Positions 1 through 64,000 of a DNA stretch of 64,000 nucleotides are shown here, piece after piece. Position 1 is the stretch's first letter. Each line of letters begins with the position of its first letter. This DNA is from Meridianimaribacter flavus (GTDB taxonomy: Bacteria; Bacteroidota; Bacteroidia; Flavobacteriales; Flavobacteriaceae): positions 381,591-445,590 of the forward strand of contig NZ_SOQZ01000003.1 of assembly GCF_004366715.1 (NCBI RefSeq), in the 5' to 3' direction. The notes under the pieces were generated by a model. The model was not told the origin of the DNA and did no database searches. It saw only the letters and a list, made by a program, of their open reading frames with translations. A program made the translations under genes and the position numbers.

Positions 1-1596
1 AGTTGTACCTTGAGTAGCGATTGGTAAAGAGGCATCATGAGTTACAGTTACCGTACCACCACAGTTGTCAGTAGCTGAAGGAGGCGTTAAAGTAGTCACT
101 TCACATTCAGCAGTTACATCGGCAAGTGTCGCCACATCAGGTACAGGAGCAGTAATATCATTTATAACTACATCTTGAGTTTGAGTAGATGTATTTCCGT
201 TTCCATCATCATAAGTCCAAGTCACTACAGTTGTACCTTGAGTGGTAATCGGTAAAGTCGCATTATGTGTTACTGTTACAGAGCCACCACAGTTATCAGT
301 AGCCGAAGGAGGTGTTAAAGAAGTCACTTCACATTCAGCAGTTACATCAGCAAGCGTCGCCACATCAGGAACAGGAGCAGTAACATCATCAATAACCACG
401 TTTTGGGTTTGTGTAGATGTATTTCCGTTACCATCGTCATAAGTCCAAGTTACCACAGTTGTACCTTGAGTAGCGATTGGTAAAGTGGCATTATGAGTTA
501 CCGTTACAGTACCACCACAATTATCAGTAGCTGAAGGAGGCGTTAAAGCTGTCACTTCACATTCAGCAGTCACATCAGCAAGCGTCGCCACATCAGGAAT
601 AGGAGCAGTAATATCATCAATAACCACGTTTTGAGTTTGTGTAGATGTATTTCCGTTACCATCATCATAAGTCCAAGTCACAACAGTTGTACCTTGAGTA
701 GAAATTGGTAAAGTGGCATCATGCGTTACCGTAACAGAGCCACCACAGTTATCAGTAGCTGAAGGAGGTGTTAAAGCAGTCACTTCACATTCAGCAGTTA
801 CATCAGCAAGCGTCGCCACATCAGGAACAGGAGCAGTAACATCATCAATAATCACGTTTTGAGTTTGTGTAGATGTATTTCCGTTACCATCATCATAAGT
901 CCAAGTCACTACAGTTGTACCTTGAGTAGTAATTGGTAAAGAGGCATCATGAGTTACAGTTACCGTACCACCACAATTATCAGTAGCTGAAGGAGGTGTT
1001 AAAGCAGTCACTTCACATTCATCCGTTACATCAGCAAGCGTCGCCACATCAGGAACAGGAGCAGTAACATCATCAATAACCACGTTTTGGGTTTGTGTAG
1101 ACGTATTTCCGTTACCATCGTCATAAGTCCAAGTTACCACAGTTGTACCTTGAGTAGCGATTGGTAAAGTGGCATTATGAGTTACCGTTACAGTACCACC
1201 ACAATTATCAGTAGCTGAAGGAGGCGTTAAAGCTGTCACTTCACATTCAGCAGTCACATCAGCAAGTGTCGCTACATCAGGAACAGGAGCAGTAACATCA
1301 TTTATAACTACATCTTGAGTTTGGGTAGACGAGTTTCCGTTCCCATCATCATAAGTCCAAGTCACTACAGTTGTACCTTGAGTGGTAATCGGTAAAGTCG
1401 CATTATGTGTTACTGTAACATAGCCACCACAGTTATCAGTAGCTGAAGGAGGCGTTAAAGCTGTCACTTCACATTCATCCGTCATATCAGCAAGCGTCGC
1501 CACATCAGGAACAGGAGCAGTAACATCATCGATTTCTATGTTTTGTATAACATCTATATCATTTCCATTACCATCATCAAAATTCCAAGTTATAGT
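1..1596. repeat. 228-bp tandem repeat array, seven units seen
   Basis: The conserved string AGTTGTACCTTGAG recurs at 1, 229, 457, 685, 913, 1141 and 1369, an exact 228-bp period, with a diverged eighth unit starting near 1597. The array lies inside the HYR coding region and each unit encodes 76 residues, so unit gain or loss keeps the frame. The array continues past the window start. Confidence 0.93.
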
Positions 1597-2544
1597 ATAC
1601 GTTCCTTGAGTGTTAAATGTTGTTGCGTCAGAAGTTGTTCCTGTTATGATAGTACCACAATTATCAGTTGTTGTTGGAGCTGTAACAGTAGCATTACACT
1701 CAGCAGTTATATCTGTTAATGCAGGTGTGTCAGGATTGATAGTGTCCACAACTGTTACTGTTGTAGTGCAAGTGTCAGTCTGACCTAAAGAATCTTCAGC
1801 GGTCAAGGTAACAATTACAGGGCTTCCAATATTGGAACAGTCAAATGAGTTGACATCAATTGATAAAGTAGGCGTGTCAAAGTCATCAGTAGAACCATTA
1901 TTGATATCAGTAGTGTTTATTGATGCGTTACCTGTAGCGTCTAGATAAACTGTTAGTGTAGTATTACAGTTAGCTGTTGGCGGATTATCTGCCCTAAAAG
2001 TAGCTCTGTAGTTAGCTCCTCCATTGCTAGCGTAGTGAGTTCCATCAGGGATATTGTCATTATTTGTATCATATTCTGACCTAGTATAAACTTCAAGGTA
2101 ATAATCACCTGAAGGTAATCCGTTTAAAATATTAATATTAGCACCTGAAGATTCCCAAGTTTGATCTATACTGTTTCCGCCACAATGATTAGAAGTTCCG
2201 TCATCAGTGTTAAATAAAATTTCGTGAGGAATAAAAGCTGAAGGAGCATCACTTATTAAATAAATCCTGTAGTCCAACCAGCTATTTAAAATATTGTCGC
2301 TAAAGCATTTATAAGTTTGATTTTGAGCGCCATTAAGTATTAAACTATTTGATGAGGTAAAAGTTCCAAGATTTAAACCATCAAAATCTTGGTTTCCTGT
2401 ATTTGCCTGTAAATTATAATAGGTGTTTCCAGCACTGTTGATATCTAGTATTAAATAACTCTCGTATATGTTGGATTGACTAATGCTTAAATTAGAAATC
2501 AAAGCAATTACAATTGCAATGATGCGAAGTAAATATTTTTTCAT
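1..2544 (-). CDS. Secreted HYR-repeat protein, 3'-truncated by window edge
   Basis: An open reading frame of 848 codons runs from an ATG at 2544 off the left edge of the window without a stop. It starts with a signal peptide (MKKYLLRIIAIVIALISNLS) and a ~170-residue N-terminal region that includes a D-rich calcium-site-like stretch (YDTNNDNIPDG). From about residue 230 come HYR (hyalin-type Ig-fold) repeats. The seven nearest the window edge are near-identical 76-residue units with the pattern TAPVPDVATLADVT-ECEV...DNCGG...TQGTTVVTWTYDDGNGN. Such proteins are extracellular adhesins in Flavobacteriia and usually end in a T9SS sorting domain; that end is outside the window, so T9SS export is inferred. 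It is transcribed away from the metallo-beta-lactamase gene at 3021. Confidence 0.85.
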   Translation of the reverse strand, partial: MKKYLLRIIAIVIALISNLSISQSNIYESYLILDINSAGNTYYNLQANTGNQDFDGLNLGTFTSSNSLILNGAQNQTYKCFSDNILNSWLDYRIYLISDAPSAFIPHEILFNTDDGTSNHCGGNSIDQTWESSGANINILNGLPSGDYYLEVYTRSEYDTNNDNIPDGTHYASNGGANYRATFRADNPPTANCNTTLTVYLDATGNASINTTDINNGSTDDFDTPTLSIDVNSFDCSNIGSPVIVTLTAEDSLGQTDTCTTTVTVVDTINPDTPALTDITAECNATVTAPTTTDNCGTIITGTTSDATTFNTQGTYTITWNFDDGNGNDIDVIQNIEIDDVTAPVPDVATLADMTDECEVTALTPPSATDNCGGYVTVTHNATLPITTQGTTVVTWTYDDGNGNSSTQTQDVVINDVTAPVPDVATLADVTAECEVTALTPPSATDNCGGTVTVTHNATLPIATQGTTVVTWTYDDGNGNTSTQTQNVVIDDVTAPVPDVATLADVTDECEVTALTPPSATDNCGGTVTVTHDASLPITTQGTTVVTWTYDDGNGNTSTQTQNVIIDDVTAPVPDVATLADVTAECEVTALTPPSATDNCGGSVTVTHDATLPISTQGTTVVTWTYDDGNGNTSTQTQNVVIDDITAPIPDVATLADVTAECEVTALTPPSATDNCGGTVTVTHNATLPIATQGTTVVTWTYDDGNGNTSTQTQNVVIDDVTAPVPDVATLADVTAECEVTSLTPPSATDNCGGSVTVTHNATLPITTQGTTVVTWTYDDGNGNTSTQTQDVVINDITAPVPDVATLADVTAECEVTTLTPPSATDNCGGTVTVTHDASLPIATQGTT

Positions 2545-3020
2545 TTTAGCTATAATTTGTATAAACTATTTGTCTTTGTTTTAATAAATGGGGCTAATTG
2601 TTTAGTTGTTAAATAGCTATTAATTGTATAAATAAAAGGGAATGCCCAAATTTATTGTCAATATAGCCTTACATGAAAAATACTCGTTGAAATGCTTATT
2701 TATACTTTGACGGTTGTTAAAAAAAATAGAGAAAAACTATTCTTCGATAAAATGCAATTTTACCCGATGATTGTTATGAGTTTAATTGATTGTTAATCAG
2801 CAGTATAGAGTTGGTTTGTTAAGCTGTATTAAAGTGCGAAATAGAGTTAAAATACTAACATGATTTGATAATTTAATACTTAATTAATAGCAAAACTAGG
2901 AGCTTAAAAAGATTTTTGTAAATTTATAATCCCTTCCCTATATACTAATAGTCATTTTAAATGATGAGTTAATAGCATGGAGTTTAGTTAACTTCATTTT
3001 TTAACTCTAAAATATTAATT
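2545..3020. other. Divergent intergenic region
   Basis: This is 476 bp of AT-rich sequence between two divergent genes. On the minus strand TAAATTTG (2647-2654) fits the Bacteroidota -7 box TAnnTTTG, about 100 bp upstream of the HYR gene start. I see no matching TTG at the expected spacing, so it is only a weak promoter candidate. No convincing promoter for the gene at 3021, no small ORF and no RNA gene were seen. Confidence 0.4.
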
Positions 3021-4535
3021 ATGGCTCAATTAGATACTTCAAAGTATAATGTAAAAAATAACTCCAATTATTCTTTTGCAGCGTTTCCGGATGCGAAAAT
3101 TTATCCTGATGAAAATGAAGATGGAAAATGGACACAGCACCTTCTTTTTGGTGATTATATAAGTATAGTCGATTTAGAAGTTGTTAATAATCATGTTAAA
3201 GTAAAATCAAGAAATAAATTAGGTTGGATACACATTAACGATCTTCAAAAAGAGCGTGTTCTAGAAGTCAATTTTGTAGATATAGGTCAAGGCGATGGAT
3301 GTCATTTAATCACTCCTAATGATGAACATTATCTTATCGATGCTGGTAAAGGCGATAATATGTATCGCTATTTGTATTGGCGATTTAACTTAGATAAAAA
3401 CACAGCGTTGCCCTTTAAATTTAAAGCATTGTTGAGCCATCCTGATAATGATCATTTTTTAGGGTTTTCACAAATTTTTGAAGCTCCAGCGGTTGAGTTT
3501 GATAAAATTTATCACAGTGGCATAGTTCAAAGACCAAAGCGTATTGATAAAGGCTGGAACACTCAATTAGGCAAAAAAGAAGAACTTTCTGATGGTAAAG
3601 ATTACATAACGACGTTGCTGTTTTCAGATGATGAAGTAAAAAGTGTATTGAGTGATGACGAAAACTTAAGCGGTAGTGGTTCGCAATATTGTAAAACTAT
3701 TTTTAAAACACTCAATCAACTACAAGACCCAGAGTTTATAGGGTTAAATAGTAATGACGGATTTATAGTAGGTGATGGTTCTGATACAAGTTTTTCATTA
3801 GAAGTGTTAAGTCCAATTCTTACAAATATTGACGGAAAAAAAGCATTGCCATACTTTGGTAGTCAAGGAAAAACCAAAAACGGACATTCAGTATTATTAA
3901 AGCTAAAGTACAAAAAGCTCAAAGTACTATTAGGTGGCGATATAAATGAAGAAGCTGGCGAGTATATTAATACATGTTTGGGTGATGAAGCGTCTGATAA
4001 ACTTCAAGTTGATATTGCAAAAGCGTGCCATCATGGAAGTCATTTGTTCAATTATGAATTTTTAGAGCATGTTAATGCATTAGGAACTGTAATCTCTAGT
4101 GGTGACGATGAAAACTATAGTCACCCAAGACCTGATACTTTAGGTGCAATAGGAAAAACAGGATATAGTAAAAAACCTTTGATTTTTAGTACTGAGTTGG
4201 CTAGATCCAATAAAGAGTTCTCAACAGCTACAATACCAGAACTGGTTTTAAAATACCAAACATGGGAGCGAGCTCAAAAAGATTATGAAAACTTACTCAA
4301 TAATTTTATTGATACACCCGAAAATGAACAAGCCATAAAGGCGCTTAAAGAGGATGCTACAAAAAAATATAAAGAGATTAATTCTTACTTAACAAGACAT
4401 GGTATGATTAACCTAAGAAGCGATGGACATAAAATGATTGTGGCCCAAAAGCTTGAAAAAGATTCTAATCATGGTAAGTATGATATTTATGAATTTGAAT
4501 ATAGCGATACCGAAAAGCGTTTTGTGAGAATTTAA
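3021..4535 (+). CDS. SH3-like / ComEC-type metallo-beta-lactamase-fold hydrolase
   Basis: The protein has 504 residues. Residues ~20-78 look like a bacterial SH3 domain (GDYISIVD...VKVKSRNKLGWIHINDLQ). Residues ~80-400 form a metallo-beta-lactamase fold of the ComEC/Rec2 C-terminal type: an opening strand VNFVDIGQGDG, the metal-binding motif SHPDNDH (H140, D142, D144, H145), then LLGGDINEE, KACHHGSH and a later SHPRPD. A ~100-residue helical tail follows. There is no signal peptide and none of the ComEC membrane segments, so it is a stand-alone, probably cytoplasmic hydrolase. The substrate cannot be told from sequence; relatives act on nucleic-acid or phosphodiester substrates. It sits alone between two surface-protein genes, and ATG 3021 is the only sensible start. 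Confidence 0.8.
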   Translation: MAQLDTSKYNVKNNSNYSFAAFPDAKIYPDENEDGKWTQHLLFGDYISIVDLEVVNNHVKVKSRNKLGWIHINDLQKERVLEVNFVDIGQGDGCHLITPNDEHYLIDAGKGDNMYRYLYWRFNLDKNTALPFKFKALLSHPDNDHFLGFSQIFEAPAVEFDKIYHSGIVQRPKRIDKGWNTQLGKKEELSDGKDYITTLLFSDDEVKSVLSDDENLSGSGSQYCKTIFKTLNQLQDPEFIGLNSNDGFIVGDGSDTSFSLEVLSPILTNIDGKKALPYFGSQGKTKNGHSVLLKLKYKKLKVLLGGDINEEAGEYINTCLGDEASDKLQVDIAKACHHGSHLFNYEFLEHVNALGTVISSGDDENYSHPRPDTLGAIGKTGYSKKPLIFSTELARSNKEFSTATIPELVLKYQTWERAQKDYENLLNNFIDTPENEQAIKALKEDATKKYKEINSYLTRHGMINLRSDGHKMIVAQKLEKDSNHGKYDIYEFEYSDTEKRFVRI

Positions 4536-4651
4536 AAATTAAACCTATAGTCAAAGTGTTGAATTGACTTAAAATTAATATACAACAAATGTTAATTTAA
4601 TAAGAATTTAACTACATTTATTTTTTCTAAGCCATTTAATATCATTTGCTT

Positions 4652-7600
4652 ATGAACAAAAATACATTCCGTTTACTTGCAATAGCGCTTTGCATAGTGT
4701 GTTGTTTATTTAGTGTCTTTAATATGAATAAAGACGTTTTCACTCAGTCACTGTACAATAAAGATTTAATTAGTTTAAACAATGCAATGATGCCAAACGC
4801 TACTATTGATGGAGATGCAGACGTGTGTCTTAACGATAGTCCTAATCCGCAAGTTACATTTACAGGCTCTAATGGAACTACACCTTATACCTTTACGTAT
4901 ACTATAAATGGTGGAGCGTCTTTAACGGTTTCTACAACTGGTAGCAATAATTCGGTAGCTCTTAATGCAAGTACAGCAACAGCAGGAACGTTTGTTTATG
5001 AGTTAATCTCAGTGACTGATGCTAATGGAGACGCAACTAACGAAAATGGCACAGTAACTATAGTTGTCGGGACACCTCCTACAGTAGATTTTACATTTAG
5101 TAATAATGGAGCTTGCTCAGGAACACCAGTTGTATTTACGCCTAATGTAACAGGAAATGGACCTTATACTTACGATTGGGCTTTTGGAGATGGAGATTCT
5201 TCAACTGCTCAAAATCCGTCACACGAATATGTAGCTGAAGGTTGTGGGTTTTCTACTTTTTCAGCAACTCTTACTGTAACCGATACTAATGGATGTACAG
5301 CGTCTATTTCTAAAACCATTAGTGTTGAACAAAAGCCTAATATGAGTTTTGAAGATTTAGATGCACAATTTAGTCCACCTTTTGATAATTGTGGAAATAA
5401 CACATCAGATCCTGAATATACTGTAAACGTTGGGAATACCTCACCTTCAGATAGCTGTATCGTATCTTATGACATTGATTGGGGAGATGGCACAACAGAA
5501 ACTAACGTGACGTTTCCGCTTTCGCATACTTATTTGGAGTTAGGGTCTTTTAATATGGTTGTTACTGGTTATAGCGATACAGGCTGTATAAATACCGAAA
5601 CGATTTTAATTAAAAATTCAAGTAATCCAGTAGGAGCGATTGAAATTCCTGGAAATACAGTAAACCTTTGTTTGCCTGTGTCTCCAATAGATTTTGCTAT
5701 TGGGTCTTGGGGAATTAACCCACCAGACACTGTATACTATGTTAATTATGGAGATGGCACCCAAGTTACTTACACGCAAACACAGTTAGAAGCATCTACA
5801 TATTATAATGCCTCAAATCCTGCTGCATCACAAAATTATCCAATACCACATACCTATACTGAATCTAATTGTCCAAGTCCAAACTATACAGTCTTTTTGA
5901 GTATTGTGACCTCTTGCGGACAAACCGATTTAACAGCAGGACCAATTATTATATTAAGTAAGCCTGATGTAGATTTTGAATTTGAATCGCCTGCTTGTGT
6001 AGATGTACCTGTTCAATTTACTAATTTAACCACAGGAGGTTATAACCAAAACTGTACCACAAACTCACTGTATTATTGGGATTTTGGAGATGGCAATACG
6101 TCTACCGATGAAAATCCGTCGCACACTTACACTGCAGCAGGAACTTTTAACATTACCTTATATGCCGAAAATTTTTGTGGTGAAACCGATGAAATAATTA
6201 AAACCATTTGTGTAGAACCAGAACTAGTAGCCGACTTTACATTAGATGCTAATAATGGTTGTGCTCCATTTATAGTAGCTGCTACTAATACTACAGATAC
6301 ATCTATGACTTGTAGTGCTGAAACGTATTTATGGGAAATAGCTTATACACCTGATTTCTGTGGTACTACTGAATCTTGGAGTTTTACTAATGGTACAGAC
6401 GAAAATTCTGTAAACCCATCGTTCCAATTTGATAATGCAGGAATATATACAATAACACTAACTGCAACTAATGCTTGTGGAAGTAGCACAATATCTGAAA
6501 TAGTTGAAGTTAAACAACCTCCAGCAGCGACCTTAAATCCAGTTACTGATAGTTGTGGGACAGCTTCTGTAAATCCTGTAGCAACAGTTGTGTCTTGTGC
6601 TCCAGCATCTGAAACGGTCACTTACAGTTGGAGCTTTCCTGGAGGTGTTCCTGCAACGTCCAATACACTTAACCCAGGAACCATTGCTTATAATACAATA
6701 GGTAACTACACAATAACATTCAGTGTTACTAATAGTTGTGGTACAACAACAGTAACTCAAGATTTTTCGGTTAATGAAACACCTACAATTACAAATACCA
6801 ATTTAACGCAATCCATTTGTTCTGGAGTCGAAACCGCAGCTATTAACTTAACGTCTGATAATAGTGCTACAACATACAGTTGGGTATCAAATAATCCTGC
6901 AGGTTTAACAGGATATGTGCCATCAGGAACTTCCGATGTAATTCCTGCTCAAACACTTGTAAATAACACATCTAATCCAATCATTCTTATTTATACAGTA
7001 ACACCTGATATTAATGGTTGTAATGGAGCTCCAGTAGATTTTGAAATCACAGTAGAACCTGCACCATTAATCACAGATCAACCCATACCAAATTCGGTAT
7101 GTTTAAATGGAACACCTGATGATTTGTCGGTAACCATTCAAGGAACAGGAACACCAAACTATCAATGGTATCAAAATACGGTTAACGATACTACAACAGG
7201 AACACCTATTGCAGGTGCAACTTCAGCAACATATACACCACCAACAGATACTGTTGGAGAGATGTATTATTATGTCGTAATTACGTTTTCAACTGGTGGT
7301 TGTAATGAGATAACGTCTAATGCAGCTCTAGTTGAAGTAGTTAATTCTTCTCAAATTGATGTTGAGCCTATTGCTACGCAATCTGTTTGTGTTGGTGGTC
7401 TAGCAGATGAGTTGTCTGTAGTCACTTCAGGAGGAACAGGAACAATTTCATACCAATGGTTTAGTAACACTACTAGTAGTACAACAGGAGGAACACCAAT
7501 TGCAGGTGCGACAATGGCAAATTATACACCTCCAGCATATACAACAGCTGGAAATTATTACTATTATGTTGAGGTTGTGTTTACAGCAAGTGGATGTGCA

Positions 7601-10600
7601 GGTTTGGTAAGCGATGTAGCAGAAGTGGTAGTGGTTGATGATCCTGTAGTAACAACGCAACCTATTGCATCTCAAAGTTTATGTCAAAATACCAGTGTAC
7701 AAAATTTAGAAGTTGTTGCTAATGGAGGTTTAGGAACAGTGAGTTATCAATGGTATGTAAATACTGTAAATAGTAATACAGGAGGAACCCTAATTGTAGG
7801 AGCAACAAGTAGCACTTACACACCACCAGTTGATACTGTAGGCACGTTTTACTATTACTGCGTGGTGCAGCAAGATGTGTCTGGTTGTGAGGTAGTAAGT
7901 GATACTGCTGAAGTTGAAATTAGTGCAGGCGCGCAATTTACAACTCAACCAATGTCTGATGTATTATGCTTAGGAGAAACAACAGCAACGCTTCAAGTAG
8001 CTTACGTAGACGGAACAGGAACTCCAACATACCAATGGTATGAAAATACAGTTAATGACACCACAACAGGAACAGCTATTGCAGGAGCAACAACAGCAAG
8101 TTATTTACCTGATGTGTCTTCTGTGGGAACCACATTTTATTACTGTATTATAACGTTTAATTCAGGTGGTTGTTCAGAGTTGATTTCTGCAGTTGCTGAA
8201 ATTACTGTTAACGAAACACCAGATATTAGCGATGCAACAGTGTTAATTTGTAGTGGTAACGCGTTTGTACACAATCCAGATGCTACCAATGGAGATACAG
8301 TACCAGCAAATACAATGTATACTTGGTCTACGCCAACGGTTACTCCTGCAGGAAGTAGTGTTGGTGCTTCTGAGCAGTTAACGCCTGTAGCTTCAATAAC
8401 ACAATTTTTAGAAAACACAACAGTTAATCCTTCTACTGTAACTTATACAGTTACGCCTATTTCAGGAAATTGTGTAGGAGCAAATTTTGAAGTGATAGTT
8501 ACTGTAAATCCTTCAATTTCTGTAACTACAACAGTTATTAATAATACCTGCTTTGAGTCTAATAATGCGTCAATAGAAATTGATATTGTTGGAGGTGTGC
8601 CTTTTTCAACAGGAAATCCTTATAATATCGATTGGTCAGGACCTAACGGATTTACAAGTACTAACGAAGATGTTTTTAATCTAGAAGCAGGAACTTATGT
8701 GCTTAACATAGAAGATGATGGAGGTTGTCCTTATACCGAAACTTTTGAAATTATTGAACCAGATGAGCTTGTGTTTAGTGCTGTCAATTTTGATCCTGAT
8801 ACAATATCTTGCTTTGGTGCAAATGATGGGTCAATAGGTATTGATATTTCAGGAGGAACAATGCCTTACACCTATAACTGGACGCTTAATGGAGGTCCTT
8901 TTTCAACGGATGAAGATGTAACAAATTTAGGTCCTGGAGTGTACGAAGTTTCAGTAACCGATGGTAATAGCTGTGGACCAATAACTCAAGAGTTTGTTAT
9001 TGATGAACCTCCTTTGTTAACGGTAAGTTTACTAGACCAAACCAATGTGTTGTGTTTTGGAGATAATACAGGTGCTATTACAATTGAAGCTTCAGGTGGT
9101 CGACCAGACTATACTTTTTCTTGGGTTGGACCAAACGGTTATGCGAGTACTAACCAAGATATTGATACTTTATTTGCTGGTTTATATACAGTAACGGTTA
9201 CAGATAGTTCTAACTGTATTGCTGTTTTAGAAGTTACGATTATTCAAAATGATGAAATAAATATTGATGTGACAACTACCGAAATAGAGTGCTATGGAGA
9301 TAATAATGCATCAATTACAATCAATAACATTTCAGGAGGTGTTCCGCCTTACGACATCGCTTGGAGTAATTTTGGTACAGGTAATAGTCAAACAAACCTT
9401 TCTGCAGGAATTTATACCATTACAATTACTGATGCTGAAAACTGTCAAAGAGATGTTCCGATAGAAATTGAAGAAGCTCCAGTTTTTCTAATAGACCCTG
9501 TTGTTACTCAAATGTCTTGTGCAGGAGAAAACGATGCAAGTATAGCTTTAAATTTAGTTGGAGGAATTGACCCTGTTACGGTCGATTGGAATGACGACCC
9601 AACAGCAGGAGTGGAGCGTAATAATTTAGCACCTGGGACGTATACAGTTACTATTACTGACGGAACACCATGCGTCATTCAAGAAAGTTTTACAATTTTT
9701 GATATCAATCCTTTGGTACTATCTGCCAACATTACTAATGCGCTTGATTGTGATGATACCAACAGTGGTGCAATAAATTTACTCATTCAAGGAGGTACAC
9801 CTCCATTTGATGTGTTGTGGTCTAATGGTGCAACTACCGAAGATTTAGATAGCATACCTCCAAATACCTACACAGTTGTAGTTACTGACGTTAATGGTTG
9901 CGAAGTTCAAGGAAGCTGGGACGTAACAAGGTTTGAACCTCTAGAGTTGCAAGTCGAAACACAGTCTGATGTAGATTGTGAAGCACAAACTGTTAACCAA
10001 ACATTTGTAGCTATGGCAAGTGGAGGAGTACCACCATTTCAATACAATTGGTCAAGCGGTACAGTTAGTGGAGCAAACAATGAATTAATGACTACTGATA
10101 TTAACGGACTAGTGCTTTTAGAAGTTGTAGATAGTCAGGGTTGTACTACCAATTATAGTTTTGATGTAGACATCCCAGTTTTAGGAAACCCAGGATTCGA
10201 GACTACGTCTTTTGGGTTTGAAAACTATGGAGTGTATGCTATTAGCGATCCTATACAGTTTACAAATACTGCAACTGGCGATTTTGAGAGCATTCTGTGG
10301 GATTTTGGAGATGGCAATTTTTCAGCTGAAGAAAATCCAACACATACCTATTTAGAAGTAGGAAACTATGTGGTTACGCAAACAGTAACCTATCCGTTTG
10401 GATGTGTATACACCCATACAATAACGCTTATTGTTGAACCTGGTTATAAACTTATAATGCCTAATGCATTTACACCTAATGAAGATACTTTAAACGATTA
10501 TTTTGGACCTGTTTATGTAGGCTTAAACACCTTAGAAATTAACATATATGATACTTGGGGAAGCCTTATCTACTCAGAGTCTGGAGATGATATTAGAGGT

Positions 10601-10720
10601 TGGGACGGAAAAGTAAAAGAAGAAGAAGCCGAAAACGGAAACTATTACTACACCTTTTCAGCCAAAACATTTTATGGCGATACGGTTACAAAACAAGGTG
10701 CATTTGTATTTATTAAATAG
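4652..10720 (+). CDS. Giant SprB-like gliding/T9SS cell-surface protein
   Basis: 2022 residues from ATG 4652. A TTG six bases upstream also opens the frame, but the ATG directly precedes a normal signal peptide (MNKNTFRLLAIALCIVCCLF). Order seen: PKD-type domains marked by WxFGDG...PSHxY up to ~residue 700; a four-copy Ig-like set (~810-1190) sharing YQWYxNT...T-G-T-IAGAT...YTPP; then six or seven SprB-type repeats (~1290-1770) with CxGxNxxSI...GG-PPY...W...GTYTVTITD; a last PKD domain; and a C-terminal gliding-motility CTD (PNAFTPNEDTLNDYF...NIYDTWGSLIY...GWDGK...YYYTFSAKTFYGD). That CTD is the type B sorting signal for T9SS. The PorP/SprF-like gene follows after 9 bp, the usual pairing. Its role is inferred as surface adhesin or motility protein. 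Confidence 0.88.
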   Translation: MNKNTFRLLAIALCIVCCLFSVFNMNKDVFTQSLYNKDLISLNNAMMPNATIDGDADVCLNDSPNPQVTFTGSNGTTPYTFTYTINGGASLTVSTTGSNNSVALNASTATAGTFVYELISVTDANGDATNENGTVTIVVGTPPTVDFTFSNNGACSGTPVVFTPNVTGNGPYTYDWAFGDGDSSTAQNPSHEYVAEGCGFSTFSATLTVTDTNGCTASISKTISVEQKPNMSFEDLDAQFSPPFDNCGNNTSDPEYTVNVGNTSPSDSCIVSYDIDWGDGTTETNVTFPLSHTYLELGSFNMVVTGYSDTGCINTETILIKNSSNPVGAIEIPGNTVNLCLPVSPIDFAIGSWGINPPDTVYYVNYGDGTQVTYTQTQLEASTYYNASNPAASQNYPIPHTYTESNCPSPNYTVFLSIVTSCGQTDLTAGPIIILSKPDVDFEFESPACVDVPVQFTNLTTGGYNQNCTTNSLYYWDFGDGNTSTDENPSHTYTAAGTFNITLYAENFCGETDEIIKTICVEPELVADFTLDANNGCAPFIVAATNTTDTSMTCSAETYLWEIAYTPDFCGTTESWSFTNGTDENSVNPSFQFDNAGIYTITLTATNACGSSTISEIVEVKQPPAATLNPVTDSCGTASVNPVATVVSCAPASETVTYSWSFPGGVPATSNTLNPGTIAYNTIGNYTITFSVTNSCGTTTVTQDFSVNETPTITNTNLTQSICSGVETAAINLTSDNSATTYSWVSNNPAGLTGYVPSGTSDVIPAQTLVNNTSNPIILIYTVTPDINGCNGAPVDFEITVEPAPLITDQPIPNSVCLNGTPDDLSVTIQGTGTPNYQWYQNTVNDTTTGTPIAGATSATYTPPTDTVGEMYYYVVITFSTGGCNEITSNAALVEVVNSSQIDVEPIATQSVCVGGLADELSVVTSGGTGTISYQWFSNTTSSTTGGTPIAGATMANYTPPAYTTAGNYYYYVEVVFTASGCAGLVSDVAEVVVVDDPVVTTQPIASQSLCQNTSVQNLEVVANGGLGTVSYQWYVNTVNSNTGGTLIVGATSSTYTPPVDTVGTFYYYCVVQQDVSGCEVVSDTAEVEISAGAQFTTQPMSDVLCLGETTATLQVAYVDGTGTPTYQWYENTVNDTTTGTAIAGATTASYLPDVSSVGTTFYYCIITFNSGGCSELISAVAEITVNETPDISDATVLICSGNAFVHNPDATNGDTVPANTMYTWSTPTVTPAGSSVGASEQLTPVASITQFLENTTVNPSTVTYTVTPISGNCVGANFEVIVTVNPSISVTTTVINNTCFESNNASIEIDIVGGVPFSTGNPYNIDWSGPNGFTSTNEDVFNLEAGTYVLNIEDDGGCPYTETFEIIEPDELVFSAVNFDPDTISCFGANDGSIGIDISGGTMPYTYNWTLNGGPFSTDEDVTNLGPGVYEVSVTDGNSCGPITQEFVIDEPPLLTVSLLDQTNVLCFGDNTGAITIEASGGRPDYTFSWVGPNGYASTNQDIDTLFAGLYTVTVTDSSNCIAVLEVTIIQNDEINIDVTTTEIECYGDNNASITINNISGGVPPYDIAWSNFGTGNSQTNLSAGIYTITITDAENCQRDVPIEIEEAPVFLIDPVVTQMSCAGENDASIALNLVGGIDPVTVDWNDDPTAGVERNNLAPGTYTVTITDGTPCVIQESFTIFDINPLVLSANITNALDCDDTNSGAINLLIQGGTPPFDVLWSNGATTEDLDSIPPNTYTVVVTDVNGCEVQGSWDVTRFEPLELQVETQSDVDCEAQTVNQTFVAMASGGVPPFQYNWSSGTVSGANNELMTTDINGLVLLEVVDSQGCTTNYSFDVDIPVLGNPGFETTSFGFENYGVYAISDPIQFTNTATGDFESILWDFGDGNFSAEENPTHTYLEVGNYVVTQTVTYPFGCVYTHTITLIVEPGYKLIMPNAFTPNEDTLNDYFGPVYVGLNTLEINIYDTWGSLIYSESGDDIRGWDGKVKEEEAENGNYYYTFSAKTFYGDTVTKQGAFVFIK

Positions 10721-10729
10721 AGCGTTATA

Positions 10730-11734
10730 ATGAGGATAAAAAAATCACTACTAACTATTTTATTGTTTTTATTTGGATATGTTGCACGTGCACAAGATCC
10801 TATTTTTACACAATCATTTTTTGTGCAAGAAACCTTAAACCCTGCGTTTTCAGGGTTTGAAGATAACGGTCGAACCCATTTAGGGCTGTTACACAGAACG
10901 CAATGGCCTAATTTGGACTTAAAAATCAACACGCAGTACTTTTTTTGGAATAAATCTATAGAATACGGTTCAGGACAAGGGTTTGGTTTTGGACTCAGTG
11001 GATTAAGACACCACGAGTCGTTTACCAATTATTCACATCATCAAATCAATGCCAATTATGCGCATAGAGTTAACCTTAATGGAGGTTGGTATTTTAGACC
11101 TGCAGTTGAGGTAGGAGCAGGTTTTAAAGACTTTAGGTTTAGTTCTCTAACTCTTGCTGACCAAATCAATATAAATACAGGAACAGTAAGCTCAACATCA
11201 GTAGATCCTTTAGCATTAAATAATGACAACGTCTTCTTTTTAGATATCTCTTCAGGAATTGTTTTTGAAAAAGAAGAGCATAATGGAATCGCCTATTGGT
11301 TTGGGGCTTCTGTAAAGCATCTTAATAGACCTAATATTTCTTTTGTACAAGGTGAAAATCTTCCGTTAGATATTTTTTATTCACTTCATGCGACTTATCG
11401 TTTTCCCTTTTTAAACGATTATAGTATAATGATGACAACTAATTACATGCAACAAGGCGAGTACAATCGTTTAGATTTAGGTGCGATGTTTCAGGTCAAT
11501 CAGTTTTTAGCTGCAATTACTGCGGTTTCAAACCCAAATGGAAGTAGCTCTAATAGTCATTTGTTAACTTCAGTAAACGCGTTTTTTGGTTTGGAGTACA
11601 CTGATTTTAGATTTGGAGTATCGTACGATTTTAATACATCTCAAATAGGAAGAACAAATGGCGTGTATGAGTTGTCAGTCACCTACTTATCAAGATGTCG
11701 TAGTTGTACTACCCAAAGAGGCAGAAAAAGATAA
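10730..11734 (+). CDS. PorP/SprF family type IX secretion membrane protein
   Basis: 334 residues with signal peptide MRIKKSLLTILLFLFGYVARA and the family start QDPIFTQSFFVQETLNPAFSG. The rest is alternating aromatic/glycine beta strands (GFGFGLSGLRHH, YRFPFLNDYSIMMTTNY, FRFGVSYDFN) typical of an outer-membrane barrel. SprF-like proteins are needed for secretion or attachment of the SprB-type partner encoded next to them, here 9 bp upstream, so the two genes are almost certainly co-transcribed. The C-terminus ends in CRSCTTQRGRKR, slightly extended and basic, a common family feature. A strong inverted repeat follows at 11770. Confidence 0.9.
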   Translation: MRIKKSLLTILLFLFGYVARAQDPIFTQSFFVQETLNPAFSGFEDNGRTHLGLLHRTQWPNLDLKINTQYFFWNKSIEYGSGQGFGFGLSGLRHHESFTNYSHHQINANYAHRVNLNGGWYFRPAVEVGAGFKDFRFSSLTLADQININTGTVSSTSVDPLALNNDNVFFLDISSGIVFEKEEHNGIAYWFGASVKHLNRPNISFVQGENLPLDIFYSLHATYRFPFLNDYSIMMTTNYMQQGEYNRLDLGAMFQVNQFLAAITAVSNPNGSSSNSHLLTSVNAFFGLEYTDFRFGVSYDFNTSQIGRTNGVYELSVTYLSRCRSCTTQRGRKR

Positions 11735-11769
11735 TGCTTGAGAAATAAATTAGTATATCAAATAAATAC

Positions 11770-11789
11770 CCCAAATTATAATTTGGGGT
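11770..11789. terminator. Perfect inverted repeat, bidirectional terminator
   Basis: CCCCAAATTATAATTTGGGG is a perfect 20-bp palindrome followed by TTTCCTTTT. It lies between the convergent PorP/SprF gene and the gene at 11823, so it can end both transcripts. Confidence 0.75.
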
Positions 11790-11822
11790 TTCCTTTTATA
11801 GCGATACTCAGAAAAGATTAGA

Positions 11823-12512
11823 CTATTCACAAATATGAGTTTTTATCATGTATTTTGTAATGGGTTTTAGGGTTTTACCAGTTTCAGGATGCAATCCCAA
11901 ATCAGTAAAATATTCTAATTGTTTAGCACGGTTTTTTCCATACCAAATTTTTACACTACCATCATCATTAAAAAAAGCATAATTACAATCCGGAAGAACC
12001 TTTTTAAAATGATCGATACGTTCTTGTTTGTAGTATTTTAAATCTTTTAAATCATATAGTTCTAAATCAAGTTTAACTTCTTTATAGTGGTCTATATCCC
12101 ATACCATTAGTCTTGGCTCAGTTTTGTTATAAAAAAATAGAAAGAGAAGTACAATACACCCAATAGCAACACCTCCAATTACCCAATACGTTTTAGATTT
12201 AATAAAACGATTGGATGTCGTTTCATTGAGGCCATGTTGTATAGAATAGTCTTTAAAGCTCTCATAGTTTAGAAATTCACATAATGATTGAATGACGTCA
12301 GCGCGCGATATACTTATATCTCTTTCAGAACTGTCTTGTGCACTTTTATAATAATTCCTTAAAGTTTTTGAGCTAATTGGTGTTTTAAAATCATCAGTCA
12401 GAAAAGTAGATAAAAATTCTGAAATAGCAGTGTTGGTAGGTGAGGCAATGCCTTGATGTTTTAAATGTTCCTCCCCTTTTTTAAAAGCATCAATAATTAA
12501 ATTTTTTAACAT
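11823..12512 (-). CDS. Single-pass membrane protein of unknown function
   Basis: 229 residues. Residues 1-105 are a helical, cytoplasm-type domain with no named family that I can assign (TNTAISEFLSTFL, PISSKTLRNYYKS, helix-turn-helix-like in character). A transmembrane helix (YWVIGGVAIGCIVLLFLFFY) spans ~109-128. The C-terminal ~100 residues contain VKIWYGKNRAKQLEYFTDLG then HPETGKTLKPITKYMI, a pattern I associate with a small Bacteroidota family of membrane proteins. There is no signal peptide. A membrane-anchored regulator with a putative DNA- or protein-binding N-terminus is one reading, but it is inference. It is convergent with the SprF-like gene. Confidence 0.7.
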   Translation of the reverse strand: MLKNLIIDAFKKGEEHLKHQGIASPTNTAISEFLSTFLTDDFKTPISSKTLRNYYKSAQDSSERDISISRADVIQSLCEFLNYESFKDYSIQHGLNETTSNRFIKSKTYWVIGGVAIGCIVLLFLFFYNKTEPRLMVWDIDHYKEVKLDLELYDLKDLKYYKQERIDHFKKVLPDCNYAFFNDDGSVKIWYGKNRAKQLEYFTDLGLHPETGKTLKPITKYMIKTHICE

Positions 12513-12871
12513 AATGTGTTGGTAATTAGTAATGTTAAAATTAAAGATTTCACTGGGAAAATTAAAGGAAAAACATTTCTAAAAACTTTCCAAAGTGTTT
12601 CCAGTCAGCTTTATATAATCTTTTTTCATTTGCTGTAGAATTAGTAATAAAACCTTAGTTGATATAAGGTTATGAAATTTATTTCTAACTGATTTTGAAT
12701 GGTATAGTGTCGTGTTGCATGGGAAGACAATACATACTTGCTGTTTTAAAATCACACTTCCCAATTAAAGAGAAGAGCTCCTCTTTACCCAGAGAGTAGT
12801 GTTGCGTAAAGATTCTATCCGAGTAGAACTCGGAGGGCAACACCTATGTTTAATTTTTAACGAGTATCAAG
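12513..12871. other. Intergenic region with structured leader
   Basis: The 359 bp between two divergent genes contain no convincing long gene. A 61-codon minus-strand ORF (12579-12764) has no recognisable feature and is treated as chance. The right part carries two stem structures: AAAGAG/CTCTTT around 12768-12786 and the nested hairpin at 12799-12843. After it comes a four-codon mini-ORF (ATGTTTAATTTTTAA, 12846-12860) just before the small lipoprotein gene. Confidence 0.5.
12799..12843 (+). promoter_or_regulatory. Nested stem-loop in leader of lipoprotein/TCS locus
   Basis: The outer stem GTGTTGC (12799-12805) pairs with GCAACAC (12837-12843). Inside it TCCGAGT (12818-12824) pairs with ACTCGGA (12828-12834) over an AGA loop. 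Both stems are perfect 7-bp complements. The structure lies 28 bp upstream of the ATG at 12872. There is no strong U-tract after it, so it may be a 5'UTR structure or a small RNA rather than a terminator. Confidence 0.5.
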
Positions 12872-13042
12872 ATGAAAAAAGTATATGTAATAATATGTGT
12901 TCTTGGGGTCAATATGCTATTTTATGGCTGCAATCCTGAGAGTATTTCTGAAGAAGTAAACCCACAAGCGTGTTGTGGTGAAAATGGCGAAATTCCGCCA
13001 CCACCTCCACCGCCACCACCTCCAATCGACCCAGTTGATTAA
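12872..13042 (+). CDS. Small poly-proline lipoprotein-like peptide
   Basis: A 56-residue ORF: MKKVYVIICVLGVNMLFYGC is a short signal sequence ending at a possible lipobox Cys20, followed by NPESISEEVNPQACCGENGE, then ten consecutive prolines and IDPVD. It lies 25 bp upstream of the TPR histidine kinase and 28 bp downstream of a nested hairpin, which argues for a real, co-transcribed gene. The lipobox is non-standard (FYG-C), so lipidation is uncertain. The function is unknown. The mature peptide would be ~36 residues with a CC pair and a rigid proline tail. Its place ahead of a sensor kinase makes a sensing or ligand role possible, which is inference only. Confidence 0.6.
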   Translation: MKKVYVIICVLGVNMLFYGCNPESISEEVNPQACCGENGEIPPPPPPPPPPIDPVD

Positions 13043-13067
13043 ATAAAAAAGTTGTTATTTTAGAGGA

Positions 13068-14720
13068 ATGAAACAGATACTATTTTCATTCCTCTTTTTA
13101 TGTCTTGGATTAAATTCTTGTTTTTCACAACAAGCACTGGATAGCTTATATTTTTACCAAAATAAAGTTCTATATCCCAAAAACGCTACAGATGTATTTC
13201 AATCGTATAAATTCTTCAATGAAAGACTAAAAAAAGCTGAATTAAAAAGCGATATACCTAGCCAATTAAATAGCATGTATTATTTGTCTAGTATCAATTA
13301 TAAACTGGGAGCTTATGATGAAAGCGAGCAAATATCAGTTAAAGCTATAGGTGTTTTGAACAAGCATTCAACTATTCCAAATCGTATACATTATCAAAAA
13401 AGCTTTTATAATCTTTTGGGAATGCTTTATTATGAGCAACAAAATAAAAAGAAATCTTTAAGCCTTTATAATAAGGTGTTAGAGTTGTCGGTAAATGCAA
13501 AAGATAGTGCTATTGTCTATAATAATATTTCTAATACTTATAAAAAACATAATGATTTTAATGAGGCTAAACAAGCATTGTCTAAGGCTTATGATTTAAC
13601 AAAGCGAATAGACGATACATTAACTATTGCGCTTGTAATGGATAATTTAGGATTTATAAATTCAAAGTTATCTAATACTGATGAAGGATTAAGGTTAATG
13701 AAGCAAGCTTTAAAAATGAGGAGTTTTGTTAAAGATACAGTTTCTAAGTATAAAAGTTATACACATTTAGCACAATACTATTTTAATACAGGCAATAGTA
13801 GTTTGGCTAAAGAAAATGCGTTGAAAGCATTTGAAATAGCAGAAAAAATTAAGTCGGCATCCTACAGGCAAGATGCTTTAGGGTTGTTAATAACATTAAG
13901 TGAAGATCCTTATGTTACGCAATATAAAAAAGTAAATGATAGTATAAATAAAGCAGAAAAAGAGACGAAAAATAAATTCGCTTTGCTCAAATATGATTAT
14001 TCTAATTTTGAAAAAAAACTACTATTAAGTCAGTTACAAGAACAAAAACAAAAGTCAAAAACCGTTATTGCTTCTCTAGTAGCTATTGGTGCAGTACTAC
14101 TATCTTTAATTTTATACGTTTTTCTAAAAACAAAACATAGCAAAGACAAACTCTTACAAGTTGTCGAAACTGAATCGCGCATTTCAAATCAAGTACATGA
14201 TGAAATTGCAAATGAAGTGTTTCAAGTAATGATAAAGTTCGATAATCAGGAAGAGAACTCACAAAAAAGCAAACTGATAAAGGAGTTAAACAATTTATAT
14301 TATAAAGCACGAGATATTTCTAAACAACACAGTGTCATAGATGTGAAAAATTCATTTGAAGATAGTTTGATAGAGTTAATGAATAGTTACAATGATACTG
14401 ATACTAATGTAATTATTAAAGGTGTAAAAGACATTGTATGGAAGGGATATTCTGAAATAAATAAAATCACAGTTTACAAGGTGCTACAAGAGTTATTAAT
14501 TAATATGAAAAAACATAGTAAGGCTTCTTTGGTAGTTGTTTCATTTCTGGAAACTAAGGGTAAACTTGAAATAAAATATAGCGACAATGGAGTGGGCTGT
14601 ACTATGAAAAAAGGAAATGGACTAGAAAATACGGAAAACCGTATTCAAGCAATTAATGGAACAATTACTTTTGAATCCAAAGAAAATAAAGGATTTAAAG
14701 CAATAATAAATATTTCATAA
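13068..14720 (+). CDS. TPR-containing sensor histidine kinase
   Basis: 550 residues: signal peptide (MKQILFSFLFLCLGLNSCFSQ), TPR repeats over ~45-290 (for example YNNISNTYKKHNDFNEAKQA), one membrane helix (~333-354), a short H-box (QVHDEIANEVFQV, with H377 as the likely phospho-acceptor), then an HATPase_c domain (LQELLINMKKHSKAS, YSDNGVGCTMKKGNGLENTENRI). This is the NarX/LuxR-type sensor layout common in Flavobacteriia, with a periplasmic TPR sensor. The ATG is preceded by GAGG. Its stop overlaps the response-regulator start (TAATG), so the two are translationally coupled. Confidence 0.88.
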   Translation: MKQILFSFLFLCLGLNSCFSQQALDSLYFYQNKVLYPKNATDVFQSYKFFNERLKKAELKSDIPSQLNSMYYLSSINYKLGAYDESEQISVKAIGVLNKHSTIPNRIHYQKSFYNLLGMLYYEQQNKKKSLSLYNKVLELSVNAKDSAIVYNNISNTYKKHNDFNEAKQALSKAYDLTKRIDDTLTIALVMDNLGFINSKLSNTDEGLRLMKQALKMRSFVKDTVSKYKSYTHLAQYYFNTGNSSLAKENALKAFEIAEKIKSASYRQDALGLLITLSEDPYVTQYKKVNDSINKAEKETKNKFALLKYDYSNFEKKLLLSQLQEQKQKSKTVIASLVAIGAVLLSLILYVFLKTKHSKDKLLQVVETESRISNQVHDEIANEVFQVMIKFDNQEENSQKSKLIKELNNLYYKARDISKQHSVIDVKNSFEDSLIELMNSYNDTDTNVIIKGVKDIVWKGYSEINKITVYKVLQELLINMKKHSKASLVVVSFLETKGKLEIKYSDNGVGCTMKKGNGLENTENRIQAINGTITFESKENKGFKAIINIS

Positions 14721-15385
14721 TGTTTCAAAAAGTTTTAATAAATGACGATCACGATGCAATTCTTTCTAGTATAACACAAATACTGAAAAGCGCTGGAGTT
14801 AATGTGATAGAACGTGCACAGTATTGTGATGAAGCATATTTAAAACTAAAAAAGGCTCAGCTAGAAACTGCAGAATTTGATTTGTTAATAACCGATTTGT
14901 CCTTTAAAAGAGATCATCGAAATGCTAATTTGGAAAATGGAGAAGATCTCATTCAAAAAGTAAGAGAAGACTTTCCAAACATGAGCATCATAGTATATTC
15001 CATGAAAGATCAACTTCAAAAAGTAAGGCTGTTGGTAAATCAATATGGTGTTAATGGATATGTCTGCAAAGATCGTAATGGCTCTAAAGAATTATATGAA
15101 GCTATTAAATCTGTAGCTTTAGGCCAGGTGTTTTTATCTCCACAAGTAGACAGAGCCTTACACCCAAATGCTAATATGGAGATAGATGAGTTTGATATTC
15201 AGCTTATCAACCTTCTGTCCAAAGGATGGTCTCAAGATGATATTAGCGAAGATTTAAAAACGAAAAATATTTCACCCAATAGCTTAAGTACCATTGAAAA
15301 AAGACTTAATAAATTAAAAGTTCAATTTAAAGCCAATAATACAATCCATTTAGTAGCAATCACTAAAGATTTAGGGTTAATTTAA
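14720..15385 (+). CDS. Response regulator, receiver plus LuxR-like output
   Basis: 221 residues. The receiver domain has the acidic pair D9-D10 (LINDDHD), phospho-acceptor D59 (LLITDLSF) and the late lysine in GYVCKD. The output region (~150-221) is a weak LuxR/NarL-type helix-turn-helix: INLLSKGWSQDDISEDL...SLSTIEKRLNKLK. It is encoded directly after its kinase with a 1-base stop/start overlap. The last ten codons and all downstream sequence up to 15544 are duplicated at 22248-22439. It is the obvious candidate to bind the palindromes in those repeats, but that is not shown by sequence. Confidence 0.88.
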   Translation: MFQKVLINDDHDAILSSITQILKSAGVNVIERAQYCDEAYLKLKKAQLETAEFDLLITDLSFKRDHRNANLENGEDLIQKVREDFPNMSIIVYSMKDQLQKVRLLVNQYGVNGYVCKDRNGSKELYEAIKSVALGQVFLSPQVDRALHPNANMEIDEFDIQLINLLSKGWSQDDISEDLKTKNISPNSLSTIEKRLNKLKVQFKANNTIHLVAITKDLGLI

Positions 15386-15391
15386 GGACTG

Positions 15392-15407
15392 TTACGGATA
15401 ACAGTAA
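15392..15407. promoter_or_regulatory. Degenerate second operator-like site, left copy
   Basis: TTACGGATAACAGTAA matches the perfect palindrome TTACGGAATTCCGTAA at 12 of 16 positions, including both outer blocks. It also forms a 7-bp stem (ACTGTTA/TAACAGT, 15388-15405), so it may act as DNA site or RNA hairpin. The same string is kept in the right repeat at 22287-22302. Confidence 0.4.
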
Positions 15408-15475
15408 TACTTATTAGTGTTTTGACTATAACTTTGTCTTACTATTAGTTTGTATTAAATTAATATATAGGGAGT

Positions 15476-15507
15476 AAAAGCGCATCATGTTTTTGGTGCG
15501 CTTTTTT
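15476..15507 (+). terminator. Rho-independent terminator of kinase/regulator operon
   Basis: AAAAGCGCA (15476-15484) pairs with TGCGCTTTT (15497-15505), followed by further T's. It lies 90 bp after the response regulator stop and is duplicated at 22371-22402. Confidence 0.85.
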
Positions 15508-15524
15508 GTGTTTTATATCGGTGT

Positions 15525-15540
15525 TTACGGAATTCCGTAA
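15525..15540. promoter_or_regulatory. 16-bp palindromic operator candidate, left copy
   Basis: TTACGGAATTCCGTAA is a perfect palindrome. It ends 21 bp before the -7-like box TAAGTTTG at 15562, so it covers the -33 region, where an activator would sit on a promoter without a good -33 element. The same palindrome and spacing occur at 22420. Confidence 0.6.
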
Positions 15541-15561
15541 GGAACAAATTATAAATAGGGG

Positions 15562-15582
15562 TAAGTTTGATTATATAATCAA
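15562..15582 (+). promoter_or_regulatory. Cassette promoter -7 box overlapped by a palindrome
   Basis: TAAGTTTG (15562-15569) fits the Bacteroidota -7 consensus TAnnTTTG and is 32 bp before the VWA start codon. The perfect 16-bp palindrome TTGATTATATAATCAA (15567-15582) overlaps its end and would cover the transcription start, a position suited to a repressor. No TTG or TTTG is seen at the normal -33 distance. Confidence 0.5.
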
Positions 15583-15600
15583 GTAACAAAAGTAATTTTT

Positions 15601-16449
15601 ATGAGTAATTCAAATTCAAAACAATGGAGTTCAGCAACTCCTGGCTACATCATCTTCTTAGTAGACCAATCTGGTTCAATGCAGGAATCTTATGCAGAAG
15701 GAAAAACTAGAGCTGAATTCACCGCACTTGTTATTAATCGTACCATAAACGAACTGATTAACACTAATATGGACGGTGAAAAAGTAAAAGACCGTGTATT
15801 CATTTCTATGATTGGATATGGTGGCAGTAGTGCTCTTGCAGTTGATGACATTAGGTCTGACTACTTAAGTTCATTTGCTGACAATCCATTAAGAATGGAG
15901 CAGTTAAAAAAGAAAGTTTCAGATGGAGCTGGTGGCTTAATCGAAATAGATGAACAGATGCCAATTTTTATCGAACCTACAGCAAATGGCTTGACTCCAA
16001 TGGCTGATGCACTTTCTTTTGCAAAAGAATTAATTGAAGGTTGGCTTCAAAAGAAACCTGATAATCCAGCACCAATTATTATAAATATTTCAGATGGTTT
16101 ACCATATACTGGAGATTCTATTGATACAGCAATGAATAACGCCATTTCTGTTTCAAAAGAAATAATGAACATCAATTCGGCAGATGGAAATCCTTTAATT
16201 TTCAATTGCCATTTAGGAGAAGGACAAACTCATAGTTTTAATGAAAAAGAAAGTGAGCTGTCAGACGATCAAGCGAAATTCTTGTTTAAAGTTTCAAGTA
16301 AAGTTCCTGAATCATACAAGCAAGCTGCCGTGAAACAAGATTTTAAAGCTTTACCAGAGTCAAGAGGTTTTGTATCAAATGCAGACCCTGAATTATTTAT
16401 ACAGTTTATCAATTTTGGTTCTTCTGGTGGTTCAGACAAAATTGCATAA
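15601..16449 (+). CDS. Stand-alone VWA-domain protein, TerY-like
   Basis: 282 residues that are essentially one von Willebrand factor A domain. The metal-ion-dependent adhesion site is complete: D22-x-S24-x-S26 (FLVDQSGSM), T132 (GLTPMADAL) and D165 (IINISDGLP). There is no signal peptide, so it is cytoplasmic. It is first in an operon with PP2C and kinase genes, the order known for TerY-P phosphorylation triads, where the VWA protein is thought to be a metal-dependent assembly partner. A palindrome-overlapped -7 box lies 32 bp upstream. Compared with TerY of tellurite clusters it has a longer C-terminal part (SSKVPESYKQAAVKQDF). Confidence 0.88.
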   Translation: MSNSNSKQWSSATPGYIIFLVDQSGSMQESYAEGKTRAEFTALVINRTINELINTNMDGEKVKDRVFISMIGYGGSSALAVDDIRSDYLSSFADNPLRMEQLKKKVSDGAGGLIEIDEQMPIFIEPTANGLTPMADALSFAKELIEGWLQKKPDNPAPIIINISDGLPYTGDSIDTAMNNAISVSKEIMNINSADGNPLIFNCHLGEGQTHSFNEKESELSDDQAKFLFKVSSKVPESYKQAAVKQDFKALPESRGFVSNADPELFIQFINFGSSGGSDKIA

Positions 16450-16466
16450 CCTTTAAATTGACTTAA

Positions 16467-17702
16467 ATGCAAATATCAATTAAAGGATATATCGCGTCAA
16501 AAGAATCAGAATTATTTTATGATTGTGCAGATAGATATGCCTATAATAAATCGCAAAATAAATTCGCTATTTCTGATGGTGTATCTAAATCTTTCTTTCC
16601 GAAAATATGGGCAGATGTATTAGTTAAAAAGTGGGTCGATTCTAAAGAATTTGATGAAGCTCAATTTATTTTAGACTGTCAACAGGACTGGCTAAATCAA
16701 GTAACTGAAGTCGTTAATAAGCCTGATGCCAAGTGGTTCACAAAAAATGCTTTTAATAGAAAAGAATCTGGGTTGGCAACTTTTGTTGGTTTAAGATTTT
16801 TCAAGAAAAAAACAGACTGGTTTTGGAAGGCAAACGCTTTAGGAGATAGTTTTTTGTTTTTCGTTCCAAATAAATTCAAAGATTTTTCGAAGGAGTGTAT
16901 TGTGTTATCTTCAAAACAAGAGCCTATTGTTTTTGACAACTTTCCAGATTATTTAAACAGTTTAGGTAAAAATCACAAAGGAGAAAAACAGTTAAAAGAG
17001 AATCCTTTGATAACTGGCTCATTTTATTTGATGACAGATGCTTTAGCAGAATGGTTTTTAAATGAAAAGGAAGATGCGTTAAATAAGATTAGTCTTTGGC
17101 AAAATCAAAAAGATTTTGAGCGTTTTGTAAATGAGGAAAGACACAATGAGAAATTAGGTAATGACGATTCAGCCATTTTGATAATCTCGATAGAAGAAGA
17201 TAAGAAAGATAAACTTACTTATGTTTTAGAGGACGTTTCGGACATTGATGCCCTTATAAAAATTCAACAAAAAGAAATTGAGGATTCTGAAAAAGCTAAA
17301 GAACAAAAATTAGTGGTTCAAAAAGAAAACTCAAATTCTGCAATAGAAACAGAACAATTACAACAAGTTGAACCTGAAGAAAACAAACTTTCCGAAGAAT
17401 TAGAAACTGAAATCGAAAAGCCAAAGAAAGGTTTCTTCAAAAGAATATTTGGCGAAGAAGAAAATGAGTTGTCAAATGAAAAGGAAGAAATCGAAGCTGA
17501 TGAAAAAATAAAAGCAACAGGAGTACATCAAGAAGAAAAAAAACCTTCAACTAAAGGCGAACAAAATAATAGCGAGATTGAGAAATCTGAAAATCCAGAA
17601 AAGAACGAAAGTCAAGAAAGTGAACAAAATAGTAAAGAAGAACCTGAATCAAGTGCTAAAACACCAAACAAGCCTTCTCAAAATATAACAGATAAATTCT
17701 AG
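16467..17702 (+). CDS. PP2C-like phosphatase with long charged tail
   Basis: 411 residues. The first ~245 keep the PP2C (PPM) metal/phosphate motifs: ISDGVSKSF (D37, G38), ALGDSFLF (G126, D127), LMTDALAEW (D191) and GNDDSAIL (D233, D234). Residues ~250-405 are low-complexity Glu/Lys/Ser, broken only by a basic-aromatic island KKGFFKRIFG near residue 320. The last residues are QNITDKF, a tail shared with the next two proteins. The likely role is to reverse phosphorylation by the cassette kinases. It starts 17 bp after the VWA stop and ends 2 bp before the first kinase start. Confidence 0.87.
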   Translation: MQISIKGYIASKESELFYDCADRYAYNKSQNKFAISDGVSKSFFPKIWADVLVKKWVDSKEFDEAQFILDCQQDWLNQVTEVVNKPDAKWFTKNAFNRKESGLATFVGLRFFKKKTDWFWKANALGDSFLFFVPNKFKDFSKECIVLSSKQEPIVFDNFPDYLNSLGKNHKGEKQLKENPLITGSFYLMTDALAEWFLNEKEDALNKISLWQNQKDFERFVNEERHNEKLGNDDSAILIISIEEDKKDKLTYVLEDVSDIDALIKIQQKEIEDSEKAKEQKLVVQKENSNSAIETEQLQQVEPEENKLSEELETEIEKPKKGFFKRIFGEEENELSNEKEEIEADEKIKATGVHQEEKKPSTKGEQNNSEIEKSENPEKNESQESEQNSKEEPESSAKTPNKPSQNITDKF

Positions 17703-17704
17703 CT

Positions 17705-18712
17705 ATGTCAAATTATCCTTCCAGAACAGACATTGTAACCGCAATGCGTAATCCACACGTCAGTTTTAAATCAACCGAAATAATTGGTGGTTCCATTATT
17801 CAAAAAGGTTCTAGGATAATTCAGTATTCAGGTGGCTACACAACTGTTTTTCCATTTCATAAACAAACAGGAAATAAAGTAGCTATTCGACTTTGGATTG
17901 CTGACATAGGAGATGCAAAAAAACGGTCGCTTGAAATATCCAATTATTTGGAGAAATTAAACAACTCCTATTTTGCAGGATTCAAATATATTGATGATGC
18001 AGTATTGGTGAATGGAACGTTACATCCAATTGTGCTAATGGATTGGATTGATGGTCAAACTTTAAAAGAATATATCAACTCCAATATTACAAACGCATCT
18101 AAAATTCTTGATTTAGCAGAAAAATTCAAAGAAATGACAGCATATTTTCATAGAGAGAATATTGCTCACGGAGATTTACAACACGGAAACATCTTGGTAA
18201 AAAATGATGGCACACTTGTGGCTATTGATTATGATTCAATGTTTATTGAGCCTTTAAACGGAATGACTGACACAATCAAAGGTTTACCAGGTTATCAGCA
18301 TCCCGCAAGACATAGCAATAAATGTGTCAATCCAAGATTAGACTACTTTTCTGAACTTGTAATTTATCTATCCCTTTTAATTTATGCAGACACGCCAAAA
18401 TTATGGGATGATTACTATGAAACAGAAGATTTACTTTTTTCAAAAGATGACTTTGCAAATCCTAGTAATTCAAAACTAATCAGCAATCATTTAAAATCAA
18501 CCAACACAGCTATTTCAGAACTTACAGAAAAATTAGTTGAAGAACTTGCAGCTACTGACATCAATCAATTACGTCCTTTAGAAGAATTACTAATTAATAA
18601 ACGTGAGGCTGCTAAAGACAATATTTTTAATAAGTGGGATAACCAACCGAATCCAGCACAAAAAAAACAAGTTGTTTTACCCAACAAGAATGATATAACC
18701 AACAAATTCTAA
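17705..18712 (+). CDS. TerY-P-type protein kinase 1
   Basis: 335 residues of protein-kinase-like fold. Catalytic loop HGDLQHGNILV (H155, D157, N162) and metal-binding DYD in place of DFG (I174-DYDSM) are present. The usual VAxK lysine position reads VAIRLW (R62). After the kinase core (~1-270) comes a short helical tail ending NDITNKF. Kinases of this subfamily occur with VWA and PP2C genes in TerY-P triads. Whether Arg can replace Lys in ATP binding is open; the same change in the second kinase suggests a family trait rather than decay. It is separated from the next gene by one base. Confidence 0.87.
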   Translation: MSNYPSRTDIVTAMRNPHVSFKSTEIIGGSIIQKGSRIIQYSGGYTTVFPFHKQTGNKVAIRLWIADIGDAKKRSLEISNYLEKLNNSYFAGFKYIDDAVLVNGTLHPIVLMDWIDGQTLKEYINSNITNASKILDLAEKFKEMTAYFHRENIAHGDLQHGNILVKNDGTLVAIDYDSMFIEPLNGMTDTIKGLPGYQHPARHSNKCVNPRLDYFSELVIYLSLLIYADTPKLWDDYYETEDLLFSKDDFANPSNSKLISNHLKSTNTAISELTEKLVEELAATDINQLRPLEELLINKREAAKDNIFNKWDNQPNPAQKKQVVLPNKNDITNKF

Positions 18713-18713
18713 T

Positions 18714-19364
18714 ATGATAATCAAGCTTCAAGAAAATATAATTAAATGTGAAAAGATTTTAAGAGATTTTGAAGACGATTCAATATACAAGTTCTATAAA
18801 ATGCTAGGAGGCAAAGGAAGGTTTGAAAATTCAATTAGAAATATTTCCATCAATTCAATAAATCTTAGAAACAAAATTATAGTCGACATTGAAGCAACTA
18901 TAAGAGCCACGAACAATAAAGACCTCATTAGAATAATAGAAAACAATTATTTTAACCAGATCACTAATGCTGCCACACAAGAAAGCCTAATACGTATTGT
19001 GAATTTAAATAGCATTAGTATTCCTCCAACAGCTATGAACATAATAACGCAGGACGATAAGGTTATTAATTTCATTAATTCCATTTCAACAAATATTACT
19101 AGCTACAATAATGAAATATCCAATTTTAGACAACTTTGGAATAGGTTTAAACTTACTCTTTATTCGTTTCCTCCAATACAAGTTTATCCCGAAATTTTAG
19201 ATGGTCAAATCAATTTAATTAATCTTATTCAAGCTCATAATAATTCGGGAAATATTACAGCAAAAAACACAGTTTCTATCTCACCTGCTGCCGCTATTAA
19301 AGCTAAACCTAGTAAACAAAAAGCAAAGAATTCAAATGCCAAAAATATTACTAACAAGTTTTAA
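18714..19364 (+). CDS. Helical protein of unknown function in cassette
   Basis: 216 residues that I cannot assign to a family. It is predicted mainly alpha-helical, rich in Ile/Asn, without signal peptide or membrane helix. Residues ~175-210 are a flexible Ala/Lys/Asn linker (AKPSKQKAKNSNAK) and the protein ends NITNKF, the same tail as its two upstream neighbours. It lies between two kinases with 1-bp and 9-bp gaps. A substrate or adaptor of the kinases is a reasonable guess but is inference. Confidence 0.75.
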   Translation: MIIKLQENIIKCEKILRDFEDDSIYKFYKMLGGKGRFENSIRNISINSINLRNKIIVDIEATIRATNNKDLIRIIENNYFNQITNAATQESLIRIVNLNSISIPPTAMNIITQDDKVINFINSISTNITSYNNEISNFRQLWNRFKLTLYSFPPIQVYPEILDGQINLINLIQAHNNSGNITAKNTVSISPAAAIKAKPSKQKAKNSNAKNITNKF

Positions 19365-19373
19365 CTCCTATAT

Positions 19374-20795
19374 ATGGCTAATAAGCAGGATATATTAACA
19401 GCAATAAAGAATTTAGACCTTTTCTTAAAAGTTCCTGCTTTAAAAGGTGCAAAAGCGCGAATAAATAAAAATGGAAATCCATTTGTTTATGTAGGCGGTT
19501 TCAATATGGTTTTTCAACTAACCCACAAATCTAAAAAATGGGCGTTTCGTGTTTGGCACGTTCCTATGGGCGAAAATGAAGAACGATATTTAAAAATTTC
19601 AAAATACTTAACCTCTAAAAAGTTACCCTATTTCGCAGAGTTTATATATGACGAAAAAGGACTCCTTATAAATGGAGAATTGGTTGATACGATAAGAATG
19701 GAATGGTTAGATGGGATGCTATTCAAAGAATACATTGAAAAGAATCTTGCCAACCCTTCACTTTTAGTTTCACTTGCAGATAGTTTCTTGAAAATGTGCC
19801 AAGATTTGAGAGACAATCATATTTCTCACGGAGATTTACAAGAAGGTAATATTTTAGTAACCGAAAAAGGCGATATAAAGCTCGTTGATTACGATTCTAT
19901 TTGCATTCCAGAAATTGAAGGTCAAAAAGAATTTGTAACTGGTCTTAAAGGTTATCAGCATCCGACTCGCTTCAAAGGTGGGAGAGCTACATTAAAAGCA
20001 GATTACTTTTCAGAATTGATTATTTATCTGTCAATTCTTGGAATAGCTGAAAAACAAGACCTTTGGGAGAAATATCAAGTCAAAGACACACAATACTTGT
20101 TGTTTTCTGAAACTGATTTTGAAGATTTAGAAAATTCAAATATTTATAAAGACCTATCTGGGCTATCCTTAAAAACAGATAAGTTACTTGACATTCTAAT
20201 TGAATATCTAAAAACGGCAAATTATACGGAATTAAAACCCTTTGCCCTCTATTTAGCACCTCCTGTCATAACAACATTTACAAGTGATAAAGAAGTATTA
20301 ATTCAAGGTAGCGAGATTACTCTTACTTGGGAAGTTAAAAACGCATTAAAAGTCTTGATAAACAATGGTGTAAATGAAGTTGAGCATTTTGGAAGTGTAG
20401 TTTTAAAACCACAAGACAAATTTGAATATGTTTTAACTGCAATTGGTTTTAACGAAACTGTGGTTGAAAAACTTGAATTAAGAGTTTTTCCTACTCCGAT
20501 TATTAAAAGTATTCAAGTCCCTATTCCATTATTTGAGAAAACGACCAATTTAGGGGTAAATCTTCCAGAGTTTCCAAATATAGAATTAGGAATAATTAAT
20601 TTCTCAAACAACCTTAATGTGAACTTGAACAATACTGTTACTAGTTCTTTTGAAGAAATCAAATTTAATTCGCTTGATAAAAATTTTAGTAGCCTAAATG
20701 AAAAAAAGAGCGGTTTAAATAAAATTTTTAAAGCAGTAAATAATAGTAAAATCATATCCAAAATATTTAACAATCAACCGAATGAAAAGAATTAA
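19374..20795 (+). CDS. TerY-P-type kinase 2 with Ig-like C-terminal domain
   Basis: 473 residues. The kinase core (~1-280) is a paralogue of kinase 1: WAFRVW (R59 at the VAxK position), HGDLQEGNIL (H152, D154, N159) and VDYDSI (D172, D174). Residues ~296-380 form a beta-sandwich/Ig-like domain: ITTFTSDKEVLIQGSEITL, then W, VEHFGSVVLKP and YVLTAIGF. Similar cytoplasmic Ig-like domains follow kinases in this family. The tail (~385-473) is low complexity and ends KIISKIFNNQPNEKN, lacking a clean NITNKF motif. The last 14 bases overlap the DUF4407 gene. Confidence 0.86.
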   Translation: MANKQDILTAIKNLDLFLKVPALKGAKARINKNGNPFVYVGGFNMVFQLTHKSKKWAFRVWHVPMGENEERYLKISKYLTSKKLPYFAEFIYDEKGLLINGELVDTIRMEWLDGMLFKEYIEKNLANPSLLVSLADSFLKMCQDLRDNHISHGDLQEGNILVTEKGDIKLVDYDSICIPEIEGQKEFVTGLKGYQHPTRFKGGRATLKADYFSELIIYLSILGIAEKQDLWEKYQVKDTQYLLFSETDFEDLENSNIYKDLSGLSLKTDKLLDILIEYLKTANYTELKPFALYLAPPVITTFTSDKEVLIQGSEITLTWEVKNALKVLINNGVNEVEHFGSVVLKPQDKFEYVLTAIGFNETVVEKLELRVFPTPIIKSIQVPIPLFEKTTNLGVNLPEFPNIELGIINFSNNLNVNLNNTVTSSFEEIKFNSLDKNFSSLNEKKSGLNKIFKAVNNSKIISKIFNNQPNEKN

Positions 20796-22164
20796 CAAGT
20801 TTTTTTGGTGGTGTGCGGGTGCCAACATCGAAGTTTTAGAAAAATGTCCAACTGACCACGCAAAGTATTTTGGAGTAGGTGGCACAATTGTCTTTACAGC
20901 TTTAATGGCAAGTTTTGCTGGAGGTTATGCCTTTTTCACAGCTTTTAAGTCGGTAGTACCATCACTTTTTTTTGGTGCATTTTGGGGTTTGTTAATTTTC
21001 AACTTAGATAGATACATTGTTTCCACTATTGGTAAAGGAGACGGAACTCAAAAAATTACTGTTGAAGAATGGAAATTAGCAGCACCTAGACTTTTAATGG
21101 CAATACTTTTAGGTTTTGTTATTTCAACACCTTTGGAGTTAAAAATTTTTGAAACTGAAATTCAAACTGTTGTTGAGCGTTTAAAAATTGATAAAGCTGT
21201 AGAATTGCAAAATCGCGATACGACTTTTATCTCAAATTTAAACAACTTAAAAGAAAGAAGGACTTCAATAGACAATGACATCAATAAATTAACTTATGAT
21301 AAAACTAGCCTATCTGAAAACGCGGGTAAATTTTTTGAAAATTCTATTGCAGAACAAAAAGTTGATTTAAAAAATAAACAATCAGTTCTTGAAGTATGGC
21401 AAAGAAAGGTAAACTCATCATATAGTTCTTATGTACAAGCTAAAAATGATTCGTTATCCAATGCAATCATAAATAAACGACTAGGAGTATTGCGAGCTAA
21501 TCAAGCTGAAAGAAATAAAGTTAGAAAAGAAGTACAATCTATTCAAGACAACATAGAAGACTTAAACAACAATAAAGGGAATGCAATAATTGATGAGAAA
21601 AATAGAATTAATAATTTGCTGGCAAGCAAACAACAGGAGAAAGTAAATTTAAATGAGCAAATAGCTTCAAAACAGAAGACTTTAGATAAAAAGAATATTG
21701 GCTACGAAAATAAAACTGAAAATTATAATGGTTTTGCAGCACATCTTGAAGCTATGAGTATATTAACAAGTGAGAAATCGGCAGTCTTTTGGGCAAAATG
21801 GTTAATTACACTCCTCTTTATTTTCATTGAAGTTGCTCCTGTTCTATTTAAACTGATGGCAGAATCTGGTCCTTATGATGATATGATGGATAGACTAAAA
21901 CACGAATCATTTGTTAAAGAACAACAGAAAATTTCTGACATCAATGACAATATCAATACTTTTATAAAAATTTCCACAGAGAAAAACCAAAATAAATTAG
22001 ATGCAGAAATTGCAGGAAACAAAGCCTTGCTAAATAAAATTGCATTGGCACAGGCAGAAATTGCAGAATTGGCGGTAGAAAAATGGAAAGAAGAAGAATT
22101 GAATAAGCTAGAAAACGGGGTAAACCATATTATTAACTATAATAAATGTAATACAAGCTATTAA
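20782..22164 (+). CDS. DUF4407 membrane protein with long coiled coil
   Basis: 460 residues. It opens with the DUF4407 pattern FFWWCAGANIEVLEKCPTDH. Membrane helices follow near 30-52, 58-78 (FWGLLIFNLDRYIVSTI) and 100-120; then ~210 residues of Lys/Glu/Gln-rich heptads (~130-330), a fourth helix (WLITLLFIFIEVAPVLFKLM, ~338-358) and a second coiled coil. Its start lies inside the end of the kinase 2 gene (14-bp overlap), so it belongs to the cassette. An inner-membrane end point of the kinase/phosphatase relay, possibly the effector, is a plausible role, but DUF4407 has no fixed function that I know. Confidence 0.85.
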   Translation: MKRINKFFWWCAGANIEVLEKCPTDHAKYFGVGGTIVFTALMASFAGGYAFFTAFKSVVPSLFFGAFWGLLIFNLDRYIVSTIGKGDGTQKITVEEWKLAAPRLLMAILLGFVISTPLELKIFETEIQTVVERLKIDKAVELQNRDTTFISNLNNLKERRTSIDNDINKLTYDKTSLSENAGKFFENSIAEQKVDLKNKQSVLEVWQRKVNSSYSSYVQAKNDSLSNAIINKRLGVLRANQAERNKVRKEVQSIQDNIEDLNNNKGNAIIDEKNRINNLLASKQQEKVNLNEQIASKQKTLDKKNIGYENKTENYNGFAAHLEAMSILTSEKSAVFWAKWLITLLFIFIEVAPVLFKLMAESGPYDDMMDRLKHESFVKEQQKISDINDNINTFIKISTEKNQNKLDAEIAGNKALLNKIALAQAEIAELAVEKWKEEELNKLENGVNHIINYNKCNTSY

Positions 22165-22247
22165 ATAATTGAAGCTAAGGTTAGTTTTAATTCTATTAGT
22201 TTTTTTTAATCTCTATATTTATTCATAGACCTCTATTTGATAAAAGA

Positions 22248-22439
22248 GTAACAATCACTAAAGATTTAGGATTAATTTAAAGACTGTTACGGATAACAGT
22301 AACGCTTAGCAGTGTTTTGACTATAACTTTGTCTTACTATTAGTTTGTATTAAATTAATATATAGGGAGTATAAGCGCATCATGTTTTTGGTGCGCTTTT
22401 TTGTGTTTTATATCGGTGTTTACGGAATTCCGTAAGGAA
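22248..22439 (+). repeat. 192-bp direct repeat, right copy
   Basis: It is the partner of 15353-15544. It carries a remnant of the response-regulator 3' end (last ten codons plus stop), hairpin, terminator and palindrome. To its left the sequence has no similarity to the regulator gene, so the duplication boundary is sharp at 22248. Confidence 0.95.
22371..22402 (+). terminator. Terminator, duplicated copy ending the cassette
   Basis: AAGCGCA...TGCGCTTTTTT, equivalent to 15476-15507 with one base change at the foot of the stem. Here it would end transcription from the six-gene cassette. Confidence 0.8.
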
Positions 22440-22464
22440 TTAAACATGTTGAATTTTATTTTTG
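22420..22464 (+). promoter_or_regulatory. Palindromic operator plus -7 box for 22524 gene
   Basis: TTACGGAATTCCGTAA (22420-22435) is followed after 21 bp by TATTTTTG (22457-22464), a TAnnTTTG box. The sequence between them differs from the left copy, yet the -7 box is in exactly the same register (offset 6895). This supports the palindrome as an activator site for both promoters. Confidence 0.6.
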
Positions 22465-22523
22465 AGAGGCAATTTTTTAGTCTTATTGAGTACTAACTAA
22501 CAATCTTTAATATATCATATAAA

Positions 22524-23255
22524 ATGAAAAAATTAATTCTGGTAATAAGTTTACTACTACTTTGCAACTTCCAAAATGTAAAAGCACAAAACGATGGTGA
22601 TGCAGTACTTGGTATAGCTGGAGGTCTTCTTGCAATAGGTTCTGGGATAGCAGCTGTTGAACAAATGAAAGAAAGTGCAGAATTAACTGCGACACAATGG
22701 GTATTGACTAATTTGCCCGAAATGGAAAGTTTTAGCCTTAAAACCTTAGACTTTGATGGTAAAAAACTTAAAGATATGTCTTCGGTTTCTGTAGTGTCTT
22801 TTACTATTCAAGAGTTTGAGCCAGAAGATAAACCAGAACTTAACGGTAAAAAACACGTGCTGTTGGCATTTACAAGTCAAGGTTGGATAAACGAATACGG
22901 TATTAATTTTGACAAAATACAGTGGTTTCTTATTGATGCCAATGAATGGATGAACATGATGATAGCCTATGTAAAAGTGTCTTCAAAAGAAAAAGATGAT
23001 GCAACACTCCAAAATACGTTAAAAGAAGGTAAGGTAGTAAACAAAGGTGTAAAGATAAAAAGTAAATTAGTGGTGCCTTTTTATAAATTGTCAGGTGATA
23101 TGTATGTGGTTACCGATTATAATGATAAAATGAAACTACTCTATAACGAACGCTCATTAGGCATTTTTTTAAAAGAAACTAAAGACCTAGTGCAAATGGG
23201 AAGAGGGGATTTAATTAAGATTCATGAGTTTTTTTTTGATAAGGATAATGACTAA
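22524..23255 (+). CDS. Exported protein of unknown function
   Basis: 243 residues with a signal peptide (MKKLILVISLLLLCNFQNVKA). The mature part starts with a Gly/Ala-rich hydrophobic stretch (GIAGGLLAIGSGIAAVEQM) that could be a membrane-associated segment. A mixed alpha/beta domain follows (LPEMESFSLKTLDFDGKKL, VLLAFTSQGWINEYGINF). No family recognised. Its promoter region carries the duplicated palindrome, so it may belong to the regulon of the two-component system at 13-15 kb; before the cassette arrived it would have been the next gene downstream. Confidence 0.75.
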   Translation: MKKLILVISLLLLCNFQNVKAQNDGDAVLGIAGGLLAIGSGIAAVEQMKESAELTATQWVLTNLPEMESFSLKTLDFDGKKLKDMSSVSVVSFTIQEFEPEDKPELNGKKHVLLAFTSQGWINEYGINFDKIQWFLIDANEWMNMMIAYVKVSSKEKDDATLQNTLKEGKVVNKGVKIKSKLVVPFYKLSGDMYVVTDYNDKMKLLYNERSLGIFLKETKDLVQMGRGDLIKIHEFFFDKDND

Positions 23256-23515
23256 CTATCACTTTAAAAGTTTAATTTAAGTGTCCTTATTAAGTACGTT
23301 TTTACATTATGAAAATCCGTAAACAGCAATAAGCCATGTTTAATACCTTGTAGTTGTTTTATGAAACAAGAAAGGGTAATTTAAAACCTTTAAAGTATTT
23401 GAGGATATCACTTTTTTTTTACCTTTAAAGTTCCTTAATAATTAATTCTAAGTTTAATAAATCATTGCAAATTGTTGTAATGATTTTGCTATTAATTAAA
23501 AAAATCAATCAATCA

Positions 23516-25882
23516 ATGAAATTACGATTTCTGTGTGCATGTTTATGTCTTTTTTTTTCTACAGTTCAAGCCCAAAAACTTTCTTTAAATGATTTAGAAA
23601 ATATCTGCCAGAAAAAGAATTGGGAAAGTGTTAACCAGTTCTTGATGAATAAAGGATGGGAATATTACGAGTCTTCAAAAGGAGATTCTGAGAGTTACAA
23701 TACTATTACTTGGTCTTACGATAAATCTTATGATGATAAAGCATCTGCATGGTTCTATCTATACACGTATGAGGGTTTCCCAAATAAAGTGAGCTATTCT
23801 GTTTTCAATAAGCCATCATATACTGCTATTCAGAAATCTTTAAGTTCTAAAGGCTATAAACTAAAAGATAGTGAAATAGAAGACAACGAATTAATTTCAA
23901 ATTATGCTAGTTCAAAATTCTTACTCACCATATCTACAGAAAAACGAGAAAAAGATAGTTATTCCAGTTTCGATAAAAGTATTACAGCATATAGTTTTAC
24001 ACTTATCAAAAAATCGAGTGCTTATGATCCTGGTAATGGTTTAAAAAAACTATACTTTGATAATAGCCAACAAGTGGAAATCATCTACAATGTTAAGGAT
24101 GGTAAGTTTGAAGGCGATTATAAAGGGTACTATAAAAATGGTAATTTGCGTATTGAAGGTGTTTATAAAGACGACCAAAAACAAGGGCTATGGAAGGATT
24201 ATGACGATCAAGGAAATCTGGTAAATGTATATAATTTAAATAAAGGTGAGCTTGATGGTAAATCAATTGAGTATAAACCAGATGGTAAAATTAAGAAAAT
24301 TGAGTTTTTTAAAAAAGGAATATTACACGGAGAAACCATTGATTATTTTTATTACGAAGAAACAAACCGCATAAAGGTCAAATTGATTACAAACTATTCA
24401 GAAGGGAAATTAGAAGGTGAGACTAAATTAATTTATTTCGATGAAGACCAGAACCAGCGAGTACTCTCAAAAGTGATGTTTGAAAATGACTTAAAAAATG
24501 GTTTTGCGCAAGAAATTTCAGAAGACACCTTAATTATTACAACTTATAAAAACGACAAGCTTCACGGAAATTTTAGACGCTATAGAGATTTAATAAAATT
24601 GTTAGCAGGAGGTATAATACAAACCGATACAACAAAGCTATATCTTACAGATAGTGGTCAATATCAAAACGGTCTTAAAACAGGATATTGGAAGCATTAT
24701 GATCTTGCTGGTGGTTTAAGCGAAGGAAATTATAGTAAAGACTTAAAAACAGGGCCTTGGAAATTCCATTATTCAAGATTTTATAAAGATGATAATGAAG
24801 ATAAAGAACCTTATTCACAAGAGCTTTATCTTGTAGAGAATTATACCAATGGTATGCGCAATGGTTTGTCAGAACGATTTTCGCAATTGCGTTATGAAAC
24901 GTATAAGTGTAATGAAGTAGATGAAAACAACAAACCTGTAGACTCTTGCAAAAGGCGTATATATACAAAATTACACCTCTTAGCTAATTACAAAGATGAT
25001 GAACTGCATGGAGAGTATGTTCTAAAAGATAGCCTAGGTAATTTACGCTATAAAGGCAATTATATTTATGGTAAAGAACATGGAGAATGGATTGAAAGCT
25101 ATACCATAGAAACAGAAGAAGACCCAATATACGTCTATAAAAAAGGAAACTACCAAAGCGGAGCTAAAGATGGGAAATGGATTGAATATCTTAACGATGA
25201 GCATATTCTAGTTGAGAGTAATTATAAATACAATCTTTTAAATGGCTTATATACCAAATACAACCTTGAAGGTATAAAACAAGAAGAAAAGTTATTTACA
25301 AGTAATGAACTTAAAGAACTCAGAGTTTATGATGCATTAGGGCAAAACATAGAAAAGGTCTATAAAATCTTATCAGAAACCCAAAGCGCATACAAAGTGC
25401 GTTTCATCAATTACTTTAAAGAAGGTGGCAGATTTGAAGCCGATTACCATATTGCTAAACCAACTGAAAAAGTCCCACATTTCGATTTTAAAGAATTGTT
25501 TCATAAAGAAATGAAAGGGTCTAGTAAAAGCTACCAAGATGGTATTGTTTTATTAGCCCATGCTGACGGAAGTATTTCTTTTAAAGGTAACATGTACAAA
25601 ACAGCTATGACAGGTACTTGGGAGCATAACTATCCAAAACAAAATGTAAAGATTATTACTAAGTACGAAGACCACAGTAATAAAGCTAATTCCGAAACAT
25701 ATTATACTTTAGATGCCAACCAATTATTTGATGGTGAGTTTATCTATACAGATGATGATACTGGTAACTATGAAGAACGACGAATTAGAGATGGATTGCG
25801 TAATGGAACAACAACCTACTACAACAAAGCAGGTGATAAGCTTAAAAAAGAAAAATATAAAGACGGAATTTTAAAAGACTAA
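23516..25882 (+). CDS. Exported MORN-type repeat protein
   Basis: 788 residues from ATG 23516, which directly precedes a signal peptide (MKLRFLCACLCLFFSTVQAQ). An in-frame TTG 51 bases earlier would add an unlikely leader. The N-terminal ~170 residues are an unassigned domain. From ~190 to the end there are many MORN_2-type repeats (YYKNGNLRIEGVYKDDQKQG, GELDGKSIEYKPDGKIKKIE, GYWKHYDLAGGLSEGNYSKD). Such YwqK-like repeats form elongated beta surfaces; the function is unknown. hsdM starts only 9 bp after its stop. Confidence 0.82.
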   Translation: MKLRFLCACLCLFFSTVQAQKLSLNDLENICQKKNWESVNQFLMNKGWEYYESSKGDSESYNTITWSYDKSYDDKASAWFYLYTYEGFPNKVSYSVFNKPSYTAIQKSLSSKGYKLKDSEIEDNELISNYASSKFLLTISTEKREKDSYSSFDKSITAYSFTLIKKSSAYDPGNGLKKLYFDNSQQVEIIYNVKDGKFEGDYKGYYKNGNLRIEGVYKDDQKQGLWKDYDDQGNLVNVYNLNKGELDGKSIEYKPDGKIKKIEFFKKGILHGETIDYFYYEETNRIKVKLITNYSEGKLEGETKLIYFDEDQNQRVLSKVMFENDLKNGFAQEISEDTLIITTYKNDKLHGNFRRYRDLIKLLAGGIIQTDTTKLYLTDSGQYQNGLKTGYWKHYDLAGGLSEGNYSKDLKTGPWKFHYSRFYKDDNEDKEPYSQELYLVENYTNGMRNGLSERFSQLRYETYKCNEVDENNKPVDSCKRRIYTKLHLLANYKDDELHGEYVLKDSLGNLRYKGNYIYGKEHGEWIESYTIETEEDPIYVYKKGNYQSGAKDGKWIEYLNDEHILVESNYKYNLLNGLYTKYNLEGIKQEEKLFTSNELKELRVYDALGQNIEKVYKILSETQSAYKVRFINYFKEGGRFEADYHIAKPTEKVPHFDFKELFHKEMKGSSKSYQDGIVLLAHADGSISFKGNMYKTAMTGTWEHNYPKQNVKIITKYEDHSNKANSETYYTLDANQLFDGEFIYTDDDTGNYEERRIRDGLRNGTTTYYNKAGDKLKKEKYKDGILKD

Positions 25883-25891
25883 CTAAATATA

Positions 25892-27484
25892 ATGACCCAA
25901 CAAAACATAAAACAACTAGAAACTGAACTTTGGGACGCAGCAGACGACCTAAGAGCCAATTCTAAATTGACCGCTGCCGAATACAAAGACCCATTATTAG
26001 GTCTAGTACTACTGCGTTTTGCACAAAACCGATATGAAGATGCCAAAATTGAAGTGCAAAACAACCTTCCTATAAATCCGCGTACTGGAGAAAAACGAGA
26101 AGCCAATAAAGAAGATTATACCGCAGCTGGTGCCATTATGTTACCAGAAAAAGCCAAATACGATTATTTAGCCAATTTACCAGAAAGCGAAGATATAGCA
26201 CAAGCTATTAATAATGCCATGAAGCTTATTGAAGCCGAATACCCAGATCTAGAAGGTATTCTGCCAAAAAGCTACCAAGAGTTTGATGACAAACTACTGC
26301 GCGATTTAGTACGTGTATTTAATAAAGACGCCGTAAAAAATGCTAAAGGCGATGTGTTTGGACGCATTTATGAGTTTTTCTTAATGAAATTCTCAATGCA
26401 AGGAGCAGGCGCTCAAGAGGGAGGTGAATTCTTTACACCACCATCGTTAGTTAGCCTTATTGTTAATTTTATACAACCTAATCATGGTATTGTACACGAT
26501 CCAGCTTGTGGCTCTGGCGGTATGTTTGTGCAAACCGCACATTTTATAAAAGACCACGATAACAAAAGCGTTAACGAAGCCATTACCGTGTATGGTACAG
26601 AGTTAAAAAGCAACAACACACGTTTAGCCAAAATGAACCTTGCTATACACGGTATAGAAGGCAAGATTATAGAAAGCAACAGCTTTTATAGCAATCCGCA
26701 TAACCTTAATGGTAAGTGCGACTTTGTTATGGCAAATCCGCCATTTAACGTAGATAAAATTGACGCTAAAAATAAATTTTTAGCAGATGACGAGCGTTTA
26801 CCCTTTGGCGCACCACTAACGGGAAAAGGCACCATAAGCAATGGTAATTATTTATGGATGCAGTATTTTCATTCGTATTTAAACGAAACTGGTAGAGCAG
26901 GTTTTGTTATGGCTAGTAGTGCTACCGATGCTGGTAATGCCGAAAAACTAATACGCCAAAAACTGATAGAAACAGGCGATGTAGAATGTATTGTAGCTAT
27001 AAGCAACAACTTTTTTTACACGCGTAGCTTACCGTGTCACGTGTGGTTTTTTAATAAAGGCAAGAGCAAAGAAAACAAAGACAAGGTGCTTATGATAGAT
27101 GCCCGCAACACCTTTAGAAAAGTAAGCACTACCATTAACGACTTTAGCGACGACCAACTAGAAGGTTTAACCGCTATTATGAACGCTTTTAGAACCAATA
27201 ATCCTGAAGCTGTCAGTTCGAGCGCAGTCGAGAACGCTTGGTTATCAGAACACTTCCCAAAAGGCACATACCAAGACGTAGAAGGCCTATGCAAAATAGC
27301 CACACTAGACGAAATTAAAGAACAAGACTACAGCCTTACACCAGGACGCTACGTAGGTGTAAAGATTGATATAGATATGGACTTTGACTATAAAGGCAGA
27401 ATGCGCGACATACATACCGAACTAGCCCAACTAAACACCGAAGCCAATACCCTAATGCAACAAATACAAAGTGTCAAGCTATGA
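25892..27484 (+). CDS. hsdM: Type I restriction-modification methyltransferase HsdM
   Basis: 530 residues. An N-terminal helical HsdM domain (~1-160) precedes the gamma-class N6-adenine methylase core. Motif I is HDPACGSGGMF (D203) for S-adenosylmethionine binding and motif IV is NPPF (282-285) for catalysis. It methylates adenine at the site set by HsdS and is also part of the restriction complex. Length and motifs are complete. The stop overlaps the hsdS start (ATGA). With only 9 bp to the MORN gene, its promoter is either shared or inside that gene. Confidence 0.96.
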   Translation: MTQQNIKQLETELWDAADDLRANSKLTAAEYKDPLLGLVLLRFAQNRYEDAKIEVQNNLPINPRTGEKREANKEDYTAAGAIMLPEKAKYDYLANLPESEDIAQAINNAMKLIEAEYPDLEGILPKSYQEFDDKLLRDLVRVFNKDAVKNAKGDVFGRIYEFFLMKFSMQGAGAQEGGEFFTPPSLVSLIVNFIQPNHGIVHDPACGSGGMFVQTAHFIKDHDNKSVNEAITVYGTELKSNNTRLAKMNLAIHGIEGKIIESNSFYSNPHNLNGKCDFVMANPPFNVDKIDAKNKFLADDERLPFGAPLTGKGTISNGNYLWMQYFHSYLNETGRAGFVMASSATDAGNAEKLIRQKLIETGDVECIVAISNNFFYTRSLPCHVWFFNKGKSKENKDKVLMIDARNTFRKVSTTINDFSDDQLEGLTAIMNAFRTNNPEAVSSSAVENAWLSEHFPKGTYQDVEGLCKIATLDEIKEQDYSLTPGRYVGVKIDIDMDFDYKGRMRDIHTELAQLNTEANTLMQQIQSVKL

Positions 27485-28779
27485 GGGAAGGATGGAGTGA
27501 AGTAAGATTAATTGAAGTTACTTCAAAAATAGGTAGTGGAGTTACACCAAGAGGAGGTTCAAGTGTATACGTAGAGAAAGGAATACCTATTTTCAGAAGT
27601 CAAAATATTTATAATGGAGAATTTTCAACAAGTGGATTAGCCTATATAAATGATACAATTGCTTCTAAAATGAAAAATGTTGAAGTTGTTGAGGATGATG
27701 TATTATTGAATATTACTGGTGATTCTGTCGCTAGATGTTGTATACCACCACGAGAATTTATACCTGGAAGAGTAAATCAACATGTTTCAATAATTAGACC
27801 AAGAAAAGAAAAGTTAAACCCGAGATATTTGATGTATTCATTAATCTCACCGCGAATGCAAGCGACCTTGTTAGCTTTTGCTTCTGGTGCAGGCGCTACA
27901 AGAAATGCGTTAACAAAAAGTGTCTTGGAAAATACCAAAATCAACCTACCACCACTAAAAACCCAACGCAAAATAGCATCCATTTTATCCGCCTATGATG
28001 ATTTAATAGAAAACAACCTAAAGCGCATTAAACTATTAGAAGAACAAGCACAACTCACCTATGAAGAGTGGTTTGTACGCTTTAAATTTCCTGGTCATGA
28101 AACCACAAAGTTTGATGAAGACACTGGATTGCCTGAGGGTTGGGAAAAGGTGAAGGCTTCTGATTTATTTGATATTCAAGGAGGAACACAACCACCAAAA
28201 AGCAGTTGGTTAGATGTTCAAAAAGATGGTTATGTTAGAATGGTTCAAATTCGTGATTATTACACAGATTCCCACATAGCTTATGTTAGAAATAATTCTA
28301 AACTACGTAGATGTTCAAAGGAAGATATTATGATAGCTAGATATGGTGCTTCTGTAGGGAGAATTTGTTATGGTATTGAAGGAGTTTATAATGTTGCTTT
28401 GGTTAAGGTTGTGCCTTATAAAAAATCCCATAGAGAATTTTTACGATGGTATTTGAAATCTGATTTTTTTCAATCAAACTTGCTTAATAAAACCCAAAGA
28501 ACAGCACAAGACGGTTTTAATAAGGGGACATTTAAATCCTTAAAACTAAACAAACCAAATAAAGTTATTATTGAAAAATTTAACTTATATGCTATTCCTC
28601 TATTTAATTTTATTGAAAAACTTAAAAATCAAAACCAACACTTAAAAGAAGCGCGAGATATCTTGTTACCACGCTTAATGAGTGGGATGATAGATGTAGA
28701 GAAGCCTGAAATTGGAAGCTTGAAGTATGAAGTTAATGATAGTTTGGGTATGGTGGCAGAGGAGAAAAGTGAATATTAA
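27481..28779 (+). CDS. hsdS: Type I restriction specificity subunit HsdS
   Basis: 432 residues in the usual two-half layout. The first target-recognition domain is ~1-150 (EVTSKIGSGVTPRGGS, GIPIFRSQNIYNG). The central conserved helix is ~155-205 (LPPLKTQRKIASILSAYDDL). The second target-recognition domain is ~215-370 (DLFDIQGGTQPPKSSW). The distal helix is ~380-410 (NQHLKEARDILLPRLMSGMI). It sets the DNA sequence recognised by HsdM and HsdR. Both halves are intact. It is joined to hsdM by a 4-base overlap and followed after 12 bp by the McrB-like gene instead of hsdR. Confidence 0.95.
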   Translation: MREGWSEVRLIEVTSKIGSGVTPRGGSSVYVEKGIPIFRSQNIYNGEFSTSGLAYINDTIASKMKNVEVVEDDVLLNITGDSVARCCIPPREFIPGRVNQHVSIIRPRKEKLNPRYLMYSLISPRMQATLLAFASGAGATRNALTKSVLENTKINLPPLKTQRKIASILSAYDDLIENNLKRIKLLEEQAQLTYEEWFVRFKFPGHETTKFDEDTGLPEGWEKVKASDLFDIQGGTQPPKSSWLDVQKDGYVRMVQIRDYYTDSHIAYVRNNSKLRRCSKEDIMIARYGASVGRICYGIEGVYNVALVKVVPYKKSHREFLRWYLKSDFFQSNLLNKTQRTAQDGFNKGTFKSLKLNKPNKVIIEKFNLYAIPLFNFIEKLKNQNQHLKEARDILLPRLMSGMIDVEKPEIGSLKYEVNDSLGMVAEEKSEY

Positions 28780-28791
28780 AAATTACAGTAA

Positions 28792-30876
28792 ATGAGTGAC
28801 AAAGAAGTAAACTATTTCATTTTCGCTAATAAACCAAAAGGAACTTATGAAGGTTCTTTTTGGGATACTAAAAACATTCTTAAAACAGGAAACTATTATT
28901 TTGAGTTAAATGATGGTAATGTTAATAAACCAAAACCAGAAGATGTTATTGTTTTTAAAGAATTTAACACCAAAGTATTTTGGGGAGAAGCTGTAATAGA
29001 AAAACCTTTAGAAGAAAAGAATACAGAAGATGGTGTTTTTGTTTTCTTCAAACTAAAAAGCATAAAAAAATGGTTATATAAACTTAGTACAAGTGAAATA
29101 CAACCTAAACTAGATAACCAAAATCAAAGATTAAGAATTGTAGGGATTTCTAAAGAAGAATATTTGCTTATAAAAGAAGAAATGGAAAAAAATAATGTGT
29201 TAAGTGAGAAAAGACAAGACGAACTTATTAATCTATGGAACAGTTATAAATCATCACCAAAAGAAGATTTAAACCAAATTGAAGCTGAATACCAAAGCAT
29301 TATTACAGATTTTAACTTTTATAAAAATAAAATTGAAGATGGTAGTTTTGAGTTAGATGATTATACTAATGTGTTGTCTAATACTGGAAGTAATCAAGGA
29401 GGCTATTTATGTAATTTTTTGGAACGTACAACTAGACGTGTATTTGGTTCGTCTAAACCTGGTAACGCTATAAATTTTGAAGTAAAACTAAATAAAGATG
29501 GTCATACTTATACAATTAAACAACATTTACAAAGAGGTGAAAAAGAAGGTAATATAGATAAAGAAACTGCTTCAGTTTTTTTTAATGATAATATAAAAAA
29601 GATTCTTACAACTATTGTTAATGAAGGTAATGTAGAAAGTAAAATAGAATTTATTGAAACTCATGATAATTATTCAGCAAAACAAGTTTTGAGAAAATTA
29701 CTAGTAATTAACCATCCTTTTAACTTTATAAATATTTATTCAGACGATGTTATAAATGATTTATATGAAGAGTTTATAGGTGGAAATCATTATTCTAACC
29801 TAGAAAAAAACGAGGCGCTAACAAGTATTTTCGTTAAACTGTTTTCATTAGATAACACAACGTTTATAGAGCGTTTTTTATTATCAAGATTTCTTTGGAA
29901 TTACGCGAACACTAAAGGCATCGCAGATGAAAATTCACCAAATGTTATTTTATATGGTCCACCAGGGACAGGGAAAACTTATCAAGTAACAAATAGTTTA
30001 GATTTTGTCTGTCAAGGAGAGAAAACTAGGTATAAAATTTTACAATTTCATCCATCTTTTACCTACGAAGATTTTATTGAAGGTATTAAACCAAAAGGTG
30101 TTACAAAAGATGGTAATATAAAATTTGAATTAGTAGATGGTGTTTTTAAGCTTTTTTGTAAGGAAGCAAAGCAAGAGTGTTTAATTGCTTTAAAAGAAAA
30201 TAGAGCTGCGAAACCTTATTATTTTGTGGTAGATGAAATTAACAGAGCTAATTTGTCTTCTGTTTTTGGTGAAACTTTATCTAGATTAGAAAAAGATTAC
30301 AGACACGATGTTATAAATAATGATACATCAAATTTAATTAAAACTCAATATTCATCGTTAATAGAACAATTATCTGAAGATAAAAAAAATAAATTAGCTT
30401 ATGAGCTTATTGATGGAGAAGCTTTTTTTGGAATACCAAGTAACGTTTTTTTTATAGGAATGATGAACGATGTTGATAAAAGTATTGACACCTTCGATTT
30501 GGCTTTAAGAAGACGTTTTAAATGGATAAGAAAAGATTGTGATTATAATGTTATTTCAGATGAGACCAAATATAGAAATGGCGGTGATTTTGATAATATT
30601 GAAGACTATGTCGCAGCTTGCAAAAAACTAAATTTATATATTTCTCAAGAATTGGGATTAGGGAAATCTTATGAGTTTGGTCATTCCTTTTTTATGAAAA
30701 TGAAAGATATTGGAAAGCGTTCAATTATTTCAAAAAACAATATTAAACAGTTGTTTGATTTATATTTAAAACCAACATTAAAAGAATATCTAAGAGCTTT
30801 ATATCCAGAAAGCGAATTAGATGCTAAACTAGATATAGCATTAGACACTTTTAAAGAACCATTTTCAAAAAAATAA
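28792..30876 (+). CDS. McrB-like AAA+ ATPase with EVE/PUA-like N-terminus
   Basis: 694 residues. Residues ~1-135 resemble an EVE/ASCH-type PUA fold (NYFIFANKPKGTYEGSFWDT, FWGEAVIE, RLRIVGISKEEYLLIKEE), a fold that reads modified bases in modification-dependent systems. The AAA+ core has Walker A GPPGTGKT (389-396), Walker B FVVDEINRANLS (D481, E482) and the McrB-type sensor region MNDVDKSI (MN at 558-559) followed by LALRRRF. In McrBC the GTPase/ATPase ring translocates DNA and activates the McrC nuclease, encoded next after 5 bp. The fold assignment of the N-terminus is by eye and less certain than the AAA+ core. Confidence 0.88.
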   Translation: MSDKEVNYFIFANKPKGTYEGSFWDTKNILKTGNYYFELNDGNVNKPKPEDVIVFKEFNTKVFWGEAVIEKPLEEKNTEDGVFVFFKLKSIKKWLYKLSTSEIQPKLDNQNQRLRIVGISKEEYLLIKEEMEKNNVLSEKRQDELINLWNSYKSSPKEDLNQIEAEYQSIITDFNFYKNKIEDGSFELDDYTNVLSNTGSNQGGYLCNFLERTTRRVFGSSKPGNAINFEVKLNKDGHTYTIKQHLQRGEKEGNIDKETASVFFNDNIKKILTTIVNEGNVESKIEFIETHDNYSAKQVLRKLLVINHPFNFINIYSDDVINDLYEEFIGGNHYSNLEKNEALTSIFVKLFSLDNTTFIERFLLSRFLWNYANTKGIADENSPNVILYGPPGTGKTYQVTNSLDFVCQGEKTRYKILQFHPSFTYEDFIEGIKPKGVTKDGNIKFELVDGVFKLFCKEAKQECLIALKENRAAKPYYFVVDEINRANLSSVFGETLSRLEKDYRHDVINNDTSNLIKTQYSSLIEQLSEDKKNKLAYELIDGEAFFGIPSNVFFIGMMNDVDKSIDTFDLALRRRFKWIRKDCDYNVISDETKYRNGGDFDNIEDYVAACKKLNLYISQELGLGKSYEFGHSFFMKMKDIGKRSIISKNNIKQLFDLYLKPTLKEYLRALYPESELDAKLDIALDTFKEPFSKK

Positions 30877-30881
30877 AAAGA

Positions 30882-32327
30882 ATGGAGATAAGTATTCCCA
30901 ATAATCATAATTACTATGAAGAAGATCCATTAAGTGAAGCATACTTAAGAGAACAGACTGGAATACGCTCAAAAAAAAAATCAAGAGATTTAGTTAATAA
31001 TTTGTTTTCTTCGGTTTTTGAATTAAAAACAAATAACACAAAACTAAAGAAATTACAAATTGTTGGATTTAAAAATCAAAAAAATAAAGAAGAAGATAAT
31101 TTAATTTTAAAACTTTATACTAAAGAAATTTCTGAAAATCAAAAAGAGTATTTTATACAGTCTGGCTTATTTTCTGGTGTGGTTTATCATAAAGGCTGCA
31201 AATTTAATATAACAACTAGACATGGTGATGTTTTTCTTCGTAGAATGCTAAATTTTGTAAATGATATTTATGTAGATAAAGAAAATTCAAACGCCTCTAG
31301 GAAAGAAGAATACAATGATTTTCAATACATTATATCTTATCTATTCATAGAGTCTTTAGAAAAAGCTTCGGTCTTAGGTTTGCCTAAAGAATACCAAAGT
31401 ATTACACAACGCAGTCACAAGGTAAGAGGAAAAATAGATTTAAATGCGTATCTAAAAAAAGATATTCCTTTTCAAGGAGAATTAACAACAACATATAGAG
31501 AGCAAGTTTATATTAAAGAAATTTGTGATGTCTTGTATTTAACTTTAAAGAAGCTAGAAAGAAAGTTTGGTAAGGATATTAATAACAAATTGTTTAATAT
31601 TAATCAATTGCTAAAACAAAATTACTCTGGTCAATATGTAAATATAGAAACTTTACATAAGGCAAAAAAACATAGAATTCTTCATAATCCATTATATGCA
31701 CCATTTAAAAACGTTATTGAATATGCAGAGATAATATTGTTAGAGCATGATTTAAATCCAAAAGAGAATAATACGCTTGAAACTTCAGGTTATTTATTTG
31801 ATGTTTCACAATTATTTGAAGTCTATTTAGAAAAACTTTTAAGTCGACATTTTAAAGATTGGTATTTAACAGGACAAGAGGAATTGAAATTGTATCAAGG
31901 CTTATTTTACAGTCGTAAAATGTTTCCAGATTTAGTCTTAAAACATAAGTATTCCAATAAGATTATTGTTTTTGATGCAAAATTTAAAAAGATGCACTTA
32001 GAAACAAAACAAAGCAAATATTCAGATTTAGATAGAAGCGACTTTTACCAAATACATACTTATATTCAATATTTTCAGCAAGATGTCATTATTGGAGGTT
32101 TATTGTATCCTTTATCAAAACCTTTAAATAAAGAAAAAGCATATTCAAATAGTTTGTTTGGTAAAGAAGATTCAAATACAATTAAGTTTATTGTTGATGG
32201 TGTTTTTGTAAATGAAAATATGAATATGGAACAATTGTTAAATTCTGAGCAAGAATTTTTAACTAGGATTGATACATTGATTGAAAGTAGTTTAAATTTA
32301 AAAGAACAATATTTTGAAGTAACATAA
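30882..32327 (+). CDS. McrC-like PD-(D/E)XK endonuclease subunit
   Basis: 481 residues with the McrC layout. The N-terminal beta/helical region (~1-290) contains FNITTRHGDVFLRRMLNFVN and an RGKIDL motif. The PD-(D/E)XK nuclease core is near 345-400, with PD (D350), an Ile/Val strand then DAK (D365, K367) and DFYQIHTYIQYF. It partners the AAA+ protein upstream to cut DNA bearing a recognised, probably modified, site. One base separates its stop from the hsdR start, so it is embedded in the type I operon. Confidence 0.87.
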   Translation: MEISIPNNHNYYEEDPLSEAYLREQTGIRSKKKSRDLVNNLFSSVFELKTNNTKLKKLQIVGFKNQKNKEEDNLILKLYTKEISENQKEYFIQSGLFSGVVYHKGCKFNITTRHGDVFLRRMLNFVNDIYVDKENSNASRKEEYNDFQYIISYLFIESLEKASVLGLPKEYQSITQRSHKVRGKIDLNAYLKKDIPFQGELTTTYREQVYIKEICDVLYLTLKKLERKFGKDINNKLFNINQLLKQNYSGQYVNIETLHKAKKHRILHNPLYAPFKNVIEYAEIILLEHDLNPKENNTLETSGYLFDVSQLFEVYLEKLLSRHFKDWYLTGQEELKLYQGLFYSRKMFPDLVLKHKYSNKIIVFDAKFKKMHLETKQSKYSDLDRSDFYQIHTYIQYFQQDVIIGGLLYPLSKPLNKEKAYSNSLFGKEDSNTIKFIVDGVFVNENMNMEQLLNSEQEFLTRIDTLIESSLNLKEQYFEVT

Positions 32328-32328
32328 T

Positions 32329-35300
32329 ATGAGCTACGAATACTCAGAAGACGGTTTAATAGAACAGGCTACACAAGATGTGTTAGAAGAATTAGGGTGG
32401 ACAATTACCTACGCTTGGACCAAAGAAACCTTTGGAGAAGATGGTTTATTAGGTAGAGAAGATAAAACCGAGGTGGTTTTAAAACGCTATCTATTACAAG
32501 CATTACAAAAACTCAATTCTAATCATCCAGATGTAGCTTATGAACAGGCAATAGAGTTAATTACCCAAAACGTAGCAGATCAAACCTTAGGAAGAATCAA
32601 TAAAGAAAAAACCGACTATCTTAAAAATGGTGTGCCAGTTAGCTATACCAATACTAAAGGCGAATTGGTTAAAACCAAGCTAAAGGTATTTGATTTTAAA
32701 AGCTACGAAAACAATCACTTTTTAGCGGTTAGACAGTTTGAGGTTTTAGGTGAACTCTATTTACGTAGACCAGATGTGGTAGGTTTTGTAAATGGTATTC
32801 CTTTAGTGTTTTTTGAGCTAAAAGCGCATCACCAAGATTTACGTCATGCCTACAACGATAATTTAAAAGATTATAAAGATACAATACCACATGTGTTTCA
32901 TAACAATGGATTTGTGATTTTGAGTAATGGTACAGATGCTAAAGTAGGTACCATAACTAGCCCTTACAAATTCTTTTTAGAATGGAAACGTATAGAAGAG
33001 GAAGAAGAAGGAGAAGTTAGCTTAGATACGATGTTACGTGGTACCTGCGCCAAACATCGATTGATGGATATTTTTGAAAACTTTCTCTTGTTTGACGATT
33101 CTCAAGGTGATGTTATTAAATTAATGGCTAAAAATCATCAATACATTGGTGTAAATAAAGTTATAGACAATGTTGATAATATAGAAGACCTAGAAGGTAA
33201 ACTTGGTGTGTTTTGGCACACGCAAGGATCTGGTAAATCCTATTCTATGGTGTTTTTATGCGAAAAAATTCATCGTAAACTCGGTGGTTCTTATACGTTT
33301 TTAATTGCGGTTGATAGAACCGAGTTAGAAAACCAGTTGTACGATACGTTTTCTGGTGTTGGTGTTGTTAATGATAAAAATATAATAGCAGGAAAGAAAA
33401 AAGGTATGACAGGTCGTGAGCATTTGCGAGAGTTGTTAGCCGAAAATCATCGTTATGTATTTACGTTGATTCATAAATTTTCGATAGACCCCAAAATAGA
33501 AAACGAATATCCACTTATTACAGAGCGTAAAAATATTATCGTCATCAGTGATGAAGCCCATCGTACACAGTCAGGTACCTATGCTAGAAATATGCGTTTT
33601 CATGGATTACCAAATGCGTCTTATTTAGGCTTTACAGGTACGCCCATTATAAAAGAAGAAGAAGAGCTAACCAAAAACATTTTTGGTGAGTATGTGTCTA
33701 TATACGACTTTAAACGTGCGATTGAAGATGAAGCAACGCTTCCTTTGCGATACTTGAATAGAGGTGAAAAGCTAGACATTACTAATCCAGAATTGGATGA
33801 ACGTATGGCAGAAGTGTTTGAAAATGAAGATTTAGATGATGATCAAAAAAAGAAATTAGAATACCTTTTTAGTAGAGATTATCCAATATTAACTTCTCAA
33901 CCAAGATTAGAAGCTATTGCGAAAGATTTGGTTTGGCACTTTAACGAACGCGGTTATCAAGGTAAAGCCATGTATGTGGCTTTAGATAAACCTACTGCAG
34001 TAAAAATGTACGACTTAGTACAACAATATAGGCCAGAATACCTTAAAGAATTGCAACAGCGTATAGATAACGCAACCGACCAGCAGGAAGAGCAGGAGTT
34101 AAAACGAAAGTATAACAAAGTTAAGGAAACTGAAGTTTGTGTGGTGGTTAGTGGTGAACAAAATGAAGTGGATAAGTTCAAGAAAATGAATTTAGACATT
34201 GAAATACACCGAAAAAAAATGGTTGAGCGTAATCTTGAAAAAGAGTTTAAAGACGAAGATAATACGTTTCGTTTAGCAATAGTCTGTGCCATGTGGATTA
34301 CAGGTTTTGATGCGCCATGTGTTTCTACAGTATATCTAGATAAACCTATTAAAGGACATACCTTAATGCAAACTATAGCAAGAGCCAATCGTGTGTATGA
34401 TGACGAGAAAGAAAATGGGTTAATTGTCGATTATGGTAATGTGTATAAACAATTAGAGAAAGCGTATTCTATTTATGGAGAAGGAAGTAAAGGCTCAGGT
34501 AATACAAATAAGCCAGGAAAACCAGTAGAACCATTAGAAGATGTTGAGGTAGAGTTAAAACAAGCCATTAAAGACGTAAAAGCCTATTTAAAGGAACTTA
34601 ATTTTTCTTTACAAGAGTTAAAAGATGCGAAGCCAATGTCTAAAATTGCTAAAATAAAACAAGCAACAGATGCTGTATGTCTTAATGAGACTACAAGAAC
34701 TACATTTGAGACGATGGCGCGTAATGTATTTAGAAAATACAAAGCACTATTTCCTTCAGATAAATTAAAGAAGCATGTTAAAGATTTTAATGCAATTGAA
34801 GCCATTTATACAGCTCTCAATCAAAATGTAAAAGGAGCAGATGTAACGCAAATCATAATGGATCTTCAAGCGATTGTGAGCGAAAGTGTAACTATTCAAG
34901 ATAATATAATTAAAGAAGATGAAGAAGAAGTGTATGTTGATTTAGCATCCTTAGATTTTGATAAATTAAGAGCAGCTTTTGCTAAGACACCACGAAAGAA
35001 CACTTTAGTGTTTAATTTACAGGATGCGATTGAGCAACGTTTAGAACAAATGATGAAAGAAAATCCGTTACGGATAGAATTTTACGATAGATATAAAAAA
35101 ATCATAGAAGAATATAACAAAGGAAAAAGTCTTGAAGATACCATGAAGACGTTTGAGAACTTAAGTGATTTTATAAAAGATCTTTCTTTTGAAGAACAAC
35201 GTGTAGTTCGTGAAAATTTAAAAGATCAAGAAACCCTAGCTATTTTTGATCTGCTAAAAGAGGGTAAAGAATTATCAAGTAAAGAAATTAAAGACGTAAA

Positions 35301-35538
35301 AAAAGTAGCAGCCAAAACATTGGAAACATTAAAGTCTGAAAAACTTAAAATAGATAATTGGAGAGAGAGTCGTCAAATTAAAGCACAAGTAAAGAGCTTA
35401 ATTTATGACAATTTACTGTACTTGCCACAAGAGCAATATTCTGATGAAGAAGTAGGAATAAAAACAGCCAATGTTTACCAGCATATCTTTACTAACTATT
35501 ATGGGAGTGGAAAGAGTGTTTATTCCAATGTTAGCTAA
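32329..35538 (+). CDS. hsdR: Type I restriction endonuclease subunit HsdR
   Basis: 1069 residues, full length. The N-terminal nuclease has RRPDVVG (D149) and FFELKA (E163, K165). SF2 translocase motor: Walker A TQGSGKS (G300-S304), DEAH box VISDEAHRTQSG (408-411), FTGTPI, and motif VI QTIARANRVYDD. A long helical C-terminal region (~720-1069) docks on the methylase. It translocates DNA and cleaves at a distance when HsdS sites are unmethylated. It is separated from hsdS by the two McrBC-like genes, an unusual order. Confidence 0.95.
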   Translation: MSYEYSEDGLIEQATQDVLEELGWTITYAWTKETFGEDGLLGREDKTEVVLKRYLLQALQKLNSNHPDVAYEQAIELITQNVADQTLGRINKEKTDYLKNGVPVSYTNTKGELVKTKLKVFDFKSYENNHFLAVRQFEVLGELYLRRPDVVGFVNGIPLVFFELKAHHQDLRHAYNDNLKDYKDTIPHVFHNNGFVILSNGTDAKVGTITSPYKFFLEWKRIEEEEEGEVSLDTMLRGTCAKHRLMDIFENFLLFDDSQGDVIKLMAKNHQYIGVNKVIDNVDNIEDLEGKLGVFWHTQGSGKSYSMVFLCEKIHRKLGGSYTFLIAVDRTELENQLYDTFSGVGVVNDKNIIAGKKKGMTGREHLRELLAENHRYVFTLIHKFSIDPKIENEYPLITERKNIIVISDEAHRTQSGTYARNMRFHGLPNASYLGFTGTPIIKEEEELTKNIFGEYVSIYDFKRAIEDEATLPLRYLNRGEKLDITNPELDERMAEVFENEDLDDDQKKKLEYLFSRDYPILTSQPRLEAIAKDLVWHFNERGYQGKAMYVALDKPTAVKMYDLVQQYRPEYLKELQQRIDNATDQQEEQELKRKYNKVKETEVCVVVSGEQNEVDKFKKMNLDIEIHRKKMVERNLEKEFKDEDNTFRLAIVCAMWITGFDAPCVSTVYLDKPIKGHTLMQTIARANRVYDDEKENGLIVDYGNVYKQLEKAYSIYGEGSKGSGNTNKPGKPVEPLEDVEVELKQAIKDVKAYLKELNFSLQELKDAKPMSKIAKIKQATDAVCLNETTRTTFETMARNVFRKYKALFPSDKLKKHVKDFNAIEAIYTALNQNVKGADVTQIIMDLQAIVSESVTIQDNIIKEDEEEVYVDLASLDFDKLRAAFAKTPRKNTLVFNLQDAIEQRLEQMMKENPLRIEFYDRYKKIIEEYNKGKSLEDTMKTFENLSDFIKDLSFEEQRVVRENLKDQETLAIFDLLKEGKELSSKEIKDVKKVAAKTLETLKSEKLKIDNWRESRQIKAQVKSLIYDNLLYLPQEQYSDEEVGIKTANVYQHIFTNYYGSGKSVYSNVS

Positions 35539-35641
35539 TAGTAATATTTTTAAATGATCTTTTTTAGTTCATCTAAAATCAAAGTTTAGTTTTACCATCT
35601 CATTTATGCATTTATAAAAATCTAGGATATAATTTAATTAA

Positions 35642-38600
35642 ATGATTTTAAACAAATATCAACAATACGGAGAAATCCAAAACAGAGGTTATTCATCAAC
35701 CGCAAAAGTAACAGATGAAAGTGGAGAAATTTATTTTGCCAAATGGATAAAAGGAATTGAGCAAAACTCGCAACCGAGTAAAATTCTTTACAACAAATTA
35801 AGACACTTAAAAAAAGCATTTCATAATTCTTTGCCAAGAATTTTTGAATATGATTGGGATGAAAATCAAAGTGCTTATTGCATCATATTCGAAAACAAAA
35901 CCGCAACTTCTTTAGAAGAAAGTGTTTCTGAAATTAAACCAACGCATTTTTTAAAAGGAATTGAACAAATTACAAATTGCTTACAGCAATTGCAACAAAA
36001 ACATAAACTTACTCACGGAGATATAACACCTGCAAATATACTTGTAGATGAAAACTTTGATTTCTACTTAATTGATTTTGGAGTTTCAGATATTTCCGCA
36101 ACATTAAGCCAATCACAAGAATTAGAGATTTTCGCAAAAGCATTTGCACCACCTGAAAAATGGGATAGAAATATCCCAAAGGGATTCTCTTATCAATCTG
36201 ATATCTATTCTATAGGTAAAGTTATTGAATGGTATTTTGAAAAGAATGAAATTAATGAATTTGAAGAAATAAAAAAACTAATAGATAAAAGTTGTGAACA
36301 ATTACCATCTAATAGATTAAACTACACTGCTTTTTTAGAACAATTATCTAAAATAGTAAACGAAATATCGTTTGATAATGTGAATACAGTTTTAATTGAT
36401 GGTGAATTTAATTCAGAATTAATTGAAGAACTTAACAACAAATATATTGACGAAACAATTGATTTTACACCAAAGTTTGATGTTAGCCCAAAATCAGGAG
36501 GAAATATATTAATTGACATAATAACTTATAACTATAATATCCACTGCCTATGGTTGATTTCTGAAAACAAATTACTAATTAGAAACTATGCGCATAAGTC
36601 AGGAGATGAAAATAAATATAATAGAGTTTTAAAAAACGGAACAATGTTGGGTTTACCAATAGTTTACACTTCGCAATATAGTTATGGTAAACATTTCAAC
36701 TTAACACCTTTTTTAAAAAAAATACAAAAAGAAAAACAGCACGAAGGAGATTATAGAAAAGGAAAAAGAAAAATTACTAAAGAGTTAAAGTTTTTTAAAG
36801 ATTTAATTGACAAAGAATTGGATGTAATTAAAACAAACTCATTGAGACTTAAGTTTGTAAGTTTTGAAAAAAAAGGAAACCATGAAATTTCATTTAAAAT
36901 TCAAGACAATGAAAAATACAGTAAAAATGGTTTAATCGACTCTCACATTAAAAAGGCAGGGAATTTAGACAAAGAAAATAAAGATCCTATTCAATTTATT
37001 ATAAGTGATACTGCGGACGAAAAAAAGATGAAAGAGCCATTATTGTTTTCTGGAGTTGCTTATAATTTCAATAGTGGATCACGAGTTTTAAAGTTTAGAG
37101 ATTGTGAAGGTTTAAATTTTAATAAAATACCGAAAAATGGATACATATTTGAAGATACAAGTAAACAAGAGGTTGAGAAAAGAAGACAAAAAGATGCTAT
37201 CAGAAAAGTAGAACATAATGAAGTTCAAAATAGAGATTTAATACATTATATTTTTAATCCTCTAGATATTCCAAATAAACCTATAGATAAATATGGCTTA
37301 GAGAAAGTTTATCAGACTGATGATAATAATGTTCCACTTGAGTATAGTGCTAATCAACAAACAGCAATACTAAACGCAATACATAGAGAACCTTTAACTG
37401 TTATTCAAGGACCACCAGGTACAGGAAAAACAACTGTAATCACAGAAATTGTTTTTCAAATTTTAAATAACAATCCTGATGCTAAAATTTTAATCACTTC
37501 TCAAACAAATGATGCAGTTGATAATGTGTTAGAAAACCTGTTAGAAAAAAAAGTTCCAATTGTCCGATTAAGTGGTGTCAGAAAACCAATTAAAAGTTTA
37601 CAAAAACATACTTTAGACAGAAAAATTGAAGGTTGGAAAAATGAGGTTAAGAAAAAAGCAAAAGCGAATTGGAATTTATATAAGTCTGAAATCAAAAAAA
37701 AACTTAAAAACGAAAATTTGATTATTCAACAAATTTTTGAAATACTCTCACTTGATGTAGAATGGAATGTAAAAAAACGAGATATAGAAAAGGCGTTAAC
37801 ATTTTCTAAAACCTTTATAGATTTAGAGCAATCTTTAAATTCTGAAACAGAGTTTATAACATCAATCAATGGTTTGGTAAAAGTAAATTTTAGCGACTAT
37901 TTTTTAAAACAAAAAATATATACAGATTGGATATATGCAATTAGTTCGTTAGATGAAAATAGCAATCTCAATCAAAAATTAATAGATAGTATTAGAGTAA
38001 TTGGAGCAACAACTAATCATATTGCGTCAAAAAAATATCAAAAATATGATTTTGAGTTTGACTATGTCATAATGGACGAAAGTGGTAAAGCAACCACAGC
38101 AGAAGCTTTAATACCCATTGTTATGGCTGATAAACTAGTCTTAGTTGGCGACCACAGGCAATTAAGACCAATGCTAACTGCAAATCGAGAAGTTGAAAAA
38201 TGGTTAAGAAAAAAGTTTAAAAATGATACGGATGAATTCGATAGTTGGGATGATTATTTTAATAGACCAAGTTTATTTGAAAATATTATAGAAATTATTG
38301 GGGACGACTTTAAAAGTCAGTTAGAAGAATGTAGAAGATGTTCAAAAGACCAAGTTTTACTTACTTCAAAATGCTTTTACGAGCCTTTTGAAGAAAAGAT
38401 AGAACCAGTTGAAAGAAACACAGACAAAGAACATAATCTTGATTTAAAAATTGATAGTTCAATTGTCTTTCTTGATATTGGTAATTCATACAAAAGTGAA
38501 GTTGACAGAAATGGTTCCTCTAGAAATAAATTAAGTGCTGAATTAATTCCAGAACTTCTAAATGGTTTAGATAAATTTAATAAAGTAAAGAATTACACAA

Positions 38601-38992
38601 TTGGTATTCTTTCAGGATATTCAGCACAGAAAAGAGAAATATCAAAAGTTCTTAATCGTAAAGTTGATTATCGTAAACTAAAAAATGTGAAATCTAACAA
38701 TGTAGTTATAGATGTAGTAGATAAATTTCAAGGTTTAGAAAAAGATATTATCATTTTTGATTTAGTAAGAAGTCAGCAACAAACATTAGGATTTTTATCT
38801 AATGCAAATCGTATAAATGTTGCTTTATCAAGGCAAAAAAGACTATTAATTATTGTCGGTAATTTAGACAGTATATTAAGTGTTAAACCACCAAAAAATT
38901 TGGAGGATAAAAATCAAAAACCAGCATTACAAAAATATTTAAGTGAATTGAAGAAAGACTGGGTTGTTAAAAACGTTGAACAAATATTTTAA
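35642..38992 (+). CDS. mkoA: Kinase-SF1 helicase fusion, Mokosh MkoA-type
   Basis: 1116 residues. The N-terminal Ser/Thr kinase (~1-245) has a canonical lysine (YFAKWIKG, K34), catalytic loop HGDITPANILV (H125, D127, N132) and DFG (145-147). The C-terminal half is a COG1112/UPF1-like SF1 helicase: Walker A QGPPGTGKTT (590-597), motif II MDESGK (D812, E813), GDHRQLRPML, DKFQGLEKD and NVALSRQKR. As I recall the defence literature, a kinase-helicase with a PLD partner is the type I Mokosh anti-phage architecture. The partner gene overlaps its stop by one base. The 103-bp gap upstream, larger than others here, allows its own promoter. Confidence 0.85.
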   Translation: MILNKYQQYGEIQNRGYSSTAKVTDESGEIYFAKWIKGIEQNSQPSKILYNKLRHLKKAFHNSLPRIFEYDWDENQSAYCIIFENKTATSLEESVSEIKPTHFLKGIEQITNCLQQLQQKHKLTHGDITPANILVDENFDFYLIDFGVSDISATLSQSQELEIFAKAFAPPEKWDRNIPKGFSYQSDIYSIGKVIEWYFEKNEINEFEEIKKLIDKSCEQLPSNRLNYTAFLEQLSKIVNEISFDNVNTVLIDGEFNSELIEELNNKYIDETIDFTPKFDVSPKSGGNILIDIITYNYNIHCLWLISENKLLIRNYAHKSGDENKYNRVLKNGTMLGLPIVYTSQYSYGKHFNLTPFLKKIQKEKQHEGDYRKGKRKITKELKFFKDLIDKELDVIKTNSLRLKFVSFEKKGNHEISFKIQDNEKYSKNGLIDSHIKKAGNLDKENKDPIQFIISDTADEKKMKEPLLFSGVAYNFNSGSRVLKFRDCEGLNFNKIPKNGYIFEDTSKQEVEKRRQKDAIRKVEHNEVQNRDLIHYIFNPLDIPNKPIDKYGLEKVYQTDDNNVPLEYSANQQTAILNAIHREPLTVIQGPPGTGKTTVITEIVFQILNNNPDAKILITSQTNDAVDNVLENLLEKKVPIVRLSGVRKPIKSLQKHTLDRKIEGWKNEVKKKAKANWNLYKSEIKKKLKNENLIIQQIFEILSLDVEWNVKKRDIEKALTFSKTFIDLEQSLNSETEFITSINGLVKVNFSDYFLKQKIYTDWIYAISSLDENSNLNQKLIDSIRVIGATTNHIASKKYQKYDFEFDYVIMDESGKATTAEALIPIVMADKLVLVGDHRQLRPMLTANREVEKWLRKKFKNDTDEFDSWDDYFNRPSLFENIIEIIGDDFKSQLEECRRCSKDQVLLTSKCFYEPFEEKIEPVERNTDKEHNLDLKIDSSIVFLDIGNSYKSEVDRNGSSRNKLSAELIPELLNGLDKFNKVKNYTIGILSGYSAQKREISKVLNRKVDYRKLKNVKSNNVVIDVVDKFQGLEKDIIIFDLVRSQQQTLGFLSNANRINVALSRQKRLLIIVGNLDSILSVKPPKNLEDKNQKPALQKYLSELKKDWVVKNVEQIF

Positions 38993-40338
38993 TGGACATA
39001 CAAGAAATACATAAAAAGCTGGATAATCAATGTCCAAGCGATTATAGAATAAACGAAATTATACCATTTGCTTATCCTTACAGACGAGTTCGTATAAACG
39101 CAACCGTAAATAAATCGCCTGAAAAGTCAATACAGCAAGTGTATTCAGTTTTTTTAAGAACAATAAAAGCAGGTTACAACAAAGAAGAACAAATAATTAA
39201 GTTTTTAGGACTTAATAAAGAGGACTTCATATTAAGAGAGTTATACTTTCTACGTGAAAGAGGTTTTGTGAATTTTGCTTCGGGCGTTTGGTCAGTAACC
39301 GAACAAGGAGAAGAATTTGTAAAAGATAATAGTATTTTAAAAATTCTAGAAGAGGAAGAGTTCGAATTTTTAATTGATGGAATATCAAATGAAGTTCTAA
39401 ATAAAGATTTCAAAACACATCAAATAAAACAGGACGTTAAAAAATTACCATCTGAAATAACATATCCTAATAGAACCCCTGAATTATTAAAAGATAGGAG
39501 TGTACAGCTTTCTGATATTTATAAAAATAAGAATGAAGGGGCAGCCTATTTAGTAGATTATGACAAGTCAAATATTAATTTTGATAGTGAAAATAAAGAA
39601 TTCTGTATGTACTATTTTATTGAGTATATTCCAATAAAGGAAAAAGAAAATGAGTTAGAACCATATATGGAAATTAGAAATACAGACAAAGATGTTTCTA
39701 AACAAAAAAGGCTAACTGGAATTTTAAAAAATAGACATCAGGAGTTAATCGATCTATTATCGGATTCTGAAAGAACTAGTTTTTCAAAAATTCAAGAAGA
39801 AAATTTAGAAAGTTTTCATTCAGGCTTTACAGAGAAAAAGGACACAGAAGTTCAAACATTATCCGTTTGGGAAACGCAAGAAAAATTTGCTGAAGCATTA
39901 AAAACAGTTAAATCTAAAATACTGATAGAAAGCCCTTGGATAAAGCGTGCAACTTTGAAATATATTGAAGCCTTTGAACAAGCATTGAAACGGAATGTGA
40001 ATGTGATTGTACTATACGGCATTGAAGAAAAAGATGAACATCATAGAAAAGCTGAAAAGGAAATGGAGCGATTGACTAGCCTGTATGTAAACTTTCATTT
40101 AATACATTTGCCTACTCATTTTGATAAAATAGGTAATTCTAAAATGACAGGAACTCACAAAAAACTAATTATTAAGGACAACGATTACTATATAAACGGA
40201 AGTTTTAATTTCCTCTCATTCAATAAAGAACAAGGTCAAAAAATAGCAAACGAAGAAAGCACATTAATTCCTCAAAATGTGGAAATGAAATGGGAAAATA
40301 CCCTGAAAGAATATGAAATTAACCTTAACTTGAAATAA
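38992..40338 (+). CDS. mkoB: PLD-family nuclease, Mokosh MkoB-type
   Basis: 448 residues. The N-terminal ~115 residues look like a winged-helix region (EEQIIKFLGLNKEDFILREL, GVWSVTEQGEEFV). The C-terminal ~300-440 is a PLD-like domain: KILIESPWIKR, then the HKD motif H389-x-K391-x4-D396 (GTHKKLIIKDND) followed by NGSFN. Only one HKD motif is visible, so an active site would need a dimer. It is coupled to the kinase-helicase by TAATG. No strong terminator follows, only a weak AAGGG/CCCTT pair near 40402-40432. Confidence 0.83.
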   Translation: MDIQEIHKKLDNQCPSDYRINEIIPFAYPYRRVRINATVNKSPEKSIQQVYSVFLRTIKAGYNKEEQIIKFLGLNKEDFILRELYFLRERGFVNFASGVWSVTEQGEEFVKDNSILKILEEEEFEFLIDGISNEVLNKDFKTHQIKQDVKKLPSEITYPNRTPELLKDRSVQLSDIYKNKNEGAAYLVDYDKSNINFDSENKEFCMYYFIEYIPIKEKENELEPYMEIRNTDKDVSKQKRLTGILKNRHQELIDLLSDSERTSFSKIQEENLESFHSGFTEKKDTEVQTLSVWETQEKFAEALKTVKSKILIESPWIKRATLKYIEAFEQALKRNVNVIVLYGIEEKDEHHRKAEKEMERLTSLYVNFHLIHLPTHFDKIGNSKMTGTHKKLIIKDNDYYINGSFNFLSFNKEQGQKIANEESTLIPQNVEMKWENTLKEYEINLNLK

Positions 40339-40422
40339 TCAAATTTAGATGAGATTAATATAAGTAATAAATGCGTATATTAAATTCGATTTATTTTCTT
40401 TAAGGGTGTAATTACAAGTTTT

Positions 40423-40917
40423 TTATGCCCTTTTATTTTTTAAAAATTTTAAAACAGCCTCCTCAAAAACATCTAGTGGAATACGATGTTCCATATTTGG
40501 GAGAATAGTTAGCTTGTAAAGCTGCTTTTGTGATAAGGTGTTGCCTAAAAAAGACAGCGTGCCTTTTGGGTCTATAACAGTATCTTTTGCACCTAGCACC
40601 ATAGAAATAGTACTTCCATTATTAGAAGGCGTATTTGGTAGTTGTTGCACAACAGATCTAGAGGCTAGGGCAGGATTAAAAAGTAGTGCTGGTATTTGCA
40701 TCAGTTTACTAAGGTGAAACCCAGTAAATCCACCCATGCTGCTACCTATAACAACATCAATACTTTTGTTTGCATATGAGTCGTAAAGCCATGAAATAGC
40801 ATTCGAGTTATTCTGATAATCAATAGAAGGCGCAATAACAGTTCCATAAGCCTCAAGTATGTTGCGCTTTTCTGGTTTTAAACTACCATTTAATCCGTGT
40901 AGATATAAGATATTCAT
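40423..40917 (-). CDS. YqiA-like alpha/beta hydrolase
   Basis: 164 residues, the length of the YqiA/YcfP esterase group. It starts MNILYLHGLNGS, has the nucleophile elbow GSSMGGF (Ser within VIGSSMGGFTG), an acid-containing turn GAKDTVI and the late histidine in NMEHRI. The natural substrate is unknown; relatives hydrolyse small acyl esters. It is convergent with the PLD gene and does not look like part of the defence island. Confidence 0.85.
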   Translation of the reverse strand: MNILYLHGLNGSLKPEKRNILEAYGTVIAPSIDYQNNSNAISWLYDSYANKSIDVVIGSSMGGFTGFHLSKLMQIPALLFNPALASRSVVQQLPNTPSNNGSTISMVLGAKDTVIDPKGTLSFLGNTLSQKQLYKLTILPNMEHRIPLDVFEEAVLKFLKNKRA

Positions 40918-41016
40918 TGTGTTTTAACTTAAAATCAAATATACTATAAGAAAACCTAGGAATGTAGTGTATTTAAAAAAAAACAGACTCAAACAAAAGT
41001 CTTCACAGTTATATAA

Positions 41017-41763
41017 CTATACCCTAACATCCAACAACCCTACACCAATTTGGCTATTCAAAGTATAAACCTCATTGTCAATGACTTCATAATAGCGTAT
41101 ACCAAGAACAACAAGACCAATATATGTTGGAGCAACAACAACCTCAGGAATCAATTCAAAAGAGATGGAGTCAGAGTCAATAGCAAAAAATTGTGTGGGC
41201 GAAACCTCTAATGAAGAGGTCAAACCTTCAAAGTCAAAATCCATAACGCCAAGACTAATTCCAATGTGAGTAGCGGGTTTAGGAGACTTAAAACCGCTAA
41301 TCTTTAAATCAGAAAGAGATAACTTTTGTGAGGCCCAATCAAAATGACAATATTTTGTAAAAGCTTCAAGCAACTTGTGATGAGGAGTAAATGCAAACTG
41401 TCGCAAAAGGGTCCTCCCTTTTGCAGTTTGTAGCCCAATACCAACACGTCGAAACCCACGTTCCGAAACCAAATCAAGAGCTTTTACTGTGATCAGTAAA
41501 GACATCATTCTACCATGCAAAGTACTATCCTTATACCCATGTAAAAAAGGCATTAAAGCTAATCGTAAACACTTTTTCACTTGACTACAATGCCCAAACT
41601 CACTAGCGTTTTCGCGTACGCGCTGCATATTGGGTTGTGTACGTATAGCTTTACTATTAAAACCACCACCTGCCTTTCTAGCATAGCCAACACCTTTAAT
41701 GAAGTAATAATTAATACCGTCTAGTGTACCACTAATTTTCAATATGCCTTTTTGTCGTGCCAT
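41017..41763 (-). CDS. Conserved flavobacterial protein of unknown function
   Basis: 248 residues with no signal peptide or membrane helix. The N-terminus MARQKGILKISGTLDGINYY and the later RTQPNMQRVRENASEFGHC fit a small Bacteroidota-restricted family that I recognise only as uncharacterised. The central region has RGFRRVGIGL. The C-terminal part has several beta strands (FELIPEVVVAPTYIGLVVLG). No function can be offered. It stands alone between intergenic regions. Confidence 0.72.
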   Translation of the reverse strand: MARQKGILKISGTLDGINYYFIKGVGYARKAGGGFNSKAIRTQPNMQRVRENASEFGHCSQVKKCLRLALMPFLHGYKDSTLHGRMMSLLITVKALDLVSERGFRRVGIGLQTAKGRTLLRQFAFTPHHKLLEAFTKYCHFDWASQKLSLSDLKISGFKSPKPATHIGISLGVMDFDFEGLTSSLEVSPTQFFAIDSDSISFELIPEVVVAPTYIGLVVLGIRYYEVIDNEVYTLNSQIGVGLLDVRV

Positions 41764-42177
41764 AATGCGTCTAAGGTAGTGAAAATTAGCGAGTTAATCA
41801 ATAGGTATAGCGTGTATATAGCGTATTAACTCTAGGTGATATTCAGGTTTTATTCGGGTTTTCCTTGCATTAACCTTAATACAAACCCAGGTCACCACCA
41901 ATACCAAACCATCTTTTATGCCTAATCTACTACAACTTCCAGTGATTTAGTATAAAATAAGCAGTAAAGTATAGCATGTTAATACATTAGAAATAGAAGA
42001 GACACTATTGCAACAAAATCTATTAACACACCTGTCTTAGGATAGTATAGGGACTTTCTATTAATAGGAAAAAATAAAATTAAAATGAGCTCAAAGAAGC
42101 TTGAATCGTAATTTTTTAGAGCGGGTAATACTGAGGGCATTTGTAGAGCTTACTTCTTAAAAACAACTATAAAAACA
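41764..42177. other. Intergenic region without recognised content
   Basis: 414 bp between two minus-strand genes. I found no ORF with coding character, no tRNA and no clean promoter pair. The left part holds a loose GGTGA...TCACC pairing (about 41835-41900) that is too weak to call. Confidence 0.4.
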
Positions 42178-42209
42178 AAAGCCACAACTAGTATACACGT
42201 TGTGGCTTT
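42178..42209 (-). terminator. Terminator of 42234 gene
   Basis: AAAGCCACAAC (42178-42188) and GTTGTGGCTTT (42199-42209) form a perfect 11-bp stem over a 10-base loop. On the minus strand a T-rich run follows, so it ends the propeller-protein transcript. Confidence 0.85.
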
Positions 42210-42233
42210 CGACTTTAAAAGACAAAAGAAGTC

Positions 42234-43358
42234 TTATTTTTTTATAAACTGAAGCGCTGTCCCATTCTCAAATGTTATAAAATACAATCCATTTACGAAT
42301 CCTCGAACATCAATTTGATCTTCACTGGTAATACTACCTTTTTCAATTTCTGCACCTAATGCATTATAAATAGTATAAGAAAGCTTCGATTCTATATTCA
42401 TAATTTGAATAAAATCACTTGACGGATTTGGGTAAAGAGAGAGTGTCTCATTAAAAACTTCAGAGTCATTTAAAGATAATGTAGAATCAACTTTAAAAAT
42501 AACAATATCTTTAGGGAAACTACCAGGATAACTCTGTATTGTAGTTTTATTAGAACCATCTAAATTATAACGATCCAGTAAATCTCCATTTGTTGAAAGT
42601 AGATACATATGGTTGTTTTCAACATCTAACTCAATATCAACATATAAAAGCGAAGCACCTGCAGTAAAGGTCGTTAATACAGTTTTTGAGTTCCCTAATA
42701 GATCTGTTGTAAAAATTTCTCCAGCGGTAAAATCTCTACTAATGTGGTAAATTAAATTATTAGCGAGGTCTGTAGTAAAGTCACTAGGGTATTGTGTGCC
42801 ACCTGTATAGCTATATATAAGAGTACTATTACTACCATCTAAATTGTATCGTGTTAAATGATCTCCATTAACATCTAAAAGATACATATGATTATTATTG
42901 ACATCCAACTCTAGTTCGTCCAATAAATTAGTAGCTGATGGTGTATATGTTATAAGAGAGTTTTTGTTGTTGCCCACTAAATTTGTTGAGAATACTTCAC
43001 CATTTACAGTATGATAAATTATACCATTTGTGGTATCTAATTCCATATCTCTTGGTATTGTTGAGTAGGAGTAAATAAGTGTAGAGTTGTTACCATCTAA
43101 ATCATATCGCATTAAGTTTCTGCCATTAAAGTCAAGCACATATATATGGCTGTTGGCAACATCTAATTCAACATCATGCGCTAAAGAAGAAGAGCTAGCT
43201 GTGTAAGAAACTAATGAGTTTTTTGAAGTACCATCTAAGTGAGTAGTAAATATACCTTCTCCAGAATCAACATGGTATATTAAATCGGTTTGGGCATTAA
43301 CAGTGTTGGCATAGAATAAATAAAAAAATAGGGCAAGAGATAAGTAGGTTTGTTTCAT
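42234..43358 (-). CDS. Secreted YWTD-like propeller protein with T9SS tail
   Basis: 374 residues: signal peptide (MKQTYLSLALFFYLFYANTVNAQ), then about six propeller-blade repeats in which two motif types alternate (VELDVANSHIYVLDFNGRNL, RYDLDGNNSTLIYSY). These resemble LDL-receptor YWTD or NHL blades. Residues ~300-374 are a type A T9SS sorting domain (LSLYPNPSSDFIQI...YTIYNALGAEIEKG...GLYFITF). It is predicted to be exported to the cell surface or medium. Ligand unknown. Confidence 0.84.
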   Translation of the reverse strand: MKQTYLSLALFFYLFYANTVNAQTDLIYHVDSGEGIFTTHLDGTSKNSLVSYTASSSSLAHDVELDVANSHIYVLDFNGRNLMRYDLDGNNSTLIYSYSTIPRDMELDTTNGIIYHTVNGEVFSTNLVGNNKNSLITYTPSATNLLDELELDVNNNHMYLLDVNGDHLTRYNLDGSNSTLIYSYTGGTQYPSDFTTDLANNLIYHISRDFTAGEIFTTDLLGNSKTVLTTFTAGASLLYVDIELDVENNHMYLLSTNGDLLDRYNLDGSNKTTIQSYPGSFPKDIVIFKVDSTLSLNDSEVFNETLSLYPNPSSDFIQIMNIESKLSYTIYNALGAEIEKGSITSEDQIDVRGFVNGLYFITFENGTALQFIKK

Positions 43359-43572
43359 TTGATTTGATAATTTGGTTTAATGTTAACTAAAACGTGTTAA
43401 GTTTAAGCGGTATCGTTTTGAGTCGCAATGTAGTAAAAATCTTATTTTTAAGCTATACAGTATTTATAGTTTTTGATTAAATACTTTAGTATTAAAATCG
43501 TGCCCTTTTCATATAAAAAATAAAGTGCATTAAAGTTTAAGCAGATTAATTCATAAATAATACACATAAAAA

Positions 43573-43598
43573 AACGGTTTAGTGTGAACTAAACCGTT
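43573..43598 (-). terminator. Terminator downstream of tRNA-Met
   Basis: AACGGTTTAGT (43573-43583), loop GTGA, ACTAAACCGTT (43588-43598): a perfect 11-bp stem. On the minus strand it is followed by TTTTTTT, 25 bp after the tRNA 3' end. Confidence 0.85.
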
Positions 43599-43622
43599 GA
43601 TTTGTTTTGATTTAACATTTTG

Positions 43623-43696
43623 TAGCGAGATCGAGATTTGAACTCGAGACCTCCGGGTTATGAATCCGACGCTCTAACCAACTGAGCTACCTCGCC
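43623..43696 (-). tRNA. tRNA-Met (anticodon CAT)
   Basis: The 74-nt minus-strand sequence folds as a tRNA: acceptor GGCGAGG with TCTCGCT (two G-U pairs), D arm GCTC...GAGC, anticodon loop TTCATAA giving CAT, and T arm TCGAG-TTCAAAT-CTCGA. The discriminator is A and CCA is not encoded. The T1-type end pairing argues against an initiator tRNA. A lysidine-modified tRNA-Ile2 also has CAT and cannot be fully excluded. Confidence 0.93.
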
Positions 43697-43832
43697 ATTT
43701 GCTCTAATGCGGCTGCAAATATAAAAACAAAATTAATGTCAACAAACATAATACACTTAAAATATTTTTTAAAAATTAGTTTTTAAACTAAACAATTAAT
43801 GTATATATTGAGCACTATAATTAAATTTACCT

Positions 43833-44225
43833 ATGGACGAAAAGATTAAGTTTGAAATGGAATTCCCTATTCACGCGTCTCCACAGTTGTTATATCAATA
43901 TATTTCAACGCCTTCAGGATTATCTGAATGGTTTGCTGATAATGTAAATTCTAGAGGAGAAATATATACCTTTATTTGGGATGGTAGTGAGGAGAAAGCA
44001 AAAATGTTAAGTAAAAAAAGTGGCGAGCGTATAAAATTTAGATGGATGAGTGACGATGAAGATGGAGCATCATATTTTTTTGAAATTAAAATTCAAGTAG
44101 ATGAAATAACTAAAGACGTGTCTTTAATTGTGACAGATTTTACTGAAGAAGATGAAATTGACGAAGCCAAAATGCTTTGGGATAATCAAATTTCAGATTT
44201 AAAACAAGTTTTAGGTTCTGCTTAG
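43833..44225 (+). CDS. START-like (SRPBCC fold) domain protein
   Basis: 130 residues matching the short flavobacterial START-like family: EMEFPIHASPQLLYQYISTP, LSEWFADNV, FIWDGSEEKAKML, IKFRWMSDDEDGASYFFE. The fold makes a hydrophobic ligand cavity and the ligand is unknown. It has its own hairpin terminator directly before the next gene and likely its own promoter after the divergent tRNA. Confidence 0.87.
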   Translation: MDEKIKFEMEFPIHASPQLLYQYISTPSGLSEWFADNVNSRGEIYTFIWDGSEEKAKMLSKKSGERIKFRWMSDDEDGASYFFEIKIQVDEITKDVSLIVTDFTEEDEIDEAKMLWDNQISDLKQVLGSA

Positions 44226-44253
44226 ACAAACACTTTTATAATTGATATATTTG

Positions 44254-44279
44254 TCCCGATTTTTAATCGGGATTTTTTT
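44254..44279 (+). terminator. Terminator abutting the next start codon
   Basis: TCCCGATT-TTT-AATCGGGA followed by seven T's (44273-44279). The T-run touches the ATG at 44280, leaving no room for a separate ribosome-binding site for the aminotransferase gene. Confidence 0.8.
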
Positions 44280-45125
44280 ATGGTTAATTTAAACGGAACT
44301 ATTTTAGACCAAAACGAAGTAAATATAACACTAGAAAATAGAGGTTATAAGTATGGAGACGCACTTTTTGAAACATTAAAAGTGGTGCACTCCAAAATAT
44401 TTTTTTGGGAAGATCACTATTTTAGACTTATGGCTTCTATGCGTATTCTGCGTATGGAAATTCCTATGGAGTTTACAATGGAATTTTTAGAGCAGGAAAT
44501 TATCAAAACAATTTCAGTGAATGGTTTAGCAAAGTCTGCTGCTCGCGTTAGATTAAACATTGATAGAGGAGAAGGAGGTAAGTATACACCAATTACTAAA
44601 AAAATAAATTACAGTATTGTAGTTGATGAACTAGAAAACGAGTTTTACACTATAGATACAAAACCTTATACTGTCGATTTGTTTAAAGACTACTATATGT
44701 CTCCTGGTTTACTAAATACTATAAAAACAAATAATAAAATTATTAATGTTTTAGGAAGCATTTATGCTCAAGAAAACAGTTTTGAAAACTGCTTACTGCT
44801 TAATACCAATAAAAATGTAGTTGAAGCACTTAATGGAAACTTGTTTTTAGTAAAAGGAAAAACCATTAAAACACCACCACTAGAAGATGGTTGCTTAAAA
44901 GGAATAATGCGAAAACAACTTATTGAGATAATTACAAAACTAGAAGATTACGAGCTTTTAGAAGCATCAATTTCTCCTTTTGAGCTTCAAAAAGCAGATG
45001 AGCTGTTTACAACAAACGTAATCACAGGAATACAGCCTATAACCAATTATAGAAAGAAAAGTTTCACAGCTGATGTAGCTACTTTACTGGTTGAAAAATT
45101 AAATATTAAGGTAAGACTATCTTAG
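44280..45125 (+). CDS. Aminotransferase class IV (PabC/IlvE-like)
   Basis: 281 residues of the fold-type IV PLP family. The N-terminus MVNLNGTILDQNE and RGYKYGDALFETLKV are standard. IKTNNKIINVLG carries the likely PLP lysine, then NVVEALNGNLFLVK and FTTNVITGIQPI. Members include 4-amino-4-deoxychorismate lyase (folate) and branched-chain aminotransferases; the single-gene context and length favour a PabC-like role, but this is not certain. The ATG directly follows a terminator T-run. Its TAG stop overlaps the convergent yqgE stop (TTAG). Confidence 0.85.
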   Translation: MVNLNGTILDQNEVNITLENRGYKYGDALFETLKVVHSKIFFWEDHYFRLMASMRILRMEIPMEFTMEFLEQEIIKTISVNGLAKSAARVRLNIDRGEGGKYTPITKKINYSIVVDELENEFYTIDTKPYTVDLFKDYYMSPGLLNTIKTNNKIINVLGSIYAQENSFENCLLLNTNKNVVEALNGNLFLVKGKTIKTPPLEDGCLKGIMRKQLIEIITKLEDYELLEASISPFELQKADELFTTNVITGIQPITNYRKKSFTADVATLLVEKLNIKVRLS

Positions 45126-45685
45126 TTGTAACTAGGGTTTTCAGGTGCATTGGACCAAATAGAATAGTCACCACCTAACTCTAGCATTTTTTCTTTCCAA
45201 AAGAAATTATCGTAGCTTTTTTCAATAATACCATTTTTATACATGTTCATTGAAACTACCCAAGAGTTAGATTGTAACTCCATATCTAGTTGGTTAGGTT
45301 CCCAACCAGAGTAACCTAAAAAGAATTTAATATCAGAGGGTTTAAGCTTGTTATTATTAATAAGGTCTAGAACAACTTCAAAATCTCCTCCCCAATATAT
45401 TCCTAAAGAAATCTCAATACTGTCTGGTATTAAGTCGGGAACTTTATGGATAAAGTATAAGTTGTCTTGTTCTACTGGTCCACCATTGTAAATCTTAAAA
45501 TTGGCGTCAGTGTCTGTTATTAAGTCTTTTAGTTTGTATTGCAGTGGCTTGTTTAAAATAAAACCAATAGAGCCTTCATCTCCATGATCAGCAAGTAAAA
45601 TTATTGATCTGTTAAACGACATGTCACCAATAATAGAAGGTTCGGCAATGAGTAAGTATCCTTTTTCGGGCTTTAAAGTAATCAT
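45122..45685 (-). CDS. YqgE/AlgH family protein
   Basis: 187 residues from ATG 45685; a TTG two codons earlier also opens the frame. Family motifs are complete: MITLKPEKGYLLIAEPSIIG, SFNRSIILLADH, SIGFILNKPL, YNGGPVEQDNLYFIH, FLGYSGWEPNQLD and SWVVS. These are small cytoplasmic proteins (former UPF0301) of poorly defined function. It follows the HU gene on the same strand but a terminator lies between them. Confidence 0.92.
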   Translation of the reverse strand: MITLKPEKGYLLIAEPSIIGDMSFNRSIILLADHGDEGSIGFILNKPLQYKLKDLITDTDANFKIYNGGPVEQDNLYFIHKVPDLIPDSIEISLGIYWGGDFEVVLDLINNNKLKPSDIKFFLGYSGWEPNQLDMELQSNSWVVSMNMYKNGIIEKSYDNFFWKEKMLELGGDYSIWSNAPENPSYN

Positions 45686-45765
45686 AGGCAAATGATTTTG
45701 TATTAAAACTAAAACATATTTTAATAAAAACCAACATTTTGACTAGGAAACTCTATAAAACAAAA

Positions 45766-45790
45766 AAGCCCACTTTTAGGGAGTGGGCTT
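45766..45790 (-). terminator. Terminator after HU gene
   Basis: AAGCCCACT (45766-45774) pairs with AGTGGGCTT (45782-45790), with A-runs and T-runs on both sides. It lies 20 bp after the HU stop on the minus strand. Confidence 0.85.
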
Positions 45791-45810
45791 TTTTTAAAGA
45801 AATTAAAATA

Positions 45811-46083
45811 CTAGTTGATAGCATTATTTAAATCTGAACCAGCTTTAAATTTTACTACGTTTTTAGCTTTTATTTTTATTGTTTGTCCTGTTTGAGGGTT
45901 TCTTCCTTCTCTAGCAGATCTTTTAGAAACTGACCAAGAACCAAATCCTACTAAAGAAACTCTGTTACCTTTTTGTAAAGATCCTTCGATATCAATTAAT
46001 AATGAATCTAATGCTTTTTTTGCAGCAGCTTTAGTAATTCCAGCGTTTTCTGCCATTCCATTGATTAAATCTGTTTTGTTCAT
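45811..46083 (-). CDS. HU-family DNA-binding protein
   Basis: 90 residues, the normal HU length. It starts MNKTDLINGMAENAGITKAAAKKALD and carries the beta-arm region VSLVGFGSWSVSKRSAREGRNPQTG and IKAKNVVKFKAGSDL. It bends and compacts DNA in the nucleoid. It has its own consensus promoter (46145-46174) and terminator, which fits strong single-gene expression. Confidence 0.96.
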   Translation of the reverse strand: MNKTDLINGMAENAGITKAAAKKALDSLLIDIEGSLQKGNRVSLVGFGSWSVSKRSAREGRNPQTGQTIKIKAKNVVKFKAGSDLNNAIN

Positions 46084-46144
46084 AAATTTAAATTTTTAAT
46101 TATTAAAATAATAGTTGGGTTAAACGTTATTGTTAATCCTCGTA

Positions 46145-46174
46145 CAAATTTATACGGAATATCCATTCACGCAA
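46145..46174 (-). promoter_or_regulatory. Bacteroidota-type promoter of HU gene
   Basis: Read on the minus strand, TTG (46174-46172) is followed after exactly 19 bp by TAAATTTG (46152-46145), the TTG-N19-TAnnTTTG form used by the primary sigma factor of Bacteroidota. The start codon is 61 bp further on. Confidence 0.65.
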
Positions 46175-46278
46175 GTAATAGCAAGGGAAATGCAAATTTT
46201 TGTTAATAACTTTGAGAATTTGTTAATAAAGAAGGTGCTTTTTATCGATGTTTTTAATATATCAGTAAATATAAGGGT

Positions 46279-47229
46279 TTACAGCACTTTAGCGTCGTCA
46301 TTAAATGAATATCCATTTATTAATGATTTTACATCCATTTTTCGCTTTCCTGGAAGCTGAATTTCTTTAATAATAATGTAACCGTCTTTGACTGAAACTT
46401 TTAAGCTGTTATGGTCAATTTTTAATGAACCAACAGTATTTGAATGGGCTGTATGCTCCTTTTCAACTTCAAAAATTTTAACACTAACAGTTTCTCCGTT
46501 GTTTTCTAAAAAGCTCCAAGCAGAAGGAAACGGATTAAGACCTCGTATTTTGTTATAAATAGCATCTAAAGGCATAGTCCAGTCAATCTTACAATTGTCT
46601 TTATTAAGCTTGTAGGCTGTTTTTAGGTTATCATTTTTAGGTTGAATAGTTGTAGTAACTTCATTATTTTCAATCTGCTTAACAGTATCAATAACCAATT
46701 CACTACCAATACTCATTAGCTTGTCATGTAATTGACCTACAGTTTCGTTTGGAGAAATAGTTGTTTCTTTTTGAAGAATCATAGCTCCTGTGTCAATCTT
46801 TTCATCAATAAAAAAGGTGGTAACACCAGTTTTAGTTTCACCATTAATAATAGCCCAATGTATTGGAGCTGCACCTCTGTAATTAGGAAGTAATGATGCG
46901 TGGAGGTTAAACGTTCCATATTTAGGCATGCTCCAAACCACTTCTGGTAGCATTCTAAAAGCAACTACAATTTGAAGATTAGCATCTAGTGCTTTTAACT
47001 CATCTAGAAAAGCTTCAGATTTTAAATTTGTAGGTTGCATCACATTAAGGTTTTGTGATTGTGCATATACCTTTACTACCGATTCGTTTAGTTTTCGTCC
47101 TCTACCAGCAGGTTTGTCTGGTGCAGTAATTACACCAACAATATTGTAATTGTGTTCAACCAAAGTTTTTAAAGTGGCAACTGCAAAATCTGGAGTTCCC
47201 ATAAATACTATTCGTAACTTTTCAGTCAT
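46279..47229 (-). CDS. fmt: Methionyl-tRNA formyltransferase
   Basis: 316 residues, complete. The N-terminal formyltransferase domain has RIVFMGTPDFAV, ITAPDKPAGRG and the catalytic segment LHASLLPNYRGAAPIHWAI with FIDEKIDTG. The C-terminal OB-like domain begins near 205 (CKIDWTMPLDAIYNKIRGLN). It formylates initiator Met-tRNA. It lies 3 bp downstream of recQ on the same strand, so the two and the ATPase gene likely form an operon. Confidence 0.96.
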   Translation of the reverse strand: MTEKLRIVFMGTPDFAVATLKTLVEHNYNIVGVITAPDKPAGRGRKLNESVVKVYAQSQNLNVMQPTNLKSEAFLDELKALDANLQIVVAFRMLPEVVWSMPKYGTFNLHASLLPNYRGAAPIHWAIINGETKTGVTTFFIDEKIDTGAMILQKETTISPNETVGQLHDKLMSIGSELVIDTVKQIENNEVTTTIQPKNDNLKTAYKLNKDNCKIDWTMPLDAIYNKIRGLNPFPSAWSFLENNGETVSVKIFEVEKEHTAHSNTVGSLKIDHNSLKVSVKDGYIIIKEIQLPGKRKMDVKSLINGYSFNDDAKVL

Positions 47230-47232
47230 AGA

Positions 47233-49131
47233 TTAATTTAATTTATATGTGTTTGTTGGAGTAATGCTTATAATGTTGTGCTCCAACAATAATTTTAAAG
47301 TGTGTAATATTTCGGTGTCATCAAACGGAAGCAATTCTATCAATGCTCTTGAGGACAAGTCTTGTTCTTTTAAAGCAACAATAATACCATTTTTAACGGA
47401 TTTAGTATCTGTTGAATGTTTAGATTTTTCTTTGGATTTGCATACTGAACAAATTCCGCAATTAGTTGATGTTTTCTCGCCAAAATAATTTAACAATACA
47501 ATGTTTTTACAAACAGAACTAGTATTTGTATAGTGTAAAACAGCTTCAATTTGATCGTGCTTTAGCTGATGTTGTTTTTCAATATTTGCAGCAATCCTAT
47601 TTATGGTTTTATCATCTTCTCTAGGTTGTAGAAAAGTAAGTTCAGAATCAGTGTTTGAATATTGAAAGTCTACAATTTCATCGGTTTTAAGCTGGCTTAA
47701 TACTTTAAGAACGTGTTCTTCTGTAGTTGATGCTTTTTTGGCAACTATGGAAACATTAATATTAAGTAAATGTTCAAAAATTCCGCCATAAGTTCTAAGT
47801 ATAGATTTTATAATTACTGATTGCTTTTCATGAGTTTCAAGATAATTGAACAATGCAGCATTACTTACAATAAATTGTAGCTTGGTTTTATAATTGAATT
47901 GTTGCGATAAGCTAATTACACTATTTCTGTCTAATATTTGTAAAGCGTTAAAGGTTAATGAAGATTTAAAGTCATAAGCTTTACAGAAATTGACAAAACT
48001 AAACTGGTACTGAGTTTGTTCGCCTTCGCCATAAGAGATTTGAAAGTAATTGCATAGTTTTCTATATACCAGTTTTATAAAGTCTATTGATGGTAATGTT
48101 TTTAAAAATTGATTTCTTAAATGTTGTTCATCGGCATTTGTTTTTAATAAAATTGCATAAGCATCATCACCATTTCTTCCTGCTCTACCTGATTCTTGAT
48201 AATAACTTTCAAGACTCTCTGGTAAATTAAAGTGGATAACATTTTTTACATCGGCTTTGTCTATTCCCATCCCAAAAGCTGTTGTGGCAACCATTATTTC
48301 AACCGCATTGTTGGTCCATTGGTACAAACGGTCTTGCTTTTCTTTAGTATTTATACCACCATGAAAAAAAGTACAACTAAACCCCTTTTTTGCTAAAAAC
48401 TCACTTACTTCAACGGTCGCTTTTCTATTTCTTACATAAACAATCGATGATCCTTTATTGGCTTGTAAAGCTTGCTCAAGTTTATAATACTTGTCTTCGG
48501 TTTCAATAATTTGATACGAAATGTTTGGACGACTAAATGAGGCTTTAAATACTTTTGGTGAAATAAAATCCAGTTCGGTTATAATTTCATCAACAACATT
48601 TGCTTTTGCAGTAGCTGTAAGTGCAATAATATTAACAGATGGATGTAATTGCCTTAAAATACTTATGTTTTTATAAGCAGGTCTAAAGTCGTTTCCCCAT
48701 TGCGATATACAATGCGCTTCATCAACAGCAATTAGGTTTACATTCATTTGCTGTATACGATCTTTTACAATTTGTTGTTGCAAACGTTCAGGAGATAAGT
48801 ATAAAAACTTATAGTTTCCATAAATGCAATTGTCTAAAAGCGTATCTAGTCTGTCATAAGAAATGCCACTTGTTAAAGCCATTGCTTTTATTCCTTTTTG
48901 GTTAAGTGCATTAACCTGGTCCTTCATTAAGGCAATTAATGGAGAAATAACAATACAAATACCGTCTTTAATAAGCGCAGGAATTTGAAAACAAATAGAT
49001 TTTCCTCCACCAGTAGGGAGTAATACAAAAGTATCCTCATTATCTAGTACTGCATTAATGATGTCTTCTTGCAGTGGTCTAAAACTAGTGTGGTTAAAAT
49101 AATGTTCAAGTATGGTTATAGGATGTTGCAT
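47233..49131 (-). CDS. recQ: RecQ-family ATP-dependent DNA helicase
   Basis: 632 residues from ATG 49131; a GTG one codon earlier overlaps the previous stop, but the ATG is preferred. SF2 motifs: LLPTGGGKSICFQIPAL, VDEAHCISQWGNDFRP, ALTATA and QESGRAGRNGDDA. A zinc-binding segment follows (VCKNIVLLNYFGE, CGICSVC), then a winged helix. No HRDC domain is seen, common for the shorter second RecQ type in this phylum. It unwinds DNA in recombination and fork repair. Confidence 0.94.
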   Translation of the reverse strand: MQHPITILEHYFNHTSFRPLQEDIINAVLDNEDTFVLLPTGGGKSICFQIPALIKDGICIVISPLIALMKDQVNALNQKGIKAMALTSGISYDRLDTLLDNCIYGNYKFLYLSPERLQQQIVKDRIQQMNVNLIAVDEAHCISQWGNDFRPAYKNISILRQLHPSVNIIALTATAKANVVDEIITELDFISPKVFKASFSRPNISYQIIETEDKYYKLEQALQANKGSSIVYVRNRKATVEVSEFLAKKGFSCTFFHGGINTKEKQDRLYQWTNNAVEIMVATTAFGMGIDKADVKNVIHFNLPESLESYYQESGRAGRNGDDAYAILLKTNADEQHLRNQFLKTLPSIDFIKLVYRKLCNYFQISYGEGEQTQYQFSFVNFCKAYDFKSSLTFNALQILDRNSVISLSQQFNYKTKLQFIVSNAALFNYLETHEKQSVIIKSILRTYGGIFEHLLNINVSIVAKKASTTEEHVLKVLSQLKTDEIVDFQYSNTDSELTFLQPREDDKTINRIAANIEKQHQLKHDQIEAVLHYTNTSSVCKNIVLLNYFGEKTSTNCGICSVCKSKEKSKHSTDTKSVKNGIIVALKEQDLSSRALIELLPFDDTEILHTLKLLLEHNIISITPTNTYKLN

Positions 49132-49133
49132 CA

Positions 49134-49673
49134 CTATAAATTTAACAACTCTAGTATAAAGTTAGCCCTTTCTTCAATAGGACCAAAAGGAACATCAATT
49201 AAATTGTAGTTGAATCTTTTGTAAGTGTTTAGTAAATGTTTGTGTATTTCTACTGCTTGCTCAAAGTTTTCGTAGCGTTCAGCATCGCTAATAAAAATCT
49301 CTTGCCAAGGTGCTAAAACAAAAACATGATTGTAGACAAGGTTTTGAGAAGCCTCAATAAAGGGTTCAGGATACGTGTCACCAATATAGTCCATATATGC
49401 TAATATGTCAGGTATACCTCTATCAAGAAAAATAGTATTGGAGCTGTGAGCGTTTGCATCTTCAAACTGCTTAATTCTACCTTTTAAAAGAAGCTCGCTA
49501 AATAGTAAAGGTTCAGTTAAAAATAGTTGCTCTACACCATTTTTTCTAGCTTCAAGTGTTACTTGACGCGAAATTTCATCAAAGCAAGTATATCCTCTTT
49601 CTTTTAGTTCGTTAATTATAGAAGATTTTCCTGTACCTGGTCCTCCAGTAATAACAATTGTTTTCGTACTCAA
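49134..49673 (-). CDS. AAA_28-type NTPase/kinase-like protein
   Basis: 179 residues: Walker A ITGGPGTGKSSIINEL (P-loop at ~9-17), then FLDRGIPD, as in NadR/thymidylate-kinase-like P-loop proteins, and VLAPWQEIFISDAERY. Homologues are listed as ATP-binding proteins of unknown substrate. The only N-terminal start is a TTG; an in-frame stop lies 15 bp upstream and the first ATG is well inside the fold. The stop is 2 bp from the recQ ATG. Confidence 0.82.
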   Translation of the reverse strand: MSTKTIVITGGPGTGKSSIINELKERGYTCFDEISRQVTLEARKNGVEQLFLTEPLLFSELLLKGRIKQFEDANAHSSNTIFLDRGIPDILAYMDYIGDTYPEPFIEASQNLVYNHVFVLAPWQEIFISDAERYENFEQAVEIHKHLLNTYKRFNYNLIDVPFGPIEERANFILELLNL

Positions 49674-49834
49674 ATTGGCAAGATTTTAGCTATATAAAGC
49701 GTATAATGTGTTTTGGTCGAAAATAATTATTTTTTAACAAAACAAAGGTTTAATTGCATAATATTTTTGAAGCAGCAATTACCTAAAAAATATAACAGAA
49801 TAAAGTAATGCAAAATGTATTTTTACATTCTTAA

Positions 49835-50137
49835 ATGAAAACTATGGCAGAAGATAAAAGAACAGAGGAATTTTATAACAAATTAAGAGAACAATTATAC
49901 GATACAGCTAGTTGGCCTTCAGAGTATTTATATAAATTTATAGTAAAATCAGAACTAGCTAAAATAGCTGAAATAGAAGCGCTTTTTGATAATATGGGAG
50001 CAGTTATAAATACTATTGAATCTAAAAACGGTAAATATACTAGTGTTTCGATTAATTTATTGATGAGAGATCCTGATGCTGTTATTGCAAAATACAAGGA
50101 AGTTACCGAAAAAGTAGAAGGCGTAATTTCATTATAA
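49835..50137 (+). CDS. DUF493 family protein
   Basis: 100 residues. Nearly the whole chain is the DUF493 signature: EEFYNKLREQLYDTASWPSE, YLYKFIVKSEL, NMGAVINTIESKNGKYTSVS. A ferredoxin-like fold is known and the function is not. Translation may begin at 49835 or at the ATG three codons later (MAEDKRTEE). A TATTTTTG box at 49762-49769 is a possible -7 element but lacks a clear -33 partner. Confidence 0.9.
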   Translation: MKTMAEDKRTEEFYNKLREQLYDTASWPSEYLYKFIVKSELAKIAEIEALFDNMGAVINTIESKNGKYTSVSINLLMRDPDAVIAKYKEVTEKVEGVISL

Positions 50138-50223
50138 TTTAAGATAGAACTAATTATTTTTTTGTATTTTGCGCTAGTGCATAAACAACTACATGCACAG
50201 TAATAAAATACCTATATCTTATT

Positions 50224-50862
50224 TTGATAAACGATTTAGAATACAATACAGAGCGTGAGCATTTAATCATTCCGGAATATGGAAGGCACTTGCAGAAAAT
50301 GATTAATTACGCTAAAGAACTTCCAACAAAAGAAGAGCGCAATAAAGTCTCAAAAGCCATTATATCTGTAATGGGAAATTTGCAACCTCATTTAAGAGAT
50401 GTACCAGATTTTCAACATAAACTTTGGGATCAATTATTTATTATGGCCGATTTTGAGCTAGATGCAGATTCGCCATATCCACAACCATTAAAAGATGAGT
50501 TGCAAGCAAGACCAGAGCCTTTAACATACCCACAAAATCATCCTAAATATCGTTTTTATGGAAACAATATAAAGACGATGATTGACGTTGCTAATACATG
50601 GGAAGAAGGAGAGCTAAAAGACGCTTTAATCTATACCATTGCAAACCACATGAAAAAATGCTTCTTAAACTGGAACAAAGATACAGTTGAAGACGATGTG
50701 ATTTTTGATCATTTATTTGAACTTTCAGGTGGTAAAATAAACCTTAAGAATAGTGATGAAGACCTTTCGGACTCAACAAGTTTAATGAGAGGTAAAAAGA
50801 AGTATTCTAAAAAACAAGGACACAAAAAAAGTAATTCTAATCGTAACAGAAAACGCTACTAA
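50224..50862 (+). CDS. DUF4290 domain protein, TTG start
   Basis: 212 residues. The conserved opening INDLEYNTEREHLIIPEYGR begins at the first codon, which is TTG (50224). No in-frame ATG exists upstream and the first internal ATG would remove conserved residues, so TTG is chosen. The middle contains HPKYRFYGNNIKTMIDVANT. The C-terminus is basic (KKKYSKKQGHKKSNSNRNRK), suggesting nucleic-acid contact. It lies 6 bp upstream of murA, the usual Bacteroidota neighbourhood. Confidence 0.88.
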   Translation: MINDLEYNTEREHLIIPEYGRHLQKMINYAKELPTKEERNKVSKAIISVMGNLQPHLRDVPDFQHKLWDQLFIMADFELDADSPYPQPLKDELQARPEPLTYPQNHPKYRFYGNNIKTMIDVANTWEEGELKDALIYTIANHMKKCFLNWNKDTVEDDVIFDHLFELSGGKINLKNSDEDLSDSTSLMRGKKKYSKKQGHKKSNSNRNRKRY

Positions 50863-50868
50863 CATTTC

Positions 50869-52185
50869 ATGGGTACATTTGTAATTGAAGGAGGTCACCA
50901 ATTAAAAGGAAAAATACAACCTCAAGGCGCAAAAAACGAAGCACTTCAAATTTTATGCGCAGTTTTACTAACTCCAGAGCAAGTAACTATTAATAACATA
51001 CCAGATATAGTTGATGTCAATAAACTTATCGCATTATTAAAAAAACTAGGTGTAAAAATCAACAAAATAGGTTCTGGGTCTTACACGTTTAAAGCAGATG
51101 AGGTTAACTTAAAATATCTTGAATCTGCCGAGTTTAAAGAAGATGGTAGAGGTTTAAGAGGGTCAATTATGATTGTTGGTCCGCTTTTAGCACGTTTTGG
51201 AAAAGGATATATTCCTAAACCTGGAGGTGATAAAATTGGTAGACGTAGACTAGATACCCATTTTGAAGGTTTTATAAACTTAGGTGCAAAATTTAGATAC
51301 AATCGCGAAGACTATTTCTATGGTGTTGAAGCCGAAAAACTAAAAGGTACTTATATGCTTTTAGATGAAGCTTCAGTAACAGGAACAGCAAATATTGTTA
51401 TGGCTGCAGTTTTAGCCGAAGGGACTACTACAATTTACAATGCAGCATGTGAGCCTTATTTACAACAGCTTTGTAAAATGCTCAATAGAATGGGAGCAAA
51501 GATAACTGGAGTAGGTTCTAATATGTTAACTATTGAAGGTGTTGATAGCTTAGGAGGAACTGAACATAGAATGCTTCCTGATATGATTGAAATAGGAAGC
51601 TGGATTGGACTTGCTGCAATGACAAAAAGTGAGTTGACCATTACTAATGTAAGTTGGGATGACCTTGGACAAATACCTAATGTGTTTAGAAAACTAGGTA
51701 TTACTGTTGAAAAACAAGGTGATGATATTCATATACCAGCGCATACTGATGGTTACGAAATACAAAGTTACATTGATGGTTCAATACTTACTGTAGCTGA
51801 TGCGCCATGGCCTGGGTTTACACCAGATTTATTAAGTATTGTTTTGGTAGTGGCTACACAAGCTAGAGGTAGTGTATTAGTACACCAAAAAATGTTTGAA
51901 AGTCGACTGTTTTTTGTGGACAAATTGATTGATATGGGAGCGAAAATTATACTATGTGATCCACATAGAGCAACTGTTATTGGACATGATTTTAAATCTA
52001 CATTAAAAGCAACGACTATGACATCGCCAGATATTAGAGCAGGAGTGTCGTTATTAATCGCAGCTTTATCAGCTAAAGGAACATCTACAATTCATAATAT
52101 TGAACAAATTGATAGAGGTTATGAAAATATTGATGAACGCTTAAGAGCAATTGGTGCAAAAATTACTAGAGTAGAAGGTAACTAA
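50869..52185 (+). CDS. murA: UDP-GlcNAc 1-carboxyvinyltransferase with Asp in place of catalytic Cys
   Basis: 438 residues, complete MurA: FVIEGGHQLKGKIQPQGAKN (K-N of the active site), GPLLARFGKG, DGSILTVADAPWPGFTPDLL and IDRGYENIDERL. It catalyses the first committed step of peptidoglycan synthesis, adding enolpyruvate to UDP-GlcNAc. The loop that in E. coli reads PGGC (Cys115) reads PGGDKIG here. Cys-to-Asp enzymes are active but are not alkylated by fosfomycin, so intrinsic resistance is predicted. A perfect bidirectional terminator follows. Confidence 0.97.
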   Translation: MGTFVIEGGHQLKGKIQPQGAKNEALQILCAVLLTPEQVTINNIPDIVDVNKLIALLKKLGVKINKIGSGSYTFKADEVNLKYLESAEFKEDGRGLRGSIMIVGPLLARFGKGYIPKPGGDKIGRRRLDTHFEGFINLGAKFRYNREDYFYGVEAEKLKGTYMLLDEASVTGTANIVMAAVLAEGTTTIYNAACEPYLQQLCKMLNRMGAKITGVGSNMLTIEGVDSLGGTEHRMLPDMIEIGSWIGLAAMTKSELTITNVSWDDLGQIPNVFRKLGITVEKQGDDIHIPAHTDGYEIQSYIDGSILTVADAPWPGFTPDLLSIVLVVATQARGSVLVHQKMFESRLFFVDKLIDMGAKIILCDPHRATVIGHDFKSTLKATTMTSPDIRAGVSLLIAALSAKGTSTIHNIEQIDRGYENIDERLRAIGAKITRVEGN

Positions 52186-52202
52186 ACCTAAAATATAAGT
52201 AT

Positions 52203-52234
52203 AAAAAAGGCTTCGAAATTTCGAAGCCTTTTTT
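52203..52234. terminator. Bidirectional terminator between murA and 52254 gene
   Basis: AAAAAAGGCTTCGAAA followed by its exact complement TTTCGAAGCCTTTTTT, a 32-bp perfect palindrome with A- and T-runs suited to ending both convergent transcripts. Confidence 0.9.
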
Positions 52235-52253
52235 TGTATGTGTCTATACAAGG

Positions 52254-53990
52254 TTATTCTTTTACAACCTTATAAACAAGTTTTTTACTATCAGTTTTAA
52301 GATGTACAAAGTATACACCACTATCATAACTAGATAAATTTATAGTAGCTTCATTGTTAAAAAACATGCTATTGTTTTTTATCATTTTCCCTGAAATATC
52401 AAAGATTGAATAAGAGGCATTAGTAATATCTTTTAAGCCTTCAATAGTTACATTGTCTTTTGTTGGGTTAGGATAAATTTTAATATCAGTATTAGTAAAT
52501 TGATTGTCTCCAAGTGTTGCACCTTCAATAATTAATATAGATTCATTAATGTTAGGATTAAATAATTCATCAACAATACCAGAAGGCCACTTAACAACTA
52601 TCTTAGTGATTGCAGTTTGTGTTCCTAAACCAAAATGTGTCATTAGTGAGTTCATGGTTCCGTAGCTTTCACCCGAACGTACTTCTCTAATTTGAATACC
52701 AGTAGCGGTATGTAATTCTATTCTTGCTCCAATACCATTAATATTACTTGGACCTCCTTGTAAACGTATTTCACTCCAATTATTAGAGTTTCCATTGTTG
52801 TAGAATAAAATGTCTGGGTCGTTTGTTGGGCTGTTATAGCCTATAGCAAAACCAGCTACAACATCAATAAAACCATCGTTATTGAGGTCTCCAACAGCAG
52901 CACTTTGTATATTGTCATTGCCTAAACCAAAAGGTGATGGCATTTTTGAAAAAGTAAGGTCGCCATTGTTTTTAAATAGTGCATGAGAAGCATATCTACT
53001 AGTGATAAAAAGATCAATAAAAGTGTCATTGTCAAAATCTTCCATAATAACCTGAATTCCTCCACTACCTAAATCGTTCAACTCTGTAGCAATCCCAGAA
53101 GTTGCAGTTATATCTGTAAACGTACCGTTACCATTATTTACGTATATAATACTGCTAACATCATGGTTTATTAACACGCAGTCTAAATCGCCATCGTTGT
53201 CTATGTCCTCAAAATTAGCTGACCATGATTGTGCATAAGGCACTAAACCAGCTGCGACACCAACTTCGGTAAAGTTACCGCTGCCATCATTTTGAAATAA
53301 TAGGTTGACACGTCTACCATCGTTTGGGTTACTTACTCCAAGTCTACACTTTGAGATATAAAGGTCTTGGTCGCCATCATTATCATAGTCAACCCAAATA
53401 GAACCATAATTACCTGAATTATCAGAAGGAATCGTAGAAACAGCATTTATTAAACCAGCATTATCTTGTGTCATATTGCCATTGCCATCATTATTGTACG
53501 CAGATGAAACACCTTCATCATGACAAGCAAAAATATCAATTGTACCATTGTTATCAATATCAATAAAATTAAGGTTTTGAATGAAAATATTTGAACCACT
53601 TAATGAATTTGAAGTGTAATTTGTTCCAGTTGAATTTGCAATTAATAGCTTTTTGCCATTGTAAGCTCCTCCTGTGAAAATATCGTTATAGCCATTTTCA
53701 TCAACATCGGCAATACAAAGTCCCCATTCATTACCAGTACCAGCTAAATTTCCATAATTTAACCATGTGAAAACGCCATTCGTATTTTGATATTCTATTT
53801 GAAGATATCTAGCATCATCCAGTCTAATGATGTCATCTAAACCGTCTCCATTCATATCGCAAACTCCTATGGCTACTCCACTTGTTAAATTAGGGTTTAC
53901 CAAATTTGAAGTTGCATTAGTAAATGTTACTTGTGCGAAATAAATAGAAGGAAAAAGTAGTATACTACTTAAAAGTAATTTTTTTATCAT
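52254..53990 (-). CDS. Secreted FG-GAP/VCBS and ASPIC/UnbV protein, T9SS tail
   Basis: 578 residues: signal peptide (MIKKLLLSSILLFPSIYFAQ). At least seven FG-GAP/VCBS calcium-binding repeats follow, each with D-x-(D/N)-x-D-G loops (CDMNGDGLDDIIRLD, DIDNDGDLDCVLINHD, GDLNNDGFIDVVAG). Then comes an ASPIC/UnbV domain (~415-490; RLQGGPSNINGIGARIELHT, VRSGESYGTMNS, KWPSGIVDEL). The last ~75 residues are a type A T9SS sorting domain (IKIYPNPTKDNVTIEGL...GVYFVHLKTD). It is predicted to be a surface-exposed beta-propeller of the CRTAC1-like group. Confidence 0.9.
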   Translation of the reverse strand: MIKKLLLSSILLFPSIYFAQVTFTNATSNLVNPNLTSGVAIGVCDMNGDGLDDIIRLDDARYLQIEYQNTNGVFTWLNYGNLAGTGNEWGLCIADVDENGYNDIFTGGAYNGKKLLIANSTGTNYTSNSLSGSNIFIQNLNFIDIDNNGTIDIFACHDEGVSSAYNNDGNGNMTQDNAGLINAVSTIPSDNSGNYGSIWVDYDNDGDQDLYISKCRLGVSNPNDGRRVNLLFQNDGSGNFTEVGVAAGLVPYAQSWSANFEDIDNDGDLDCVLINHDVSSIIYVNNGNGTFTDITATSGIATELNDLGSGGIQVIMEDFDNDTFIDLFITSRYASHALFKNNGDLTFSKMPSPFGLGNDNIQSAAVGDLNNDGFIDVVAGFAIGYNSPTNDPDILFYNNGNSNNWSEIRLQGGPSNINGIGARIELHTATGIQIREVRSGESYGTMNSLMTHFGLGTQTAITKIVVKWPSGIVDELFNPNINESILIIEGATLGDNQFTNTDIKIYPNPTKDNVTIEGLKDITNASYSIFDISGKMIKNNSMFFNNEATINLSSYDSGVYFVHLKTDSKKLVYKVVKE

Positions 53991-54215
53991 GATGAGATTT
54001 TTTTGTGATTAAATATAGTGTTTTTATTATATAATTGTCTAATTGTTAGTTAATTTGTTATTTAAAAGTTTGTAGAATGTTTAGTCTTTTTTTGTGGTCA
54101 AGATGGTTGATTTATGCTTTAATTTAAGGTTTTATTAACATCTAGAGGGCTTTCTAATTTGTAATTTTAATTTTTTAAAAGCGATACATTAATTCTAATC
54201 AAAATCTAATCAAAA

Positions 54216-55060
54216 ATGAAAAACTATTACTACTCACTTTGGCAATTGCGTTTACATTTAGCGTGAATGCTCAAATTGAAACACCACAATCTAGTCCTGC
54301 TAGTAAGCTTGAACAAAGGGTTGGTTTAACTGATGTTACTCTAGAGTATTCTCGTCCAGGAGTAAAAGGAAGAGCTATTTTTGGAGATTTAGTACCTTAT
54401 GATAAACTTTGGAGAGCAGGAGCTAATAAAAATACAATGGTGACATTTAGTGATGATGTTACTATTGATGGACAAACACTTAAGGCTGGTTCTTATGCGA
54501 TTTTTGTTAAGCCTATGAAAGGTTCTTGGGAAGTATTTTTCTACACTGATACAAATAACTGGGGAAATCCTCAAAATTGGGATGATGCTAAAGTAGCAGC
54601 TAAAACTACTGTTAAAACTTACGAAGTACCATTTAATGTTGAAACGTATACAATTGATGTTAATCAAATATCAAATAGTGGTGCTGCATTAGAGTTTATT
54701 TGGGAAAAAACTTATGCTGCTGTACCGTTTACTGTACCAACAGATACAAAAGTAACCTCTTCTATTGACAGAGTAATGAATGGACCGAGTGCTAATGATT
54801 ATTATGCAGCTGCTGTTTATTATTTAGAAGAAGGTAAAGATATTAATAAAGCTAAAGAGTGGATAGACAAATCAATGTCTTTGACAGAAACTCCTAGATT
54901 TTGGCAATTAAGAAAAAAGTCGTTAATCTATGCTGCTGCAGGCGATAAAAAAGGGGCTATTGAAGCAGCAAAAAAATCTTTAGCTGCAGCCAAAGAAGCA
55001 GGAAATGATGATTATGTGAAAATGAATACAGATTCATTAAAAGAATGGGGAGCAATGTAA
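54216..55060 (+). CDS. DUF2911 protein with apparent N-terminal frameshift
   Basis: The body is a clean DUF2911 protein: EQRVGLTDVTLEYSRPGVKG, FGDLVPYDKLWRAGANKNT, GSWEVFFYTDTNNWGNP, then a TPR-like tail (NKAKEWIDKSMSLTETPRF). The natural start ATG at 54216 is followed by five A's. In that frame the product stops after 16 codons. With six A's it would read MKKLLLLTLAIAFTFSVNAQ, a perfect signal peptide joined to the body. The open frame itself begins only at a TTG (54239) inside this signal. One base is therefore missing from a homopolymer: a sequencing error or a real inactivating or phase-variable change. Confidence 0.85.
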
Positions 55061-55081
55061 TTGTAAACCAATAATAATACT

Positions 55082-55111
55082 AAAAAAGCGCAACAATTGT
55101 TGCGCTTTTTT
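55082..55111. terminator. Bidirectional terminator
   Basis: AAAAAAGCGCAACAA and its exact complement TTGTTGCGCTTTTTT form a 30-bp palindrome between the convergent DUF2911 and oxidoreductase genes. Confidence 0.9.
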
Positions 55112-56098
55112 TTATTCATAATGTAAACCTATTTTTTGTCTTACAGTATCTAACATTGTAATTAGAGTTTTACTAAATTCAAACGACATAACATCGCTTT
55201 CTGTTTTTCCATCTCTAAGTAATTGGTTAAAGTGTATGGTTTCAAAATTATAACCGTTGGTAGTATATCCAAAATCGAAATGTTCTTCTTTGCCTTCATT
55301 AGGAATTAAACTCACTGTCGAAGGCTCTTGAAAACGACTGTTTATTTTTACAATTCCGTTTTCGTAATAAAATATAGCTTCAGTAGGTGTTTTTTCTAAA
55401 AGTGTACTTTTTAAATGTGCTTTTACAGAATTGTTATAGTCAAAAGTTATTGTACAAGACGAATCTACACCATTTTCAAAAAAAGTAGCATTCGTTTCTA
55501 AGGTATTTGGTTGACCTAAAGTAGACAATGCTGCAAAAATAGGATAGATACCAATGTCTAAAAGACTTCCTCCTCCTAAAGACTTTTTAAACACACGAGA
55601 GTTCATGTCAACTGTTGGTTTAAAACCAAAATCAGCTTCTAATTTTGTGATGTTTCCAAAGGTTTTATTTTCAAGGTGTTGAAGAGCAAATTTATAATGT
55701 GGTAAAAAATACGTCCATAGGGCTTCCATGAGCAGTACATTGTTTTCTTTTGCTACTGTAATCATGTCTTCAACCTCATTTTTATCCATAGCAAAAGGCT
55801 TTTCGCATAACACCGCTTTTTTATTTTTTAGACATAATATGGCGTTTTCTTTATGGAGCGCATGAGGAGTAGCAATATAAACAGCGTCAATATTTGGGTC
55901 TTTAGCTAAATCTTCATAACTGTTGTACGCTTTTTCGGCATTATAAGTTTTAGCAAATTCGTTAGCTTTTTCTTGGCTTCGGGAAGCTACAGCATATAAT
56001 TGACAATTGTCAATTGTTAAAATATCTTGGGCAAATTTATTGGCTATTTTTCCAAGACCAATAATTCCCCAGCGTATGGTTTTAGTTTGTTGTGACAT
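55112..56098 (-). CDS. Gfo/Idh/MocA family oxidoreductase
   Basis: 328 residues. The N-terminal Rossmann fold has IRWGIIGLGKIANKFAQDI and AVASRSQEKANEFA. The family's catalytic AVLCEKPFAM is near residue 100. The C-terminal alpha/beta substrate domain contains GGGSLLDIGIYPIFAA. Such enzymes oxidise or reduce sugars and cyclitols with NAD(P). The gene overlaps the end of the sodium:solute symporter gene by 17 bp, so it is the last gene of that operon. Confidence 0.92.
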   Translation of the reverse strand: MSQQTKTIRWGIIGLGKIANKFAQDILTIDNCQLYAVASRSQEKANEFAKTYNAEKAYNSYEDLAKDPNIDAVYIATPHALHKENAILCLKNKKAVLCEKPFAMDKNEVEDMITVAKENNVLLMEALWTYFLPHYKFALQHLENKTFGNITKLEADFGFKPTVDMNSRVFKKSLGGGSLLDIGIYPIFAALSTLGQPNTLETNATFFENGVDSSCTITFDYNNSVKAHLKSTLLEKTPTEAIFYYENGIVKINSRFQEPSTVSLIPNEGKEEHFDFGYTTNGYNFETIHFNQLLRDGKTESDVMSFEFSKTLITMLDTVRQKIGLHYE

Positions 56099-57782
56099 GT
56101 GTTTTTTGATTCAATTGAATACCTAATGCTAATACAATAACAATAAGACAACCTACAAAATTTAACCATAAATACGGTAGATTGATAAGGCTAAAATGGT
56201 TTAAAAAAAACAGAGCAATAACAATAACTTGAGTTAATAATGCAGCAATAAAAACCGCGTTTCCTTTAACGTGTTTAAAGAAAAAAGCAAGTAAGAAAAT
56301 ACCAAGCACATTTCCGTAGAAAATAGAACCAATGATGTTTACCAACTGAATGAGATTTTCTGCAAGATTAGCAACACAAGCTACACCTATTGCCATTAAT
56401 CCCCAAGCTAGAGTAAACCATTTTGAGGCTTTTACCATTTCAGCTTCAGATTTTTCACTTACATTTCGTTTGTATAAATCTATAGTTGTTGTAGATGCTA
56501 ATGCGTTGAGCTCACTAGAAGTACTAGACATTGCAGCACTTAAAATTACAGCAAGCAACAACCCAATAAGACCACGAGGAAGGTTCTTCAAGATAAAAGA
56601 AATAAACATGTAGTCTTTATCATTACTTTCAATTTTTAGGTTTTTGGCTTCAGCAGCTTTGTCAATTAAAACTCTTGCTTCAGCTCTTAGTTTATCATTT
56701 TCAGTATTGAAGTTTGCAATTGTAGATTTTGAAATGGACTTTCCTGTAGTGTTAAACGAATTAATAGCTTCCTTTTTAACATGAAAAAGTTCTTGTTGCT
56801 GTGTTTGAAGTTGCTTGTAGTCTTCAGCGTATTCTGAATTTAAAACGGTTTCAGTTGCTAAAGGGTTAAAATTTAAAGGTGATTCATTAAACTGATAAAA
56901 CACAAACACCATAACGCCAACCAATAGAATAAAGAACTGCATAGGGACTTTTAACAAGCCGTTAAAAATGAGTCCTAATTGCATTTCTTTAACCGATTTT
57001 CCAGAAAGATAACGCTGTACTTGACTTTGATCGGTTCCAAAATAGGAGAGCATCAAAAACGTACCACCAATAATTCCACTCCAAAAGGTATAACGGTTAT
57101 TAAGATCGAATGAAAAATCTAAAACATCCATTTTGCCACTAGCTCCTGCAATTTCTATGGCATTGCTAAAGGTGATATCTTCTGGTAGCTTATTGATGAT
57201 TAAAATAAAAGCGACAATCATTCCTGAGAAAATAACCAGCATTTGGTGTTTTTGAGTTACGTTTACTGCTTTTGTACCGCCTGTAACTGTATAGATGATT
57301 ACCAATACACCAATAATAATGTTGAGTAAAAGCAGATTCCAACCTAATACAACTGATAAGATTATAGCAGGTGCAAAAATGGTTATTCCTGCAGCTAAAC
57401 CTCTTTGTATTAAAAAGAGTATTGCTGTTAGAGTTCTTGTTTTTAAATCAAATCTGTTTTCTAAAAACTCGTAAGCTGTATATACTTTAAGTCGATGGTA
57501 TAATGGAATAAACACCATGCATATAATAACCATAGCAATAGGAAGTCCAAAATAAAATTGAACAAAGCCCATGCCATCATTAAACGCTTGACCAGGAGTT
57601 GATAAAAACGTAATAGCACTCGCTTGTGTTGCCATTACTGAGAGTCCAATAGTCCACCAATGTGCAGTATTGCCACCTTTTATGTAATCTTCAACATTTT
57701 TACTACCACGAGTTTGCCAAGTACCATATAAAACAATAGTAAAAAGGGTTAATGAAAGTACAATCCAGTCTATTGTTTGCAT
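56082..57782 (-). CDS. Sodium:solute symporter (SSS family)
   Basis: 566 residues with about 13-14 membrane helices of the SSS/LeuT fold: IDWIVLSLTLFTIVLYG, then GGNTAHWWTIGLSVMATQAS (sodium-site helix), FLSTPGQAFNDG, TGGTKAVNVTQKHQM, GTDQSQVQRYLSGK and SAAMSSTSSELNALAS. A ~90-residue charged loop sits near 320-410. The substrate is unclear; the operon with a sugar-type oxidoreductase and a PIG-L deacetylase suggests a sugar, amino sugar or related solute. A 33-residue membrane peptide gene precedes it by 2 bp. Confidence 0.92.
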   Translation of the reverse strand: MQTIDWIVLSLTLFTIVLYGTWQTRGSKNVEDYIKGGNTAHWWTIGLSVMATQASAITFLSTPGQAFNDGMGFVQFYFGLPIAMVIICMVFIPLYHRLKVYTAYEFLENRFDLKTRTLTAILFLIQRGLAAGITIFAPAIILSVVLGWNLLLLNIIIGVLVIIYTVTGGTKAVNVTQKHQMLVIFSGMIVAFILIINKLPEDITFSNAIEIAGASGKMDVLDFSFDLNNRYTFWSGIIGGTFLMLSYFGTDQSQVQRYLSGKSVKEMQLGLIFNGLLKVPMQFFILLVGVMVFVFYQFNESPLNFNPLATETVLNSEYAEDYKQLQTQQQELFHVKKEAINSFNTTGKSISKSTIANFNTENDKLRAEARVLIDKAAEAKNLKIESNDKDYMFISFILKNLPRGLIGLLLAVILSAAMSSTSSELNALASTTTIDLYKRNVSEKSEAEMVKASKWFTLAWGLMAIGVACVANLAENLIQLVNIIGSIFYGNVLGIFLLAFFFKHVKGNAVFIAALLTQVIVIALFFLNHFSLINLPYLWLNFVGCLIVIVLALGIQLNQKTHVTTN

Positions 57783-57784
57783 AA

Positions 57785-57886
57785 TTAGTAAGCTTGTGTA
57801 ATTAAGTAGAAAAACAAAATGTACAAGGCATTAGCTACCAAAATTAAGGTGTACATTTTTTGCCATTTGTAGTTGTCTTGTTTCAT
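57785..57886 (-). CDS. 33-residue membrane peptide upstream of SSS transporter
   Basis: The ORF encodes MKQDNYKWQKMYTLILVANA followed by LYILFFYLITQAY. That is a short polar N-terminus and a single transmembrane helix. Its ATG overlaps the PIG-L stop by one base (TAATG) and its stop is 2 bp before the transporter ATG, so it fits tightly into the operon. I have an impression that similar tiny proteins precede SSS genes in other Flavobacteriia. An accessory or stabilising role is inference. Confidence 0.72.
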   Translation of the reverse strand: MKQDNYKWQKMYTLILVANALYILFFYLITQAY

Positions 57887-60423
57887 TAGTTTTTTAAACT
57901 TTCTTCGGTTGAAATATCTTCTTTCCCAATAGAAAGCATATTGGCAAATAAACGGTAAGCACCAGAAACTCCAGCAGGAAACTCTCTAAAAAAGCTTAAT
58001 CCTGTATAAATGTAATACCCTTTACCATGCTTTGCTACGAGTAAGCTACCTTCTTTAGCAGTTTCTCCTTTGTCGTGCATTGAAAGCAAAGGCGTAAACT
58101 CATTAGCCCATTCATTAGGAAAATAAAGCCCACGCTCTTGAGTCCAACCTTCAAAATCTTTTGTAGTGATTTTATTAGGGTAATTAAGAAGTGGATGTTC
58201 AGGGCTTAAGAACGTAACTTCAGCAAACTCATCAGTAACACGATCTCTAAACAATTGTAATTTGTAAGGTGCTAAGTTATTGGTTTTTAATCCTCTGCTG
58301 GTATTGTATTGTACAATCATGTTGCCACCATTAGCCACATAATCAAACAGTTCTTGTTGTTTATATTTTAAGTTTTCAACTGTGTTGTAAGCTCTAATAC
58401 CAACTACAACAGCATCAAACCTGCTTAAGGTTTCTGTGTTAATGTCTTCAGGTTTTAGTATCACTACATTATAACCTATTTGTTGTAAACTTTCAGGAAC
58501 TACATCACCTGCACCTTCAATGTAAGCGATGTTTTCACCTCTCTTTTTAATGTCTAATCTTACAATTTTACTTTCACTAGGAAGTAATACAGTTTGAAAC
58601 GGAATATGGTCGTAATCGATCTCAATAAGCTCTCTCGTAAACACTTGGTCACCAACATGAACCATTGGCGTAATTAGTCCTTCGCTTTGGTTTTTAGGAG
58701 GTACAACAGTAAATACTAATGTTTGCTCCTGACCACTATTTGCAATTGATACTTTTTGTTTTTCAGGATAAATGTTCCAATCTTGTGGATGCGCAATTTG
58801 CACATAACCTTCAAGATTATCTTTTCCTGATTTTACCACAACCTCAATGTCTTTTTGCTGATCGTTTTCAAAAATGATAACCTTTTCAGATACTTTAGCA
58901 GAGGCTTCAGGAATAACTTCAAAAGGTTTATAAACTTCACCTTTTACAGGGTCGTTGGTTTTGTAAACTATAGGTCTTGTAAATTCTATAGGTATTTGGT
59001 TGATTTCTAATTTAAAAGTTACTGTATATTCTCTAGGTGTTTCAGGATGCCCAATTAACGCTTTGTCTTCAACTTTGTACATGCCCAAAGTACCTTTTTT
59101 TGTTAGCCAATATGGTGTAGTTGGTAGTTGACGCGAAGAAATGAGAATAGTATCTTTAAGGTTTTCTTCAATATTATCTTTTAAAGGAAAGCGTTTATAA
59201 AGGCGTTTTTTTCTTCCGCTATCTTTTAGTTGTAAGCCAGTAAACATAATGTTTGCGTCACTTCTGTTGATCATTTCAATAGAAAGTGGCACTTTAGAAT
59301 TTGCTGTTGCGTGGTTAGAATTAGCAACAACTTCAAGAAACAAACCAGCGCAATTAGCGATAATATTTTTGATTTCTTCAGATTTTATAGTTTTCCAATG
59401 CTCATTTTCTAAATCCTGAATTAAGGTATAGGCTTCAACAAGCTTTGGAATGGATGACGAAGGATTTGAAAAATCGTAGTCTTTTTCAACTTGATAAAGA
59501 ATGTCTCCAATGGCTTTTCCGCCTTTAATACGATTCCATGAAGTGTCAATACCATCAAAAATATTGGTTTTGTCAGTTGGTAACGAACCATTGATTAGTT
59601 CGATATATTCCATTTGTTCGCCTCTACTACCAGAACTTCCAAAACCTTGTGATTTGTGCTGACTTCTACTAAGCGCTGCAATCTCAGGATTACTCAATCC
59701 GTTTAACGGAAAATACACTCCAGTATCAATGGATAATAAATTGGTTTTATCGGCTTTTTCAAAAGCGTCTTGACTACCATAAAACCACCAACTAGTATTA
59801 AAAAATTGACGTTTTGGTTGCCATGGACTAACTGTTTTTAATTGCTCAGGATAAACTGAAGCGTTGTTTGCTAAATCAAAGGCTTCAACACTAAGCATTG
59901 CAGAACTAGTGTGGTGACCATGTGTGCTACCAGGACTTCTATGGTCAAAACGGTTAATGATAACGTCTGGTTGAAATTGGCGTATAGCAAGTACAACATC
60001 GCTCAACACTTCGTCTTTGTTCCAAATTTCAAGAGTTTCATCAGGATGTTTTGAGTAACCAAAATCGTTAGCTCTGGTGAAACGTTGTTCGCCACCATCA
60101 ATGCGACGAGCAGTTAAAAGTTCTTGTGTTCTAATAACTCCAAGAAGTTCGCGTATTTCGGGTCCAATTAAGTTTTGACCACCATCGCCACGTGTTAAAG
60201 ATAGATAAGCAGTACGTGCTTTTAAGTGGTTGGACATATAAGAAATTAAACGTGTGTTTTCATCGTCAGGATGCGCAGCAACGTAGAGTACCGAACCTAA
60301 AAAATTAAGTTTTTGTATGGATTCGTATATTTCTGAACTATTAGGTTTTTTAGGTTGTTGAGCAAACGTTGAGTAAGAAGAAATTGCAATTGCTAAAAAA
60401 GAGAACAGTAGTTTTTTATGCAT
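57886..60423 (-). CDS. PIG-L family deacetylase, exported, multidomain
   Basis: 845 residues from ATG 60423, which opens a signal peptide (MHKKLLFSFLAIAISSYSTFAQ). An in-frame TTG seven codons upstream is disfavoured. The LmbE/PIG-L zinc deacetylase domain (~35-290) has YVAAHPDDENTRL and GSTHGHHTSS. Middle Ig-like/NEW3-type domains (~390-640) follow, and a C-terminal ~200-residue ThuA/GATase-like fold (DAVVVGIRAYNTVENL, GGNMIVQYNTSRG). The family removes N-acetyl groups from sugars or related conjugates. It heads the operon with the small peptide, transporter and oxidoreductase. Confidence 0.91.
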   Translation of the reverse strand: MHKKLLFSFLAIAISSYSTFAQQPKKPNSSEIYESIQKLNFLGSVLYVAAHPDDENTRLISYMSNHLKARTAYLSLTRGDGGQNLIGPEIRELLGVIRTQELLTARRIDGGEQRFTRANDFGYSKHPDETLEIWNKDEVLSDVVLAIRQFQPDVIINRFDHRSPGSTHGHHTSSAMLSVEAFDLANNASVYPEQLKTVSPWQPKRQFFNTSWWFYGSQDAFEKADKTNLLSIDTGVYFPLNGLSNPEIAALSRSQHKSQGFGSSGSRGEQMEYIELINGSLPTDKTNIFDGIDTSWNRIKGGKAIGDILYQVEKDYDFSNPSSSIPKLVEAYTLIQDLENEHWKTIKSEEIKNIIANCAGLFLEVVANSNHATANSKVPLSIEMINRSDANIMFTGLQLKDSGRKKRLYKRFPLKDNIEENLKDTILISSRQLPTTPYWLTKKGTLGMYKVEDKALIGHPETPREYTVTFKLEINQIPIEFTRPIVYKTNDPVKGEVYKPFEVIPEASAKVSEKVIIFENDQQKDIEVVVKSGKDNLEGYVQIAHPQDWNIYPEKQKVSIANSGQEQTLVFTVVPPKNQSEGLITPMVHVGDQVFTRELIEIDYDHIPFQTVLLPSESKIVRLDIKKRGENIAYIEGAGDVVPESLQQIGYNVVILKPEDINTETLSRFDAVVVGIRAYNTVENLKYKQQELFDYVANGGNMIVQYNTSRGLKTNNLAPYKLQLFRDRVTDEFAEVTFLSPEHPLLNYPNKITTKDFEGWTQERGLYFPNEWANEFTPLLSMHDKGETAKEGSLLVAKHGKGYYIYTGLSFFREFPAGVSGAYRLFANMLSIGKEDISTEESLKN

Positions 60424-60457
60424 GGTTTTTTGGTTTGTGGGCAATAAATATAAAAAG

Positions 60458-60481
60458 AAAACCAGCGCATCTGCTGGTTTT
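60458..60481 (-). terminator. Terminator between 60521 gene and PIG-L gene
   Basis: AAAACCAGC (60458-60466) pairs with GCTGGTTTT (60473-60481) and on the minus strand is followed by CTTTTT. It separates the upstream gene cluster from the PIG-L operon. Confidence 0.78.
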
Positions 60482-60520
60482 AATGTTTCTTTAACGTGTG
60501 GTTTGGGTGATTTTGAAGTA

Positions 60521-61033
60521 TTATTTGTTCTGTTTGAAATTTTGTCCAGTCTTAAATCCGCAATAACCTATAAAACTTAATAATAGTATTTGGAAGCCAA
60601 AAAGTATGTTTGAAATTAAGAGTAAACCATTTTCTTTAGGTTTTACTTCTGGTTCAATTTCTTGGTCGCTTAAAGGAGGGTACACTGTCCAACTTGATGA
60701 TTGTTGGTTTAATAGCTCTAGTATAGAAATTAGTTCCATTAGAATTAAAACTAAAAGTATAGTAGAGATTATCAAGATTAGATTTGCAACTAAATTATTG
60801 AATTTCCTACGTAGTACTCTTGCTAAATATACTCCAAAGAATATTATGGAGCTGCAAAACAAAATGAATTGAGTGTTTTCAATTACTAAGTAAGTATCGT
60901 GAAAGTTTAAATTTAGAGTAGAATTATTTGTCAACCCTTCAAACCCAAAAATGAGTAGGTTTATAATAAGGGCAAATAGTATTGTTCCTATCAACCAAAA
61001 AACCTCTTTTTTATTTAGTTTGAACTGTTTCAA
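60521..61033 (-). CDS. Four-helix membrane protein with COX1-like motifs
   Basis: 170 residues with four predicted membrane helices (VFWLIGTILFALIINLLIFG, FILFCSSIIFFGVYLA, LVANLILIISTILLVLILM, LLLISNILFGFQILLLSFIG). Between helices are NFHDTYLVIENTQFIL and SSSWTVYPPLSDQE, which look like the DTYYVVAHFHYVL and W-T-V-Y-P-P-L-S motifs of cytochrome oxidase subunit I but in reversed order. The heme and copper histidines are absent. The start is a TTG 2 bp after the mscS-like stop; no in-frame ATG exists near the N-terminus. Function unknown. Confidence 0.7.
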   Translation of the reverse strand: MKQFKLNKKEVFWLIGTILFALIINLLIFGFEGLTNNSTLNLNFHDTYLVIENTQFILFCSSIIFFGVYLARVLRRKFNNLVANLILIISTILLVLILMELISILELLNQQSSSWTVYPPLSDQEIEPEVKPKENGLLLISNILFGFQILLLSFIGYCGFKTGQNFKQNK

Positions 61034-61035
61034 GT

Positions 61036-61578
61036 TTATAACGCATCTGATCCATCATCAAGAAAATCGTCAATGGCATCTTTTTTAACCAGTGTTACAG
61101 GTTTTTGCAAGATAAGGTTGTTTGGGTAAGTCACTAAATCGCCATTATCTAACCTTAAATGTAACTGAAACGCAGCAATGTCTTCAATAATCGCTTCCAG
61201 AGGAAAATCTTTATCATGGATTTGTATTTTATCACCAACCTTATAAGGGAAGTTAAAAAACATAATAATACCTGAAGTAATATTGCTTAAAATAGACCAT
61301 ATTGCAAATAAACCAATACCAATTACAGCAAACACCGAAGAAAATACTAAAGCCATATCTTTAAACTCTGCACCAAAAATAAAGGCCTCAATAAGTACTG
61401 CAATCATCAATAAAGTTGCAGTTACGTAACGGTTAATGAGATGAATTCGAGCATCGTTAATACCACTTTTCTTTCCTATTTTTCGTACTGCTACTGCAGA
61501 AATAAATCGTATAAATAATAGTATAGCGATTAAAATAGCAGATTGAATTAATTCGTTTTTATAAGTTTCTAAAAGCAT
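61036..61578 (-). CDS. Short MscS-like mechanosensitive channel protein
   Basis: 180 residues: two or three N-terminal membrane helices, the glycine/alanine-rich pore helix AVIGIGLFAIWSILSNITSG, and the start of the MscS beta domain (MFFNFPYKVGDKIQI, TYPNNLILQKPV). It lacks the large C-terminal alpha/beta vestibule domain, as in other short flavobacterial members. It probably responds to membrane tension or acts in osmotic balance. Confidence 0.88.
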   Translation of the reverse strand: MLLETYKNELIQSAILIAILLFIRFISAVAVRKIGKKSGINDARIHLINRYVTATLLMIAVLIEAFIFGAEFKDMALVFSSVFAVIGIGLFAIWSILSNITSGIIMFFNFPYKVGDKIQIHDKDFPLEAIIEDIAAFQLHLRLDNGDLVTYPNNLILQKPVTLVKKDAIDDFLDDGSDAL

Positions 61579-61628
61579 TGGAATAGGGTTTCTTTAAACA
61601 AAGATAAAATAGAAAACTAATAAGACCA

Positions 61629-62219
61629 TTAGTTTTCAACTAAACTATTTAGTGTTTTATAAAGTAGGTGAGTAGGTAACCCAACCACATTAAAATAAGA
61701 GCCTTCTATTTTAGTAATACCAACTTGTCCTATCCATTCCTGTATGCCATAAGCTCCAGCTTTGTCAAAGGGTTTGCAAGTATTAATATAGTAGTTAATT
61801 TCGTCGTTGGTTAAACTTTTAAAAGTCACTTTGGTAATTGCATTTACCGTTTTTTGAAGTGTAGGAGTCGTAAAGCAGATAGAAGTGATGACTTCGTGTG
61901 TTGCATTGCTCATAGATTGAATCATATTAAACGCTTCAGCTTCACTATTAGGTTTTCCTAAAGCTGTGTTGTTATGCCAAACTATGGTGTCGCTGGTTAT
62001 TAAAATGTCGTTATCCTTAAGTTCTTCTTTAAAAGGTAAAGCCTTAAGTTGTGATAGGTAATCACTGATTTCAAAATGCTGTAAACGCTTTGGATATTCT
62101 TCTTTAACAGGTTTTAAACGTACTTCAAAATCCAAACCCAATTCTTTGAAAAATTGTTGTCTTCTAGGTGAGCCAGAAGCTAAAATGATGTTATGGTTTT
62201 TGAGTAAGTCGTTAAGCAT
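61629..62219 (-). CDS. maf: Maf-family nucleotide pyrophosphatase
   Basis: 196 residues with ILASGSPRRQQFFKELGLDF (phosphate-binding SxSPRR), ITSDTIVWHN (metal/catalytic Asp), LGKPNSEAEAFNMIQSMSN and FDKAGAYGIQEW. Maf proteins hydrolyse dTTP, UTP or modified NTPs. The start overlaps the stop of the prenyltransferase gene by one base (TAATG). Confidence 0.94.
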   Translation of the reverse strand: MLNDLLKNHNIILASGSPRRQQFFKELGLDFEVRLKPVKEEYPKRLQHFEISDYLSQLKALPFKEELKDNDILITSDTIVWHNNTALGKPNSEAEAFNMIQSMSNATHEVITSICFTTPTLQKTVNAITKVTFKSLTNDEINYYINTCKPFDKAGAYGIQEWIGQVGITKIEGSYFNVVGLPTHLLYKTLNSLVEN

Positions 62220-63133
62220 TAATTTATTAAAATGAATTTATATAGTAATAATGATAGCATACCGAAAAGCATTACTAATTTAAGAACATTACTAATAGCG
62301 TGATAGTCTTTTTTTGTTTCTGCAGTAAATATTTTTATGCTCACATAAATTAGTGGAGCAATTATGAACAGTAAAAAGTAACCAACCACAAGTTGTTGCT
62401 TAAATAAGTAAGTGACTACATAATATACTGTTGTAGCAATAGGAACAAAGGATAAAGCAAACACAATTTTTTTGGCACGTTCACGACCAAGTGCTATTGG
62501 TAATGTGTTCATTCCTGCTTTATGGTCGCCATCAATATCTTCGATGTCTTTAACCATTTCACGAAGTAGGTTTATAATAAATGCAAACAATGCATAATCC
62601 CAAAGGATTTTAAAAAATGTGACTTGAGTTGCTTGATTTTCTGGAGTAATAGCAGGCAAAAGCTCAAAAAGACCAACAATAATAATACTTAAAGCAACCA
62701 ATATAGAAACCAATAGGTTGCCAACTAAAATAAGTTGTTTAAAATAACTAGCATAAAGGTATAGTAGTCCTGAAATACCAACAAAAAGTACAAAAAATCC
62801 GCTTCTTCCTACTAAATGAGATAAATAAAACCCAACACCTACACCAATAACGTTAAATGCGATAAAGAGGTTGTAGGCTGTTTTTTCAGATACTGTTTTA
62901 CCAACAATTACCTTATCTGGTTTGTTGATTGCGTCAGTTTCTTTATCGTAAATATCGTTGATGATATTTCCACCAGCAGCTAAACAAAGCGTTGCAATAA
63001 CTAATAAAGAAAACCCAAATCCATTAAGAGTTATCGCTACTCCAAAAGGCTCAAAAAGTGCATATTTTATTAAAAGCTGCACAATGGCAATCATTAAAAG
63101 GTTTTTATAGCGGATGAGGTTGAGTATATTCAA
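62219..63133 (-). CDS. UbiA-family prenyltransferase
   Basis: 304 residues with about nine membrane helices and both Asp-rich motifs: NIINDIYDKETDAINKPDK and KDIEDIDGDHKAGMNTLPIA. These bind the prenyl-diphosphate through magnesium. The acceptor is unknown; relatives in this phylum are named geranylgeranylglycerol-phosphate transferases by similarity only. The start is a TTG at 63133 (an in-frame stop lies 15 bp upstream); the next candidate is the ATG at residue 14, and family N-termini favour the TTG. Confidence 0.88.
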   Translation of the reverse strand: MNILNLIRYKNLLMIAIVQLLIKYALFEPFGVAITLNGFGFSLLVIATLCLAAGGNIINDIYDKETDAINKPDKVIVGKTVSEKTAYNLFIAFNVIGVGVGFYLSHLVGRSGFFVLFVGISGLLYLYASYFKQLILVGNLLVSILVALSIIIVGLFELLPAITPENQATQVTFFKILWDYALFAFIINLLREMVKDIEDIDGDHKAGMNTLPIALGRERAKKIVFALSFVPIATTVYYVVTYLFKQQLVVGYFLLFIIAPLIYVSIKIFTAETKKDYHAISNVLKLVMLFGMLSLLLYKFILIN

Positions 63134-63192
63134 TGTATGTTTTTGTTAGTTGTTAGATTTTTTATTGATGCTGCATACTGCCAACTGAAAAA

Positions 63193-63723
63193 TTAGTCGT
63201 ATTTAGCACTAAAATCGGTATTCCATTTTCCTTGTACTTTAAGGACTTGTTCTATAACGTCTCTTACTGCACCTTTACCACCATTTTTATGAGATACATA
63301 TTTTGAAATTCCTTTTATTTCAGGAACTGCATCTTGTGGGCAACAAGGTAAACCTACTAATTTCATAACAGGATAATCAGGAATGTCGTCACCCATGTAT
63401 AGTACATTTTCGGTTTTAATAGAGTTATTGTTAAGGAACTCGTTAAGTTGTTCAATTTTATTGTGAGCTCCAAGATAAACATCTTTAACACCCAAACCTT
63501 CTAAACGAACACGAACGCCTTCGTTGGAACCTCCTGAAATGATGCAAATATTAAAACCAGCATCAATGGCAGTTTTCATGGCAAAACCATCTTTGGTATG
63601 CATGGTTCTTAGCATTTCACCAGAAGTTGTTAAGGTTATGGTGCCGTCAGTTAATACACCATCTACATCAAAAATAAATGTGGTAATATGTTCTAGGTAT
63701 TCTTTATAGCTTTTGTCTTCCAT
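63193..63723 (-). CDS. KdsC-like HAD phosphatase
   Basis: 176 residues: HAD motif I FIFDVDGVLTDGTI, motif II IISGGSN, lysine in HNKIEQLNEF, and motif IV YMGDDIPDYPVM. It matches KDO-8-phosphate phosphatase in length and lacks a cap domain, so it probably makes KDO for lipopolysaccharide. The C-terminal GGKGAVRDVIEQVL is also typical. Its first 20 bases overlap the end of the DUF2520-type gene. Confidence 0.9.
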   Translation of the reverse strand: MEDKSYKEYLEHITTFIFDVDGVLTDGTITLTTSGEMLRTMHTKDGFAMKTAIDAGFNICIISGGSNEGVRVRLEGLGVKDVYLGAHNKIEQLNEFLNNNSIKTENVLYMGDDIPDYPVMKLVGLPCCPQDAVPEIKGISKYVSHKNGGKGAVRDVIEQVLKVQGKWNTDFSAKYD

Positions 63724-64000
63724 GTGTTTTTTGTATTGAAGCTGTTAAGAGTTTATAAATAGCTTTATGATGCTCGTTATCCAGTAATTTTAAATGTTTT
63801 TTTATGGTTTTTTTATCATTGCGTTTTGCAGGACCAGTTTGAGCCATGTAAGGCGAAATATCTTGCACTTTTTTAGCAGTTTCAGTAATTAAAGGTTTTA
63901 AAATTTCAAATTCTACACCTTCAGATTCGGTGATTTCATGAGCAACTCTATACAGCTGATTGGTAAAATTATTTACAAATACAGCTGCTAGATGTAATGC
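63704..64000 (-). CDS. DUF2520 domain protein, 5'-truncated by window edge
   Basis: 98 residues of C-terminal sequence plus stop are visible: ALHLAAVFVNNFTNQLYRVA opens the visible part, followed by PLITETAKKVQ, SPYMAQTGPAKRND and HHKAIYKLLTASI. This is the helical C-terminal domain of Rossmann-like/DUF2520 dehydrogenase-type proteins; the NAD-binding half lies outside the window. It overlaps the kdsC-like gene by 20 bp. Confidence 0.85.
   Translation of the reverse strand, partial: ALHLAAVFVNNFTNQLYRVAHEITESEGVEFEILKPLITETAKKVQDISPYMAQTGPAKRNDKKTIKKHLKLLDNEHHKAIYKLLTASIQKTHGRQKL

What the first reader, a model, noticed from the sequence alone, without database searches (positions are those of the whole stretch)
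17660..19364. Three consecutive proteins share the C-terminal peptide NIT(N/D)KF
The PP2C protein ends QNITDKF, kinase 1 ends NDITNKF and the unknown helical protein ends KNITNKF, in each case right at the stop codon after a flexible linker. Codons differ at synonymous positions (ACA/ACC/ACT, AAA/AAG, TTC/TTT), so the peptide rather than the DNA appears conserved. The proteins are otherwise unrelated. A common docking tail for one partner, for example the DUF4407 or VWA protein, a localisation signal or a protease-recognition tag would explain it. The motif is not in the VWA or DUF4407 proteins and only loosely echoed in kinase 2. I know of no description of it.
Basis: seen in the sequence. 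Interest (0 to 1): 0.82.

Follow-up and report, generated by a model that had tools for sequence, protein, structure and literature searches.

The report
Shared docking tail in TerY-P-type cassette
In a bacterial gene cassette related to a known anti-phage system, a phosphatase, a kinase and an exchangeable third protein all end in the same six-residue peptide, which looks like a common plug into one partner protein and stays in place even when the third protein is swapped for an unrelated one.

Summary
PP2C, kinase 1 (K1) and ORF3 end NITDKF, DITNKF and NITNKF. I compared 11 distinct cassettes from Bacteroidota. The 29 in-frame tails all fit [NSDE]-[IV]-x-[DNSK]-K-F at the C-terminus. Tails occur in 11/11 PP2Cs, 10/10 K1s and 8/9 third genes (the ninth is frameshifted before its tail), but in 0/11 VWAs, 0/11 kinase 2s (K2) and 0/9 DUF4407 proteins. 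The PP2C tail is nearly fixed (85% pairwise identity) behind a linker at 18%. In 7 of 9 cassettes the third gene is a PLD-family protein unrelated to ORF3 yet with the same tail. The window's ORF3 sits between flanks about 85% identical in DNA to a PLD-type cassette, so the gene was exchanged and the tail kept. K1 and PLD also carry an internal copy. The cassette is a TerY-P-like (VWA–PP2C–kinase) module in a defence island. Best reading: a cassette-private docking motif recruiting phosphatase, kinase and an interchangeable effector to a motif-free hub, VWA (favoured) or K2. DUF4407 cannot be the general receptor: two tailed genomes lack the family. Receptor and function are inferred; two structure predictions were too weak, and more distant TerY-P triads lack the tail.

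The parts
15601..16449 (+). VWA (TerY-like) protein, 282 aa; carries no tail motif; favoured hub/receptor
   Evidence: PADLOC TerY PDLC02224 E=5.3e-54; Pfam VWA_2 3.1e-05, just under its cut-off; MIDAS-type residues D22, S24, S26, T132, D165 invariant in 10 rows, 57-94% identity of nine relatives to the window (L078 not in that alignment)
16467..17702 (+). PP2C-type phosphatase, 411 aa, catalytic domain plus long acidic linker
   Evidence: PADLOC PP2C PDLC02222 E=1.4e-26, residues 11-244; linker not conserved
17682..17699 (+). C-terminal tail NITDKF of PP2C
   Evidence: present in 11 of 11 cassettes
17705..18712 (+). Kinase 1 (K1), 335 aa
   Evidence: PADLOC STK_OB PDLC02223 E=1.2e-54, Pfam Pkinase 3.1e-09; K1 and K2 are sister clades
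18620..18637 (+). Internal motif copy NIFNKW of K1, 24 residues before the end
   Evidence: 9 of 9 K1s that have the C-terminal extension; aligns with the C-terminal SIISKF of the L078 K1
18692..18709 (+). C-terminal tail DITNKF of K1
   Evidence: 10 of 10
18714..19364 (+). ORF3, predicted helical protein, 216 aa, no Pfam/NCBIfam/PADLOC match; third gene, presumed effector
   Evidence: helices only from a weak model; one relative found, in L059 (60% identity); region 18741-19342 lies between DNA matches to L055, whose third gene is PLD
19344..19361 (+). C-terminal tail NITNKF of ORF3
   Evidence: third genes 8 of 9 in frame, ninth frameshifted
19374..20795 (+). Kinase 2 (K2), 473 aa, kinase domain plus C-terminal part that looks beta-rich (by eye); no motif copy; second receptor candidate
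   Evidence: PADLOC STK_OB E=9.7e-50 over residues 10-265, OB part of the model not matched; 0 of 11 carry the motif
20782..22164 (+). DUF4407 protein, 460 aa; no motif copy
   Evidence: Pfam PF14362 E=2.2e-67; 0 of 9 carry the motif; family absent from the genomes of L067 and L078

Best explanation
The hexapeptide is a cassette-private C-terminal docking motif. SHOWN: phosphatase, kinase 1 and third-gene product carry it; VWA, kinase 2 and DUF4407 do not; it is conserved behind poorly conserved linkers; it is kept when the third gene is replaced by an unrelated gene; K1 and PLD carry a second, internal copy about 20-24 residues upstream. INFERRED: the motif plugs these three 'clients' into a motif-binding site on a hub present in every tailed cassette, most likely the VWA protein, with kinase 2 second. 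Holding PP2C, K1 and effector on one hub keeps opposing kinase and phosphatase activities next to the effector. On a trigger such as phage infection the phosphorylation balance shifts and the effector (PLD-family protein in most cassettes, ORF3 here) is released or activated. The tail works as a plug that lets effectors be exchanged.
For: Clean split of motif carriers and non-carriers over 11 cassettes: terminal motif 11/11 PP2C, 10/10 K1, 8/9 third; 0/11 VWA, 0/11 K2, 0/9 DUF4407. Conservation of the last five residues against positions 6-50: PP2C 0.85 v 0.18, ORF3 0.80 v 0.20, PLD 0.79 v 0.32, K1 0.80 v 0.50; K and F codons differ in 18 and 28 of 55 PP2C pairs. Third-gene exchange with tail kept: PLD (PLDc_2, E 2e-23 and 6e-27 for the two scanned) versus ORF3; flanks 84.6% and 84.8% DNA-identical to L055; VWA and K1 trees put the window with PLD-type cassettes, apart from the other ORF3 cassette. 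K1/PLD C-terminal modules align (hhalign probability 96%, 0/200 column shuffles as high; still 0/200 without the last 9 residues). Tail-bearing cassettes form one VWA clade, 100/100. L067 (no K1, no third gene) and L078 (no third gene) keep tails in genomes without DUF4407, leaving VWA and K2 as the motif-free proteins common to all 11.
Against: No binding shown. The AlphaFold2 model of a VWA-PP2C read-through was poor (mean pLDDT 47, tail about 27) and showed no docking. VWA versus K2 rests on conservation and on general knowledge of VWA domains, not on a test. Effector roles of PLD and ORF3 are guesses from position and, for PLD, family; no trigger or phage phenotype is known. More distant TerY-P triads have no such tail on the nine PP2Cs read, so the tail is not needed for the basic system. 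One third gene (L056) has lost the in-frame tail by a frameshift. K and F codons do not vary among the 15 PLD pairs.
Confidence: 0.6

Rival explanations
1. The receptor is kinase 2 rather than VWA: the tail is a kinase-docking motif that brings substrates (PP2C, K1, effector) to K2, in the way hydrophobic-motif peptides dock on eukaryotic AGC kinases such as PDK1 (analogy recalled).
For: K2 is present in all 11 cassettes and free of the motif; K1, its sister paralogue, carries the tail instead; L067 keeps K2 and a PP2C tail without K1.
Against: No structural support was obtained. K2 is less conserved than VWA, and the L078 K2 lacks the C-terminal extension, so the site would have to be in the kinase domain. 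Spacing I-x-x-K-F differs from the recalled F-x-x-F.
Confidence: 0.25
2. The tail is a C-terminal degron or processing site that sets the levels of the three proteins together.
For: It is strictly C-terminal in PP2C and ORF3 and ends in a hydrophobic residue.
Against: Internal copies exist in K1 and PLD. It was found on almost no other protein of the own genome and in one clade of the cassette only; a general host protease would be expected to use it more widely. A cassette-encoded adaptor is not excluded.
Confidence: 0.1
3. Localisation signal: the tail carries the three proteins to the DUF4407 protein.
For: A DUF4407 gene follows the cassette in 9 of 11 cases (only the window's was scanned with Pfam).
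Against: The genomes of L067 and L078, both about 99% complete, keep tails and have no DUF4407 match at E<=0.001. DUF4407 shares only 61% in a pair whose VWA is 99% identical. I lowered this from 0.07 to 0.04.
Confidence: 0.04
4. Shared 3' ends are only a trace of recombination or duplication between neighbouring genes, without function.
For: K1 and PLD ends are similar over about 30 residues; the DNA match to L055 right of the exchanged gene starts inside the tail codons; PLD tail K and F codons do not vary.
Against: The peptide is conserved while linkers are not; K and F codons vary synonymously in PP2C and K1; the motif persists over deep divergence (L078 K1 51% identical). How the tails arose is separate from why they are kept.
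Confidence: 0.05

Closest known systems
TerY-P (TerY-phosphorylation triad: VWA + PP2C + Ser/Thr kinase; anti-phage per Gao et al. 2020 as cited in PMC11090510 and PMC7699616, passages seen)
   Same: Same three core proteins by PADLOC models, order VWA-PP2C-kinase; defence genes nearby. TerY-P protects Pseudomonas aeruginosa against phages (PMC10889362, passages seen).
   Different: Two kinases, an exchangeable third gene, DUF4407, and a shared C-terminal motif on PP2C, K1 and third gene; the kinase C-terminal OB-fold was not detected. Triads outside the clade have no KF tail in the rows read; 11 of their 20 kinases whose C-terminus was read carry a W-W motif at or near the end (3 further kinases, L022, L027, L030, not read).
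Effector-associated domains (EADs) of NTP-dependent conflict systems (Kaur et al. 2020, PMC7159879, passages seen)
   Same: The logic: a shared module on core and effector components recruits exchangeable effectors.
   Different: EADs are folded domains proposed to act by homotypic interaction; here a six-residue peptide sits on clients and the presumed hub lacks it, so the contact would be heterotypic.
PDZ- or hydrophobic-motif-type C-terminal docking peptides (recalled)
   Same: Short C-terminal peptide with a terminal hydrophobic residue behind a flexible linker.
   Different: No PDZ domain was reported by Pfam in the window's cassette proteins at E<=0.1; receptor unknown.

Membership tests
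TerY-P | TerY-like VWA protein | tested here: met
   PDLC02224 E=5.3e-54; MIDAS-type residues invariant in 10 rows
TerY-P | PP2C phosphatase encoded next to it | tested here: met
   PDLC02222 E=1.4e-26
TerY-P | Ser/Thr kinase of the STK_OB family | tested here: met
   K1 1.2e-54, K2 9.7e-50; HGDxxxxN and DYD motifs present
TerY-P | Kinase fused at its C-terminus to an OB-fold or zinc ribbon (as described in PMC11090510) | tested here: not met
   STK_OB model matched only up to position 306 (K1) and 267 (K2) of 562; no OB or zinc-ribbon domain listed by Pfam for K1, K2 or the K2 relatives scanned. So TerY-P-like, not filed as the OB or zinc-ribbon type.
TerY-P | Anti-phage activity | not testable with these tools
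   Neighbourhood only: type I RM and Mokosh-type genes downstream in the window
Effector-associated domain (EAD) systems | Same folded adaptor domain on core and effector proteins | tested here: not met
   Shared element is a 6-residue motif; none in VWA, K2 or DUF4407; no shared Pfam domain between third gene and core
PLD (HKD) family third gene in relatives | PLDc_2 domain with HxK(x4)D motif | tested here: met
   PF13091 E=2e-23 (L055) and 6e-27 (L062), two of seven scanned; H93, K95, D100 invariant in all seven rows. ORF3 in the window has no such match.

The most novel reading that the evidence does not exclude
A bacterial phospho-signalling defence module uses a short C-terminal linear motif as a universal plug: kinase, phosphatase and interchangeable effectors all dock on the same motif-binding hub, so any protein that acquires the hexapeptide can become an effector of the system. 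That would also give TerY-P-like systems physical effectors (a PLD-family protein, or ORF3).
Probability: 0.45. Interest if true: 0.85.

Novelty: new variant of a known kind. Interest (0 to 1): 0.72.

Why it matters
How TerY-P systems work, what their kinases phosphorylate and what harms the phage is open as far as the listings and passages I saw show. A shared tail that marks phosphatase, kinase and third protein as clients of one partner points to the assembly logic and to the likely effectors, and is testable with six-residue peptides. It would be an example of effector exchange by a short motif rather than by a domain, and a tag with which to search for further effectors.

Tried and rejected
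Structure prediction: a VWA-PP2C read-through of L060 (A14, 16 rows) gave mean pLDDT 47 and tail about 27; ORF3 (A7, 2 rows) gave 47.6, all helical, tail about 33. Both too weak, so no fold search was run. The ORF3-K2 read-through was aligned, but the L059 ORF3 row was misaligned, and it was not folded.

More cassettes: viral contigs gave none with K1, VWA, K2 or ORF3 queries; phage records none with VWA; plasmids none with ORF3 and two distant cyanobacterial triads with K1 or VWA, both without the tail. Order and family samples added few.

Unlinked clients: a pattern for tails with S, T, C or R at -6 and I at -5 (so blind to N-type tails) in 11 tailed genomes gave 32 matches, reversed-pattern control 22; those that end ORFs over 80 aa are cassette genes plus two related proteins of about 400 aa ending IKNKF (L089, L107). 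In the own genome a 92-aa ORF (L137) ends IHNKF. Taken as chance. Matches without a locus were not read (2, 5).

Idea that the W-W motif of other kinases is the same thing: no evidence, left open. A DUF4407 receptor was rejected.

Rows: 11 distinct cassettes counted (window, L055-L062, L067, L078); L042/L036/L039/L084 are L060 again and L063/L065 are L058 again. L056 PLD was left out of the tail counts because its tail is out of frame, and is counted as a miss. The VWA of L061 was taken from position 4832 although the ORF opens at 4667. The trees used 11 of the non-tailed VWAs and 7 of 10 K1s and 8 of 11 K2s; L079 was labelled tail-less there although its contig stretch shows no PP2C or kinase, so its state is unknown.
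Full report
Observation. The three ORFs at 16467-17702, 17705-18712 and 18714-19364 end NITDKF, DITNKF and NITNKF directly before their stops, with different synonymous codons. They lie in a tight gene row VWA - PP2C - K1 - ORF3 - K2 - DUF4407 (15601-22164; gaps of 17, 2, 1 and 9 bases and one overlap). PADLOC models name TerY, PP2C and twice STK_OB, so this is a TerY-P-like module; Pfam names DUF4407. ORF3 matches nothing in Pfam, NCBIfam or PADLOC at E<=0.1.

Not chance. In the own genome (3.2 Mb) the I-T-[DN]-K-F-stop pattern occurs 4 times, 3 of them here; the fourth is not at the end of an ORF of 90 aa or more. The count itself is not above the reversed-pattern control (3); the point is three adjacent in-frame gene ends. 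Of 487 distinct ORFs of at least 100 aa in the loci held, 29 fit the motif, and all 29 belong to this cassette type.

Relatives. They are rare: 3 of 397 family genomes including the own one with a K1 profile at E<=1e-25, which in L067's genome caught K2 only; 2 of 395 order genomes including the own one with a VWA profile at E<=1e-60.

The tail. Over 29 in-frame tails the last six positions are N13 S12 D3 E1; I27 V2; T18 F6 L2 M1 I1 S1; D18 N8 S2 K1; K29; F29. Ungapped pairwise identity of the last five residues against positions 6-50 from the end is 0.85 v 0.18 (PP2C), 0.80 v 0.50 (K1), 0.79 v 0.32 (PLD) and 0.80 v 0.20 (ORF3, one pair). Where K and F are the same, codons differ in 18 and 28 of 55 PP2C pairs and in 16 and 16 of 45 K1 pairs; in the 15 PLD pairs they do not differ. 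In L067 the PP2C lacks nearly the whole acidic linker and still ends SVFDKF.

Who has it and who does not. A regular expression written from the tails, allowing A at the third-last position and F or W at the end, finds: VWA 0 of 11 proteins; K2 0 of 11; DUF4407 0 of 9; PP2C 11 of 11 terminal; K1 10 of 10 terminal, and 9 internal copies each followed by exactly 24 residues; third gene 8 of 9 terminal and 6 internal copies, in 6 of 7 PLD proteins (the seventh, L058, has KIMEKW there). The ninth third gene (PLD of L056) ends early by a frameshift; a matching tail is legible in another frame.

Internal copy. The K1 of L078 (51% identical) stops just where the others have the internal copy: its C-terminal SIISKF aligns with NIFNKW. 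So the internal copy of K1 is probably the older tail, and the present tail was added by a C-terminal extension (inference). The C-terminal modules of K1 and PLD align with hhalign probability 96%, score 43.1 against a maximum of 18.9 in 200 column shuffles; with the last nine residues cut off the score is 28.8 against a maximum of 19.4.

Exchange of the third gene. In L055-L058 and L060-L062 the third gene is a PLD-family protein (PLDc_2 E=2e-23 and 6e-27 for the two scanned; H93, K95, D100 invariant in 7 rows). In the window and L059 it is ORF3 (60% identical to each other). The window's DNA matches L055 from 15595 to 18740 (84.6%) and from 19343 to 22143 (84.8%) and not between; the right-hand match starts in the tail codons. 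VWA and K1 trees place the window with L055, L056 (and L057 for K1), which have PLD, apart from L059. So a third gene was exchanged while the tail was kept or re-acquired. L060 and L062 come from different bacterial families but share 99% of VWA and 98% of PLD, while K1, K2, PP2C and DUF4407 share 88, 82, 68 and 61%, so the cassette, or parts of it, moves between distant hosts (inference).

Phylogeny. The 11 tailed cassettes form one VWA clade (100/100) in a tree of 22 VWAs; the other 11 were chosen from those at hand, and for L079 the tail state is unknown because its contig stretch shows no PP2C or kinase. In a kinase tree with 7 of 10 K1s and 8 of 11 K2s, K1 and K2 are sister clades, so the kinase was duplicated at the base, and L067 probably lost K1. 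Triads outside the clade carry no KF tail on the 9 PP2Cs read or the 20 kinases read. Of those 20 kinases, 11 have a W-W motif at or near the C-terminus behind a flexible linker, possibly a different docking end; three more (L022, L027, L030) were not read.

Which partner. The only motif-free proteins common to all 11 cassettes are VWA and K2. DUF4407 is excluded as a general partner: the genomes that hold L067 and L078 (about 99% complete) have no match to the family at E<=0.001, while the own genome has two. I favour VWA: it is better conserved than K1, K2 and PP2C (57-94% to the window in nine relatives, against 45-86% for K2), it has an intact MIDAS-type set of residues, and VWA domains bind proteins (general knowledge; peptide interaction of VWA proteins in related gene sets is also suggested in PMC7159879, passage seen). 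This is a preference, not a test: roughly 0.45 VWA, 0.25 K2, the rest other. Two structure predictions failed to reach useful confidence.

Function. Downstream in the window lie genes matched by PADLOC as type I RM methyltransferase, specificity and restriction subunits and Mokosh MkoA/MkoB. Of four neighbours of relatives that I scanned, three match defence models: a type I methyltransferase (L057), SspB (L058) and a helicase-like candidate, PDC-M27C (L059); one in L061 matches none. TerY-P is a tested anti-phage system (PMC10889362, passages; PMC7699616, passage; PMC11090510, passages). A defence role is therefore likely but untested. That PLD and ORF3 are effectors is inferred from their exchangeability, and for PLD from its family.

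Literature. Searches for TerY with PP2C, kinase, vWA and tellurium, DUF4407 or TerY (swamped by old papers with the broken word 'dysen-tery' and of little use), C-terminal motif with effector and anti-phage, TerY-P/STK-OB, DUF4407, TerY phosphorylation triad and four tail hexapeptides (one unrelated walnut paper) showed no listing that describes this tail. Only open-licence PMC papers are searched and I saw listings and passages, no whole paper. Gao et al. 2020 and Anantharaman et al. 2012 were not read, only cited through other papers.

Noticed in passing
window 25892-40338: Defence island downstream: HsdM, HsdS and HsdR (within 25892-35538), with two ORFs at 28792-32327 that look McrB/McrC-like by eye (no PADLOC match at 1e-20), then Mokosh-type MkoA (E=9.6e-143) and MkoB (E=3.4e-30) at 35642-40338.
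   Followed up: partly
L023, L026, L031, L032, L046, L048-L053 (no-KF triads of the same phylum): These STK_OB-type kinases carry a W-W motif at or near the C-terminus behind a linker: 11 of 20 kinases read. Possibly a different docking tail.
   Followed up: partly
L082 4872-11128 (G908): A relative without KF tails: PLDc_2 protein with a DnaJ match, VWA, PP2C, kinase and a DUF4407-like ORF (the last named by eye) in one row, so the PLD/TerY-P/DUF4407 link is older or recurrent.
   Followed up: partly
window 13068-15385; L042 15314-17791; L056 81-1984: A sensor-kinase/response-regulator pair (TPR histidine kinase in the window; the others by eye) lies near the cassette in at least three loci, in different orientations; possibly chance.
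   Followed up: no
L060 10388-10984; L061 10370-10942; L062 5703-6311: An extra gene of about 190-200 aa lies between K2 and DUF4407 in these three cassettes; no Pfam match above cut-off for the two scanned; only 27% identical between L060 and L062, whose VWAs are 99% identical.
   Followed up: no
window 17888-17890 (K1) and 19548-19550 (K2): The residue at what looks like the usual ATP-binding lysine position is Arg in K1 and K2 of the window; K and R both occur across the 15 family members aligned.
   Followed up: partly
L056, end of the PLD gene (8008-8559): The PLD third gene of F. segetis is shortened by a frameshift close to its end, so it lacks the tail in frame; sequencing error or recent loss.
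   Followed up: partly
own genome, G000:C1:530057-530914 (L142): A second DUF4407 gene elsewhere in the own genome scores higher against the Pfam model (E=6.1e-106) than the one in the cassette.
   Followed up: no
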